A DNA stretch of 64,000 nt from Collybia mongolica (taxonomy: Eukaryota; Basidiomycota; Agaricomycetes; Agaricales; Clitocybaceae): contig JAAXNY010000012.1 in the NCBI GenBank assembly GCA_013420905.1, positions 434,001 to 498,000 on the forward strand, read 5' to 3'. This document shows, one piece after another, positions 1 to 64,000 of the stretch. The translations under genes were made by a program, and so were the position numbers. The notes under the pieces were generated by a model, which saw only the letters and a list, made by a program, of their open reading frames with translations, ran no database searches and had not been told where the DNA came from. The stretch's first letter is position 1. Each line of letters starts with the position of its first letter.

Positions 1-37
1 CTTCGTGTCAATCTCTTGTGCATTAAAAATATGACAC

Positions 38-706
38 TCACTGCAGTGCCAGAGGATCTATGATAGTGATTTGAAGTGCAGAAGGGGAGTTTTCAACCTG
101 AAAACATGAGCTCGACTCTCTTTTTCACAAATTTTGAAAACTTACCAACATGTCCTCTGAGCCCAGCATGTCACTCGATTCCCCATATGAACCTGCTACC
201 AACTGTTTGGATTCCAGGTCAGATGGCTCTGGTGAAATTTTGAGTAAGTTTTCATTGTCCAGAGCTTCTGCCTTTGGTTTTGAAGTGGTGTCGCCAGCAA
301 GGTGGTTTCGAACCCACAAGGGGTAGTTCTTCGAAATCCAGTACTTCAATTTCCAATTGTCATCGCATAGTCGCAGGTAATGGAATCTTGGATCGTTTAG
401 GATTGCAGAATCCACAAACCTCACTGCAAAGCTATCTGCATCACTCCAAACTGTTGGCGCCAGTCCATGTTTGCGGAGTGTTGCCCAAAGACTTCGTAAT
501 CGTTGACCTTGCTGTGTTACCAGTGACTTTGAGACCGGGACGCCATCCTCTTTCTCAAGGTATATATGCGTGGTATTTGGCTCCAAAGAGTCGCAGTCGT
601 CATCAGGTGTCTCCTTCTCTGGACGACCACGTGTCTTCCCTTTCTTCGCGTTTCCATTTGTCGCACCCTTCTGAGCCCTCTCAAAAGTGTTCCACGAGCT
701 CTTCAT
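38..706 (-). CDS. Hypothetical protein near the CACTA transposase
   Basis: Two exons, 706-146 and 97-38, join across a 48 nt intron (donor GTAAGT, acceptor TTTCAG), giving about 206 aa. Without splicing the frame ends soon after the donor. The N-terminus is basic (KKGKTRGRPEK), followed by a middle section with LRLCDDNWKLKYWISKNY and an acidic C-terminus. From memory of the family, similar proteins occur next to Tnp2-type transposases in agaricomycetes, so I infer a second gene of the same CACTA transposon. No enzymatic motif is visible and the function is unknown. It is on the same strand as the transposase and about 1.2 kb beyond its 3' end. The ATG at 706-704 opens the frame; an additional upstream exon is possible. 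Confidence 0.5.
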
Positions 707-1416
707 CCAGAACTTGACATCGTCAAAGTCAGCATGTCAAAGTGGGGATGGCAGATCTTTTGTGGAGGGAAGGTGAGTCCAAGTTTGGTTGCTTGGTGCA
801 ATAGCGAAATTTGTAGGAGCCTGAGTCAACTTGTCGTTTATTTCTCTATTGGAAAACACTCATAAATCGACAGCATATACTCAAGTAAGAACTCACTCTA
901 TTGTCCGTAACCGAGTTTGCAACCAAATCACCTCCTCTTCCAGTGAGCGCTTCAATCCTTCAAGTTGTGTCTTCTCGTTTGTGGTCCGAGCCAGCATCAA
1001 CTCCAGTCGCATATATGAAGCATTACCAGAGCTGGTAAGGTCACGTTCTGTAGCCTGTCGTATGATATTGATAAGGTCCTCGGGTTTGAGGGTGGAATCC
1101 TGTTGAACACATGGCCAGCATCAGCATATGTTACAATGATCAGAAACACTTGCATATGGGGTAGTAACGCTCGATCCCATTGCTGCCGAGATCGATCGCT
1201 GATGATGATTTTCAGGGAAAGTCCAGTTTGCCGGACTGGATGCATGCATCAGAGCTGGATTGATTGCATTGAGCCCTGTAGAATGGCCAAAATCATTGGA
1301 TAAATGCAGCATTGGATGATGCGATGTGAAGGGGAAAAGCAGAGTGAAGGGAAAGTAAGGGGTAAAAAAAACGTAAAGTTGTATAAACAAACAAGGTCAA
1401 TTTCGAGACTGCTGCC
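707..1416. other. Intergenic, no gene recognised
   Basis: This stretch lies between two divergently read putative CACTA genes. Only short overlapping frames without recognisable content are present. It may hold their promoters; no clear TATA box was identified. Confidence 0.4.
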
Positions 1417-1884
1417 ATGAAGAACACACAACACAATGATCCCGCTTTTCTGGCTGCTGTTTGTGATGCAAACCTGGAGGTGCTCATCTCTAGTGGAAAT
1501 CCGCAGCTTGTACAAGCTTTCCAAGAACTCAATCAGCTGCGGTAACCACAGCTTGTTTTTCTGCTCTTGCTTTTCACGATGCTCACTCTTTCTGTGGATA
1601 AAATCAAGCGCTCATGAACGATTTGCCGAGTTTTTGACTCCTGGCACTGATCTTGATGCAGATACTTTGTTTGGACCTGTTCTTGGGACCCACATTTCTC
1701 CTGGCGGCAATCACCTCGTCTATCGTGTTAACCATCCTTCACCGATATCAGTAAGTCTTCTAATTTTTGATAGTTGACAAGATTTTTGAAACCATCTTTT
1801 CAACCCAAGGCCCGAGCTCAACAAGATTCTTCAGATGACACCCTCGTTGATATCAACATAAACACAATACATGAAAAAAAATAA
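1417..1884 (+). CDS. Predicted small spliced protein, unknown
   Basis: Three exons, 1417-1541, 1609-1750 and 1810-1884, join in frame across introns of 67 and 59 nt. Both introns start GTAA and end AAG; the splice phases (2, then 0) agree. The product is 113 aa, starts MKNTQHNDPAFLAAVCD and ends in a TAA 34 bp before the convergent end of the transposase gene. No domain is recognised. It sits inside the presumed CACTA transposon, so it may be a transposon accessory gene. The support is only consistent splicing and an uninterrupted reading frame, so a chance structure cannot be ruled out. Confidence 0.4.
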
Positions 1885-1918
1885 TTTATTCTATCATACA
1901 ATTTCGTCTCTGTTTACC

Positions 1919-3431
1919 CTATTGTACCATTTCATCATCATCCTCTTCATCAAACAACCCCTCTGTATTGTACTTCGCTAATTCAATGAGTGGGTGTCGT
2001 AATAAAGCAAACTTCTGAGTGTCAACAATTTTCCCCTCTGGGGTAACTTTCAGATCAGGGAACATAGAAACGACTGACTTGATCGATGTAATGGGAACCA
2101 CTCTGATCACCTCCTCGCCGTCCAATGCATCACAAAGATAAACAGTTTGGCTTGATTGGATTAGAAGGTTTGTGTCAGGGAGCGAGAACAAATTGACGAT
2201 GGCAACAGGATATTGCAGGTTGTCAAATTGTAGGTAAAAATAATACAAGACATTTGCAATGCGCATTTTCCCATCATATTCAATCTGGAATGATTATGAG
2301 GCAGTGCGGATGAAATAATAAAAGGCTTACCTCAACACACGATGTTCGACGAACAGCAGACCTGTTGCCAGACTCACACCACATAGACCGTGCCCGCTGT
2401 CCGTTTGGCAACTCCAAGCGTCCCCAACGAACAATTCCATTTGGCCAAGATAGATGATTTGGCCATCCAGCTTGTTGCCAGTATACCATCAACACGTTGT
2501 ATTCAGGATCTGCCATTGGTCGCGCTATGTTGTCGCGTCGTGGAAGAAGTGCATAACTATTTGGAAAGGTGTGAGCATAGATAGATTGCCTTCGCGAACC
2601 ATGATTGATGTCAAGTTTTGGATACATAGCCATGAGGGAGTTGATTTGTGCACGAAGCACTCCTCACTCTTCGAGATTTCGGAAGAAATCTTTGTCTTGA
2701 TGGATTTCCCGACCGAGATTGCCAATTGCAGTCTCCATTGTCCATTGGGCATAACAAGCAGGCGGACCAACACGAACTGTTTCGGGAGCAATGTGAGTGA
2801 GTAGATGTATGCTGTGATGTACAAAATGAATGCGTGATTCCTTTCGTTGATAGTAAAGGGCCTCAAAGTCTTTGACAAACTCTTTGAGAACCTTGTCACC
2901 ATCCTGGAGTCCCTGTCTCGTGATTATTGGTTGCTGGAGTACCTGAATTCCGGCAACTAATTTGCAGTAGTGTTCCCAGTACCGGAGGGGAAGGATGTGG
3001 CGAAGTAAAACAGGACCGAGACCATAGATATAGAGCTGAAATTCCCAGGCTTTGTACCCTGAGTTAATCTTCTCAGCGGGATTGCGAGGTGCACGTCCAA
3101 ATGATGAAGGAATAAATGGAATTGCTGCTTTGATAGTCTCGCCATGAGCTGTCCAGAGTTTCTGGTCCTTCAGAACTGCCCAGTCCCACATGGAGACGTT
3201 GTCAGGTGCATAATGTTTGATGGTGCCTCGCCACAATCCCAGAAGGAGATCAGGATCATTCAGAACAGAAAGGTGCATCAGATCCATCGTGAAAATGTTG
3301 GGAATGCCAAGCGTCGTAAGGCCAGAGAGGAGCGTGGGCTTGCAAAGTCCTGTCTGCAAGCGATACTTGTTATACTGAGTGGGGTTCCGTGCTGAAAGCA
3401 AGAGACGCAAGTTTCTTTCATAGATCGCGCT
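1919..3431 (-). pseudogene. CACTA/Tnp2 transposase, C-terminal part (split gene)
   Basis: This is the C-terminal half of a Tnp2-like transposase whose N-terminal half lies at 23335-24956. Reading on the minus strand, exon sequence runs 3431-2331, a 46 nt intron (2330-2285, GTAAGC...CCAG) follows, and the last exon is 2284-1919. Recognisable family features include DLMHLSVLNDPDLLLGLWRG and the later QWTMETAIGNLGREIHQ block, both typical of basidiomycete CACTA transposases. An in-frame TGA at 2664-2666 interrupts LEE-GVLRAQ; CGA-to-TGA is the likely cause. Removing Gypsy1 and one GGTAT copy rejoins both halves in frame; the full gene would be about 1010 codons. The gene is therefore doubly inactivated, by insertion and by nonsense mutation. 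Confidence 0.85.
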
Positions 3432-3436
3432 GGTAT
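3432..3436. repeat. Target-site duplication GGTAT, left side of Gypsy1
   Basis: GGTAT precedes the LTR start TGTAAGGG and is repeated at 23335-23339 directly after the LTR end CCCTTACA. Five bp is normal for Ty3/gypsy integration. Confidence 0.95.
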
Positions 3437-3884
3437 TGTAAGGGGAACTCCATTTCCGCCTTACTTCGCCGATCTAGCCTTACTTCGCCGAATCTCACTC
3501 CGCCAACTTCTACTTCGCCGATTCGCGACTCAGTCATCCCGCCGACTTACGATACAATTTCTCTGCTTACTTCGCGCTCACTCAATTACATTCACTACAT
3601 CGCACGTTCATTACCTATGCCCACACGCACCCCCACTCTCTACTTCGCGCGCAGTTCGCCGCCGGACTTCGCACTTGTTTGGACTATCAAGGGCACGGTC
3701 ACGTGACCTTCGCTAGCCCAACGCGTGTCGTCGTACCGCACCGGGAACGTGTATTTAATGTAGTACTAGGTATATAGCACACCCCCCCTGATGGAGGCTC
3801 CTCAGAGTATTCTCTTAGGATCCCCTCCTCAGCGTCGGCCCGCTCTACTAAGTTCGCGCGCACTCCGCCGGAGTTGCCCTTACA
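3437..3884 (+). repeat. Gypsy1 5' LTR (448 bp)
   Basis: Starts TGTAAGGGGAAC and ends TTGCCCTTACA, so its ends are inverted repeats (TGTAAGGG/CCCTTACA). A near-identical copy of equal length is at 22887-23334. It contains many CTTACTTCGCCGA-like short repeats near its start and a TATATAG box at 3771-3777. Confidence 0.95.
3771..3777 (+). promoter_or_regulatory. TATATAG box of the Gypsy1 LTR
   Basis: TATATAG lies about 30 bp upstream of CAGAGTATTCT (from 3803), a plausible transcription start. The same arrangement is in the 3' LTR (box at 23221-23227). The position is predicted from spacing only. Confidence 0.5.
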
Positions 3885-3886
3885 GT

Positions 3887-3896
3887 AGAATACTCT
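3887..3896 (+). other. Probable self-priming primer binding site
   Basis: AGAATACTCT begins two bases after the 5' LTR and is the exact reverse complement of AGAGTATTCT at 3804-3813 inside the LTR, near the expected 5' end of the transcript. No TGG-starting tRNA-type site is present next to the LTR. In Tf1-like elements the RNA 5' end primes reverse transcription this way. Confidence 0.6.
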
Positions 3897-5084
3897 CACC
3901 AGCAGAGACCGCGACCTCACCGCAGCCATTGCCAAATTCCGATCGGCAGAAACTGTCAGCTCCGATACAGAATCCGTCAAGACCGCGCGAGAATCGCCCT
4001 CTCCACCCTCCTCCAAACTAGAAGTGGAACTCCTACTCCGGCCGATGGACGCCGAAACGAGGATGGATAACATCGAACGAGACGTAGGAGATCTCAATAG
4101 GAAGGCGGAGGAACAAGCCGAGCAGCTTAAGAAGCTCACCGACAGCATCAACGCGCTGATCGCGCTCCAAACCACGGCTCCCCCACCCCCGGTCAATACC
4201 CCTGCACCCAGCGCCCCTGTAAATAATGTATCAACACCTCCCCCCGCGACCCACGTTAATTCGGGACGACCTTCGGCACTCCGGCAATCGCTTCCCGATG
4301 ACTTCGACGGATCGCGCAAACGAGGGCATGCGTTCATTAACGCATGTGAACTGTATATAAATCTTGTACCACACCAGTTCGCGGATGAAGTGACGCAGGT
4401 ACGGTGGGCGTACACCTTCATGAAGAAAGGCCGAGCGTATCTGTTCGCGGACCGGGCCATGTGATACCAGACCGCTACCGGGAACCCGAAGTACGCGACA
4501 TGGGCCCTATTCCGCGCCGACTTCGCGGTCAACTTCTTCGTGCAGAGCGAAGCGCAGCGGGCGATTACGAGGTTGGAAACAAGCAGCTACCACCAAGGAT
4601 CGCGATCGGTGGACGACTACACGGATGAGTTCAGGGATCTCATCGACAAGTCGGGATACAAGGAGGGGTTGACAATTGTGGTGAAGTACCGGAAGGGACT
4701 GAGTGGGGAGATTCAGTCGCAGATCGCGACGATGGCAGTGGGACGACCAGCGGACGATCAGCCGGAACAGTGGTATGTAGCAGCGATGAAGTGCAATGAA
4801 AACCGCCTCACCAACGAGGCCTTCCTGAGCACTAAACCGGCGGCTCGCGCACCTCCCGCACGCACTACCTCGGCGTTTCACGCACTACCTCGGCGTTTCA
4901 CGCACCGCCGCACTTCTCAGCCCCGACGCTGCAACGGATGGCGCCACCACCACCTCCGCCGCCCCCTGCTCTCCCTCCACCGGTTCCGATGGATGTAGAC
5001 GCGATGCGGAGCGCTCGAACGAACATCGAGACCTGCCACCGATGTAAGCAACCGGGCCATTTCCGGAAGGACTGCCCCCTCCGC
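3897..5084 (+). pseudogene. Gypsy1 gag, interrupted
   Basis: The frame is open from about 3895, soon after a TAG that follows the LTR. The first ATG is at 4045 (MDAETRMDNIERD), but upstream codons look coding, so the original start is unclear. A coiled-coil-like N-terminus, a proline-rich linker and a retrotransposon gag core follow, ending in the zinc knuckle CHRCKQPGHFRKDCPLR (C-x2-C-x4-H-x4-C, about 5035-5084). An in-frame TGA at 4462-4464 probably replaces a Trp codon. The exact 20 bp tandem duplication at 4861-4900 shifts the frame before the proline-rich stretch and the knuckle. Element A is inserted directly after the knuckle; gag resumes at 18406. Confidence 0.85.
4861..4900 (+). repeat. 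20 bp exact tandem duplication in gag
   Basis: CGCACTACCTCGGCGTTTCA occurs twice in a row. Because 20 is not a multiple of three it moves the downstream zinc-knuckle frame; with one copy removed the frame continues through the proline-rich linker into PMDVDAMRSART and the knuckle. Confidence 0.95.
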
Positions 5085-6302
5085 TGAAAGGGGGCTCCTG
5101 GGCTATAAGTGCGCTGATGCTATGTAATGTAGTCCTTCACACACACACACACCAAACCTAACAATCAACACACGAACAGTAGGAATCGCCTGTTTTGAGT
5201 TCGGGTTCAAGTGCTTAGAAGCACTAAGCTTTGAATAGTACTAGCCAAAGCCCTTTCCAATGATCTCTCAACGGGTTCGATTTAGACAAAAGCTTCAACA
5301 CAGGTTCAAAAACCTGCTAGGTATATTTATAATATCTCTCGATCCAATAGACTGAGTACCAAGTGTACGTTCAATTATTAGTGATCCCAAGCGGATCTAT
5401 AAGTCCAAGCGACTTATCAAACAATACAGTGCCAAGTGCACTAAGGCCAAGTGCCTAGTAATTCCAACGGACAATACGGTACTAAGTTCCAAGTGAACTA
5501 AGTTTCTTTAATTCTGTGGTTCTCCAATCAATTCCAATCAAGACACGTTGAAGCAATCCGATCCTTAATTCGGGCACGCAATAGTGTTTTAACAAATGTG
5601 ATTTGTATACTCTATAGTCGCGCGAAGTGGGGGCAAGATTCCTTACCTTGGCGCTACTCATCTACAGTCTATTTATAATGTACAAACTAAATATCATACG
5701 GAATTGTAAATTTTACACAGAACCGCGCTCCCACGCGCCAAGGATCTGTATTCAATACCGACGCGTCTACTACAGCTTGGCGCGCGCGCCACGCGTGCCA
5801 ATTATGTCGTTTACTGGTTACTTATCAAATATTGAAAGAGCGGGCTAAACTCTTATCAAGTCCCGACCGCGCGCTTTGTTATTTAAAACAGCGCGGCACT
5901 GTCGTTTACTCCCCCTGATTGTCCCGGTTGTTATTCACGGTGTCCCGTCGCTTCCGGTAGTTAACACCAAGTACCCCTGACTAGGATCGGGTTGTGCAAG
6001 TCCCGAATTTACAATTACTTCTCCTATTAATGATGATCCCCGGACTAATGATATCATACTACAACGGTTACTTATGAACTAAGACACCGAGGTTGTAACT
6101 GGGCATGGTGAATAGGACTAATAATAGACCGTACTCATAGTCCTCTGTACTGATAGTGTATTATCCATTAGACTAGTTCACTCTGATTAGCCGTCTTGGA
6201 GCTCGACTCTAATCCTTTATTACCACTTACTTGGTTATTAGAAATGACACTAATAGCCTTACTTGTCGACTTTATAAGTGCAAACAATTTCGGGCCCTAT
6301 CA
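5085..6302 (-). repeat. Element A 3' LTR (left copy)
   Basis: 1218 bp, starting TGAAAGGGGGCTCC and ending CGGGCCCTATCA. It is the 3' LTR because the polypurine tract lies directly inside it. It holds a cluster of CCAAGTG/AAGTGC motifs at about 5208-5490, which in element orientation is towards the LTR end. Confidence 0.93.
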
Positions 6303-6312
6303 TCTCCCCCAT
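6303..6312 (-). other. Element A polypurine tract
   Basis: On the minus strand ATGGGGGAGA abuts the LTR start TGATAGGG. It is conserved in Element B (36721-36730). This fixes the orientation of the element. Confidence 0.8.
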
Positions 6313-6754
6313 ACCACAAATGTAGACTGTCCTCAGTCTCTCTTTGCCGGCATGTTGGTCCAATACTTCGGGTCTGCACGCGTCTAATCTTTCAGTACAA
6401 TGTTACAACGGTTCCGCTTTTAGACAGGTAGGCGCGCGATGTTGGGATCGAGCCCAGAGGTTTTACTTCCCATCAGGATCGTGACAGCTATATACGTCTC
6501 CTGAGAGAGTACTTGACATTCGGACATCGCTTTACAGATATTTCAGTCATCTGGACATTTTTCTCGTTATGTTTCTGACACTTCAGCAAGAGATCGGTAC
6601 TCCTGTTTGTCTTTCAGAGCTTCGCAATGCAGGGTTGTGCGTTTTAAAAAGCTCACGTCCTTGCTAAGTTTTAGACAATTTGGACTTTATAGCCCATTTC
6701 TAAATCTCTTTGCTATCTGCATTGCTCAAACGCTCCAACTCTTTTCAAACAGAA

Positions 6755-7307
6755 ATGTCTTCCACTTCCACTTCACCTGCGGCGACATTGAGTGCTCCTT
6801 CAACAGTTGGGGTAAACCGTGCATTGAATACGCTACTGCCAAGAAGGGGAAGTGCAGCTTCAGTCTCACTCCCCAGAAGCGCGCTAGGCTCCGGGAGGAT
6901 CTGGGGCCTATGCTTGGTGTGGGCATTTCCAGTAAGCCATTTTCTTTCTGTCTTTTTGTTTACTAATGATTTTACATATTCTACTAGCGGTTGCTGAAGC
7001 CTATGCTCAGCTAGGCGACGCGGACTCTCTTGCCGCGGAGGTCATTCAGGCCGCTAACCGCGCGCTTGAAATGCGCAACTCCTTGTTGGCGCGCATAGTT
7101 GGCACCATCGGTAAGTTGTACGAGGAGGAAGGCCTGGAGGGCCTTCAAAACCTCTTGCTGACTACGCCAGCCACGGAGAGCGCTCTCCTCTTCTACGCGG
7201 ATTTCCAGAACCTCCCTTGGCCGCCCTTGGAGGAAGAAGCAGAGGTTGATGACGGTTCTTCGTCGTCAAGTTCCTCTTCGTCCGTGCCTGACAGCGAGGA
7301 GGAGTAG
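6755..7307 (+). pseudogene. Accessory gene 1 remnant in Element A
   Basis: The start MSSTSTS (ATG at 6755) is followed after seven codons by sequence that in Element B lies 1.4 kb further on, in exon 7. About 1.4 kb holding exons 2-6 and parts of exons 1 and 7 has been lost, and the joint puts the Cys-motif region out of frame. The last intron (GTAAGC...CTACTAG) and the last exon (VAEAYAQLGDADSLAAEV..., acidic serine-rich tail, stop at 7305-7307) are intact. The copy in Element B (37174-39130) shows the full structure. Confidence 0.85.
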
Positions 7308-8014
7308 CCGCGCCGCGCCCCCCCTATGTTTTATATATATATCTGTGTTTCCCTGGGCCCTAGTGCCCTTTTTTTTTTTTTTTTACTTACATATTCCCCC
7401 GCCTTTCGTTGGGCTTCAATTTTTTTTTAATTGAAGTCCAACACATGTCTTATATACAGTCCCCTGGACTTTAAACAATACAATTGGTTTTGCCGTTGTT
7501 CTATTGTCTTCATAAGAAAGCTTCCGCCCTTGCCCCGGCTACTTAAGTTATAAATAGTACGGTTTAATTCTGGTGCAATTCTCTCGATCATTAAGACCGT
7601 GGTGTGATCACTGACTTTTTATAGACAATCTATTTCAATCCTTGTAACCTTGGTAGGTTTTTTTTTTTTTTTTTAATCGGTTTTGCTTATACCCATCTCC
7701 CCCTCAACACTGATAACAACTGCCCCAGTTGTCATGCGGACACTGCCGCGCTCCACATGAATTTTTACGGAGCTCCTTTTTCGATTGGGCCCAGCATTTC
7801 AATTAGGCACGCGTCTCGGACCTGTTCAGTTGAAATGTATAGATTTTTCTGGGGGTAGAGCGCGCGCAATGAATGAGAGACTGGGTAGCGCTTCTCTAGT
7901 CATAGAGGTATAAAAAGGGGATTGGCTGTGCTTTCTGTCCAAAGACATCGCCCGACTCTATTATACTCTCTTTACATCGTTCTGTATTGAAGAACCAATT
8001 TCCTCTGCATCATT
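7308..8014. other. Spacer between the two accessory genes of Element A
   Basis: T-rich stretches and no coding content until the TATA box at 7909. It should hold the end of gene 1 and the promoter of gene 2. The same spacer is at 39131-39816 in Element B. Confidence 0.5.
7909..7916 (+). promoter_or_regulatory. TATA box of accessory gene 2 (Element A)
   Basis: TATAAAAA followed by GGGG lies 106 bp upstream of the ATG at 8015. The same box is conserved in Element B at 39707-39714, 110 bp before its ATG. It is inside the element, not in an LTR, and points away from gag-pol transcription. Confidence 0.65.
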
Positions 8015-9397
8015 ATGACTAGCCTCCCCAACTATCAAGACATCGAGAACTTCAAGATGGTCCAAGCTCTGTGGAACACCTTTCAAGCTCGTTTATCGAT
8101 GGACACCCTTGTTGAACAAAGGGTCAGCGTCCGGAAGTTAGGTGAAACCGCGGTACACTTTTTACCAATTTAACTTTTATACGCCGTTATCGTAACCAAC
8201 TTTTACAATTTACAGCTACTCCTGACTGAGTCCAAAATGGTTTTGACGGAGCGGTCCTGGCAGAATGTTATCTTTGGCGTCCGTAAAGCATTCCAGGGAC
8301 TACAACATGTATACCCCGAGTTACTTCAAGAGCCCGTCTACTGCAACATTGTGACTCTTACTGCCGCTATTCACCGTCACTGTGAAAAGCTCCGCACTGA
8401 GCACCTGTCTCAAACCGCGGTGCGTGCTTTTTACCTCATCTTGTACTGTACTGTTCTTTTTAAACCATGGTTTTCTGGTACTAGGTCCCTGCTACTGGTG
8501 GTGAAGCGGATGGTACCACTATTCCAGGCGAGGTCATTGCTGGCGGTGAATATGACGGTGACATTGAAATGTCTGGTACTGACTTGGTATGTTTCTTTTT
8601 AGCTACCGCGCTGTCAGTGCGCGACATACTCAATGGCGTCTCTTCTTTACTCAAGAATATGGTCATTGATTCCGGCGCTACGGCTAGTGCTGCTGTCTCT
8701 GGATCAGTGACTAGTCGTCTCCTTAGTGAAGGACCAATCACCCGTAGCCGCAAGGAGAAGGAGAACATTAAGGTTCCCCGTGTCAAAAGGACTAAGGCTG
8801 AAAAGGCTGCCATCAAGGTACCCATTCTTGTTTTTGCTCTGTCTATTACTTTGTTTCTTATTCCTACAGGACGGTAAGCGTTCCGAGCTCAATCGCGGCA
8901 GCACTCTTCGTCCCAAAAAGTGTACGAGGCAGGACACCCCGGATGAAGATCCAAAGGCATCTGCTGAGGGTACGTTTTCTAATAATAGATGGTTCTAAAT
9001 TTATACCAACTGTGCATCAGATACTCGTGTCTTTATTGACTTCCGTCCCTCCAAGGAGCACAATGTAGTCTTAGCGCGGGCGCGCTTGATTGCAGACGCG
9101 GGCGATCCCATGTCGCACACCAAGCAAGCCCTCGGTAGGATGCTCTTAAACTACCGCGCTGAGTTGGAGGAGATCAGTCATACAGTGTCCTTCTTATTGA
9201 AGCGTCGTGATGCCACTATGGACGAGGTTACTCGCCTCAACGGTCTAATGAACGAGGCCGCTCTGGAGGGGGGCTCTGACGAGGCTGCCACTGCGAGCAC
9301 TACGGAAGTCCATGACCAGGATGACAATGATAAGGAGGAGGTAGCTCCGGCTGACGTGCCCTTGCCCGAGGTTGAAGACGACTTCATATCTGCTTGA
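8015..9397 (+). CDS. Accessory gene 2 of Element A, antisense to pol, spliced
   Basis: Five exons (8015-8152, 8216-8419, 8485-8817, 8870-8969, 9021-9397) join with consistent phases across four GT-AG introns of 51-65 nt, giving 383 aa without internal stops. The N-terminus is MTSLPNYQDIENFKMVQALW. A lysine/arginine-rich segment (RSRKEKENIKVP then VKRTKAEKAAIK) at about residues 190-225 could be a nuclear localisation or DNA-binding region. The C-terminus is strongly acidic (DDNDKEEVAPADVPLPEVEDDFISA region). I recognise no known domain. The gene is convergent with pol, whose stop lies 147 bp away, and has its own TATA box. Element B carries the same exon structure but with an early stop. Function is unknown; an anti-silencing or transcription role is only a hypothesis. 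Confidence 0.85.
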
Positions 9398-9543
9398 GGA
9401 CAGTCCAATTAACTTCCTCTTGAGTTATGGTGTCCCTCCCCACGCTCCTTTGTATTACTGTCTTTACTCGGCTTAACACTGTCCTTACTACTTAGCTTAG
9501 TTGCTTATACTGTCTTTACTGCTTCTGTTTCCATACTGATTTA

Positions 9544-12500
9544 TCACCTATGCAACTTCCGGTGTGACATAGTAGTTTGTGGTAGCGCCGGCGCTATCCC
9601 CTCCTCAGTGTTCTCACTAGAGCTTGACTCTGAATCGGACTGATCCAATTGGACTCTGTCAAAAGTATAGTCACGCTCCTTGTAAACTTGCCTATTAGCG
9701 GGATCTTTCGATTCCACTAAAGCATTTAGTGTTTCGCTAGAGATGTCTATTAGATCTTGCAGATTATCCGGCAGTTCAATTGTACTCCTAGCAAAATAGG
9801 GAATAACCCTAAACGCCCCCACTTTATGTTGCCACACCGATCCATCCATTTCGCAAACAATATAGGCTCCCCCGCGGTTTCGTCTCAGGACTATCATTGG
9901 TCCCAGGTACCGTGGCTTCAGCTTTTTATCGAGCGAACTTTCGACCTCGGTATTTCTAACTAGTACTAAACTTCCTGGTTTGAAATCATAGTCTCTGATG
10001 GTCGCGCTGTGATCCTTCTCATACTGTAATAGTCTCCTTCGTTTTTCTATATTGATACGTTTCCTCATATCGGCCACATGCTGGACGTGCTTAGCTAGAG
10101 CCTGCGCTCTAAACCCAATGAGTTCCTCTGTAGTCAATATTTTTCCTGGTAACTTTACTAACCAAGTGGCTTCAATAATATCTAACGGTAAGGTTGGGTG
10201 CGCGCCCGTAATCATAAAATAGGGGGAGCAACCCGTCCCTTTCCGTATAGTAATTCTGTCAGCCCACATTACATGGTGGAAGAAGTAGTACCACTTCTTT
10301 ACATCACCACCTGTAGCTTTGAAGACAGCTTGACGCACATCCCAATGTGCGCGCTCGGCGATCCCATTTCCTTTGGAATTGTATGGTGATATACTTATTC
10401 CTGTAATACCATACTTGGATTCCAGCCACGCTTTGGCTGCGACAAAGGCAGGACCATTATCCGTTACAATTTCCGTTAGGGAACCCCATCTACAAATTAC
10501 TTCTTTCGAACAGCCACCTTCCCAAGGTCTTGCCATCCTCAGATTTGAGGGGCGCGCCTTCCATCCACGAAGACAGCGCACATCTTCCTTGGACAATGTA
10601 TTTATAACCATTAGACGATGGGCTCATATACATGGTGTCCGCATGCAATACTTGGAATATAGACGGCGTGTGGGTTATGACAGGAGGGATTCTCAACAAA
10701 GTTAAGAGCCTTGTCTGACAGATGTGACATGACTTCACATACCATGATACATCACATTCCATTTCTGGCCACCAAAATCTTTTATCTATTAAGGATTTTG
10801 TTGCATAGAAACCCCTATGTCCAACAGAATCGTGAGACGCCTTCATCATATATGTTCGGTGATTTTTATCAACAACAAGCTGGTGCGCGCTATCGATACT
10901 TTTCCTATACATCCTGCCTTCTGGATCCAAAAAGAAATTAGACGCCTGCCTTGCAAACTTTAGGTAGGCGTGATCTGTCATTCCTTTTGGTCTCTTTTGT
11001 GGTCTTTTTAACCATTCTTTTATTAAAGGTAGGTTTTTATCCTGTTCCTGCGCCGTAGGTGTTCGTTTAGACTCGTCATATACTTCCCTTACATTAGGGT
11101 CATATTTAAACTTTTCATCAGGTATGACAGTAGTATTTACAAGTTGCTTTAGATAAGCTTCTCTTTGAATACCGAACCGTCCTAAACCTAAGTGCTGTTT
11201 TACTTCTCCAATAAATGCTGCTTCACCAGCCCAGGCATTGTTTACTTCAACTTCAAAATCAGAGATTTCCTTCGCAAGGTGGAATAAATATCCGCCGCGC
11301 GTGTCGATCTCCTCTTTAAAATCTGACAGCTCCAAAGGGTCATCTAACCCTTCCGTTGGGTTGATAAACTTTAAAGGACCTGAGGGTTCGTCGTAACCGT
11401 CGTCTGGGTCCGGGTAGACAGGATCCCCTAGCCGCGCGTCTCGTCTTGACAGACCATCTGGGCCAAAGCCTTTACCAGCTTTATGAACCAGAGTAAAGTG
11501 GAACATAAGTATCCTATCAATCCACCTATTTACCATTGCATTAGGTCCTAGACTTGGGTTTGATAACATCCCCTTAATGTACTTTGCATCCGTTTCCACT
11601 ACCAAATTTCGTACTCCAATAAACCAATAATAACATGCCATTAGAACTCTCATCAATCCGAATAGCTCTCGTTTGGGTTGTGAGAAGCGCGCTTCGCGCT
11701 CATTCAGAGTTATCGAGTCAAATCTAGCATAGTGCTTTCTTCCAGGTATATCAGGGTCTTCCTGATAGATATAGTAGCCTACGGCTTTCCATGACGTATC
11801 TACTGACAATACCACTGGCGTATTCCAGGTGTAATTAATTGGACGGAGCGCGGGGCTATTTTTAAGTGCGTCTAACAATAGCTGCTGCGCTTCTTCTTGC
11901 TCAGGCCCCCATATCCAAGGTTCGCTACTTCTAGTTAACTTTTGAATTGGTTGGCCTATACGGGCGAAGTCTTTAATGAAATTCCTGCATACACCAATAG
12001 TTCCCATGTAAGCGCGTACTTCACTGACATCTTTGCATGGTCCCCATCTTTCAACTACACCGATTCTATCTGTAGTAGGTTTTTGTCCTTCATAGGTACA
12101 TCTATGTCCTACCACTAGAATTTCACTTGCGCATAACATAGACTTATATCCTGAAAACGTTCCTCCAGAATACTTCATTCTCTGTACGACGCGATTTACA
12201 TTTTGCATATGTTCCCAGAAGAAGCGCCTAACACCTGGAGCACCAGGTAGCTCTTCTTCTGTTCCGTCCGGCACTTCGTAGCGCGTTGCTGGACCGCGCA
12301 CGGGTACATCATCAATGTAGGGTATTGTGACATGTGGTACCTCATCCTGTAGGATGTATGTGACATCATCATGAAATATTGGAACTGAATTCGTCCATCC
12401 CATAGGAAGTGTTACTAGTCTCAGCGCGCCAAACGGTGTTTGGAACGTGGTTAGATCGCGCGAGGTTTCTGCTAAAGGCCTCTCATCGTATCCTACATAT

Positions 12501-13558
12501 AGATCCATCATTCCGCCACAAGCGCGCCCTGCGAAGTGTTCTGCTAGTTCTTCGGTAGCGGGTGGTAAGCCCGAGTGCGCTATTGTGACTGCATTCAGCG
12601 GTTCTAGACTATGTACAATTCTAAGCTTCTTTCCTGGGCCTTTCTTTAATACGGTAAACCATCTAGACCTATATGATGAATTGGATCTCTCATAGACTCC
12701 TGCATCAATTTTAGTTTTGATGATTTTACAAACATCTTCATAGATCCCTGGTGGGATTCTAATGTTCCTTTCTGTCCACGGCGTATGTGGGACTACTGGT
12801 ATCTCGACAGGAGGAAAATATTCCTTCTTAAAGCTACCGCGCTCACTATCATTCCAGGCAAAACCATCATTATGTTTGCACATAAAGTCGTGGATTATAT
12901 CCATCTCTTTAGGTTTTAAGAGGCTCTCTTCTTCGTGTACCCTTTGGAATTCCGCGCGCCTTTCCTCAGTATACCTTCCAGTTGGTTTAAACGGAGGTGG
13001 GTTAGGCGTTAGAACGGGTAGGGCCGCTAAAGGGTCACCCTTTATATCTCTGATAATTCTAAATTTATCAGGCAGGTCCGCCAGTGTTGGTTTTGTTTTC
13101 AAATGTACTGGTTTATACTTCTTTCCTACTAGCTGATCCATGGGCTCAATATTACACTTTTCACTTGTTGCAGTTCCAAGACCGCGCTCGTTGGTGCCAA
13201 TTTGCCACTGCTTTAATTTACTTAAAGCTTTATCGGTCATGGGCTGTTTTTGAGCGTATGTCATAGGTCTAGTGGGTGTACTTGCTGGGTTGCTGCTGTT
13301 CTGCTCATAGTTTATCACTGGTCCATCGCGCTCATCTACGGAAGCCAAGTACATGGCTAGTAATTCGCGTTCAGGTACTGTACTATTCATGTTCACATCA
13401 CTTCTAGACAAAAAGACATCTCTAAGTTCTTTGTGACCAAAATTCCGTTTATCAGTAGGGTGTCTATAACCCGTTATAATAAAGTTTCCGTTCTCATCTT
13501 CAGCAATTTCTACGGCTAGCTCTCCTTGATCACTTTGGATTAATTCATTGAAGGCCAA
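9544..13558 (-). pseudogene. Element A pol: RT, RNase H, integrase (one frameshift)
   Basis: A large minus-strand frame from the ATG at 13558 runs through reverse transcriptase with an intact YIDD (12308-12319), RNase H (VLSVDTSW) and the integrase HHCC finger (SHDSVGHRGF...CHICQTR). It is then cut at about 10504 by one extra T. The remainder, in another frame to 9544, holds the second catalytic Asp (VTDNGPAF) and the Glu ([10 protein letters not shown]). Element B lacks the extra base and reads straight through (RWLFEEVICR), so the frameshift is specific to A. The frame overlaps the protease ORF by 19 nt, which implies frameshifting or reinitiation between the two. Confidence 0.9.
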
Positions 13559-14745
13559 AAATCCTGCTCCAGTTGTCTTTTCAACAGCTTAGGCGGTGAT
13601 CCCTTTGCATGGGTAGGGATAGTACACCTTCGTCCCGTGTTAGGGTCCGTGATAGTGACTACTTGTCCCCCGTCCCGAGCATTTTTGATCTGACTTTCCG
13701 TGAGTGTATCAAACGGTCTCCCGAGCAATACTTTGTATGCGGGTGAATTTATGATATGTACTTGGAGGTAGATGGCCATGTCATTAAACAAGAAAGGAAC
13801 ATTGCGCGCTAATCCCGCTGTTTTCTCAACTTGTTTATTAGCACTCTGCATGTGTATGACAACGTCCGGATCCCATGAAATATCTAAGTCTAAAGCCGTT
13901 TGTTTAGCCATTGATACTATTTGGGATCCCCCATCTAATAAAGATTCCTCCGTTCCTACCCCATTTATTACTGGATATACTGCGCGCAAAGAGGCCGATT
14001 CTTTTGCTACATACAACTGTTTGGGCTCTTCCCCAGCTGGTAAAGATTCTAAATACTGTAGGACTGGGTCTCCGCATATTATAGATCCCTTAGGTATTCC
14101 GCCGCAGTCATACTCCGAGATGAAGAAAGACTGGAATGGGATTGACTCTACTGGTAGCGCGTCATGCCGTAAGTAGTTATCATCAAGTTCCCAGTCCCCT
14201 CCAAAGGGTAAGACGTCTTCCTCATCTATTCCGTTTATTTGCAAGTTAGCGTCCCTTTGGGTGAGGGACTTACGTCTGGCAGTTACAATATTCTTTATCC
14301 CATCTCTAATGGTTTTTGACGAGCCCATTAACTCTCCTGTGGTCAATGTGATAGGGTTGTCTAACACTTTAGCAATTATATCGCCACCTTTTAATTTTAC
14401 TTCTATCGGGGACTTAGTTTCATAAGTCGGACCGCGCTTAGTGTTAAAATTAGGTAGCGGATCAACTGGTTCAGGGTTGCATTCCGTTCTCCGGGGTATG
14501 TAGGGTACCACGGGCACATCGATGTAGGGTAATTCTTTTCGTACTGGAGACTTTACTGATGGTTCAACAAATTTTACTTTCTTTTTCCTAGGAGACGGCG
14601 CTACCAACTCCTCCTCGCTACTATCCCGACTACTCTCCGAATCGTTACTTTCTTGACGACTATTTCTGTTTTTATTTCGGTCCTCTGGCTGTCTCTTGGA
14701 ACGCGACCTAGTCGTAGGTCTAGCGTGTTCCTTAGCCTCCTTCAT
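13540..14745 (-). CDS. Element A protease ORF
   Basis: 401 aa. The N-terminal third is basic and charged (ATTRSRSKRQPEDRNKN-like, then a Ser/Glu-rich stretch and RKKKVKF). The C-terminal half carries the retropepsin-like pattern LLDGGSQIVSM followed by LGRPFDTLTES, as in basidiomycete gypsy proteases, with D-G-G where D-S/T-G is usual. The ATG follows the stop of the gag zinc-knuckle ORF after only five bases (TAG GTCTG ATG), suggesting termination-reinitiation. It overlaps the RT frame by 19 nt. Confidence 0.8.
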   Translation of the reverse strand: MKEAKEHARPTTRSRSKRQPEDRNKNRNSRQESNDSESSRDSSEEELVAPSPRKKKVKFVEPSVKSPVRKELPYIDVPVVPYIPRRTECNPEPVDPLPNFNTKRGPTYETKSPIEVKLKGGDIIAKVLDNPITLTTGELMGSSKTIRDGIKNIVTARRKSLTQRDANLQINGIDEEDVLPFGGDWELDDNYLRHDALPVESIPFQSFFISEYDCGGIPKGSIICGDPVLQYLESLPAGEEPKQLYVAKESASLRAVYPVINGVGTEESLLDGGSQIVSMAKQTALDLDISWDPDVVIHMQSANKQVEKTAGLARNVPFLFNDMAIYLQVHIINSPAYKVLLGRPFDTLTESQIKNARDGGQVVTITDPNTGRRCTIPTHAKGSPPKLLKRQLEQDFWPSMN

Positions 14746-14750
14746 CAGAC

Positions 14751-15419
14751 CTAATTGAAACCCGACTCTTTAACCTTGTTTTGGTTATTGAGTTCTGCTA
14801 CCTGCCCTAATAAAGTACTCATTTGTGCTTGTAAGGCTGCTATGTCAGGATTCGGCGCGCTCTTTGCCGTAGGATTATAGTTATTATTTATATATTCCTG
14901 TTTCTGCATCTGAGGCGGTACTGGCAACGCAGTTTGCGCGCTCTGTTGTCCTAACATTTGTTGCGCTTGAAATTGTGCCATTTGTGCCATTATGGCTTTC
15001 AAGGTTCCAATGTCGTTACTATTGTCTACTGCATTATGTGACTGCATAACGGACAATACTCCTGGAGCGGGTCCTTCCGTGACATCTCCGTAATAAAGGG
15101 CCGCTACCTTCTTTGAATGGAAGTGTTCCACTTTATCTTTCAATGATACCGTTTCTGGTTCTCTTGGAATATATGATCCGTCTGGTAAGCATACTCCTCC
15201 ATTTGCGTTGGTTTTTATTTTCCCTTCCTCAAAATGTTTCTGTTTCTCGGGACAGGCCATTATGAAGTGTCCGGGTGTAAAACAGTAGTGACATTTATAC
15301 GCATTTGGTCTTTGCGGTTGTCCTTCTTTAGGCTTTCCGTACTGATTCTGATACTGATGCTGCTGGGGTGCGCTATTTGTGGCATGGTTCTGAACAGTTG
15401 CTTGTTGAAGCGCTTTCAT
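14751..15419 (-). CDS. Element A gag, C-terminal part with zinc knuckle
   Basis: 222 aa from the listed ATG, though the frame is open upstream to about 15480. A Gln/Asn-rich N-terminus is followed by the knuckle CHYCFTPGHFIMAC (C-x2-C-x4-H-x4-C) and a segment with GGVCLPDGSYIPREPE typical of agaricomycete gypsy gag proteins (DUF4100-like, from family knowledge). It is probably joined to the upstream gag frame by splicing across 15480-15920 or by another mechanism; the joint was not resolved. Confidence 0.75.
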   Translation of the reverse strand: MKALQQATVQNHATNSAPQQHQYQNQYGKPKEGQPQRPNAYKCHYCFTPGHFIMACPEKQKHFEEGKIKTNANGGVCLPDGSYIPREPETVSLKDKVEHFHSKKVAALYYGDVTEGPAPGVLSVMQSHNAVDNSNDIGTLKAIMAQMAQFQAQQMLGQQSAQTALPVPPQMQKQEYINNNYNPTAKSAPNPDIAALQAQMSTLLGQVAELNNQNKVKESGFN

Positions 15420-15479
15420 TACATCCTCGAATCCACTCCTCGTATTCTTCTCATTTACTTGGAGATTGTTACGGCTGTT

Positions 15480-15859
15480 TAGGCCTTATCCTCTAGATCA
15501 ATATGCTGAGTCGTTCGTTCGTTCTTAGACCGTTGACTTCTGTAAGTCTAACGTCTATTGACTCCCTCAATAGGGCTAAAGTCAAGTTATCGAGTTTATC
15601 TGATCAGAGATGCACTACCCCCTTCGTAAGGCGGATAGGATCGAGTTCGCGTCAAGAGAATAGATGAATAAGGTGAATTCAGCTAGGTCAAGCTAAAGAA
15701 CTAGCTAAGCTAAACTACCTGTATATATACGTAGTAATCCGATAAGCGTCGTTTACGCTATTCGTTATAGATAAGAGTTAGTAAGCTATCTAAGAGGATG
15801 AATAAGAAAGCTTAGTAACCATGAGAAAGAGAATGCATATATGGATGTCAAAGATAAGG
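15480..15859 (-). other. Stop-rich spacer inside Element A gag
   Basis: About 400 bp of AT-rich sequence with repeated AGCTAAG/CTAGCTAA words and stops in all minus frames separates the two gag frames. An intron is the simplest explanation, but I found no GT-AG pair with matching phase and good consensus. A small insertion is the alternative. Element B lacks this region, so no comparison is possible. Confidence 0.4.
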
Positions 15860-16732
15860 TCAAGTGAGCGTCTGATAGTAAAGAAGAGAGAAAAGAAATG
15901 ATGTGACGAAAGAATAGAGGAATTTGTAACAGAGATGGTCTAACAAATTAACTATTTGTTGTTTTATTTCATCCATCTCTACTTTGATTTTGGGCGCTGC
16001 TGTTGCTGTTACGGACGTTATAAACGATCTATTCGTGTCTGGAATATTCATGTTGGCTACACCTTCAGAAATGCTGATTGCAGTTGCTATAACTTCCTCC
16101 AGATCGTACTGATCCCCTTTTCGTCGCGCGAGCGCGGCGGCTTCGGCAATAGTATTAGGATCTGCTCGGTTGTTTGTAGCAACGGCTTGTCCTGCCTGTG
16201 TAGCATTAGACTGATTATTCCCTAGCAGGGTTAGCCTTCCTTGTACTTGGGATCTGAAGACTTCGTCTAGACATCCCAAGAACTTGGTAACTAATTCTCG
16301 GTTAGAGATAATAGGTGGCCTAACTCCCAAGAGTTTAATAGATTCTGCTTTGAATTCACGCTTCAGCTTTTTCAGCGCGGCCTCATCGGTTACTCCAATA
16401 CGTGGGTTGGCGCGACACACTGCTTCTAACTTGGCTACTGATCCTTCTACTTGATCGAGTGCTTCCGGATAACTAGAGATCAACTCTGTCTTGAAATCCG
16501 TCCAAGTGCCTGTCTTATAGTGGTCTAATGCCCTCCACTCATTCTCTGATTGTAGGTCTGCGTATTTTCCTAACATTAACTTCTTTTCTTCATCATTTGT
16601 AATGTTACACTCCTTCCATAGGACCTCCATTCGCTCCAGAAACCGGATTAAACCTGTGGGCTCTTTTCCTTTGAATACTGGTGCATCACGGACGCCTGGT
16701 TGGGGCATATATTTACGAGGGGGTTCAGTCAT
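15860..16732 (-). CDS. Element A gag, N-terminal part
   Basis: 290 aa from the first ATG, MTEPPRKYMPQPGVRDAP, with a capsid-like helical core (FLERMEVLWKECNITNDEEK, ALDHYKTGTWTDFKTEL) typical of basidiomycete gypsy gag. The frame stays open upstream of this ATG to about 17085 and encodes a plausible basic, Ser/Pro-rich stretch, so the natural start may be upstream or in a leader exon. The last ~25 residues before the stop look non-coding and may be intron read-through. Confidence 0.75.
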   Translation of the reverse strand: MTEPPRKYMPQPGVRDAPVFKGKEPTGLIRFLERMEVLWKECNITNDEEKKLMLGKYADLQSENEWRALDHYKTGTWTDFKTELISSYPEALDQVEGSVAKLEAVCRANPRIGVTDEAALKKLKREFKAESIKLLGVRPPIISNRELVTKFLGCLDEVFRSQVQGRLTLLGNNQSNATQAGQAVATNNRADPNTIAEAAALARRKGDQYDLEEVIATAISISEGVANMNIPDTNRSFITSVTATAAPKIKVEMDEIKQQIVNLLDHLCYKFLYSFVTSFLFSLLYYQTLT

Positions 16733-17168
16733 GATTACTGAATGGTTCTGAGTAGCTAACGAGTTCGGGTTTGCTACTGGGTTTACTATGGACGATCTTC
16801 CGCGCGCTACTGGTCTACTAGTAGTCGATATGTTTCCTAAGGGCTCTGGGGTTCTAAATACTTGCCTTGGTCCTGAAGATCCAAAGGCTGGTTGTGAAGA
16901 TCCTCGTGTGCGCGCTCGCCTAGGAGGTGGTAACGACTCTGTTACTCCAGCGTTTTGCGAATTTTTAGTCTGCCGCGTTTTTGTAGCTACTTGTCTTGCA
17001 AGTGGCTGATTAGTTAGTCTGTTTGACGAGCTGGCTTGTGGGCGTGGCTCTTGAGACAGATTGACTAAACTTTCTCCGCTCTACTTCAATTTGTAGACGA
17101 CGTTACTCGTCTTGGTATAATATTTTTCAAAGAAAGATGCTCTCTTTAGACTATTCAAAACTCTGAAC

Positions 17169-17185
17169 CCTCGCAGTGGGCTCCA
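17169..17185 (-). other. Element A primer binding site
   Basis: On the minus strand TGGAGCCCACTGCGAGG starts two bases inside the 5' LTR. It begins TGG, as expected for complementarity to a tRNA CCA end. The implied tRNA has U at the discriminator position and the acceptor 3' strand AGUGGGC, which suggests tRNA-Cys or another U73 tRNA (inference). Element B has lost this site. Confidence 0.6.
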
Positions 17186-17187
17186 GA

Positions 17188-18405
17188 TGAAAGGGGGCTC
17201 CTGGGCTATAAGTGCGCTGATGCTATGTAATGTAGTCCTTCACACACACACACACCAAACCTAACAATCAACACACGAACAGTAGGAATCGCCTGTTTTG
17301 AGTTCGGGTTCAAGTGCTTAGAAGCACTAAGCTTTGAATAGTACTAGCCAAAGCCCTTTCCAATGATCTCTCAACGGGTTCGATTTAGACAAAAGCTTCA
17401 ACACAGGTTCAAAAACCTGCTAGGTATATTTATAATATCTCTCGATCCAATAGACTGAGTACCAAGTGTACGTTCAATTATTAGTGATCCCAAGCGGATC
17501 TATAAGTCCAAGCGACTTATCAAACAATACAGTGCCAAGTGCACTAAGGCCAAGTGCCTAGTAATTCCAACGGACAATACGGTACTAAGTTCCAAGTGAA
17601 CTAAGTTTCTTTAATTCTGTGGTTCTCCAATCAATTCCAATCAAGACACGTTGAAGCAATCCGATCCTTAATTCGGGCACGCAATAGTGTTTTAACAAAT
17701 GTGATTTGTATACTCTATAGTCGCGCGAAGTGGGGGCAAGATTCCTTACCTTGGCGCTACTCATCTACAGTCTATTTATAATGTACAAACTAAATATCAT
17801 ACGGAATTGTAAATTTTACACAGAACCGCGCTCCCACGCGCCAAGGATCTGTATTCAATACCGACGCGTCTACTACAGCTTGGCGCGCGCGCCACGCGTG
17901 CCAATTATGTCGTTTACTGGTTACTTATCAAATATTGAAAGAGCGGGCTAAACTCTTATCAAGTCCCGACCGCGCGCTTTGTTATTTAAAACAGCGCGGC
18001 ACTGTCGTTTACTCCCCCTGATTGTCCCGGTTGTTATTCACGGTGTCCCGTCGCTTCCGGTAGTTAACACCAAGTACCCCTGACTAGGATCGGGTTGTGC
18101 AAGTCCCGAATTTACAATTACTTCTCCTATTAATGATGATCCCCGGACTAATGATATCATACTACAACGGTTACTTATGAACTAAGACACCGAGGTTGTA
18201 ACTGGGCATGGTGAATAGGACTAATAATAGACCGTACTCATAGTCCTCTGTACTGATAGTGTATTATCCATTAGACTAGTTCACTCTGATTAGCCGTCTT
18301 GGAGCTCGACTCTAATCCTTTATTACCACTTACTTGGTTATTAGAAATGACACTAATAGCCTTACTTGTCAACTTTATAAGTGCAAACAATTTCGGGCCC
18401 TATCA
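17188..18405 (-). repeat. Element A 5' LTR (right copy)
   Basis: 1218 bp, the same length as the left LTR; one visible mismatch. It is followed by the duplicated CCGC and then by the resumed Gypsy1 gag. Confidence 0.93.
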
Positions 18406-18556
18406 CCGCTACGACACGCGGTTCATGTCAATGGAGGAGCAGCATGAGTTCGCGCAGCACATCTTCGCAATGATAGACGCACAAGTCAAACCGCCGGCGG
18501 AAGAAGGGGAAACGTTCGCAACCACTCAAGAGGGTTTTGTAGCGGACAGCAAGTGA
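18406..18556 (+). pseudogene. Gypsy1 gag, end after Element A
   Basis: Gag resumes directly after CPLR with YDTRFMSMEEQHEFAQHIFA and stops at TGA 18554-18556. Pol continues in the -1 frame across this point, so gag and pol are probably linked by frameshifting. The MITE at 18583-18954 interrupts the linker; removing it with one TA keeps the pol frame open. Confidence 0.8.
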
Positions 18557-18582
18557 ACAGTACGCCCTCGCTGTCATCTGTA

Positions 18583-18954
18583 CAGTGGCTCAAAAAACTG
18601 CCCCAATGTTTGTACATTTTTGAAAGATCAATATGGTATGAAGTGCTGACATAAGCAGGGGACCTGGGGTAATTATGTAAGATACTATGACATCGTGGCT
18701 TTCCAATGGACCCTGGATCATGTGATTTGGATCAATATCCATTAAGCTATAAGCCAAACAAAATGGTTACTTATTTTGTTTGGCCTATAGCTTAATGGGT
18801 TTTGATCCAAATCACATGATCCAGGGTTCATTGGAAAGCCACGATGTCATAGTATCTTACATAATTACCCCAGGTCCCCTGCTTATGTCAGCACCTCATA
18901 CCATATTGATCTTTCAAAAATGTACAAACATTGGGGCAGTTTTTTGAGCCACTG
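18583..18954. mobile_element. Hairpin Tc1/mariner-type MITE, 372 bp
   Basis: The ends are CAGTGGCTCAAAAAACTG and its complement, flanked by TA at 18581-18582 and 18955-18956. The two arms (about 181 bp each) are nearly perfect inverted copies around a 10 nt loop (18764-18773). There is no coding capacity. CAGTG ends and a TA duplication are typical of Tc1/mariner. Confidence 0.92.
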
Positions 18955-18956
18955 TA

Positions 18957-21212
18957 AATAGGTTTGCGTGTTTAGAAGTTGAGAATACAATTGAAATTTC
19001 CCAAACACCCGAAACTACTACAGAAGCCGTACAAGATACCATCCCCGTCCCTAAACCGCCGCGCCAGAGACTCCCCCGATGGGAACGAGCTCTACCCAAG
19101 CGATTCGTAGTCCCCGCCACCCCCAGCACTCGCTCGCTGAAGCTCAAGATTGAACTTCAGACGACCGACACAGGCGAGACATTCGCGACGAACAGCTTGG
19201 TAGACTCGGGAGCAACGGGCCTTTTCATCGATTCTGAATTCGTGCGGAGGAACAGGTTGACCTCGCGCAAGCTAGTTCGCACTATTCCGGTGTTCAATGT
19301 CGACGGCACTCCGAACGAGAACGGGTCTATTTCGGAGATCGTAGACCTCATCCTCCGGTACAACGGTCACTCAGAACGCACCCACTTCGTGGTCACCAGC
19401 CTAGGGAAGCAGGATCTCATACTGGGCTACACTTGGTTGCAGGAGCACAACCCGGAGATCAACTGGCAGACCAATGAGGTGAAGATGAGTCGCTGTCCCG
19501 ACAAATGTCGGACCTGCGCGAACGAGGTTAAATCGGAAAAGGCGGAGAAGCGTAAATTGGAGGCCCGCATCAATGCCTGTCACACAGGACCCATGCCCGA
19601 ACCAGAAACAGAAATTGGAGAGGTTCCCGACTCTGAGCACGAAGGAGATATCGCCCTTGAAGATTGCATTGAAGAGGGCGACCGTATCTTCGTGGTCAAC
19701 ATCGGCGAACCAGGACAGTTTCAGAAGGCACCAGAAGAGATTCGGACAACCCAAACCATCTCGCAGCGACTAGTGGAAAAGATCCAAACGGAAGCCCGGA
19801 AGAACGCGTCCCAGCAGATCGCAGACTCCTTTGATCGTAATGCGCAACCCAAGACGTTTTTCGATCTAGCACCGGCGCACGTCCACGAATTTGAGGATGT
19901 GTTCTCCAAGACGTCCTTCGACGCTCTCCCAGATCGCCGACCGTGGGACCACACGATCGAACTTGTCCGCGACGCAGAAGGGAAATCCTGCAAGGTCTAC
20001 CCGCTCTCAGTCGCCGAACAAGCGGAGTTGGACAAGTTCCTCGAGGAGAACCTCGCCTCTGGTCGGATCCGCCCCTCCAAATCGCCAATGGCTTCGCCGT
20101 TCTTCTTTATCAAGAAGAAGGACGGTTCGCTACGCCCGGTACAGGACTACCGCGTTCTCAATTCGCTGACGATCAAGAACAAATACCCACTCCCACTCAT
20201 CTCCGACCTCGTCAACAATCTTCGGGGAGCGAAATACTTCTCCAAATTCGACGTTCGCTGGGGATACAACAACGTCCAAATTAAGGAAGGTGATGAGTGG
20301 AAGGCCGCATTTCGCACAAACCGCGGAATGTTTGAGCCCCTGGTAATGTTCTTTGGTCTCACTAACTCGCCGGCAACGTTCCAAACCATGATGAACGAGA
20401 TATTCCACGATCTCATCATGGAAGGAGTGGTATGTGTCTACATCAATGATATTCTAATCTACACAAAGACACTCGCCGAACACCGCCGAATTACGAGGTT
20501 AGTTCTCCAGCGACTCCGCGAACATAAACTGTACCTGCGACTGGACAAATGCGAATTCGAGAAGACCCGAATCAAGTATCTGGGGCTCATTATCTTGGAG
20601 GGGCAGGCGGAGATGGACCCGGTCAAGGTTGCTGGAGTAGCGGAATGGCCAACGCCCACGAACAAGAAGCAAGTGCAGTCCTTCTTGGGCTTCACAAACT
20701 TCTATCGGCGGTTCATTCGTGACTTCTCCCATATTGCGCGGCCATTGTTTGATCTCACCGGTAAAGACGTGCCTTGGAAGTGGGGTGAGTCGGAGCAGGA
20801 GGCATTCGAAGGGTTGAAGGAAGCGGTGTCGTCTAAACCGGTACTGATGTTCGCAGACAACAACCGGCCGTTTAGGGTGGAGGCAGATAGTTCGGATTTC
20901 GCGACCGGCGCAGTACTTTCGCAACTCAGCCCGGAGGACGACAAGTGGCACCCGATCGCGTTTTCGTCAAAGAGCCTCAACGCGGTCGAGCGGAATTACG
21001 AGATACATGACAAGGAAATGCTCGCCATCATTCGCGCACTCGAAGAATGGCGACACTTCCTTGAAGGCGCGTGACACGACTTCAAGATCTGGACAGACCA
21101 CAAAAATCTAGAGTACTTCCGGACGTCCCAGAAGCTAAATCGGAGACAGGCCAGGTGGTCACTGTACCTCTCCCGATTCAACTTCTCGCTGCACCACAAG
21201 CCCGGACGAAGT
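18957..21212 (+). pseudogene. Gypsy1 pol: protease, RT, RNase H
   Basis: The linker and retropepsin (LVDSGATGLFIDSEF at about 19199) are followed by RT (FIKKKDGSLRPVQDYR, KFDVRWGYNN) and RNase H. The RT catalytic box reads VYINDILIY: the codon at 20445-20447 is AAT, not GAT, which replaces the first catalytic Asp. A TGA at 21072-21074 interrupts EWRHFLEGA-HDFKIWTDHKNLEYF, where an Arg or Lys is expected. Both are C:G to T:A changes. Without the stop the frame continues into integrase (SMGKPDALSRRADH). Confidence 0.9.
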
Positions 21213-22875
21213 ATGGGTAAGCCAGACGCGCTATCTCGCCGAGCGGACCACAGCGATGGAAGCGAGGATAACCGCAATCTAGTCCTCCTCAAACCGGAGT
21301 TGTTCACAATCCGCGCACTGGAAGGAATGGTCGTGGAAGGAGAGGAAAGGGACATTCTGCGGGATATTCGGAGAGGCAATCGCAAGGGACATCAGGAGGA
21401 AGCGGTGGTGAAGGCAGCGCAGGAGTTGAAGAAGTCCGCAGGAAAATCGGTTCGGAGCGCAGAGTGGAGGGAAGCACAGGAGTTGCTGTATTTCCGCGAT
21501 CGCATCTACGTCCCAAAACACGCTGACCTTCGCAGACGTATAGTTGCGCAACATCACGATTCGCGAATTGCGGGACACGCCGGAAGATGGAAGACGTTGG
21601 AACTCGTATCGCGCAATTACTGGTGGCCTCAAATGTCGCGCTACATCGGCGAATACTGCAAGACATGCGACCTCTGTCTCCGAACGAAGGCTCAGCGTCA
21701 ACTTCCAAGCAGCGAACTTAAACTGCTGCCGATTCCGGAAGGTCGCTGGGACGTCGCAAGCGTGGATTTCATCGTGGAACTCCCCGAGTCGCAAGGGCAT
21801 GATGCGATCATGGTAGTGGTGGACATGGTGGGTAAACGCGCGCACTTCATCCCAACCACGACGACAATTACCGCGCTTGGATCGGCGAGGCTTTACCTCC
21901 AGCATGTGTGGAAGTTGCACGGCTTACCGAAGGCTATGGTCTCCGACCGAGGGGTACAGTTCGTGGCGGAATTCACAAGGGAGTTATATCGCATGCTTGA
22001 TATTAAACTCACAGCGTCTACGGTGTACCACCCACAGACAGACGGACAGACCGAGCGAGTGAACCAGGAACTGGAGCAGTATCTCCGGTTATTCGTCAGC
22101 GAGCGACAGGACAACTGGGTCGACCTTTTACCGCTCGCCGAATTCCAGTACAATAACCACGTCCACTCCTCGACACAGCACTCGCCGTTCTTCCTGGACA
22201 CCGGTCGACATCCACGCATGGGCTTCGAACCAGACCGCACCATCCCGGCTGGAAACCGCGAACGAATTCCGCGACCGAATGAAGGACACCCTCGAGGAAG
22301 CCCGCGCCGCATTAGCCAAAGCCAAGGACGAGATGGCGATGTACTACAATCGCCGCCGAAACCCAACACCCGACTACCAGGTTGGAGACCGGATGTATTT
22401 GGATTTGCGCGACATTCGTATCACTCGACCGTCGCAGAAACTGGCTCACCGCTACATCGGGCCCTACCCCATCGAAGCCAAGGTTGGATCGCACGCCTAC
22501 CGCCTCAAACTTCCGCCGGCGCTATCGTGCATCCACCCGGTCTTCCATGTTGTCAAACTCCTACCCGCGCCGCACGACCCAATACCCGGTAGAACGGTCA
22601 CCGAAGTCCCTGAACCCACTCTCATAGACGGCGAGGTACATTATGAGGTTCAGGAGATCATGGACAGCCGGATTTACAGGAACAAGCTGCAGTACCTGAT
22701 CGCCTGGAAGGGCTACAGCTACAAACAGAACACCTGGGAACCTGCCGACAAGGTGAATGCGGACGAGTTGGTCGCCGAATTCTACAGACGCAACCCCGGA
22801 GCACCGCGACTCGTACAACACGTCCAATTTGCACAGATCCCGTTCCAACGCCGGCGTGAAGACACGCGAACCTAG
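21213..22875 (+). pseudogene. Gypsy1 integrase with chromodomain
   Basis: HHCC finger (HHDSRIAGHAG...CKTCDLCLRTK), catalytic Asp in SVDFIVELP, Asp in VSDRGVQF and Glu in QTDGQTERVNQELEQYL are all present. A one-base frameshift at about 22235-22250 separates this from the C-terminal part (ATG at 22279, MKDTLEEARAALAKAKD), which has the GPY/F-like module HRYIGPYPIEAKVG and a chromodomain (VQEIMDSRIYRNKLQYLIAW, then WEPADKVN). The purine-rich AGAAGGGGGG next to the 3' LTR is the likely polypurine tract. Confidence 0.9.
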
Positions 22876-22886
22876 AAGGGGGGTAA

Positions 22887-23334
22887 TGTAAGGGGAACTC
22901 CATTTCCGCCTTACTTCGCCAATCTAGCCTTACTTCGCCGAATCTCACTCCGCCGACTTCTACTTCGCCGATTCGCGACTCAGTCATCCCGCCGACTTAC
23001 GATACAATTTCTCTGCTTACTTCGCGCTCACTCAATTACATTCACTACATCGCACATTCATTACCTACGCCCACACGCACCCCCACTCTCTACTTCGCGC
23101 GCAGTTCGCCGCCGGAACTCGCACTTGTTCGGACTATCAAGGGCACGGTCACGTGACCTTCGCTAGCCCAACGCGTGTCGTCGTACCGCACCGGGAACGT
23201 GTATTTAATGTAGTACTAGGTATATAGCACACCCCCCCTGATGGAGGCTCCTCAGAGTATTCTCTTAGGATCCCCTCCTCAGCGTCGGCCCGCTCTACTA
23301 AGTTCGCGCGCACTCTGCCGGAGTTGCCCTTACA
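22887..23334 (+). repeat. Gypsy1 3' LTR (448 bp)
   Basis: Same length as the 5' LTR with about eight differences, mostly transitions, seen by eye. It ends CCCTTACA and is followed by GGTAT. Confidence 0.95.
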
Positions 23335-24956
23335 GGTATTCTGTCGGAATTTGCCTAGATCCTTGAATGTAACATCACCATGCGAGCAGCCAGGAATGTT
23401 GTATGAGTGTGGTTTGGACATAACCGGAAAATAATGTCCATCTTGATCCCGTCTTCGTCCGATGATCTCACAATAAAGTTGGCACCCTTGTTTCCCACTG
23501 TGCCCGACAAACCCTGACATGGCTGCTGCACCAGGTGAGTCTGCAGATGCAATCACGATAATGGGGATGGACCGCGTAATGGTAGACATTGATGCATCAA
23601 AGATCTTGAGGCCCTCGCGTTGTATGGCTGCAATATGATAGAGTGATGGAAATAAAAATGAGTCCATTTCTTTTGGTTTACCAGGAACAAACCCGGCAGG
23701 GATGACAAAAGCCTTTTTGTAACGTAGTCCAGGAGGGAGATTGTGAATGATCCAGATAAATATCCAGCAATCGGAAGTCCAGTCACGGTACAGTTGCGCG
23801 CCATCAATGGATAGTTGTAAGGCGATGTCGTCTTTAGTGAATTGACCTGAAAGCCATGCCTGCAAAATTTCTTGAGAGCACACCACATCGTCATAAGATT
23901 CAATTTGGCCACCATGCGATCGGAGGTATTCCGTAATCTGCGTGAGTCTTTTCTCAAGGTAATGCATCTCGACGGCCGTCTGGGGTGACCCATATAAAGC
24001 CTGGAGTACCGGGCCAATGGGTATTGTTGTAAATTGTCGACAAGGCCTCTTGTTGGCATCGTAACGAGGGGCATTGCAATAAGGACATGAATTTAGATGT
24101 TTGTATGCGCCAGTGAAGGCAGCGCAACTCGTGATACAGCAGTCGTGCCTCACAGGTACAACACCAGAGGGGTTTTTGATGGTCCGTTTAGCTTGGTCAA
24201 ATGACAAGAAGTCGTCGTCAGGGTAGGCGGCCATGTCAACCTTGCGTATTGTCTCGTAATGATTGCACGATGTATCTGTAGAATAAATAAAATGTCGCAG
24301 TGCCTTTACATGATGTGTATCTGACATATCTAGGGCACACGATGCTGGTTGGGGGTCTCTGAGTTGATCGATATCATCCGGAGCCATGCCGCTGTTGTCG
24401 AGAGTTGCATCTTTCAGAGCTTGTATATTGTTCATGGTGATCTGGAGGGCAGGTATGTATATTCCGGTGTCCGGTTCACCTTCGTTTAACTCTAATGTGG
24501 GTGGTCGAAAAGGTTCCTGATTGGCGTCAGGATGTTGACTGAAATCATGTCCATCACGTCGATCTAATACGTTGGCTGGGGTGTGTTGGCCTGTGCCCAG
24601 ATTCCAGTCATCAGTCGTCGAATTGTTGACAGGCTGAGGAGGGTCATGGTCTTCACCCGAATGGCTTGTGCCTGTCAGATTGACGAGCCTGAGAGACTAT
24701 AGAACGATAGCATTAGATAGAACCAAAAAAGAAAGAGGAATTTAAAGTAAACCTGTTGTGGTGCCAGCTTTTGTCTTTTTGGTGCATTCGGGTGACTGTT
24801 ATTGATCGCGTGGGGCCGTTTGGTCGATGAGTCAAGTCCATTTGGTATTGGCATGTTCCTGGATTTGGAATGTTGTACGAAGTCCTGGAACTCTCGGTCA
24901 GCGCGTTTTTGTGTGTAGACATTGTGTGGAGTGCGTCGAGTCTGTCTTGAGGCCAT
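23335..24956 (-). pseudogene. CACTA/Tnp2 transposase, N-terminal part (split gene)
   Basis: Exon 1 runs from the ATG at 24956 to 24753 (MASRQTRRTPHNVYTQ...), a 56 nt intron follows (GTTTAC...TATAG), and exon 2 starts at 24696. It carries cysteine pairs (CNAPRYD region) and the Tnp2 core (LSIDGAQLYRDWTSDCWIFI, VIPAGFVPGKPKEMDSFLFP), then ends at the Gypsy1 junction after GKFRQNT. The continuation at 3431 (SAIYERNLRLLLSARNPTQ) is in the same frame once one GGTAT copy is removed. The combined protein would be about 1010 aa. Confidence 0.88.
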
Positions 24957-24962
24957 TATCAA

Positions 24963-26433
24963 GTGTTGTTGAATGTCAGAAAGCCTGTGTTATCAGGTGA
25001 AAACCAGTTTATTGCGTGAAATTGTATACAAGCTAGATCGACAGGAATCGACGTTGGTAGATGACAACAGATATAGTAGTTACTAATAGTTACAAATCTT
25101 AGGTAAATTACGGACTTCCTACTGGGCCTCAGGGCCAGGTGATAGACGGAAACGGAAGAATTATATATTTATGATCGTCGAGAGTGGTATGACATATGTA
25201 GATACTCGGATCGCGGAGAGTCGGGGGCAATTACGAAGCTTAAGGTAGGTGGTCCAATATAGATTTCAGTCAGGTCCCTCCAGAGTTTTTTGCGGAGTTT
25301 GTCCAAGTGAGGCGAGGGAATCCGGCGAGTTGAACTCTTGCTGGAGGATTTTTTAACAGCACTTGCCAAAGGAGTATTCTAGGTGGTCAATATCTGGCCA
25401 GCTCAAGGGGCGATTTGCTCTCGCCAGCTTATCATTTGGGTGAGGTAAACCCCGTGTCGGAGTCGGCCGAAGAGCTTGTATCTCCGCCGTCAGGGTCAGT
25501 GATGGCTGTTCGTTGTTTCCGAAATATCGTTCACTAATTGCCCACTCCTTCGCTATCGTTCCCATGTTATCCACGAGACATGCAATTAGGAGGCTACTGG
25601 CAGGCTAGTTCGTGTTTTATCATAATCAGGACGCGAGGCCTCGAAAAACCCTCAAACAAATCGAGACAATTCTCAAAATCCAGTATCGGGGCAGACACTG
25701 TTTTTCGACGGACTTACCCTGGGCACGAGCGGATGTTCTCCTAATGAATTTATGGTTCTGCCGCATCATCCGACCCCGGTCGATATTCGGTGCGTTGGCG
25801 CGTATTACACCAAATGACTCAATTCACGTAAAGCATCAAATATCAACGGTCGATGCACAGTAAATGCCGCCTGACGACTTCTCCTTACAAGTTACCAGCC
25901 GAATCAAGAGCCGGATCCGAAACAAAAGATTCTCTATTACTGTTACCACTGCCTATGAGATAAAGCCCCATGGGAGTTTTTTCTTCTGCGAGACCTAGGG
26001 GGTCTGCGTGACTGAATTATGCGTAGGGACGTCATAGGCATGACCTCGGAGGCCTGAAACTCGATGGTGAGCGTGAGGTTTGTCGAATCCGACATTCCAT
26101 CCATCCATATCCTCCCAAACGCCTCAACCCCCCCAACTGAGTCCCGAATCTGCCACTCCATTGGATAGTCGGTGAGGTTAGTTGCACTCCCCGCGTCCAT
26201 ATTTTTCTAGAGTGCTGGGCTTAATTACCATCATCTCATCATCTCTGGTGGTTGATTAAAAGCTCGAGTTTTTGCTAACTCAGCTTACAGAAAAGGTCAC
26301 GTGAGACAGCGGAACAAGGATATTCCTGGACGAAGAGAGAGTTCCGGATCTCCGTTCCCTTTAATCTCCCACCCCGCCATCTTCAACCCCTCACGACCCA
26401 TACCCCGTTTCGAACCAACGGACATCCCTAAGC
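24963..26433. other. No confident gene; two similar small minus frames
   Basis: Minus frames at 25353-25574 (MDNMGTIAKEWAISERYF) and 25943-26200 (MDAGSATNLTDYPMEWQI) share a spaced pattern: MD start, W-x-I, then SLTLTAEIQA or NLTLTIEFQA. They may be paralogous gene fragments. A further minus frame at 25169-25369 may continue the first. No CACTA terminus could be placed with confidence. The last 150 bp should hold the promoter of the next gene. Confidence 0.3.
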
Positions 26434-28165
26434 ATGGTCGGCGGATCTTCAAGAATTATACCAGGACGTTACCCTCCCATAGGCACTTCCCCAATCGCCG
26501 ACGCGATTCGTGCTAGGCGCGGCGCGCGCGGTCTCACGCCGCTCGACGCGGCCCTTCTCCACGTACCGCCTGTTGCCAGTGGCTGGAATTCGCTCCTAGG
26601 GGCTATTAGGACACAAGGAAAGCTTCCTGGGGGCGTTCGTGAGCTTATGGTATGCTCTTTGCAGTTCTTCGCAACTACCGTTGATAGTTTCGCAGATCCT
26701 CCGGATAGCTGCCATCAATCGCGCAGCGTTCGAATGGCTCCACCACGAACACGTCGGGCGTGACTGTGGGCTGACCACCGCTCAGCTCTATGTTGTGCGG
26801 GATACGGTCACTCCGCTGCCTCCCTCGGCAGGGATTCTTTCGGAACTACAGACATCCGCCCTCCTGTTTGCCGATGCGAGTACTCGCGAGGTAAAAGTTA
26901 GCAAAGCGATTACCGATGCGTTGACCAAGGACCTGGAAATTTGGGCCCGAGGAGAGGATCCGAGCAATGTTGAGAACCGAGTGCAGGATTTACTCGTCGA
27001 GGCTGCGGCCGTCGTCGCGACTTACAACATGGTTTCTCGATTCCTCGTCTCGCTCGATGTCGCAGGTATGTCAGACGATGAAGTCCCATGGCCACTGGAG
27101 CGTAAAGAGGCAGGTTATTCCCCCATTAATCTCAACGTGATTCTCATAGGTTGATAAAATAGCACTTCATAACGATTTCATCGAGCCCCGATTGTACCCA
27201 CACTCTCCACGCTATCACGCTCATAACATCGCCCACCTCACCTTGGGTCGTATTCGCCAACTCCCTCCTCACAGACCTCTCCATGTGGAGTTACCTCATT
27301 CCCTACCTCATATCCGACTCCTACAACATCCTCATACATTCTCAACGCGGCCACGGACTCTCGACTCTCCCCCCCACCGAGGCCACAACTATCCCCTCCC
27401 TCGCTTCCGACATTGCCCAGCTCCTCACTCAGCTGAGCATCCCCACCCCCGTGCACGCTGTCGTCGGCGTTTCCCAAGGCGGCGCAGCGGCGATGTCGTT
27501 CGGCCGGACCTACCACGACTTAGCACGCAGCATTGTGGTCTGCGACACGGCAGCGAAGACACCGGCGGGGAATAGGGAAGCGTGGGCCGGCAGGATCGGG
27601 ATGGTCTATGGGGGTGATATGAGCCAGAGAGCGGAGTATGCGTCCAAGGTAGGGATGTCGAAGCTTGCTGAGGCGACTGTGCCGCGGTGGTTCCCTGCGC
27701 CTTCGAAATGTGCGGGTAGTGAGTCGGCGAGGGCGGAGCGGGCGCAGTGGCTTGCGAAGATGGTGGTGGATACTCCCGTCGAAGGTTTTGTGGCTGGGGC
27801 CGGAGCATTGTCGGATTACGACCTCTTGAGCAGTAAGTAAATTTCCTTGTTTTCTTCTTACAGCTCCTTGCCATGGGCTCACTGCACCCGCCCGTCCTGC
27901 AGGTGACCAAAACGGAAAAAACGCACTCTTCACGTCCCCAGTCGAGCGTGTATTGCTCGTCGCCGGAAGTCTCGACGGGGGCGGCAAAGTCGGCAGTGGC
28001 CTGAAGCGTTTATCTGAGGAGTGGAATGCGATACGCTGTGCGGGACCGGGAACGAGCCTCAGGCCTCTTGAATATGTGGAGATTGAGGGATCGGGGCACC
28101 TTCCGATGATTGACGAGACGGAACGGTTTGCAGAGGTGTTGATTACGTTTTTGAAGGCTTTGTAG
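26434..28165 (+). CDS. CMD-like / alpha-beta hydrolase fusion protein
   Basis: Four proposed exons (26434-26649, 26696-27109, 27163-27832, 27903-28165) give 520 aa. Residues about 60-200 resemble the carboxymuconolactone decarboxylase/AhpD-like family (GVRELMILRIAAINRAAFEW, then HHEHVGRDCG). Residues about 211-520 are an alpha/beta hydrolase close to 3-oxoadipate enol-lactonase: oxyanion-side ANSLLTDLSMW, SQRGHGLS, nucleophile Ser314 in GVSQGG, acid Asp458 in AGSLDGGG and His499 in GSGHLPM. This suggests a role in the beta-ketoadipate branch of aromatic breakdown (inference). Intron 2 keeps the frame only as a GC-AG intron (donor AG|GCAGGT at 27110); the two GT donors nearby do not. Introns 1 and 3 are ordinary GT-AG. 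The fusion is not disrupted anywhere I can see. Confidence 0.75.
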
Positions 28166-28454
28166 TTTTTTGTTGTCTTTGTGGTTTGTCTTACTTGTCC
28201 GAGTGGGCGTTACCTTTGTTTTTGGACATTGTGGCGGGAGGGGGGTGATTCGACCACTCGGTTCCTCTGTAATATTCAATCCCCTGATCACGGCACAAGA
28301 CCGCTCGCTATTCAAAACTCTTCCCTACATATATCCAACATATACAAAGCAACAAGACCTAAACACGACCCAAACTACTCAGGATGCGAACGAGACGGGG
28401 GCCGTACCGGCAGACTTGATGATTTGTTTAGTCAAAATAGGGTTGACGGAAGAA
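28166..28454. other. Intergenic, convergent ends
   Basis: Lies between the stop of the hydrolase gene and the broken 3' end of P450-1. No gene is seen. Confidence 0.5.
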
Positions 28455-29479
28455 AGGGGCGCACGTACTATTTGCTGTTTGACAAACGCATAGGGTCGGT
28501 CTGCCATTTCGAGAAGGCCGGCAGACCAAGAGGCAGCGAGCTTCTGAAACCCGGCTCCAGGAACCCAACGCGGGATGTGGCGTACTGAAATGGGCCAACT
28601 GGGTGAGTTACAAAGTGAGGAACGAGGAGAGTGTTCTTACGGGCAGGGATAATGTCAACCATGAAAGTTGTAGGGACTGTGACTACAGAGAATATTTCCA
28701 TAGTCCTGTCCGCCAGCTCCACAAGAGGGTCGTTGGTTTCCCTGAAATTCGTATCCGTGCGTGAGGCGAAGGATAACCGCTCCAGTCATCCTTATATATT
28801 CGTCACACAAGTCTGGGTTATAATTTGGGTAATACAGGAAATGACGGACTTTCGGATGTGCGAAGCGAGGTCGTCGGGCTTGTTTAGGACACGACACAAG
28901 AATCGACGCGTCTCGAGCTCTTCCAAAGGTAGGTGCTGACTCATAATTCCCAATGGACAGGTGGACATGGCAGCGAAAACCGTGGAAACGATCGCCGTAG
29001 GACATAAAGACCAGAGCGTTCTTCCACCCGACAAGTTGCATACCTCTCTCTTGTTTGTCGATATCAGCTTGGCGCTGCTCTATTGTGACGGCTCCGAATA
29101 TCCCGACAAGTTCACCACCCATTTGGAGAGTGGGACGGTCAGAGTAGATGGCGCTCTTCTTATCGAGCATCTCCGTCGCTGCTTTTGCAGAGTTTAGAAT
29201 TATCACGGTTTGGCCGAGAATATTGACCGAGGTTATGCCACCTAGAGCCATGTCAGGAACGTGATGTCAGTTGAAGAAAGCTGGCGTACCCCACCGTTCG
29301 CCCCAATGTGCGAATGTGAGCCATTCTTTGGTTATTGGCATGTCGAAGATATTACCTACCAGAGGTAAGCCCTTTGGACCGGGTGGGAGCGGGGAAGATT
29401 GTCTAGCGGACCTCCTCAAGAGAAATAAAGCTAGAAAAGCGAGGAATAGTTCTGCAGTGATCACGGTGTCAAGTGCCAT
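28455..29479 (-). pseudogene. P450-1: truncated, frameshifted cytochrome P450
   Basis: Starts MALDTVITAELFLAFLAL (membrane anchor) and LPPGPKGLPLVGNIFDM (proline-rich hinge) with the same first-intron position as P450-2 and P450-3. It loses the frame at about 28735 (one extra G in FQ-GN) and ends after exon 4 (about residue 300); the I-helix, ExxR and heme exons are absent. A 75 bp in-frame insertion bounded by 11 bp direct repeats CCCGACAAGTT (29027-29037 and 29102-29112) splits GGELVGWK. It is the left-most member of a tandem family, 21 kb from P450-2, with a transposon block between. Confidence 0.85.
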
Positions 29480-29914
29480 AGGATTTGTAGGATATATCAT
29501 CTAGAGAGATTGGGGATGTTATAGGGATGGGATGGGATTGGATCCTGAATGCCTCAGATAATTGGATGCGTTATAAGGAAAATAACAAGTCTCGAAGGGA
29601 ATACATCGTGCACGTGGAAGAGACCCATCGTCGGGAACGCAAATCCTGCAGGGGCCGTAGAATATACCACCAAATAGAGTTGCTTCGTAACCATATGGAG
29701 GTTTGAAGCCATTTCGATATATTTTAGAACGATTCTCGCATTGAGTGGTTGGCTGGAACAAGTAGATTTGGCCAATAGGGGAGCTCGAGGCTTGGTTCTA
29801 TCACCCCATGGAAATTTGTTCAGTTGAGAGGTAAAATGGATTATGCGACGACAATTGAGTTGGCAGAGAACATGGATTAGCTCGGGCTTGCTTCCGCAGA
29901 AAAAAAAACTGTAA
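29480..29914. other. Upstream region of P450-1
   Basis: No gene. The sequence near 29540-29580 (CTGAATGCCTCAG, GCGTTATAAG) resembles sequence upstream of P450-2 (about 53110-53150), so the duplicated unit includes promoter DNA. Confidence 0.4.
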
Positions 29915-29922
29915 GCAGTAAG

Positions 29923-30901
29923 TAGTGCTGCCGCGGTTCAGTTCAGTCCGGTTCCTCACAATTTTTCGTGAACTTAGAACTGAACTGAAAGTTCAGTTCA
30001 GGTATGTCGTTGAACGTTGGACTGAACTGTTGGTTCAGGTTCAAGGGGGGTTCAGTTCCGGTTCGAACGGCGTTCGAACTGGGAACCGAATACAAAATAT
30101 ATTGAACGAGTTATGATAGAGCAGATGGCAACATCAAGACAAATCCCTATCATCACAACAAACCTCCATGGCAACCGAAGTCTCCCAATCTCCTGTATCA
30201 TTATCAACCTGAACCTGAGTGTCGGCAGGTGCCCCGATGTGGCCATTTTGATACGCGCTTTTCAGAATTTGGAGTGCCTCAAATGCATCGGGGGTGAGGC
30301 AGCTGCGGCGAGCTGTCCCAGTGATCCCACCACCTGAAAATGCACGCTCCGAGGGTGTCGCAGAACCCTGGATGGCAAGGTATTCCCAGGCCATCCGAGC
30401 CCAAGTAGGATAATGGTGTGGCCCAGAGTTCTTCTGTAACAGTGTTGGTATGTGTGACAATGAATATTTCAGGGAGGACGTACACCCCAATATCCAATGA
30501 CATCGACAACTCCATCTTCAAGAGGGCTCTCCAGATACTTCTTAAATTTGTCGCGAGGATTGGCTTTCCCACATTCTGCATCATGACAGCTGTGAATGGA
30601 TTCATGCATCCACGCGTAGCCATATTGGCCCTGTGCCTTATCTCCCTTGACTAAGATCCTGTCAGCGTCGGGAAGATTTTTTTTAGCATCACCACTCTTG
30701 AAAAAATTCAATGCTGCACTCATCGGTTCAAACAGGTTCAAACGGGTTCAAACGGGTTCACCTTTCCTTCCCCCTGCCTGAACCCTGAACTCAACTTTCG
30801 GTTCAGTTCAACAAAACCTTTGAACCTTGAACTGAACTTCAGTCCAGTTCTGAACAGTTCACATTCGAACCGCGGTTCAGAACCGAACTGTGGCAGCACT
30901 A
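29923..30901 (-). mobile_element. Non-autonomous hAT element, 979 bp
   Basis: Ends TAGTGCTGCC and its complement, flanked by the exact 8 bp duplication GCAGTAAG (29915-29922 and 30902-30909). Subterminal regions hold many GTTCAGTT/AACTGAAC repeats, likely transposase binding sites. The interior keeps the C-terminal part of a hAT transposase on the minus strand in two frames: KKYLESPLEDG (to about 30469) and the dimerisation domain WEYLAIQGSATPSERAFSGGG then CLTPDAFEALQILKSAY (30134-30490). The rest of the transposase is missing. Confidence 0.92.
30134..30741 (-). pseudogene. hAT transposase C-terminal remnant
   Basis: Two overlapping minus frames (30741-30469 and 30490-30134) separated by a frameshift together cover the end of a hAT transposase. 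The hAT dimerisation signature (YLAIQGSATPSERAFS) is clear. There is no catalytic domain, so it cannot act alone. Confidence 0.85.
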
Positions 30902-30909
30902 GCAGTAAG

Positions 30910-31770
30910 CATCGGATGTGCTTCCTCGGAAGCCCTCCCGTGTGATGACGGCTGGTGATCAGTAGTCTATACATGTAGTAACATGGATTACAGGAGAAGA
31001 ATGTCGTGAATGCATGCATCGTCAGTAGTGACATGTGCCGGTGAAGCCTGTCGGATGTGGCCTCGGAATGGTCAGTCTATGACTGTGCTGTTTTCCCAGA
31101 GTTATTTTGTTCCAAGTCGGACTTTGTGAATTTGCAAATATCTTATGCCTAGGGATTGACTGAGGGGTCGACGGCCAAGTTCACGTTGAACTAATGGCAT
31201 CGCGGAAAAATATTTGGAAAAAGCTTTATATTTGTAGGACAAATACAGGACAACATACCTGCTTCGAGCAGACCTGAGCAAAAAAAAGTCAGCAACAACT
31301 CAACAAGGGGTCACATCTCCAGCAAGCCTACTTCTCATTGCGAGCTCCAGAGACTGAGTGGACCACTGTTTTCAGGAGGAGACATCGGTATTATGAACCT
31401 TATGGTCGGGATAGTGGTTGGTTTGTGGGCACTGGATGCTGACACATTGCCATTCTATTGGATGCACCCAAACGGCAATAAGGACAGTAAACCGGCGAAG
31501 CAAAAGAGAAGCATCACAACTACAAGCAATTCACAAGGAAATGGAACTGATGAGAGTATCAATGCACTCTATTTTCCAAACTGTGTGTCCAAAGTACAAC
31601 CTACCTTCTCACAAGCTCTTCCGACGTTCTGATTTGCCTCAACGCATGCCTGGAATGTGTTGGTATTCGTGGTCTCTACTAGCGCTGCGCCGCATAACCT
31701 TTTCACCTTCTCAAGAGTTGAATAAACCTTTCCCATCTGAGAGGATTACTTTGGTACTGATATACCAGGG
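30910..31770. other. No recognised gene
   Basis: Unassigned sequence between the hAT element and the copia 3' LTR. A plus frame at 31393-31632 has no recognisable content. Confidence 0.4.
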
Positions 31771-32087
31771 TGTTGAAACGTTACCCAGTATATCTATAGA
31801 ATAACACAGTTAACCTCAGTCTGTGTATAATCGACTCATATTAGTACTGTACCTATAGAGTAACACAGTTAACTAGATACAGTAATGAGTGAATGTCTGT
31901 GTGATAAATAAAGAAGTGACTCACCCTCAGTCTGTGTATAATTGACTGAGGGTGTTTGCAAGATGTGTAGAGTATATATATGTGTGTGGGACAAAGGTTT
32001 AAGATAACAAAGGGGATGGTGAAGGAGTGGGCATGATGGACACAGCCATGAACAAAGGGCGTTCATGATGCACATCAAAACTTAACA
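31771..32087 (-). repeat. Copia 3' LTR (317 bp)
   Basis: Ends TGTTGAAACG and CTTAACA in plus orientation and directly abuts the purine-rich tract. Internally it has a repeated ATAGA(A/G)TAACACAGTTAAC segment and a TCAGTCTGTGTATAAT repeat. No partner LTR was found. Confidence 0.7.
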
Positions 32088-33118
32088 CTCCTCCTCACCA
32101 TGGACGTACTCCTCCTCGCATGGAATTGGTGTTGTCTAGAATAGGCCCAGGAATTTGCAAAGGCAGGTAAAATTTTTTTGGTCAAGGGCTTTGGTGAATA
32201 GATCGGCAACATTGTTGTTGGTGTTAATGTATCAGACTTTGATCTCGTTCGACTGAACACGCTCACATAAGAAATGATATTTTATGTCAACGTGTTTGAC
32301 ACAAGCATGGAGTAACAGGTCTTCAGACAAGTTGATGGCAGCATTGTTATTGCAAAGGAGTTTTGTTGGTCCCGGGTTCAAGAAGCCAGTAGCTGTAAGT
32401 AGGGAGTGCAGCCATATACATTCTTTTGCTGCTTCAAATGCTGCCACGTATTCTGCTTCATACAATGATGCAGCTACTGTTTTTGTTTGCATGCCCCCCA
32501 AGATAGGGCACTGTATCCCAGAGTCCATATGTATCCCCTGACACTACGTTGCATGTCCAAGCAGTTGGCCCAGTCTGAATTGGTAAACCCCGCAAGTTCA
32601 ATAGGGTTTGGTCCTCCAAGGTGAAGTTTGAAGTCGTGTGTTCCTTTGAGGTAGCACACAAGGTGAATTGCAGCATTCCAGTGTACAAGTGTGTAGCAGT
32701 CTAGGTATTGGGAAAGTTGCCGTACTGCATAGGTGATGTTGCAGCATGTGGCAATTGCTAGGTACAGGAGACAACCCACTAGTGATTGGTAAGGGAGTTT
32801 TGTAAGTAGAATTTATTCTCCCTGTGATGGTGTCTTGATGTTGACTTGCCGGAGTTTGAGGCCAGGATCCATAGGGATAGGTAAGGGAGTGGCATCTGTC
32901 TGGCTGAATTGTTGGATGATTTTGTATGAGCGCGGTTTGTGATGACTTAACAGTGTGATTTTTACGATCCCATTTGACAGCAACACCAACAACAAAATGA
33001 GGGAGGCCCAAGTTGCTGATTTGCCAGACATCTCTCATCTGGTTTTTAAACCTCTTGTTTTCTTCTTTTGTGTCAGCAATAGAGAGAAAATTGTCCACAT
33101 GAATGGCAGCAATGATTA
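32088..33118 (-). pseudogene. Copia RT C-terminal part and RNase H
   Basis: Contains HVDNFLSIADTKEENKRF (RT active site with the second Asp changed to Asn, codon 33090-33092), GCLLYLAIATCCNITYAV, the RNase H segment DWANCLDMQRSVRGYIWTL and LCNNNAAINLSEDLLLHA. Several frame changes make it non-functional. Confidence 0.85.
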
Positions 33119-33920
33119 CAAGGGGGTGGCAGAATGGGAAAATAGGATATACAGTTTTTTTTTTTTTTCATGATCCCTGGGACCTCCCTCCCCCCCCCCT
33201 CCTTCCATATATGGTATGTTTTGGTCACATGAATATGTTATTCTCAGAAACAATTCTTCAAATAATATTGGTTTGAAACATAGAAGCTGGATCAAGTAGA
33301 TACTATGTGCGTCAATGCTTACTAGTTGCCCCGCTTGCTTTACAGCTTGGACATGTCCAATTCTTGGGTGCAAAATCATGACCCATACATGCCTGATGGA
33401 ACTAACAAGATAAACATGTGAGCTCATAACTGTCATGCCAGAAGGGATGCACACATACCCAAACTGTCTCGCAGCCAGGCACTTTACAGGCCATCACCAA
33501 GTCTCCTGTTTCAATCTCGGCAGCCAACACTGTGCAATTGCAAATGCAGCTATTGAGGTTTAGTTACTATCCACGGTATATTTTGATTTCTTGCTGTTGA
33601 GACCCCATTTTCACTTCTCCTCAAGCAATCTTTAGATATCAACCAAGCACATACCTCTTTTTCTTGGGCATTGCTTGTGTAATTGGGTCCTATCATATAG
33701 CAAGACAAGTTTCAAAAAAAAGTTTCTATTGCAAATTAATTACAACAAAACTGAGTCTTCTCATTGTCGCTGAGGAAGTTGACTTGCTAAAATTATCAAA
33801 CAACGGCCCTGCAGGCTGCCCCGGACCAATTTAACCCAAGTCAGAGTTTTTTTTTTGGCCTCCAGCGGACCCCCCCCCCTCCCACCCAGGGTTTGGGATT
33901 CCCATTCTACCACCCCCTTG
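33119..33920. mobile_element. hAT-type MITE, 802 bp, in copia RT
   Basis: Ends CAAGGGGGTGGCAGAATGGGAA and CCCATTCTACCACCCCCTTG are inverted, flanked by the exact 8 bp duplication AATGATTA (33111-33118 and 33921-33928). Removing it with one duplication copy joins TTGIII to AAIHVDN in the copia RT. No transposase frame is recognised inside. Confidence 0.9.
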
Positions 33921-33928
33921 AATGATTA

Positions 33929-34367
33929 TACCAGTGGTGGATTTCCTATGATAAATACAGGATTTGCATGACAAGTGTGTAAAGCCCCAGCCAATCATGT
34001 GGTCATTCATGGTTTTGTTCCATATGTGACCGCTTTGCTTCATCCCATATAGGCTGCATTGTAATTCCCATACCCAATTTTCCTGTCCTGGTTCTTCAAA
34101 ATCCTTTGGTTGTTCCATATATTGAGTCTCCCCCTCAGGTAGTAGACCATAGAGAAAAGCAGTCTTGATGTCAATTTGAGTATCATCCCAATCTTTTGCT
34201 GCTGCAATATGTAGCAGTATTTGCCAAGATTCCATGCACACTGTAGGTGAGGTAGTCTTTGTGTAATCCCTCCCATATATTTGTCCATCGCCTCTAAAGA
34301 CAACCTGGACTTTGTGACAAGCGGCCTTCCCTGCTTCATCCCGTTTTATCTTGAAAATGGGTTTACC
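33929..34367 (-). pseudogene. Copia RT N-terminal part
   Basis: KPIFKIKRDEAGKA, CMESWQILLHIAAAKDW, QIDIKTAFLYGLLPEGE, LYGMKQSGHIWNKTMNDHM are all typical copia RT blocks, ending at the MITE. The upstream frame is displaced by a missing A near the hAT junction at 46.33 kb. Confidence 0.88.
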
Positions 34368-34859
34368 TTTGTGAATAGACTGTCCACAGTCTGGGCCAGG
34401 ACCTCATGGACCTGGGTCAACCCAGGGCTGACCCTGAGGGCCAGCATATGAGTGGACCAGCCCCTTTAGACAGGGCTAGGGCCACTGTGAGTACTGGCCT
34501 GGCCCTTGGGCTGGACCTGGGTTGGACCTGGCCAGCCTTATATGTTGGTGGGTGGTGAAAGTGCTACCAAATAGTGGGGGTATATAGTGGGGGAATAGAG
34601 AATGCAAGATCAAACCTTGAAAAATAATAACTCTTGTCCAAAATTATTAGTAATCAATGATTTTTGCTGTACTTTACAGTCCCCCACATGTCCTTGCAGA
34701 CTCCGCACGGACTGCAAAAGTCCGCACGGACTCAGTTACTTTCTTCAATTATAAATTACTTACTTACATATATGGGTTTACTTATTAACGTTCTACATAC
34801 ATTGATATGATAATAATATATATTACTATTAAATATAATACACGGATTATAAAACATAA

Positions 34860-35420
34860 TTTAATATGGGCGGGGGCAGGGGCCCCCGCCCCCGCCCCCC
34901 CATTGTCCTCATCGGCCCCTGCAGCGTCATCAGTGGCCTGGGTTTCAGCAGTGGTGGCATTGGCCACTTCCCTTGTTGTTGTCCCTGTTCTTGTTGTCGT
35001 TGTCATCCTCATGGTGGTGGTGATTGTCTTTGTTGTAGTTGTTGTTGTCATTGTGCCATTGATGGTGCCACTGCTGTTGCCATCGTTGCCACAGGCCTCG
35101 TCAGCACTGTTGCTGCTGCTGCTGTTGCTGTCTTTGTTGTTGTCATTGTTGTTGCCGTTGCCACCTTTGTTGGCAGCTGTATCCTTCTTGTCTCAGGTTC
35201 CTGAAGCGCGGGGGATGTGCTGTGTGGTGAGCAGCAATGTGAGACTCACCTCACTCTGCGCCTTGGGGCACCCTCTCATTCCGGGTCCGTTTCCACCCCT
35301 CGCCCCACATTGTTTTGAAGTTTGTCGGCATTTGTTGGCATGGGTGCATTGGATGTGTTGGGTGTGTTGGGCATGTTGATGTTGGCATTGTGGTTGCGTT
35401 GGTGTTGGTGTTGCTGGTTT
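34860..35420. repeat. Low-complexity C- and GTT-rich tract
   Basis: A run of CCCCCG units is followed by about 500 bp rich in GTT/GTTGTT and TTGGTG triplets. The long Val/Leu frame on the plus strand here is a by-product of this composition. Confidence 0.7.
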
Positions 35421-35505
35421 GGTGGGTGTTGTTGATGTGGTTGAAGAGAACCAACGAAGGTGTGGCAATGGTAATGTGACTGTGGCATGTGCTTTGTAAT
35501 CACAT

Positions 35506-36720
35506 TGAAAGGGGGCTCCTGGGCTATAAGTGTGCTGATGCTATGAAATGTAATCTCTTACACACACACACCAAATCTAACAATCAACACACAAATGGTA
35601 GGAATCACCTGTTTTGAGTTCAGGTTCAAGTGCTTAGAAGCACTAAGCTTTGAATAGTACTAGTCAAGGCCCTTTCCAATGATCTCTCGATGGGTTTGAT
35701 TCGGACAAAGCTTTAACACAAGTTTAAAGCTTGCTAGGTATATTTATAATATCTGTCAATCCAATAGACTGAGTACCAAGTGTACGTTCAATTATTAATG
35801 ATCCCAAGGGGATCTATAAGTCCAAGTGACTTATTAAACAAACAGTGCCAAGTGCACTAAAGGCCAAGTGCCTTGTAATTCCAATGGACAATGCAGTACC
35901 AAGTTCCAAGTGAACTAAGACTCTTCAATTCTGTGATCTCTTCCAACAATTCCAATCAAGACAACTTTGAAGCAATCAGAGCCTTAATTCAGGCATGCAA
36001 TAGTGTTTTAACAAATGTGATTTGTATACTCTATAGTAGTGCGAAGTGGGGGCAAGATTCCTTGCCTTTGCGCTACTCATCTACAGTCTATTTATAGTGT
36101 ACAAACTAAATATCATATGGAATTGTAAATTTTATACAGAACCGCGCTCCCCCGCACCAAGGATCTGTATTTAATGCTGACTCATCCTCTATGACTTGGC
36201 GCGCATGCCATGCATGCCAATTATGTCGTTACTGGGTACTTATCAAATACTGAAAGAGCTGGCTAAACTCTTATCAAGTCCTGACTGCGCACTTTGTTAT
36301 TTAAAACAGCGTGGCACTGTCATTTACTTCTCCTGATTGTCCCAGTTGTTATTCATGGTGTCCCGTCTCTTCCGGTAGTTAACACCAAGTGCCCTTGACT
36401 AGGATCAGGTTGTGCAAGTCCCGAATTTACAATTACTTCTCCTATTAATGATGATCCCCGGACTAATGATATCATACTACAACGGTTACTTATGAATTAA
36501 GATACCAAGGTTGTAACTGGGCATGGTGAATAGGACTAATAATAGACCATACTCATAGTCCTCTGTACTGATAGTGTATTATCCATTAGACTAGTTCACT
36601 CTGATTAGCCATCTTGGAGCTTGACTCTAACCCTTTATTACTGTTTACTTGGTTATTAGAAATGATACTAATAGCCTTACTTGTTGACTTTATAAGTGCA
36701 AACAATTTTGGGCCCTATCA
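35506..36720 (-). repeat. Element B 3' LTR (left copy)
   Basis: 1215 bp, TGAAAGGG...GGGCCCTATCA, followed by the polypurine tract complement TCTCCCCCAC (36721-36730). Confidence 0.92.
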
Positions 36721-37173
36721 TCTCCCCCACACCACAAATGTAGACTGTCCTCAGTCTCTCTTTGCTGGCATGTTAGTCCAATACTTCAGGTCTGCACGCG
36801 TCTAATCATTCAGTACAAGGTCACAACGGTTCCCGCTTTTAGACAGGTAGGCATGCGATGTCAGGATCGAGCCCAGAGGTCTACTTTCCATCAGGATCAT
36901 GACAGTTATATACTTCTCCTGAGAGAGTACTTGATATTTGGACATTGCTCTACAGATATTTCAGTCATCTGAGCATTTCTCTCGTTATGTTTCTGACACT
37001 TCAGCAAGAGATCGGTGCTCCTGCTTGTCCTTTAGAGCTTTGGAATGCAGGGTTGTGCATTTTAAAAAGCTCTTGCTTTTGCTAGGTTTTAGACAATTTG
37101 GACTTTACAGCCCATTTCTAAATTTCTTTGCTATTCACATTGCTCAACCACTCCAACCCTTTCTTAAATAAAT

Positions 37174-39130
37174 ATGTCTTCCACTTCCACTTCTGCCATG
37201 GCTCATGCTCTGCGCTCACCTTCTGCGCTGTCCCTTTCGCTCTCCAATGCGATTTTACCAACTGAGGGCCATTCCCCTGCTATGGTCTACGTGGACCAGC
37301 CCATCCTTTCATTCTCTGATCTCCTTGAAGATGCCAAGGGTGACGTCTTTGTTGCCATGGAGCAAGGGTGGATCATTATGGCCAAGGAGCTCGTGCCCCA
37401 TATGGACCATCAGGGGCCCCTTGACCTTGACAATTTAATTGACTTCATCGATCATTGCTCCTTGCTGATTGTATGCCCATCTTTTACTTGTTAAAACCTT
37501 TTACTAAATCACATATTTACCAGTCTCAGGATGCAATCACTGGCGTGGTTCGTGGCACATGCTTTTTGTTGCCATACCTGGCCATTCTCCTCCTGCGTGC
37601 GCTTCTCCTCCAGGTGATGCGCCTCCCGGTTGAAGCCTGCAAAGCCTTGTGGTCTTCCTGGCATACAGTCATATCGGCTGACCTAGGAAACAATTCCATT
37701 CTTCTGGTAAATGGCTTGTTTACTTCTTTACTCTGTCCTGGTCATACTGATTACTTTTTACTTTAGGGTCAGGCTCCCACTGTGGAGCAAGTTCTGGACC
37801 AGGTGGGGTTGCGCTACAAGCGCAACAACGGTGACAGTATCTTCCAGGATACTTTCCTCATCCCCCCTCGCATGGTTGGAGCGCTGCGCCGTTACCATCA
37901 GTACCGGGACAGCTGGTCCGTTGTGCCCTTGCCTGCGCGCTCCCCGGTTTTGGTACCCACAGTTTGTCAATCTCATCTTTTATTACTTTTCTTCTGTTGT
38001 TGACTTATTTCAATAGCCCCTTAAGAGGAAGCGCAATGCTGGGCCCAAGGGCAAAGGCTGCGCGGTTCCCCAGGTATACAATCCTTTACTACAAGAGCTT
38101 TACATTATTCCTGACTTGATTTCAAAATTCTAGTCTGACATGTCACGTGCCCAAGGGGCTGGCAGTGATTCCATGCTGTGTCCCATGGAGGCAGGTCCTG
38201 TATGTCTCCTTTCTATTTTAAAACCCATTTATCTTTACTTATTTTTATTTTTTTAGTCCTCCGGGCAGCCACCGGTTAAGGTTGAGGTCCCTGAGCTTCG
38301 GCTCTTTGATCAAGAGATTGCATGCCAGCTGGCTCAAGAGGGATTCATGGAGTTGTTGCCTCCCGCGGCCCTTTCTCCTCGTCAGTTGCATAAGACCACT
38401 CATTCTAGGGATGGGGTTCAGGCGTCATGCCATAAGCATGCACTAGTCCCCAACTGGGAGCCTATGCCACTATGGTCTCCTATTACATCCCTGCTGGCTG
38501 ACCTTGTGCCTTGGCACTCTACCGTATGTTTATTACTACTTTATTTCTTGTTACTGATCATTCTTACTAGGTTGGCTATCCTTGCACAATGTGCGCCACC
38601 TGCGGCGACATTGAATGCTCCTTCAACAGTTGGGGTAAACCGTGCATTGAATACGCTACTGCCAAGAAGGGGAAGTGCAGCTTCAGTCTCACTCCCCAGA
38701 AGCGCGCTAGGCTCCGGGAGGATCTGGGGCCTATGCTTGGTGTGGGCATTTCCAGTAAGCCATTTTCTTTCTGTCTTTTTGTTTACTAATGATTTTACAT
38801 ATTCTACTAGTGGTTGCTGAAGTGTATGCTCAGCTGGACAACACGGACACTCTTGCCACAGAGGTTATTCAGGCCGCTAACCATGCGCTTGAAATGTGCA
38901 ACTCCTTGTTGGCATGCATAGTCAGCACCATTGGTAGGTTATACGAGGAGGAAGGCCTGGAGGGCCTTCAAAACCTCTTGCTGACTATGCCAGCCACAGA
39001 GAGCGCTCTCCTCTTCTATGCGGAGTTTCAGAACCTCCCTTGGCCACCCTTGGAGGATGAATCAGAGGTTGATGACAGTTCTTCGTCATCAGCCTCCTCT
39101 TCGTCTGCACCTGATAGCGAGGAGGAGTAG
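37174..39130 (+). CDS. Accessory gene 1 of Element B, antisense to pol, 8 exons
   Basis: Exons 37174-37470, 37524-37706, 37767-37952, 38017-38073, 38134-38199, 38257-38523, 38571-38754 and 38811-39130 join through seven GT-AG introns of 47-64 nt with consistent phases, giving 519 aa without a stop. Features: a hydrophobic helix (residues about 115-130, LAILLLRALLL), a basic NLS-like PLKRKRNAGPKGKG (223-236), and a cysteine motif at 357-388, CTMC-x7-C-x8-CIEY-x7-C, which resembles Zn2Cys6 with Tyr at the fifth position and one additional Cys. The C-terminus is acidic and serine-rich (DDSSSSSASSSSAPDSEEE). I infer a nuclear, possibly DNA-binding protein. It lies between the end of pol and the polypurine tract, in opposite orientation. 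In Element A the same gene is deleted down to its ends. Confidence 0.88.
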
Positions 39131-39816
39131 CCATGCCATGCCCCCCATCTATTTTTTTATCTACTTGTGTTTTCCCGGGCCCCTGTGCCCTTACATATTA
39201 CTTATTCCCCCGTCTTTTGTTGGGCTTCAATTTTATTAATTGAAGTCTAACACTCATTTCTGTACAGTCCCTTGGACTATAAACAATACAATTGGTTTTA
39301 CCATTGTTCTATTGTTTTCATAAGAAAGCTTCCGCCCTTGCACCGGCTACTTAAGTTATAAATAGTACAGTTAAATTCTGGTGCAATTCTCTTGATCATT
39401 AAGACCGTGGCGCAATCACTGACTTTTTATAGACAATCTATTTCAATCCTTGTAACCTTGGTAGGTTTTTCCAAATCAATTTTGCTTATACCCATCTCCC
39501 CCTCAACACTGAATACAACTGTCCCAGTTGTCATGTGGACACTGCTGCACTTGACATGAATTTTTACAGAGCTTTTTTTTTAATTGGGCTCAGCATTTCA
39601 ATTAGGCACGCGTCTCAGACATGTTCAATTGAAATGTGCAAATTTTTCTGGGGTAGAATGTGCGCGACAAATGAGAGGCTGGGTAGCACTTTCCTAGTTG
39701 TAGAGGTATAAAAAGGGCATTGGCTGTGCTATTTTTCAAAAGACATCGCCAGACTCTATTATACTCTCTTTACAATGTTCTGTTTCGAAAGAAAAACCAA
39801 TTTCCTCTGCATTATT
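39131..39816. other. Spacer between accessory genes in Element B
   Basis: Non-coding; contains the conserved TATAAAAA box of gene 2 at 39707-39714. Confidence 0.5.
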
Positions 39817-41149
39817 ATGACTAGCCTCCCCAACTATCAAGACATCGAGAACTTCAAGATGGTCCAAGCTCAGTAGAACACCTTTCAAGCTCGTTTATCA
39901 ATGGTCAGTGTCCAGAAGTTAGGCGAAACCACGGTACACTTTTTACCAATTAAACCTATAACGCCGTTATCATAACCAACTTTTACAATTTACAGTTACT
40001 CCTGACTGAATCCAAAATGGTTTTGACAGAGCAGTCCTGGCAGAATGTTATCTTTGGCATCCATAAGGCATTCCAGGGACTACAACACATATACCCCAAG
40101 TTACTTCAAGAGCCTGTCTACCATAACATTGTAACTCTTACTGCTGCTATTCACCGTCACCGTGAAAAGGTCCGCACTGAGCACCTCTCTCAAACCACGG
40201 TGCATGCTTTTTTTACCTTATCTTGTACTTTACTGTCCTTAAACTATGGTATCCTGGTACTAGGTCCCTGCCACTGGTGGCAACACGGATGGTACCACTA
40301 TTCCAGGCAAGGTTATTGCTGGTGGTGAATATGATGGTGACATTGAAATGTCTGGTACTGACTTGGTATGTTTCTTTTTAGCTACCGTGCTGTCAGTGCA
40401 CGACATACTCAATGGTGTCTCTTCTTTACTCAAGAATATGGTCATTGATTCCAGCACTACGGCCAGCACTGCTGTCTCTGGACCAGCGACTAGTCGTCTC
40501 CTCAGTGAAGGACCAATCACCCGTAGTCGAAAAGAGAAGGAGAACATTAAGGTTCCCTGCATCAAAAGGACTAAGGCTGAAAAGGCTGCCATCAAGGTAC
40601 CTGTTCTTGTTTTTACTCTGTCTATTACTTCGTTTCTTATTCTTACAGGATGGTAAACACTCTGAGCTCAACCACAGCAGCACTCTTTGTCCCAAAAAGT
40701 GTACAAGGCAGGACACCCCAGATGAAGATCCAAAGGCATCTGCTGAGGGTACATTTTCTAATAATAGCTGATTCCAAATTTATACCAACTGTGTACAAGA
40801 TACTCGTATCTTTATTGACTTCCGTCCCTCCAAGGAGCACAATGTAGTCTTAGCGTGGGCGCGCTTGATTGCTGACACAGGCAATCCCATGTCACACACC
40901 AAGCAAGCCCTCAGTAGGATGCTTTTAAACTACTGCACTGAGTTGGAGGAGATCAGTCATACAGTGTCCTTCTTATTGAAGCGTCGTGACACCACTATGG
41001 ATGAAGTCACCCGCCTTAATGGTCTAATGAACAAGGCTGCCACTGCGAGCGCTACTAGAGTCCATGACCAGGATGACAATGACAAAGAGGAAGTAGCTCC
41101 GGCTGACGTGCCCTTGCCTGAGGTTGAAGACGACTTCATATCTGCTTGA
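39817..41149 (+). pseudogene. Accessory gene 2 in Element B, early stop
   Basis: The same five-exon structure as in Element A. Codon 20 is TAG at 39874-39876 where A has TGG (Trp). A 21 bp in-frame deletion removes DTLVEQR-equivalent codons after LSM. Intron splice sites are still recognisable, and the downstream exons keep their frames (for example KNMVIDSSTTASTAVSG and the end DVPLPEVEDDFISA), so decay is recent or exon-level constraint lasted until late. Confidence 0.85.
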
Positions 41150-41295
41150 GGGCAGTCCAATTAACTTCCTCCTTAGTTATGGTGTCCCTCTCCACGCTCC
41201 TTTGTATTACTGTCTTTACTTGGCTTAACACTGTCCTTACTGCTTAGCTTCGTTGCTTATACTGTCTTTACTGCTTTTGTATCCACTCTGATTTA

Positions 41296-44200
41296 TCACC
41301 TATGCAACTTCCGGTGTGACTTAGTAGTTTGTGGTAGCACTGGAGCTATCCCTTCCTCGGTCTCCTCACTAGAACTTGACTCTGAATTGGACTGATCTAA
41401 TTGGACTCTATCAAAAGTATAGTCATGCTCCTTGTAAACTTGTCTATTAGAGGGATCTTTTGATTCCACTAAAGCATTTAATGTTTCACTAGAGATGTCT
41501 ATTAGATCTTGCAGATTGTCTGGCAGTTCAATTGCACTCCTAGCAAAATAAGGAATAACCCTAAATGCCCCCACTTTATGTTGCCACACTGATCCATCCA
41601 TTTCACAAACAATATAGGCTCCCCCACGGTTTCGTCTCAGGACTATCATTGGTCCAAGGTACTGTGGTTTCAGCTTTTTATCGAGCAAACTTTCAACCTC
41701 AGTATTTCTAACTAGTACTAAACTTCCTGGTTTGAAATCATAGTCTCTGATGGTTGCATGGTGATCCTTCTCATACTGTAATAGTCTCCTTCATTTTTCT
41801 ATATTGATATGTTTCCTCATATTGGCCACATGCTGGACGTGCTTAGCTAGAGCCTGCACTCTAAACCCAATGAGTTCCTCTGTAGTCAATATTTTCACTG
41901 GTAACTTTACTAACCAAGTGGCTTCAATGATATCTAACGGTAAGGTTGGATGCGCACCTGTAATCATAAAATAAGGGGAGCAACTTGTCCCTTTCTGTAT
42001 AGTAATCCTGTCAGCTGACATTACATGGTGAAAGAAGTAGTACCACTTCTTTACATCACCACCTGTAGCCTTGAAGACAGCTTGACACACATCCCAATGT
42101 GCACACTCGGCAATCCCATTTCCTTTGGAATTATATGGTGATATACTTATTCCTGTAATACCGTACTTGGATTCCAGCCACGCTTTGGCTGCAACAAAGG
42201 CAGGACCATTATCCATTACAATTTCCGTTAGGGAACCCAATCTACAGATTACTTCTTCAAACAGCCACCTTCCCAAGGTCTTGCCATCCTCAGATTTGAT
42301 GGGCATGCCTTCCATCCATGAGGACAGTGCGCACCTTCCTTGGACAATATATTTATAACCGTTAGATGGTGGGCTCATATGCATGGTGTCTGCATGTAAT
42401 ACTTGGAATATAGACGGCGTGTGGGTTATGACAGGAGGGATTCTCAACAAAGTTAAGAGCCTTGTCTGACAGATGTGACACAACTTCACATACCATGATA
42501 CATCACATTCCATTTCTGGCCACCAAAATCTTTTATCTATTAAGGATTTTGTTGCATAGAAACCCCTATGTCTGACAGAGTCATGAGACGCCCTCATCAT
42601 ATATGTATGGTGGTTTTTATCAACAACAAGCTGGTGTACACTATCGATATTTTTCCTATACATCTGGCCCTCTGGATCCAAAAAGAAATTAGAGGCCTGC
42701 CTTGCAAATTTTATGTAGGCGCGGTCTGTCATTCCTTTTGGTTTCTTTTGTGGTCTTTTTAACCATTCCTTTATTAAAGGTAGGTTTTTATCCTGTTCTT
42801 GCGCCGTAGGTGTCCGTTTAGACTCATTGTATACTTCCCTCACATTAGGGTCATATTTAAACTTTTCATCAGGTATGACAGTAGTATTTACAAGTTGCTT
42901 TAGATAAGCTTCTCTTTGAATACCGAACCGTCCTAAACCTAAGTGCTGCTTTATTTCCCCAATAAATGCTGCTTCACCAGCCCAAGCATTGTTTACTTCA
43001 ACTTCAAAATCAGAGATTTCCTTGGTGAGTTGAAATAAATATCCGCCATGTGTGTCACTCTCTTCCTTAAAGTCTGACAATTCAAAAGGGTCATCCAATC
43101 CCTTGGTTGGGTTGATAAACCTTAAAGGACCTGAGGGTTCATCGTAATCATTGTCTGGGTCCGGGTAGACAGGATCCCCTAGCTGCGCATCTCATCTTGA
43201 CAGACCGTCTGGGCCAAAGCCTTTACCAGCTTTATGAACCAAAGTAAAGTGGAACATAAGTATCCTATCAATCCACCTATTTACTGTTGCATTAGGTCCT
43301 AGACTTGGGTTTGATAATATCCCCTTAATGTACTTCGCATCTGTTTCTACTACCAAATTCTGTACTCCAATAAACCAATAATAACATGCCATTAGAACTG
43401 TCATTAATCTGAATAGCTCTTGTTTGGGTTGTGAGAAGCGCGCTTCATGCTCATTCAGGGTTATTGAGTCAAATCTAGCATAGTGCTTTCTCCCAGGTAT
43501 ATCAGGGTCTTCCTGATAGATATAGTAGCCTACGGCTTTCCATGTCATATCTACTGACAATACCACTGGCATATTCCAGGTGTAATTAATTGGACGGAGC
43601 ACAGGGCTATTTTTAAGTGCGTCTAATAATAGCTGTTGCACTTCTTCTTGCTCAGGCCCCCATATCCAAGGTTCACTACTTCTAGTTAACTTTTGAATCG
43701 GTTGGCCTATACAGGCAAAATCTTTAATGAAATTCCTGCATACACCAATAGTTCCCATGTAAGCGCATACTTCACTGACATCTTTGCATGGTCCCCATCT
43801 TTCAACTACACCAATCCTATCAGTAGTAGGTTTTCGTCCTTCATGGGTACATCTATGTCCTACTACTAGAATTTCACTTGCACATAACATAGACTTATAT
43901 CCTGAAAAGGTCCCTCCAGAATACTTCATTCTCTGTATGACACAATTTACATTTTGCATATGTTCCCAGAAGAAGTGTCTAACACCTGGAGCACCAGGTA
44001 GCTCTTCTTCTGTTCCATCTGGTAGTTCATAGCGCGTTGCTGGACCGCGCACAGGTATGTCATCAATGTAGGGTATTGTGACATGTGGTACCTCATCTTG
44101 TAGAATGTATGTAACATCATCATGAAATATTGGAACAGAATTCATCCATCCCATAGGGAGTGTTACTAGTCTCAGCACACCAAATGGTGTTTGGAACATC

Positions 44201-44352
44201 GTTAGATTGCATGAGGTTTCTGCTAAAGGCCTCTCATCATATCCTACATACAGATCCATCATTCCACCACAAGCGTGCCCTGCAAAGTGCTCTGCTAGTT
44301 CTTTGGTAGCAGGTGGTAAACCTGAGTGTGCTATTGTAACTGCATTTAGTGG
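41296..44352 (-). pseudogene. Element B pol remnant (RT C-terminal part, RNase H, integrase)
   Basis: One frame from 44352 to 41296 with two stops, TGA at 43192-43194 and TGA at 41791-41793. At both positions Element A has CGA, so these are C-to-T changes at CpG. YIDD of RT is present (PHVTIPYIDDIPV). The integrase is not frameshifted at the place where A is. The RT N-terminus is absent; homology stops at the joint with the LTR. Confidence 0.9.
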
Positions 44353-45566
44353 TGAAAGGGGGCTCCTGGGCTATAAGTGTGCTGATGCTATGAAATGTAA
44401 TCTCTTACACACACACACCAAACCTAACAATCAACACACAAACAGTAGGAATCGCCTGTTTTGAGTTTGGGTTCAAGTGCTTAGAAGCACTAAGCTTTGA
44501 ATAGTACTAGCCAAAGCTCTTTCCAATGATCTCTCAATGGGTTTGATTCAGACAAAGCCTCAACACAAGTTTAAAACTTGCTAGGTATATTTGTAATATC
44601 TCTCAATCTGATAGACAGAGTACCAAGTGTATGTTCAATTATTAATGATCCCAAGCAGATCTATAAGTCCAAGCAACTTATTAAACAAACAGTGCCAAGT
44701 GCACTAAGGCCAAGCGCCTAGTAATTCCAACGGACAATGCGGTACCAAGTTCCAAGTGAACTAAGACTCTTCAATTCTGTGATCTCCAAACAATTCCAAT
44801 CAAGACAACTTTGAAGCAATCTGAGCCTTAATTTGGGCACACAATAGTGTTTTAACAAATGTGATTTGTATACTCTATAGTAGTGCAAAGTGGGGGCAAG
44901 ATTCCTTGCCTTTGCGCTACTCATCTACAGTCTATTTATAGTGTACAAACTAAATATCATACGGAATTGTAAATTTTATATGGAACTGCACTCCCCCACA
45001 CCAAGGATCTGTATTTAATGCTGATGTGTCCTCTTTGACTTGGCGCGCATGCCATACATGCCAATTATGCCGTTTACTGGTTACTTATCAAATATTGAAA
45101 GAGCTGGCTAAACTCTTATCAAGTCCCAACTGTGTGCTTTGTTATTTAAAACAGCATGGCACTATCATTTACTTCTCCTGATTGTCCCGGTCGTTATTCA
45201 CAGTGTCCCGTCTCTTCCAGTAGTTAACACCAAGTGCCCTTGACTAGGATTGGGTTGTGCAAGTCCCGAATTTACAATTACTTCTCCTATTAATGATGAT
45301 CCCCAGACTAATGATATCATACTACAACGGTTACTTATGAATTAAGATACCAAGGTTGTAATCCAGGCATGGTGAATAGGACTAATAATAGGCCGTACTC
45401 ATAGTCCTCTGTACTGATAGTGTATTATCCATTAGCCTAGTTCACTCTGATTAGCCATCTCGGAGCTTGACTCTAATCCTTTATTACTGTTTACTTGGTT
45501 ATTAGAAATGATACTAATAGCCTTACTTGTTGACTTTATAAGTGCAAACAATTTTGGGTCCTATCA
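44353..45566 (-). repeat. Element B 5' LTR (right copy)
   Basis: 1214 bp, TGAAAGGG...GGGTCCTATCA. It follows RT sequence directly; no PBS or leader remains. Confidence 0.92.
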
Positions 45567-46326
45567 ATGTGATTTAGAGATGTGACTTCAGGCCAGCTTA
45601 CCTTCTAACTATGAATGCCTGTCTTGCCCAACAATGATGAATGTGAAAAATATTACATAATGCTCGTCCCTGTGCGCATTTGAATCCAGTTGAATGCAAG
45701 TTTTTCAACACTGTTATGTTATGTTCTTAATAATAAATAGTATATAAAAATTATATTAATAATCTGATTACTAATATTATTAGTCATGGTTGGCCACATG
45801 GACTCTACACATTGCCCATCCATGCTTGTCTGTGTGTCCGTGTAAAATTACATGGATTGATGCAGACTTGGCACAGATGCGGATTGTCATCTGGCTGAGT
45901 GTCCTGCCAAATGAGTCCATGCAGAGTCCGCATGGGTTATGTGGCTTAGTGTAAAGACCTCAATTTTTGATCAAATTCCTGTTGTCAAGTGGCTTCAGAC
46001 CAGGAATTTCTCTGATGATCCAGATGTGCAAGGAGTGAAAATACTAGGATAATTCATTGGGAGATAGTTGTATTTAATTGATAGATGTTAAATATGGTAT
46101 GTATCAGCAGTAGACATCTCCCCAGACTATTAAACAATTTCTTTTTTTTTTTACCACTGGACCTGGTTGACCCAGGGCCGGCCTTGGACCAACCCAGCCC
46201 AGCCTGGCCCTCTATCAGAGGGCCAGGTCCAACAAAGAGGTGGACCAGCCCTCAGGGCCAGGGCCAGGTCCAGCAAAAATTGGTCGGACCTGGCCTGGAC
46301 CAGACCATGTACAGTCTATTTGTGAA

Positions 46327-47800
46327 TTTTCTTCCCTTGAGGGACATCTGACTGAGGTACCAGCTTGTAGACTCCCATTTCTTTCAGGGATTTCAGTTCA
46401 TCACAATAGCCTTCTTCCCAGAGTTCTGCATCTGCAGATTCCTTTGCCTCTTGCCAGGTTTTTGGCTCATCATCAAACTCCAGGAGCAATGGATCAATGG
46501 ATCCAGCATCAATAATAGTGGAGAGAACTCAATCATGATTGATATTCTCACCAATATTGCCAAGATTCATTTCCTGAAATAGATTACAGAGTTTGTCTAT
46601 TGCTTCCTGGTCCTCTGGGTTCCTTTCTGGTTGGCGTTGCTCTGTGCATGCAGCTTTGATATGAGCAGCACTCTCTTTGGATTCCTGGATGGCCTTCTCT
46701 GTGCATGTTTGGTGGGGGTTGTTGGGGTCAACTTTAGTGGTAGGCATTGGGATTTGTCTGGAACAACTGGGAGGTATTGGGGGTGCTGGGTCTGGTGGGT
46801 TATCTGGTGGATCAGGTAGATTTTCACCTGTTGGTTCATCTGTTCCTTTGTCAGGTTCCACAGGGGGTAAGTTAGGTCCATCATTGTCTATTAGGAGTGG
46901 ATGAGTGATGGAAGAGTGTATGATCTGTTGGGAATCTGGAGTTTTGATTTGGCCAGCCATGGGTGGAGGATGGCCATTGTGGCTTTCTAGGAATATGACA
47001 TGATACTGTAGGAGCTATAGATGTTGCCCAATTTTTGATCATAGCATCTGTAGGTCTTGGATTTTAAGTCATACCCTATTAAAATACACTCAATGGAGCA
47101 TTCATAGATCTTTGGATTATGTTTGTTGAGGATTAGGATGAAGGCCTTACACCCTATTTCTCTGAGGTATGAGTAGTCAGGTTTACACCCATAGTATAGC
47201 TCCCATGGTGTGTACCCATCCAATGAAGCTGTTATAGTTTTGGCATGTAAATGCATCACTGTAAGATAAAACTTGGCCCACATATTTGGGGGACAGTTAG
47301 TTGCAATGTGCATTGTGCACACCTTCCCCATGAGCATGTGATGCATTTGTTCCACTTGCCCCATGTGTTCCAATGTATAGGGGGCTGCAAATTCATGTTG
47401 AATTCCATGCAATGCTAGCCATGCATGAAATGCATTGGAGTTCAACTCACTGTCATGCCCAGTATGGTATATGCCAACTCAAAGGCCTGTCTCAGATTCC
47501 CAAGCAAGTTCCCATGCTTTCAGTTCACCTAATGCATCACTTTTTGCTTTGAAAGGGGATTGTCCAGGGCATGCTTGTGAAGTCATCAATGATATTCATA
47601 ATATAAATATGGCCAGATCTGGCCATTACATCCTGAGGACCAGCAAGATCTACCCATATGATTCCTAGCTTCCTCTCCGATCTATGTCCAGGTCCCTCCT
47701 CCCATATCTTCAGAACTGGCATCCTGGTCTGCTTTCCAAGAATGCAAGATTCACATTTTGGGGGTTTTGAGGGGAACAAGGATGGCATACCTGCAATCAT
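46327..47800 (-). pseudogene. Copia integrase and linker
   Basis: GAG-pre-integrase end (KCESCILGKQTRMPVL), integrase with WVDLAGPQDV and DDFTSMPW, then AAPYTLEHMGQVEQMHHMLM (catalytic Glu region) and a proline-rich linker (46960-46529). It is spread over several frames (47800-47537, 47445-46987, 46960-46529), so it is degenerate. It ends at the hAT junction after GRK. Confidence 0.85.
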
Positions 47801-49105
47801 GCCACTTCATGCCATTTCAGTTATGGCCTGGTAATTGGCATGACCAAGGCAACAATGCCATGTCTCCATGTCTGGGGTATGTTGTGCGGATAGGGTGTGT
47901 TCAGCATGGGCAGATTGCATGGTTAAGCAATAGAGTCACTTGGATGCAATGAGGGGGCCACTGGCTACAAAAGTGCCTGTGGATTTGTTTGTAATTTTGA
48001 CAATTTCATTGTCAAAATAGGTGGCAAGGCAATTGGTGATGGCTAGCACACTGACTGAAATCAACTGGACAGTGGAATTAGGAACATACAGAGCATCCTT
48101 GAGGATGAGGTAGGCTCCATGCACAATGCAAAGTCAGATTTCACCTACTTCTATTGTGACAATCTGTGATCCTCCAACACCCTTGATTGTGCAAGCTGGT
48201 ATTGGGCGTAGGTGATAAAAGTCGGTTTGTTCAAAGGAAATATGGATGGAAGCACCAGTGTCCACATAGAATGGGTTAGTGGCAAGCGGTACATACATTC
48301 ACATGTTTTGTTGTAGGGGTGTGACTGAGGCACAGGTGAATTTGTTGATTGGCTTCAAGGATTCATTCCAGTGGATGTTTGTTGTCAGCTCCCCATATGC
48401 CATAAATCCAGTCCATTCCACCTCTTCGAGTCTGGAGTGGCTAGGAATTGGTGTCAAGGTTAGCCCGGTGAACTCACCAACCTGTGTGACTGGTGTGTCT
48501 GTGATAGCCCCCCCAATGCAAAGGTGTTTGGGATCGATGTAAGCTACCATGGCACAACCCTCTTTGTTCTCGATGTTGATGCTGAGCATTCCGCTTGTTC
48601 CTGGGCTCCCCTTGTCGGCAATTCTAGCAGCTTTTGATTCATCTATTGTTTTGCCTTCCATTCCTCCACCTGGTTGGATGCAGTATTTGGCGAGATGGCC
48701 GCAGCCATGTTTCCCTTTGCTGATGCAGTTGGTACATGTAGGTACATTTGTCAAAGTGTTGCAAGGCTTGATTTGTATGGTTTGCACTGCAAGTGCAATT
48801 GAGGTCTGAGCAGCAGTTCTGTTCACATTTAGGAGTGTTTGCTTGTTTTCCAGAAACACTCGAATTTGTGCGGACATGTAAGGATTTTCGGCAGTTGACA
48901 TGGATAGATTGTGTGATATCATTGAATGTGCAGTTGTGAAGTTGTCGCCACTGAGTGCATGTAAAATTGCGATGCACTTGAGGAGGTCGGGAGTGATTGT
49001 TTGATTAGGGTCCATAGATACATCACTCCGCGGCGCATAATAGACAGACGTTGGGATTTGCCCGGCCAACGGGCTAATACATTCCCTTGTCGTGCTGATT
49101 GACAC
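47801..49105 (-). pseudogene. Copia gag and protease region
   Basis: The gag frame 49105-48299 includes MDPNQTITPDLLKCIAILHAL and the zinc finger CTNCISKGKHGCGHLAKYC. The probable gag start is the ATG of MDPNQ at about 49015. Protease-like and GAG-pre-integrase remnants (LILKDALYVPNSTVQLISVS) follow at 48124-47936. Frames are broken. Confidence 0.8.
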
Positions 49106-49140
49106 GGACTCTGTACTTTTCGACCAGTTGTTCCTGGTCG

Positions 49141-50241
49141 CGGCCCTGATGCAAGTTTAGCCATTCCCTGCGATCACTTCAATCATATTGCCCGCTCAAG
49201 AACTGCTGTTAGCCATCCTAGCCCATCCATTCAGTCTTAACCGCACCAAGACCTTTCTGGACCGGGCAATTCTGTCATTAATTTGAACCTCGTCTCATCT
49301 CAAAATATGCTGATGATCAGCATTCCCTTTGCTCGAATGTCTGAGTGCGGTCTTGGTCAATTTAGTCAAGGTCTTCCGTGGTTAGTCCCTGTTGCCATCG
49401 CACCTCTGTACAATATGGTATATGGCATAATGTTCATTCAGCGGCCAGCCTATCCCGAATTCGACCACCGTGCACATCGCGTTAAGGCCGGGATGACTTT
49501 CTACGCAGACACCTTCGACTGGTGGTACCCATCAACCTAAAGGTCTGACACTCCGTACATTGAACGAAGAAGCCTCGACTGCGCCCCTTTCACGTCGACG
49601 GGAAAGCTTGGCATCGTCCGGGAAATACCAATCGTAACTGGACACACATGTGATGGCCGTCTCATGGAAACTCTTGGGTTCCAGAGATAGACGAATGCTG
49701 CGGCATTAGTTATGGAGAAAAGTTCAACAGGACCTTGCAATTACCATGGTATAAGTGGAACAGAAAACTGGAAGGTCCTATATCTGGTGCCTTGCAGTCG
49801 TAACCGTGTCCAGGCTTCCTGTGATCAGGCTCTACGAACTCGGTCTGTTCTGTTCGCCGGATGGTGTGTCTCTTACAATGATACATGTGTTCGTCGTTCC
49901 AGTGGGTGCAGGATCAGAAGTGTTTGGACTTTGAACGATAGAAAGACCTCTGTTCAACTCGTTGATTCTTGAAACGTAATATGGCAATGAAATGGTCTTC
50001 GCAGCACATGGTGCCATGTTGGTTGAGACTGAAAATCGTTTGTCCTTCGCGGAGGCCTGGAGTGGCCAGCATTGTCGTGTAGGAATTTACTGTACGTTCA
50101 TATGAGGAGTTGCCTCAAGGAAACGGGATTTGCAATCAAGCTTGATACAAAAACAATACAAAACTAATTATTCCATAGGTTCGTTTATTATTATTTATAT
50201 ACAGTATGTAAGCATCACATTTTTCCCATCATAAAACGACC
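49141..50241. other. No recognised gene; P450 downstream flank
   Basis: The expected copia 5' LTR was not found. Sequence at about 49843-49920 (GGTCTGTTCTGTTCGC, GATACATG) resembles sequence at about 53675-53745 downstream-proximal to P450-3, suggesting that the tandem P450 unit includes this flank. Confidence 0.4.
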
Positions 50242-53057
50242 TCAGGGCTCGTTAGCTTGAATAAGCGAAACGGCCTTCTGCGAACGGGGCTTGATAGAAC
50301 ACTTGAACGGTTCAGGGTGGCTGCCAACGAAGTAGACCCATCAATGCGTCCAGGAGGTCGACACAAATACAAGCATACCTGAGAGTTCCATTGGTATTCT
50401 CATGCACGGGTGTTACGACCACACCATTTTCGACACATTTCGGTATATCAAAAACAGCAAGCGACATGGCACAGGAGATGAAAAGGGAGGCATCGGCGAG
50501 GAGTACCCCTAGTCACCATCGGACGTTAGACCACACAATGCTCGAGGCACAAGGAAATCGGGGGTAAATACCTGGACAAGTCCTAATTTATATTCGTTAA
50601 ATAGTTGGTAGGTGCGGCATCAGGACAACAAACAAACCGTCGTCCGAATCCGAAGGACACACCCACCGGATCAGGTTGAACGACGTTACTTCCTGACGAG
50701 ATAAAGCGATCTGGATCAAAGCGTTCGGGATCAGGATATATTTCGGGGTCGCGCGTCATCTTCCTGTTCCACGCAATACATCAATCGACAGCACCTTAAG
50801 AAGCTGCATTGGGACTCACCAGATGTTTGCGATCACTAATGACCCTTCCGGGATGAAGAATCCTGCATGCATATCATCCTGGGTAACACGGTGTGGTATA
50901 CCTTATTATACATGGTGAATGAGTGAGTTCGGTAGTATGAAAGATCGGTATCACATACTGCTGGGGATCACAACATTCCAACGATTAACTTCTTTGATGA
51001 GAGCGTTCACATAAGGAAGCTCTTCACGATCTGAAAAAGCTGGAAGTCTGTCGTTGCCAACCACAGCGTCAATTTCGGCCTGAGCCTTCTTCAAAACATC
51101 AGGATAAAGAGTCATGGCGAGAAAGAAAGAGTATATCATTGATACGGTCTAAATATCCATTGTCAGAAATCCTTCGTAAGGCCAGTCGACTAGGGACGTA
51201 CTGTATCTGAGCCTCCTGTCAAAGGTGTAGAATCAGAATGGGAAGTATGTTGACGAAAGTGATCGCACCTGCATAGAGACTTAGTGCACTCCACTTGATA
51301 TCGAGCTCATCCTCTTTAGTAAGAGATTCTGTCTCGAGTAACGTAGATGTAAATGAGGCAGGGGCCTTGCCTTCAGACTGATGATACTGCTGGTTGAAAG
51401 AGGCCTAATTATAGATATGATAATCCCCCACCATCTGTTGTCTGACAAAAGCATAGGGTCGCTCAGACATTTCAACAAGGCTAGAAGACCAAAGCCTAGC
51501 AAGCTTCTGGAACCCAGCACTAGGGAACCACGACGGAATATAGCGCACTGAAATGAATCCACTATGTAAAATGAAGGGACGAGGAGAAAATCTTCTTACA
51601 AACAGGAATAAGGTCGACCATGAAAACTCCAGGAACTGTGGCTGCTGAGAATTGTTCCAATACCGTGTCCGCAAGATCCACCAGAGGATCATTATTCTGC
51701 TGAATTTCATATCCATGAGTGATACGAAGAATAACTGCTCCAGCCGTCCTTGTATATTCGTCAAACCGGGAACAGCCTAATTTCTAAGAGATAACGAACC
51801 TTCGAACATGGGCAGCGAGATCCTCGGGTTTATCCAAGACATGCTTCAAAAAGCGGCGCCCTTCACTCTCTTCCAAAGGTATATGTTGCTTCATCACCTC
51901 GTGGCTTCCCAAGGACTGGTGTATGTAACGGCGATAACGGCGGAAACGGTCGCCATAAGGCATAAACGCTAAAGAGTTTTTCCATCCGACGAGTTCGCCA
52001 CCCATTTGAAGAGTCGGACGGTCAGAGTAGATAGCGCTCTTTTTATCAAGCATCTCTGTCGCCATTTTTGCAGAGCCCAGAATTATCAAGGTCTGACCGA
52101 GAACATTAACAGAAATTATGTCGCCTAAGGCGGCGAATGTCAGAAACATGACGTCGAACGAATCGAACTGACGACCTACCCCACCGTTCGCCCCAGCGTG
52201 TAAATGTAAACCATTCCTTTTCAGATGGCATGTCGAAGATATTTCCTATCAAAGGCAGTCCTCTTGGGCCGGGCGGGAGTGGGGCAGGTTGCCTCCAGTG
52301 CCGTAGGGCTGCGCACCGTACTGTATAGGCTTACGGCCGTATATCGACGGCTTGCTTACGGTATAAAATTGACCATCACCCGTACCGTAAAGTTAAACCA
52401 AAAATTTTGACGGTACGGTACGGGGGTTTATACGGCCGAAAACGGCGGTACGGTACGTATTCATACTGAACACATTGTCAATTTCTATTGATCTGTGCTA
52501 CTTTGAGACCACATTTACAGGACTTTGTCAATAGCCGCACGAGAGAGCCTCAGGCGCTGCTTGACCAACATCAATGTGCGAATAGTCTCCGGCTGGATGG
52601 AAATAGAGAAGAAATGTCAACTGATGTTGCAGGAAATAAAGCAAAGCTATCATGAGGCTCTAAATATCTAAACGAAGGTCTTGTGAGCTGATCCAGAGGT
52701 GAGAGGTGACCAAACACGCGGAAGCCACAGCCTTAGATTTCAGTCATGTTGATAGCAATATGTTGAAATTGGTCATGTTGAGTGGTCACACGATCACATG
52801 TGAACGCAAACCGTCGACGGCCGTTTCCACCCGTCATCCTATGGCTGGATACGGTATGCGGCCCGTATCCTGTACGGCCGTTTGACCTACATCTTTCGCC
52901 CCAACGGTATGGTATCGGGACCCGTACAATTACGGCCGTATAGCCGTCATGTACGGTTACGGTGCGCAGCCCTACAGTGCCGAATGAAGCCCCTCAAAAT
53001 TGGTAGAGCTAGAAAAGCGAGGGTTAGCTCTGCAGTGGTCACAGTATTAAGCGCCAT
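50242..53057 (-). pseudogene. P450-2: cytochrome P450 interrupted by a hAT MITE
   Basis: Minus-strand multi-exon P450 of the same family as P450-3. It starts MALNTVTTAELTLAFLAL at 53057 and is cut after RGFIRHW by the MITE at 52304-52974. Removing the MITE with one CAGTGCCG copy restores RGFIRHWRQPAPLPPGP. The rest is open: I-helix AGGSDT, ExxR as KEVNRW, heme region FGFGRR-intron-TCPG, last exon ending SLIQANEP with TGA at 50242-50244. If the MITE is not spliced out, only about 28 residues are made. Family-level comparison suggests an OrdA-like group of basidiomycete P450s. Confidence 0.88.
52304..52974. mobile_element. hAT MITE in P450-2 exon 1, 671 bp
   Basis: Inverted ends TAGGGCTGCGCACCGTA / TACGGTGCGCAGCCCTA and an exact 8 bp duplication CAGTGCCG (52296-52303 and 52975-52982). 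Internally it is rich in TACGGCCGTA and ACGGTACGG words. No coding capacity was seen. Confidence 0.93.
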
Positions 53058-53864
53058 TGTATTTGTGAGATGATTTGTTTAGAAGAATAGGGAAATGCAG
53101 GTAGGATGGGGTGGTTGAAATCTGAATGCCTTATAACTTGACGCGTTATAAGTAAACCACGGAGAACATATGACAGGATAAGATGGCGCCACAACAAGGG
53201 ACAGAAGGATCCCATCGGCCAGGGAAAGGAGCCACAAGTCTGGTCCATAACATGTACTGAAGGAGGAGTTAAATATGGATCATGGGGCTATAGATGAAGA
53301 TAAATACTGACAGGTCGATATAAATGTAGACCGGAGGTATTTTCCCATACTCCAATATTTGCATCATGGTAAAATCAATTCAGTACGTGCAGGATCTATC
53401 ACTAGATCGTCATGAGGCGATTTGAAACGACCCTTTCCTGTTAAGAATGTAGAGCCAAGGACTAAGATCGAATGCAACATAATCAGCTGAGGACAATGCA
53501 TTGTTCGAGGAGCCCGATATTCGCGGCTGTAGCGTATAAATAGAGGTTATATTACCTCGAAGTAAATGGAATTCAATCAGAGGTCATTATACGGGTATCT
53601 TATATGGCGTATTTGTAGCCGCCAACCGTAGAATCAGACGTCGAAGCGAAACGTTGCGTGTTTCCGTAACTATAAGGTCTGCTCTGTTCGCAGTATTGTG
53701 TGCGTATTATGTCGATACATGCATTTATCATCCTCATGGGTATGATGTCACCCTGCGTTTTAATGAGAAGTCGACCAAGAAAAATGCGATATCTAATAAA
53801 GACTGGTAAAAAAAATGATTACTCCACGGGTTCACGCGACACTGGAGTATAATCACGAACCGCG
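53058..53864. other. Intergenic between P450-2 and P450-3
   Basis: Promoter of P450-2 and terminator region of P450-3. It contains AT-rich sequence and a repeated unit shared with the flanks of the other P450 copies. No gene is seen. Confidence 0.4.
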
Positions 53865-56001
53865 CTAGTATTTTGCCTCCTCCGGCTGAATAAGGGAAGC
53901 AGCCTTATCTGAACGGGGTTTGATAGAACACTTGAATGGTTTAGGATGACTGCCCACAACCGTAAACCCATTAAGGTTTTCATAAGGCAAGACAAAATGT
54001 GGGCATACCTGAGAGTCCCATCAGTGTTCTCGTGCAAAGGGTCTATGACCACACCATTTTTGACACATTTTGATATATCAAAAACAGCCAGTGACATTGC
54101 ACAGGAGATGAAGAGCGAGGCGTCGGCAAGGAGTAAACCTATGTAGTCCACAACCGGGCATTAACCAACACGATCCCCAAGGCACATGAAAGTTGGGGAT
54201 AAGCACCTGGACAAATCCTAAAATTTTGATTGTTAGTCGATAGGTACAAATATCAAGCCGAGACCAACCGTCGTCCGAATCCGAAGCACACCTCTAGTGG
54301 GTCAGGTTGAGGGGCTTTATTCTCTGATAAGATAAAGCGATTTGGGTCGAAACGCTCGGGATCGGGGTATACTTCAGGATCGCGTGTCATTTTCCTATTC
54401 CAAGCGACACATTAATCAGCGATGCGACGGAATTTCCGGATCGGCTGACCAGGTATTTGCGATCACAATTGATCCTTTCGGGATGAAGAATCCTGCATGT
54501 ACATCATCCTGAGTAACGCGGTGTGGTATACCTAAGTAAACATAGTGAATGAGAGTCATGCCGTATAAAAGATTGGTATCGCATACCGGTAGGAGCTACG
54601 ACGTTCCAACGGTGAACCTCCTTCACGAGGGCGTTCATATAAGGGAGCTCCTTACGATCTGAAAAAGCTGGCAGTCTGTCATTACCAACCACAGCATCAA
54701 TTTCAGCTTGGGCCTTCTTTAAAACGTCAGGATAAAGGGCCATGGCGAGGAAAAAAGAGTATATCATTGATACAGTCTAAAGGCCCATTGTCAGAAATTC
54801 TTTTTAGGGCCAGTCGACGAGAGACGTACTGTATCTGAGCCTCCTGCCAAAGGTGTATGATCAGAATTAGAAATATGCTGGTGAACATAATCGCACCTGC
54901 ATAGAGACTTAGTGCACTCCACTTGATATCGAGCTCGTCCTCGCTAGTGGGGGATTTGCTTTCGAGTAAAGCAGACGTAAACGAGGCAGGGGCCTTGCCT
55001 GCAGACTGATGGTAGATTTGGTCAAAAAGACCTAACTGGAGGAAAGGTAGTCCCCACCATCTGTTGTTTGACAAAAGCATAGGGTCGCTCGGCCATTTCA
55101 AGAAGGCTGGAGGACCAAAGGCTAGCAAGCCTCTGGAACTCAGCACCAGGAAACCAAGGCGGGATGTAGCGTACTGAAATGGACCTGCTAAGTAATAGAA
55201 AGGAACGGAGTAGATGTCCCCTCACGGGCAGGGATGGTGTCGACCATCCAAGTCCCTGGGACCGCGACTTCTGAAAATTGTTCCATGACCTTATCCGCAA
55301 GATCCACAAGAGGATCGTCGTTTTCCTGGGTCTCATACCCGTGCGTAATGCGAAGAATAATTGCTCCAGCCATCCTTGTATATTCGTCAGACAAGGAATA
55401 GTCTACATATCCAGGAAACGACAAACTTTCGGACGTGGGCAGCGAGATCATCAGGTGTTTCTAGAGTCCGATGCAAGAATCGATGTGCCTCCATCTCTTC
55501 CAAAGGCAGATATTGCTTTATTTTCTCATGATTTCCCATAGCCTGGTGGATGTAATGACGAACGCGGCGGAAACGACCGCCATAAGGCATGAAGATCAAG
55601 GCATCTTTCCAACCGACCAGTTCACCACCCATTTGGAGAGTGGGACGATCTGAGTAGATAGCGCTCTTTTTATCGAGCATCTCCGTCGCCACTTTCGCAG
55701 AGTTTAGAATTATCAAGGTCTGGCCGAGAACATTAACCGAGATTATCTCGCCTAAGTGGTGAATGTCAGAAACATAACGTCCAACCAATTGAGCCAACAT
55801 ACCCCAGCGTTCCCCCCAGCGCGCGAATGTAAGCCACTCTTTTCCTGATGGCATGTCGAGGATATTCCCTACCAAAGGCAGTCCTCTTGGGCCGGGCGGG
55901 AGTGGGGCAGATTGTCTCCAGCGTCGAACGAAACCCCTCAGGAGAAGTAGGGCTAGAAACACGAGGAATAAATCCACAATAGTCACAATATTAAGCGACA
56001 T
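53865..56001 (-). CDS. P450-3: apparently intact cytochrome P450
   Basis: Multi-exon minus-strand gene, ATG at 56001, TAG at 53865-53867. In order: N-terminal membrane anchor (IVTIVDLFLVFLALLLL), proline hinge (LPPGPRGLPLVGNILDM), first intron at 55802-55752, the substrate-recognition region (DRPTLQMGGELVGWKDALIF), the I-helix oxygen-binding motif AGGSDTTVSM formed across exon joints, ExxR as KEVHRW, a PERF-type block (PDPERFDPNRF-like), heme motif FGFGRRICPG formed across an intron, and the end SLIQPEEAKY. All joints I checked keep the frame. It is most likely an ER-bound monooxygenase of an OrdA-like basidiomycete family; the substrate is unknown. It is the only member of the local array that looks functional. 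Confidence 0.85.
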
Positions 56002-56649
56002 TGCCTCTGCGGGATGTACTTTATGAAATAGTGGAGAAGCCAGAGATGGGGTGTTGTTGGAATCTGAATACTTCAAGCAAACTGGTGCGGTATAAGTAAG
56101 GGAGGATACATTACACCATCGTGTCACCAACACGCAGTAAGGGTTAAGGTGAAACCCTATCAGCCAGGGCGAGGAGCACGCAGAAACCATAAGCCTAGTC
56201 CACAAGATGCACTGTACGGAGAGAGTAAATATGGAATATGGGGTGATGAATTACGACAGACCCTGACGGACATGACCAGCTAAATATGTTGACCCGACGC
56301 ATTATTTTCTCCCGTATGTAACTATATTTGCAGAGCACGGCTAATTCAGTTTGTGGAGGTAAATCTGTCTGTAGACCGCCCGAGGATTTAACACGACCTT
56401 TTCCGGCCTACAAGTGCGGAAGTGAGCGCAAAGATTGAGTGACACGATCAACCAGGGACCCTAAAGTTTATGGAATGCCGAGTAGCCACAACTGTGACTA
56501 AAAGCATGGGGACAACCATAGAAGTTTCAGTGGATGGATAAGGTTGTTTAACCGAAGATCATTATGCAGGTACATTGTTACGAAGTGTTTGTAGTCGCCG
56601 GCTGTAGAATGATTATTTCTGTTTCTCTCATAAGTGCCAAGTTGACGCC
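56002..56649. other. Upstream region of P450-3
   Basis: No gene. It should hold the P450-3 promoter; parts resemble sequence upstream of P450-2. Confidence 0.4.
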
Positions 56650-57390
56650 AAAAATAATCACGAACCGCGTTTGTACTTAACTTCGTCGGCTCGAACGGGC
56701 GAAAAGGCCTTCCATGAACAAGGCTAGATAGGACGCTTAGATGGCTTGGGGTGGCTGCTACAAAAATAGACCCGTTGATGCGTTAAATCGGGTATTCGAA
56801 ACAAGAGGTAGCATGCCCGATAGTCCCATTGGTATTGCACTGACTCCAGGACCACACCATTTTGATACCAGAAATGGCAAGAGACATGACACAGGAAGTG
56901 AAAAGTAAGACGTCATCAAGAAGTGAAACTATTTACAACTAGCCGTTGAGTCTTGCGACACCCAAGGTGGAGAAAAGTTCAAGACAAGTACCTGGACAAA
57001 TCCTAGATTGCATTTGTTAGTTGGTCAGAGGGACTTCAAGAAAGAAGACTCGCCATCGTCCGAATCCAACCACCACTTCTGCAGGTCATGTTGAACTTCT
57101 TCGTCCACTGACGGGATAAAGTGGCCTTGGTCAAAGCGTTCAGGACCAGAGTAAAACCCGGAGACGCGCGTCATTCTCCTAATACGAGCGGCACATAAAT
57201 AAACGGCGCCGTAATGTTACAGATAGGCCTCAAACTGATTAGATAATTTGCGATTACCGGCGGCTCTTTGGGGAAAATATCCGTTATGAACACCTTTCTG
57301 GTTAACATGATACGGGAGACCTAAAGTGACTGTTTCCCCATTGACGTTCAAGGGAGAAAGCCTCTGATAAGCTGGAAAAACCGGAGGCAT
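56650..57390 (-). pseudogene. P450-4: decayed C-terminal P450 relic
   Basis: Nucleotide-level similarity to the P450-3 C-terminal exons is visible in order: the last exon (AATCACGAACCGCG at 56661), the penultimate exon, the heme exon joints (CCTGGACAAATCCTA near 56992; CATCGTCCGAATCC, where FGFGRR has become VGFGRW), the PERF region (GACGCGCGTCATT) and a fragment of the K-helix exon (GATAAGCTGGAAAAACC). No long frame survives and nothing N-terminal of it is present. Confidence 0.75.
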
Positions 57391-57953
57391 ATCCCGTAGT
57401 ACGGATGATGATACCTGATGAAAGCTCGAGTATCATTTCGGTGTGTGCAAGTGACTCTGATAGGCCGTCATGAAGTATCTGAATTATTCTTAGCGTGGAG
57501 TATAGCAGTAGAGACTAAGGTCGAAGGGTACGATCAACCTAGGACCATACTGCTTTCTGTGAACTCCTGGCTTACAAAAGCTCGGTCTTGATGGTAGGGC
57601 CGCAATGCCGAAAAGCCCTTTGGCCAAAGTTGTGTTATAGTCCCTAGTATCGTTGACCTTCGTCATCTCAATATATACACGCCCGAGTTGAGATCGGAAT
57701 AAGCGTTCCGCACCACATAACTGTTTATACTCCGGCCGCTGTACAGCTGGGAATTGTCCACGTAGTAAAAGTGCATCAGGCTGATAGAAGAGCCTGGAAC
57801 ATAGACCAGTATCATCTTTGAAGCTCATAATGAGGCACCAAGCAGGAACTGCATCTCTGAAAAAGCCACGTGGATTTATTGAGTTGCCGACGAAAGGGGG
57901 CGTGACTTTGGGAACGGTTGTGTGAACCCGGTGCCTAACCGCGATGCACCTCA
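57391..57953. other. Intergenic upstream of ATG101
   Basis: A 154-codon minus frame (57490-57954) is present but has no recognisable content and overlaps the ATG101 start. I treat the region as promoter DNA. Confidence 0.4.
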
Positions 57954-58777
57954 ATGGCTACCACCAATACATACCCTACAATAACCATTGACCTCGTAAG
58001 TCTTTTGATAAGTATTGCACCGAATAATTTATAATGTTTCTGCAGATTTTAGACCGCCTAACAACGAAGGATGTCCTTCGAGGGGTGCTCCATTCAATTT
58101 TGTTCCACCGTTTATTTGGAACTGTGAAACCACAGACGTTCGAGGTGCTAGACGTTACCATGGTACGTGGAAGTTTACTTCTTATCCCTAGACTTACATC
58201 TGATTTACTTGATATCTGTGAAGCCGGGGGTGGCGGATGCGGAAATGGAGCAACTCGTGAATGAGAAGATTGATGCTTTTTGGAAAGGTATCGAAAGTGG
58301 GTCTAATAAACGGGGTCGAGTGAGTGGTAGTTTTCATTTTAAAATTGGGACTCTCTTAAAAATTGTACAGATTACAGTAACTTTCTCCGAGAAACGGCCA
58401 AAGAAATCATGGTTTCAGGTTTATATGGGGGAAGAAGAGGTTCCATGGGAGCAGTGGTCCGTTGATCGTTTATGATATCGCTTCTCACATCCTGATTCCA
58501 GCCCAGGATCATAAATGCTGAACTCCGACAACCTAAAAGCGACAGAGGTAGCTTACCTAGTGCTTGGGTGTGAGACTCCTACTAAACAGGGGACTTAGAT
58601 CGGCTAGCCTTCCATGCAGAGATTACCAGCACTCTTACTAACACAGTCCATATGATGCTCTCTCACACGTCATCTGAGAGGGGGCGTACTACTGTACCTC
58701 CGATCACGGTCGCGTCCGGAATATCGCCATTTCCTATCTCGATATCAGTGTCATTTGGTGGGGTGGATGTTGGATAG
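57954..58777 (+). CDS. ATG101: Autophagy protein ATG101
   Basis: Six exons (57954-57995, 58046-58162, 58224-58319, 58371-58456, 58507-58547, 58590-58777) join in phase to give 189 aa, the usual fungal length. Landmarks: YPTITIDLILDRLTTKDVL at the start, ILFHRLFGTVKPQTFEVLDV, VADAEMEQLVNEKIDAFWKG, KRPKKSWFQVYMGEEEVPWE, INAELRQPKSDR and the C-terminal HTSSERGRTTVPPIT with ISPFPISISV. ATG101 is a HORMA-fold partner of ATG13 in the ATG1/ULK initiation complex, present in most fungi outside Saccharomyces. The acceptor of exon 5 is chosen at 58506 because it restores EQWIINAEL. There is no visible damage. Confidence 0.93.
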
Positions 58778-59260
58778 CTCATGGACTTCATCTTGTATGT
58801 AACTCCACCTTTTGATCTTGTATTAGAAGTCCAGTCAGCCATGTACGTGCTATAGAAATACTGTTTAGTGCCAAGCTGATATCCAACAATTCAGGCTGCC
58901 TGGGTGCCAGTAATCGTACGTACGATCGAAACGCATGCATTTCGGAAGGGCTTGCTTGGGCGAGCCCATTGTCCCTTTGGAGTCACCCACTGTTCGAAAC
59001 CACCCTTAGGCATGGCATCGATGATCTGCTATCAATTCTCCTATTATTCAATAACGTTTGGGTCGTCGAGATCAACCGGATGGTTTTGTACCCGACGTTT
59101 TCAAGATATTCGGCCCTTCCGATCGACACATGTCGGCTACGGAACGATCGAACGTCTTCTCGCTGCCCTATCCGTCCATCACTGAGTGATCGTTGGTCTC
59201 CAAGACATTTCATGTTCAACTGGGGAGGCTTTCACGGCCTCTTCTACTCCACTGCAATGA
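58778..59260. other. Intergenic, no gene recognised
   Basis: Between ATG101 and the DUF7702-like gene. Overlapping short frames have no recognisable features. Confidence 0.4.
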
Positions 59261-60295
59261 GCGACAACCAAAACGCCGCGCAAGAATTCGGGATCGTCTC
59301 TGCCCGCGGCAGCTACCTTCGCGGCGGTATACGTCCTCTTGTTCGCCTGGTTCATTCGACAATTGTCCAAGCACAAGACGTCCATCTTCTTCACCTTGTC
59401 CCTATTCTGTGCTAGTAAGTATCTTCCTGGACTTCAATTCCCCCTTTTCGTGATATCCCTTCCCTCAGTACGCGTAACTGCCTTTATCATCCGCGCTATA
59501 CTGGCCGGCTCGAATGTGGCAGGACAAGACGTGGGTCTCCTAGTTGGGGATCAAATTCTCTTCAGTGTGGGATTCTTTGGGCTCCTATATTCTGCTTACA
59601 CACTGGTTCTCGATAGGTATACCCCTTCGTCCACCTTGGTCCCTTGTCTGACTTACCGACTTTGATCTTAGGCAGGTCATGTCCAATACCCCACCAGGCC
59701 GCGGAATCATTACTCGAATAATGCGAAACCGAAAACTATATCGCCTGTTAATGATGATCGCTGTCGCATTCGGAATTTTTGGTTTTTCTTTGGTGGAGAA
59801 CGCCAACTCAGGAGTTTTGGACGCTGGGAATGGCCTCCACCAAGCGAGCACTGTCATGTTCCTTGTCCTTGTGGCACTACTTGCGTACCAGACACTGGTC
59901 CTTGCTAGGCTCGAAATGAAAGGTACGGGCCAAACTTTAAACTACGTGGGTGGTTCGCTAACCCCTTCTCAATAGGCGGAAATTATAAGCAATCTACAGG
60001 AACATTAAGATTCGGGGCAAAATACGGGATATACATACTACTCCTCATATCAATTCTTCTCCTCATCAGATAAGCCTTCGCTACTGCTACTATGAGCGAC
60101 CTATCCAAGCAAAACAACGAACACTTTTGGTACCCTCTCGTGACACTTCCTGAAGTCCTCGCTGTTCTTCTGTACACTACGCCTGATCTTATCCCTACTC
60201 GCGCTGAGATGCGAGAAGCAAGAAATCTCAAGGAGGTCCCTTCGAATTATGGTTCTTCGGAAGTTGTCATTGTAACTGAGGATGTGCCACGATAA
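59261..60295 (+). pseudogene. DUF7702-like multi-pass membrane protein, probably disrupted
   Basis: Exons to 59414, 59469-59616, 59672-59922 and from 59976 encode a protein with about seven hydrophobic helices (AAVYVLLFAWFIRQL, ILFSVGFFGLLYSAYTLVL, RLLMMIAVAFGIFGFSLV, STVMFLVLVALLAYQTLVLA, YGIYILLLISILLLI). It ends in the conserved NNEHFWYPLVTLPEVLAVLL, typical of a fungal DUF7702 membrane family (from memory). Two problems: the start ATG at 59261 (MSDNQNAAQ) is one base out of frame with the first helix, unless an unrecognised exon supplies the start; and TAA at 60071-60073 interrupts LLLIR-AFATATMSD before the last helix. It could be a pseudogene or encode a truncated protein. Confidence 0.65.
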
Positions 60296-60382
60296 CAACG
60301 ATCGAGGAGATCTCGACAGTACATACATTCAATATTCTTACTTGTACAGATACGGCAGATATTATACACCCCTTGTTTGGGT

Positions 60383-63300
60383 TTAGATACCCTTCCATTC
60401 AAAGCCCTTCGACAAAACAAACGTCGACGTCAATGGCAAGTTATCGCTGCAAGCTCCAACTTGGATAAGATATTCTCCCTTCTCAACAGCCCAGGTAGCA
60501 AATCGAGCGTCCCAGTACGAGATGGCGTATTTGTCCAGGGTGAGTTCAACACGCTGGCTCTCCCCTGGTTGGAGTTCGTACACCTTTGCGAACGCCTTCA
60601 GTTGGAGAGGAGGATGTGTGAGTTCTGAAGTTGTAGGCAGTGACACGTAGAGTTGCACGATTTCGGATCCCGCGATGGAGCCGGTGTTGGTGACGGAAAG
60701 CGATGCGGTCAAACTGAAGTCACTGTTCGCGATGGTGGGCTCGGACAATTTCAAGTCGGCAAGTTCGAACTTCGTATAAGACAGTCCAAAGCTGGATTTT
60801 GTCGCTATTAGCGATACTGATATAAAGGAACTGAAGGCGATTTACCCGAATGGGAAGAGAGGCTCGATCTTACGATGCTGATAGTGTTTGTAACCCTGTT
60901 TATCATTATCAGAAAATGCTGGCGCAATCGGAGCGAGGTAACCAAGGCGCACTTACCACAAAGAGGTCCTCGGCGTAACGAACTTTGCCGTTCTCCGAAT
61001 GGAAGTGACCATGGGCGGGGACGTCCTCCAGAGCCTTGGGGAAAGTCAAGGAGAGTTTTCCGGATGGATTATGCTTGCCGAAAACGACGTCAGCGATGGC
61101 GTCACCCGTTGCGTTACCAAGATACCAGGAATGGACAAGACCAGCAACGGAATCTACCCATGGAAGAGTGATTGAAGAACCCTTCGGTAGCAATATGAGT
61201 AAGCTATCTCTTTCCATAAGCAGGGAATCACATACAGATTGGGTAACTACAATCGTCTTGGAGTTGGCAGCGGCAATTTTGGCAATGAGTTCGTCAGTTC
61301 GGCCGGGCAAGGCCAATGTGGTGCGGTCATAGCCCTCAGTCTCCCAGTCCGCGTTGAGGCCCACGATGGCGATAACAGCATCGGCTTCCTTTGCAAACTG
61401 AACGGCTCTGGCCATCTCCTCATCGGGGTTGATTACCTCTGCACCACCCAGGCGCACACCGGGATTGCTTTATGCCATGAATAGTAAATAACTTGAATGA
61501 ACTAGAAACGAAGGGGCATACCTGTCCATCACAGCTTCATCCTCGTCGCCATCTGCTGGCCCACGGACATTGCAGTACTCAACGTATATGTTGTGCTTCT
61601 GGTTGGCTTTGAGCGAGACAATACCTCGCTCTTCAACAGATCCGACGCCAAAGAAGGAGTCCCCACGACGTTGGCGGGTCCAGTTGTCGATGATAAGTTT
61701 TCCATCCACGTACAACTATGGCAGACTGTTGAGTTAACGTTATATAAGGGAGAGAGCATTAACGGTGGCTAACCTTAGCACGACCTGCAGTGGTCAACCC
61801 AAATTCAAAGTCGACATCGGATGGGCGAGGCTTCAGCTGACCGCGCAAGCGGAGGGTCCACTTGCGGGTAATGCCTTTGGGAGTGGAGGTGCTGATGAAA
61901 ATGCGAGTCTCATCAACCACTCGTGTCTCGATAGGTTCCTCCACCGGCGTCAAGCTGTCATCGTCAATATGCGTGTGCCATGAGCCGACCCAACCTCGTT
62001 CGCCTGTTTCAGTAAACAGCTCGTAGTCGAGGGAAGGCATTGTCATATAAGCTAGAAAGGTTCACAGTCAATATCACGTTAGGGGCTTCAGCAGGCAGTT
62101 GTTCTTGCCTCGTGCCCCTTCACTGTAAGTAACCTCAACATCCGTATGCTCAGATAGAGCATTGACGATGCCATCATATGGAGAGATGTAATATGAGGCT
62201 TTAAGTGCCGCTGAGCCTCCACCAGAGAGCACGGTAGCCTTTGCGTTACCGCCAACGATGGCGATCTTCTTCATGCCCTGGGGATTCAGCGGGAGTACGC
62301 CGCCCTCGTTCCTGAGAAGGACTATGGACTCAGCAGCAACACGTCGCATGAGTGCTTTGTCCTCTTCGCTCTCGAGAGTGCGCTCTTCACCATCGCCATC
62401 GAGGATCTGCCATCGCATATAAGAGGGAGCTCAAAGACAGTCACGATGGGCAACACACCTCAGGAGCGCCCTTGGCGCACTTTTGCACAAGGTCAAGCAC
62501 GGTCCGCGCACGCGCCTTGATGTCTCGGACAGTAAGTTTCCTGGCCTGGATCGTGCGGTTCATGAGATCGAGCGTACGCCATTTATTGGTACCAGGCATC
62601 TCAAGGTCCAGCCCAGCCTTGATGCTAGCATCAATGCTGTAAATGCCGAACCAATCGCTCATAACCTGCAAGGCACTCAACAAGGGAAACAGTGTAAAGG
62701 AATATAGGGGTGAGTACTCACGAGACCTTTGTAGTTCCACTCGTCCCGGAGGATTTTGGTGAGCAGGAAAGGATCTTCGGAGACATGTGTTCCATTGACG
62801 CGATTGTACCTATGATAACTGTTGTCAAATCTAGATGACTGGGGAAGGATGGGCACTTACGCAGTCATGATCGACCATGGAGCGGCATATTTGTGTGCCA
62901 ACATGAAGGGCATAAGGTAGATCTCGCGGAGGGCCCGCTCGCTCATTATGCTATCGTATCCTTGCCTGTCATTTTCCTTGTCGTTGCCGCTGGGAGACTG
63001 TTAGTGCAACCTTAATTGAGCCATTCGGGGGGACATACACAAAGTGTTTAATGGCGGTACCGATACCGCCCTTCTGCACGCCATTGACATAGGCAGCTGC
63101 CAGCATCCCCGAGAGGTAAGGGTCCTCTGCGAAACTTTCAAAACTCTGCGGGGATGGTCAGTGTAAAGTCGTGATTGTACGCGCCAAAGACGTACCCGGC
63201 CCCCGAGTGGGCTTCTTTGGATGTTGCAAGTGGGCGCCAAGATGACAGAAGCTGCCCGGAGCTTTGCCTCCGGTGCCAACAACTTCAGACCAACTTCTTC

Positions 63301-63655
63301 GATGAGCTTGGTGTCCCATGTCGCGCCGAGAGCAGTCGACGACTAGAGCGTGTTCAGTTGTGTCGATTGCCGCGAGCCAGCATTGAAACATACCGGAAGG
63401 CACTTAGCAGGCGTACCCATGAAGAAATGGTTTCCGCGAACGCCATTTGGCCCATCGCTGACCTGGCAAGCAATTGTGGCTCGTCACGAACATGCAGGCC
63501 ATTCCGACACATACTTTGATCGCTGGAACGCCCAATCTTTCTACCTTATGAGTATGCCAGAACCCCACACCAGCCGTCAAAAGAATGGCCTCGTCCGTTG
63601 TCAAGTTTTCGAGGATCTCGTCGATGTTCGCGTTCGCGAAGTCTGAGGGCGCCAT
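60383..63655 (-). CDS. GH3 beta-glucosidase with PA14-like domain
   Basis: Multi-exon minus-strand gene, ATG at 63655 ([21 protein letters not shown]), TAA at 60383-60385. In order: GH3 N-terminal barrel (SDGPNGVRG across an intron, [21 protein letters not shown]), catalytic nucleophile Asp in [11 protein letters not shown]-terminal GH3 domain ([28 protein letters not shown]), an inserted PA14-like beta domain ([32 protein letters not shown]), the second half of the C-terminal domain ([38 protein letters not shown]) and a fibronectin-III-like end ([20 protein letters not shown]). No signal peptide is evident, so it is probably intracellular, as for other PA14-bearing GH3 enzymes that act on cello-oligosaccharides or glycosides. 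About ten introns; all checked joints fit. Confidence 0.88.
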
Positions 63656-64000
63656 CGTTCAATTCTTGCTCGTTTCAACTGATTTTTTGTTCCAAGAAGA
63701 ATATGACGAAAGGGGAATGGGTCGAATTGATAAAACTGGGCTATATAAGGGCCCCTGGTGGATACCCATTCCATCTTCATCTTGGGGCAATTTGTTAGGG
63801 AGAAAAGGATGACCGATAATTATCCGTGTGTACCCGAGAAAGCTCCGCTCCATGGCCTCCCTCATTCCCTCACCTGACTCATGAATTTACGGTGCTAGGA
63901 GCCTGAAAAGCTTCGCATGCCCCTCCACTTGGATGAAATTTTACGAAACCACATTGGAAGACGTTGCAGGAGGAGCAGGCGAACCTGCTGACGTTGTTCT
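63656..64000 (-). promoter_or_regulatory. GH3 promoter region with TATA box
   Basis: The minus strand has TTATATAG at 63741-63748, about 90 bp upstream of the ATG. No other gene is visible to the end of the window. Confidence 0.5.

Follow-up and report, generated by a model that had tools for sequence, protein, structure and literature searches.

A putatively spliced, intron-rich antisense gene pair in a Ty3/Gypsy-type LTR retrotransposon of Collybia mongolica

A Ty3/Gypsy-type LTR retrotransposon of Collybia mongolica carries, between its integrase and its 3′ LTR, an antisense block of two genes that would be expressed as spliced messages and whose products are probably nuclear and trans-acting, a reading to which we assign a probability of roughly 0.6. 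Elements that are copied through RNA are expected to lose their introns, yet eleven persist here in an element that has multiplied, with the exons under selection at the protein level and the introns drifting. We identified the gene pair in the window, the 64,000-nucleotide stretch of DNA analysed here (C12:434001-498000), and followed it through the genome (46 Mb in 26 contigs).

A large element with degraded and complete copies

In the window, one Ty3/Gypsy-type LTR element is present twice, as copy A (5085-18405) and copy B (35506-45566), both with gag-pol on the minus strand. Copy A is bounded by the LTR adjoining the remnant of gene 1 (5085-6302, minus strand) and by the far LTR, which is the 5′ LTR in the gag-pol sense (17188-18405, minus strand), and the two LTRs are 99.76% alike. 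A CCGC target duplication lies at 5081-5084 and again at 18406-18409, and a primer-binding-like site adjoins the far LTR. Between the LTRs, the gag, protease-like and pol frames are interrupted (9544-17080, minus strand). Pfam matches over the cut-off in this copy were zf-CCHC_2, RT_RNaseH and Integrase_H2C2, with RVT_1 and protease matches below it; copy A thus has the gag zinc knuckle and the pol order RT-RNase H-integrase of Ty3/Gypsy elements. Its gene 1 is reduced to a plus-strand remnant at 6755-7307 by an internal deletion of about 1.4 kb. We considered whether this deletion marks a subfamily and rejected the idea, as it occurs in only 1 of the 40 scored matches in the genome.

Copy B is the copy in which gene 1 was first seen, at 37174-39130. 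The LTR adjoining gene 1, the 3′ LTR in the gag-pol sense, spans 35506-36720 (minus strand), and a gap of 454 bp separates its edge from the start of gene 1. At the other end, a pol remnant comprising the later part of RT, RNase H and integrase (41296-44352, minus strand) is fused directly to the far LTR (44353-45566, minus strand), which has 93.6% identity to the near one. Since the far LTR is joined to pol at 44352, copy B lacks the primer-binding site, gag and the beginning of pol and represents a deletion derivative. The outer flanks of this copy, ACAT and ATGT, form no direct target duplication. The flanking octamers at 35498-35505 and 45567-45574 (AATCACAT and ATGTGATT) are reverse complements rather than direct repeats, reflecting either an old recombination or a palindromic target.

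A young, complete copy was found at C5:3779735-3793963, with LTRs of 1217 bp that differ at 2 sites and CCGC on both sides. Its frames for gag (619 aa), the protease-like protein (409 aa) and pol (at least 1308 aa) are open, as are those of genes 1 and 2 on the opposite strand. The element is a large (~14.2 kb), recently multiplied LTR retrotransposon of Ty3/Gypsy type. Paired TG...CA LTRs with a target duplication are present in the C5 copy and in copy A, copy B being without a direct duplication, and both a primer-binding site and a polypurine tract can be recognised: in copy A and the C5 copy, the predicted primer-binding-like sequence, TGGAGCCCAC(C/T)GCGAGGGTTC, is separated by 2 bases from the 5′ LTR, and a purine run adjoins the 3′ LTR. 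Among the four insertions for which both ends were read, three have the CCGC duplication, copy B being the exception; the three are two elements (copy A and the C5 copy) and one solo LTR (L010, 1043-2267). Some other outer flanks are GC-rich as well (GCGG, GCGC). Together, the duplications and GC-rich flanks hint at a target preference, into which copy B does not fit.

Copy A sits inside another Gypsy-type element, whose terminal repeats lie at 3437-3884 and 22887-23334 (98.0% alike) and which has a GGTAT target duplication; the gag of this outer element is interrupted by copy A, and its pol ends in what looks by eye like a chromodomain. Minus-strand frames flanking the nest (2664-3473 and 23149-24696) resemble, again by eye, the two parts of a single large transposase-type gene that the insertion has divided. 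Diverged direct repeats at 28389-29448, 50258-52298 and 53887-55970 (74-79% alike) appear by eye to be P450-like genes, and a frame resembling a Tc1/mariner-type transposase by eye lies just beyond the C5 copy (L039, 4464-5453).

Two antisense genes with eleven introns

Gene 1 lies on the plus strand, antisense to gag-pol, and is modelled with eight exons and seven GT-AG introns, which in copy B measure 47-60 nt, six of them in phase 0 and the last in phase 1. The exons span 37174-37470 (297 nt, with the ATG at 37174), 37530-37706 (177 nt), 37767-37961 (195 nt), 38017-38073 (57 nt, encoding a basic PLKRKR stretch), 38134-38199 (66 nt), 38257-38523 (267 nt), 38571-38754 (184 nt, encoding a cysteine motif) and 38811-39130 (320 nt, encoding an acidic serine tail and ending in the stop codon at 39128-39130). 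The joined frame contains no internal stop and comprises 520 codons plus the stop. The original prediction of an eight-exon antisense gene with seven GT-AG introns and an open frame stands, except at the end of intron 1, which moves from 37523 to 37529, so that exon 2 starts at 37530 instead of 37524. This intron ends in CAG at 37529 in all 19 aligned copies, the AG at 37523 being present in only two of them (copy B and L009), and exons 1 and 2 are therefore joined at 37470/37530, giving a product of 520 residues in place of 519. An automatic best-frame search had first returned a six-intron path with a different 3′ part; the seven-intron model is the one supported by the other copies.

Gene 1 is a repeated sequence. 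Its DNA gave 42 matches in the genome, of which the best 40 were scored; 33 were nearly full length, 32 of these outside the window at 85-90%. When matches within 3.5 kb were merged, gene 1 occupied at least 101 places. The gene follows the element: in 32 of the 36 scored pol copies (34 of the 36 without a stop) it lies on the opposite strand downstream of pol, in 28 cases at a distance of 3,777-3,804 bp, an antisense frame between pol and the 3′ LTR being thus a feature of most copies. Among the four pol copies for which no gene 1 match is listed, the contig ends, by coordinates, where gene 1 is due in three (C12:859189, C15:4129 and C18:2034), and the fourth is on C23. Seen from gene 1, an LTR edge lies about 450 bp before the gene in 18 of the 20 fetched copies, bearing out the proposed placing between integrase and the polypurine tract, against gag-pol. 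One exception (L027) is truncated and has no LTR beside gene 1, and the other (L012) retains 266 bp of the element's 5′ region before gene 1 and is then cut by other repeats. In L012, gene 1 keeps an open frame and all splice sites inside an element remnant (2235-5048 of its reverse complement), which is cut on both sides by repeats that match the C5 copy's flank over 135 bp and 84 bp. On the other side of gene 1, gene 2 follows at full length in 12 of the 20 fetched copies, and then integrase, or part of it, where retained.

These arrangements bear on whether gene 1 is a host gene that was transduced by the element and rides along without use. Its multi-intron structure, as in host genes, and its want of any known retroelement domain would suit such an origin, and the scored set consists of the best candidates, outside which a diverged host parent gene could lie. 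The transduced gene is nonetheless improbable, as gene 1 sits beside 32 of the 36 scored pol copies, is open in all five young copies and is under selection between element lineages. Moreover, no clear host-locus copy appeared among those read, 18 of the 20 having an LTR, L012 having element sequence and L027 being truncated. The comparison of copies thus supports gene 1 as a gene encoded by the element and, by evolutionary evidence, as a spliced one.

A second antisense spliced gene, absent from the original prediction, lies between gene 1 and integrase. In copy A, gene 2 (8015-9397, plus strand) has five exons and four introns (8153-8215, 8420-8484, 8818-8869 and 8970-9020) and an open frame of 383 codons; in copy B (39817-41149, plus strand) the same five exons and four introns contain a stop at codon 20 and two in-frame deletions. 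We compared 15 copies of gene 2, namely A, B, 12 of the 20 fetched copies and L038. The frame was open in 11 of the 15, and exon lengths were fixed save for short deletions (B, L018, L023 and L026) and a 7-bp insertion (L011); introns 1 and 2 varied in length, and introns 3 and 4 were constant. All 40 scored genome matches of gene 2, again the best candidates, were full length. A TATA-like box lies some 105-110 bp before the gene 2 ATG in copies A and B, and a box of this kind is present in all seven copies displayed. The third exon contains a perfect donor, GTATGT, with TTTTTAG within 16 nt (8587-8660). This spacing is less than a normal intron requires, and reading through the GTATGT site leaves the frame open; an extra intron there is possible. 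We also considered a common origin of genes 1 and 2, which found no support, there being no recognisable relation between them.

Over the aligned copies, the introns of both genes measure 47-67 nt, and a CTRAY branch-like site occurs in 5 of the 11, compared with 1.6 in shuffles (p = 0.012). We propose that genes 1 and 2 would be read as host-type spliced mRNAs from the 3′ LTR side. The genomic RNA would hold their introns as the reverse complement and leave them unspliced, so that they could pass through reverse transcription, and it is for this reason that the introns would survive retrotransposition. The antisense placing was put forward from the outset as the reason for intron survival, and the observations fit it: introns were kept in the copies read and the matches listed, and a search of the genome with the joined gene 1 coding sequence, which matched either one exon at a time or across the introns, found no intron-less retrocopy among the matches listed. 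Two odd matches also retain introns, one with a 24-bp deletion in exon 1 and introns 1 to 3 kept over the part of the alignment that was read (L029), the other with a 35-bp deletion in exon 6 and an intact intron 6 (C21:166966). Expression and splicing of the two genes are thus predicted from sequence comparison. For annotation this carries a warning, since gene calls that ignore introns miss such genes and intron-aware calls may list them as host genes.

Codon-level selection on both products

Conservation of gene 1 was assessed in a first set of 19 aligned copies, consisting of copy B and 18 of the 20 fetched copies (the interrupted L019 and the truncated L027 were left out), and in a set of 24, all from one genome, obtained by adding five young copies. 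In 12 of the 19 copies of the first set the 520-codon frame is complete and all exon lengths are unaltered; the other seven contain stops or frameshifts. Both the frame and every GT-AG are kept in seven (B, L012, L017, L022, L023, L026 and L028), five more having lost a splice site. All five young copies, the C5 copy and four sisters that were read over gene 1 only, have the 520-codon frame and the seven GT-AG introns, bringing copies with intact frame and splice sites to 12 of 24. Exon lengths are unchanged in 18 of the 24 copies and changed in six, while intron lengths vary for five of the seven introns among the 19 copies, introns 6 and 7 being constant. The donors of introns 5 and 6, which lie at C|G joints, are lost (ATATGT) in 6 of the 19 copies each, and these losses look like CpG decay.

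The proposed comparison of dN/dS between copies points to purifying selection, with values of 0.17-0.48 over all pairs and, when the young clade is set against four older intact copies, of 0.17-0.33. Divergence in introns is well below dS and, for most pairs of a young and an older copy, at or above dN, so we repeated the codon test without CpG-prone columns. Most CpG-prone columns are variable among copies, indicating strong CpG decay. Between B and L022, the remaining columns show changes at 16/399, 10/415 and 59/378 sites of codon positions 1, 2 and 3, and at 30/253 intron sites. The three codon positions differ at p = 6e-14 and positions 1 and 2 together lie far below introns (p = 8e-7), while position 3 does not differ from introns (p = 0.20); all p values in this section are generous because related copies are counted as independent.

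The distribution of variants over the 24 copies separates older from more recent change. Variants common to at least three copies fall on 25/396, 17/411 and 84/373 columns of positions 1, 2 and 3 and on 48/256 intron columns, corresponding to 22% for position 3, 19% for introns and 6% and 4% for positions 1 and 2. Variants found in a single copy, which are mostly changes after insertion, number 34, 20 and 39 at positions 1, 2 and 3 and 31 in introns over the same columns. The bias among codon positions is far stronger for shared variants (p = 2e-18) than for single-copy ones (p = 0.012), and from this contrast it follows that the spliced protein was under selection while the lineages multiplied, with selection fading after insertion. 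The purifying selection on the spliced product is comparable to that on integrase, for which the integrase-containing pol piece of B and L038 gave 13/421, 10/426 and 38/408 changes at positions 1, 2 and 3. Gene 2, too, is under protein-level selection: copies A and B differ at 4/299, 3/323 and 25/308 sites of positions 1, 2 and 3 and at 15/142 intron sites.

With this pattern, the chance that gene 1 is an accidental open frame or a set of misread introns is vanishingly small. Fungal splice signals are short, one joint of the earlier model was wrong and the automatic search had preferred six introns, all of which lend the idea some initial credit; it is refuted by the integrity of the young copies, by the shared-variant pattern and by the codon positions (p = 6e-14), with exon lengths kept where intron lengths vary. 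The original statement that the frame and its introns are beyond chance is upheld by the same evidence, 12 of 19 copies having the full frame and 5 of 5 young copies being intact. We also weighed the reading that the antisense transcript itself is functional, by forming double-stranded RNA or by occluding sense transcription, and that the frames are incidental. Antisense RNA has been proposed as a regulator in plant elements, as discussed in PMC7264820, and Hbz RNA is described as acting also as an RNA (PMC10186651). A purely RNA-level role is nevertheless very improbable here: in two separate genes, positions 1 and 2 are protected where position 3 and introns are not, so that selection on protein largely refutes it.

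Putative nuclear products and known antisense genes

The products of both genes have basic stretches, PLKRKR in gene 1 and KRTKAEKAAIKDGKR and RPKKRTRQ in gene 2, as well as acidic tails, and from these features a nuclear location is likely. The NLS-like stretch and acidic serine tail originally described for the gene 1 product are both present. The Zn2Cys6-like motif did not hold up. Gal4-type Zn2Cys6 domains are defined by C-x2-C-x6-C-x5-12-C-x2-C-x6-8-C, and the cysteines of gene 1 are spaced C-x2-C-x7-C-x8-C-x2-C-x7-C, with a first loop of 7 instead of 6; the motif has no Pfam match, and copy B has Tyr in place of the fifth Cys. Pairs of CGG/CCG sites were not enriched in the LTR or in the 5′ region of either gene. 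Even at a limit of E 10, neither gene of the young copies had a Pfam match, and PDB gave no significant relative of gene 1. Searches with the single protein and with the alignment found no gene 1 relatives outside this genome in a database composed mostly of environmental contigs, in which genes with introns are probably fragmented; the same protein database queried with pol gave 1541 relatives, one of them in Armillaria ostoyae. Viral contigs scanned for gene 1 and pol, and genome contigs scanned for pol, yielded no relatives, and plasmids none.

As our best guess, both products would be nuclear proteins with a trans effect on transcription or chromatin of the element itself, and the nuclear regulator role that was first suggested fits the features of the predicted proteins. 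The strong CpG decay makes host methylation likely and hence an anti-silencing role possible. Copy A, with LTRs 99.76% alike, has lost most of gene 1, implying either that the product can be supplied in trans, with no requirement for gene 1 in cis, or that the gene was lost after insertion.

The main rival of the regulator reading is that the two products are accessory proteins that help at a later stage, for example in bringing cDNA into the nucleus, in the target choice of integrase or in RNA export. Selection comparable to that on integrase would suit such helpers, as would the CCGC duplications at three of the four insertions that were read at both ends, and neither a recognised DNA-binding domain nor an enrichment of binding-site pairs speaks for regulators. 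We consider a later-step role unlikely, although a serious candidate: no domain for such a step was recognised either, copy B has no direct duplication, and antisense genes independent of gag-pol expression would better suit a regulator. What the antisense genes of LTR elements do becomes a testable question here, since this element offers a clear gene model with defined splice junctions and a large number of copies that are nearly identical. Whether the element is a complex LTR retrotransposon in the sense of HTLV, depending on a separately expressed antisense two-gene block whose eleven introns are kept by orientation alone, we regard as an even bet.

Several known systems share parts of this arrangement. 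In plant Ty3/Gypsy elements, antisense ORFs between pol and the 3′ LTR (aORF-3R) are described for Grande (gene23), RIRE2, Retand and PvRetro13; the Grande product is reported as nuclear, DNA binding is predicted for the TRP28 domain of Retand, and action on the element's own transcription or chromatin has been proposed for Grande and Retand (PMC7264820, PMC11963269). As described there, these elements have a long region between pol and the 3′ LTR with an antisense ORF, like the element here. TRP28 (PF04195) is Retand's, with no Pfam match in genes 1 and 2 of the young copies, and in contrast to the seven and four introns found here, introns go unmentioned in the main text of both papers. Among fungi, the Gypsy element Boty (BcGypsy1) of Botrytis has an extra antisense gene, brtn (PMC7264820, PMC8365987, which refer to Zhao 2011), and is, going by these descriptions, alike in being a fungal Gypsy element with an antisense gene.

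Spliced antisense genes are known from HTLV-1 to -4, whose HBZ and APH-2 to -4 are described as antisense, spliced and expressed from a promoter in the 3′ LTR; HBZ and APH-2 are nuclear and act on provirus expression, which HBZ lowers (PMC10186651). The likeness is a spliced antisense gene downstream of pol, seen here in gene structure and codon selection alone. HBZ has a bZIP domain, of which Pfam finds none here, and genes 1 and 2 have far more introns than the HTLV antisense genes as described in that source. Introns and splicing are also reported in other LTR elements. In Ogre, some transcripts are spliced at an intron located between gag-prot and RT (PMC6317226). By that account the Ogre intron lies on the sense strand, whereas all eleven introns here are antisense; LTR elements of bdelloid rotifers express extra ORFs from spliced messages (PMC5408684). 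Searches of the open-licence literature turned up no LTR element with an intron-rich antisense gene. Set beside the antisense ORFs of Grande, Retand and Boty and the spliced antisense RNAs of HTLV, gene 1 would be an unusually intron-rich case of such genes, and what is new, as far as we have seen, is the number of antisense introns, the pairing of two such genes and the contrast between selected exons and drifting introns.
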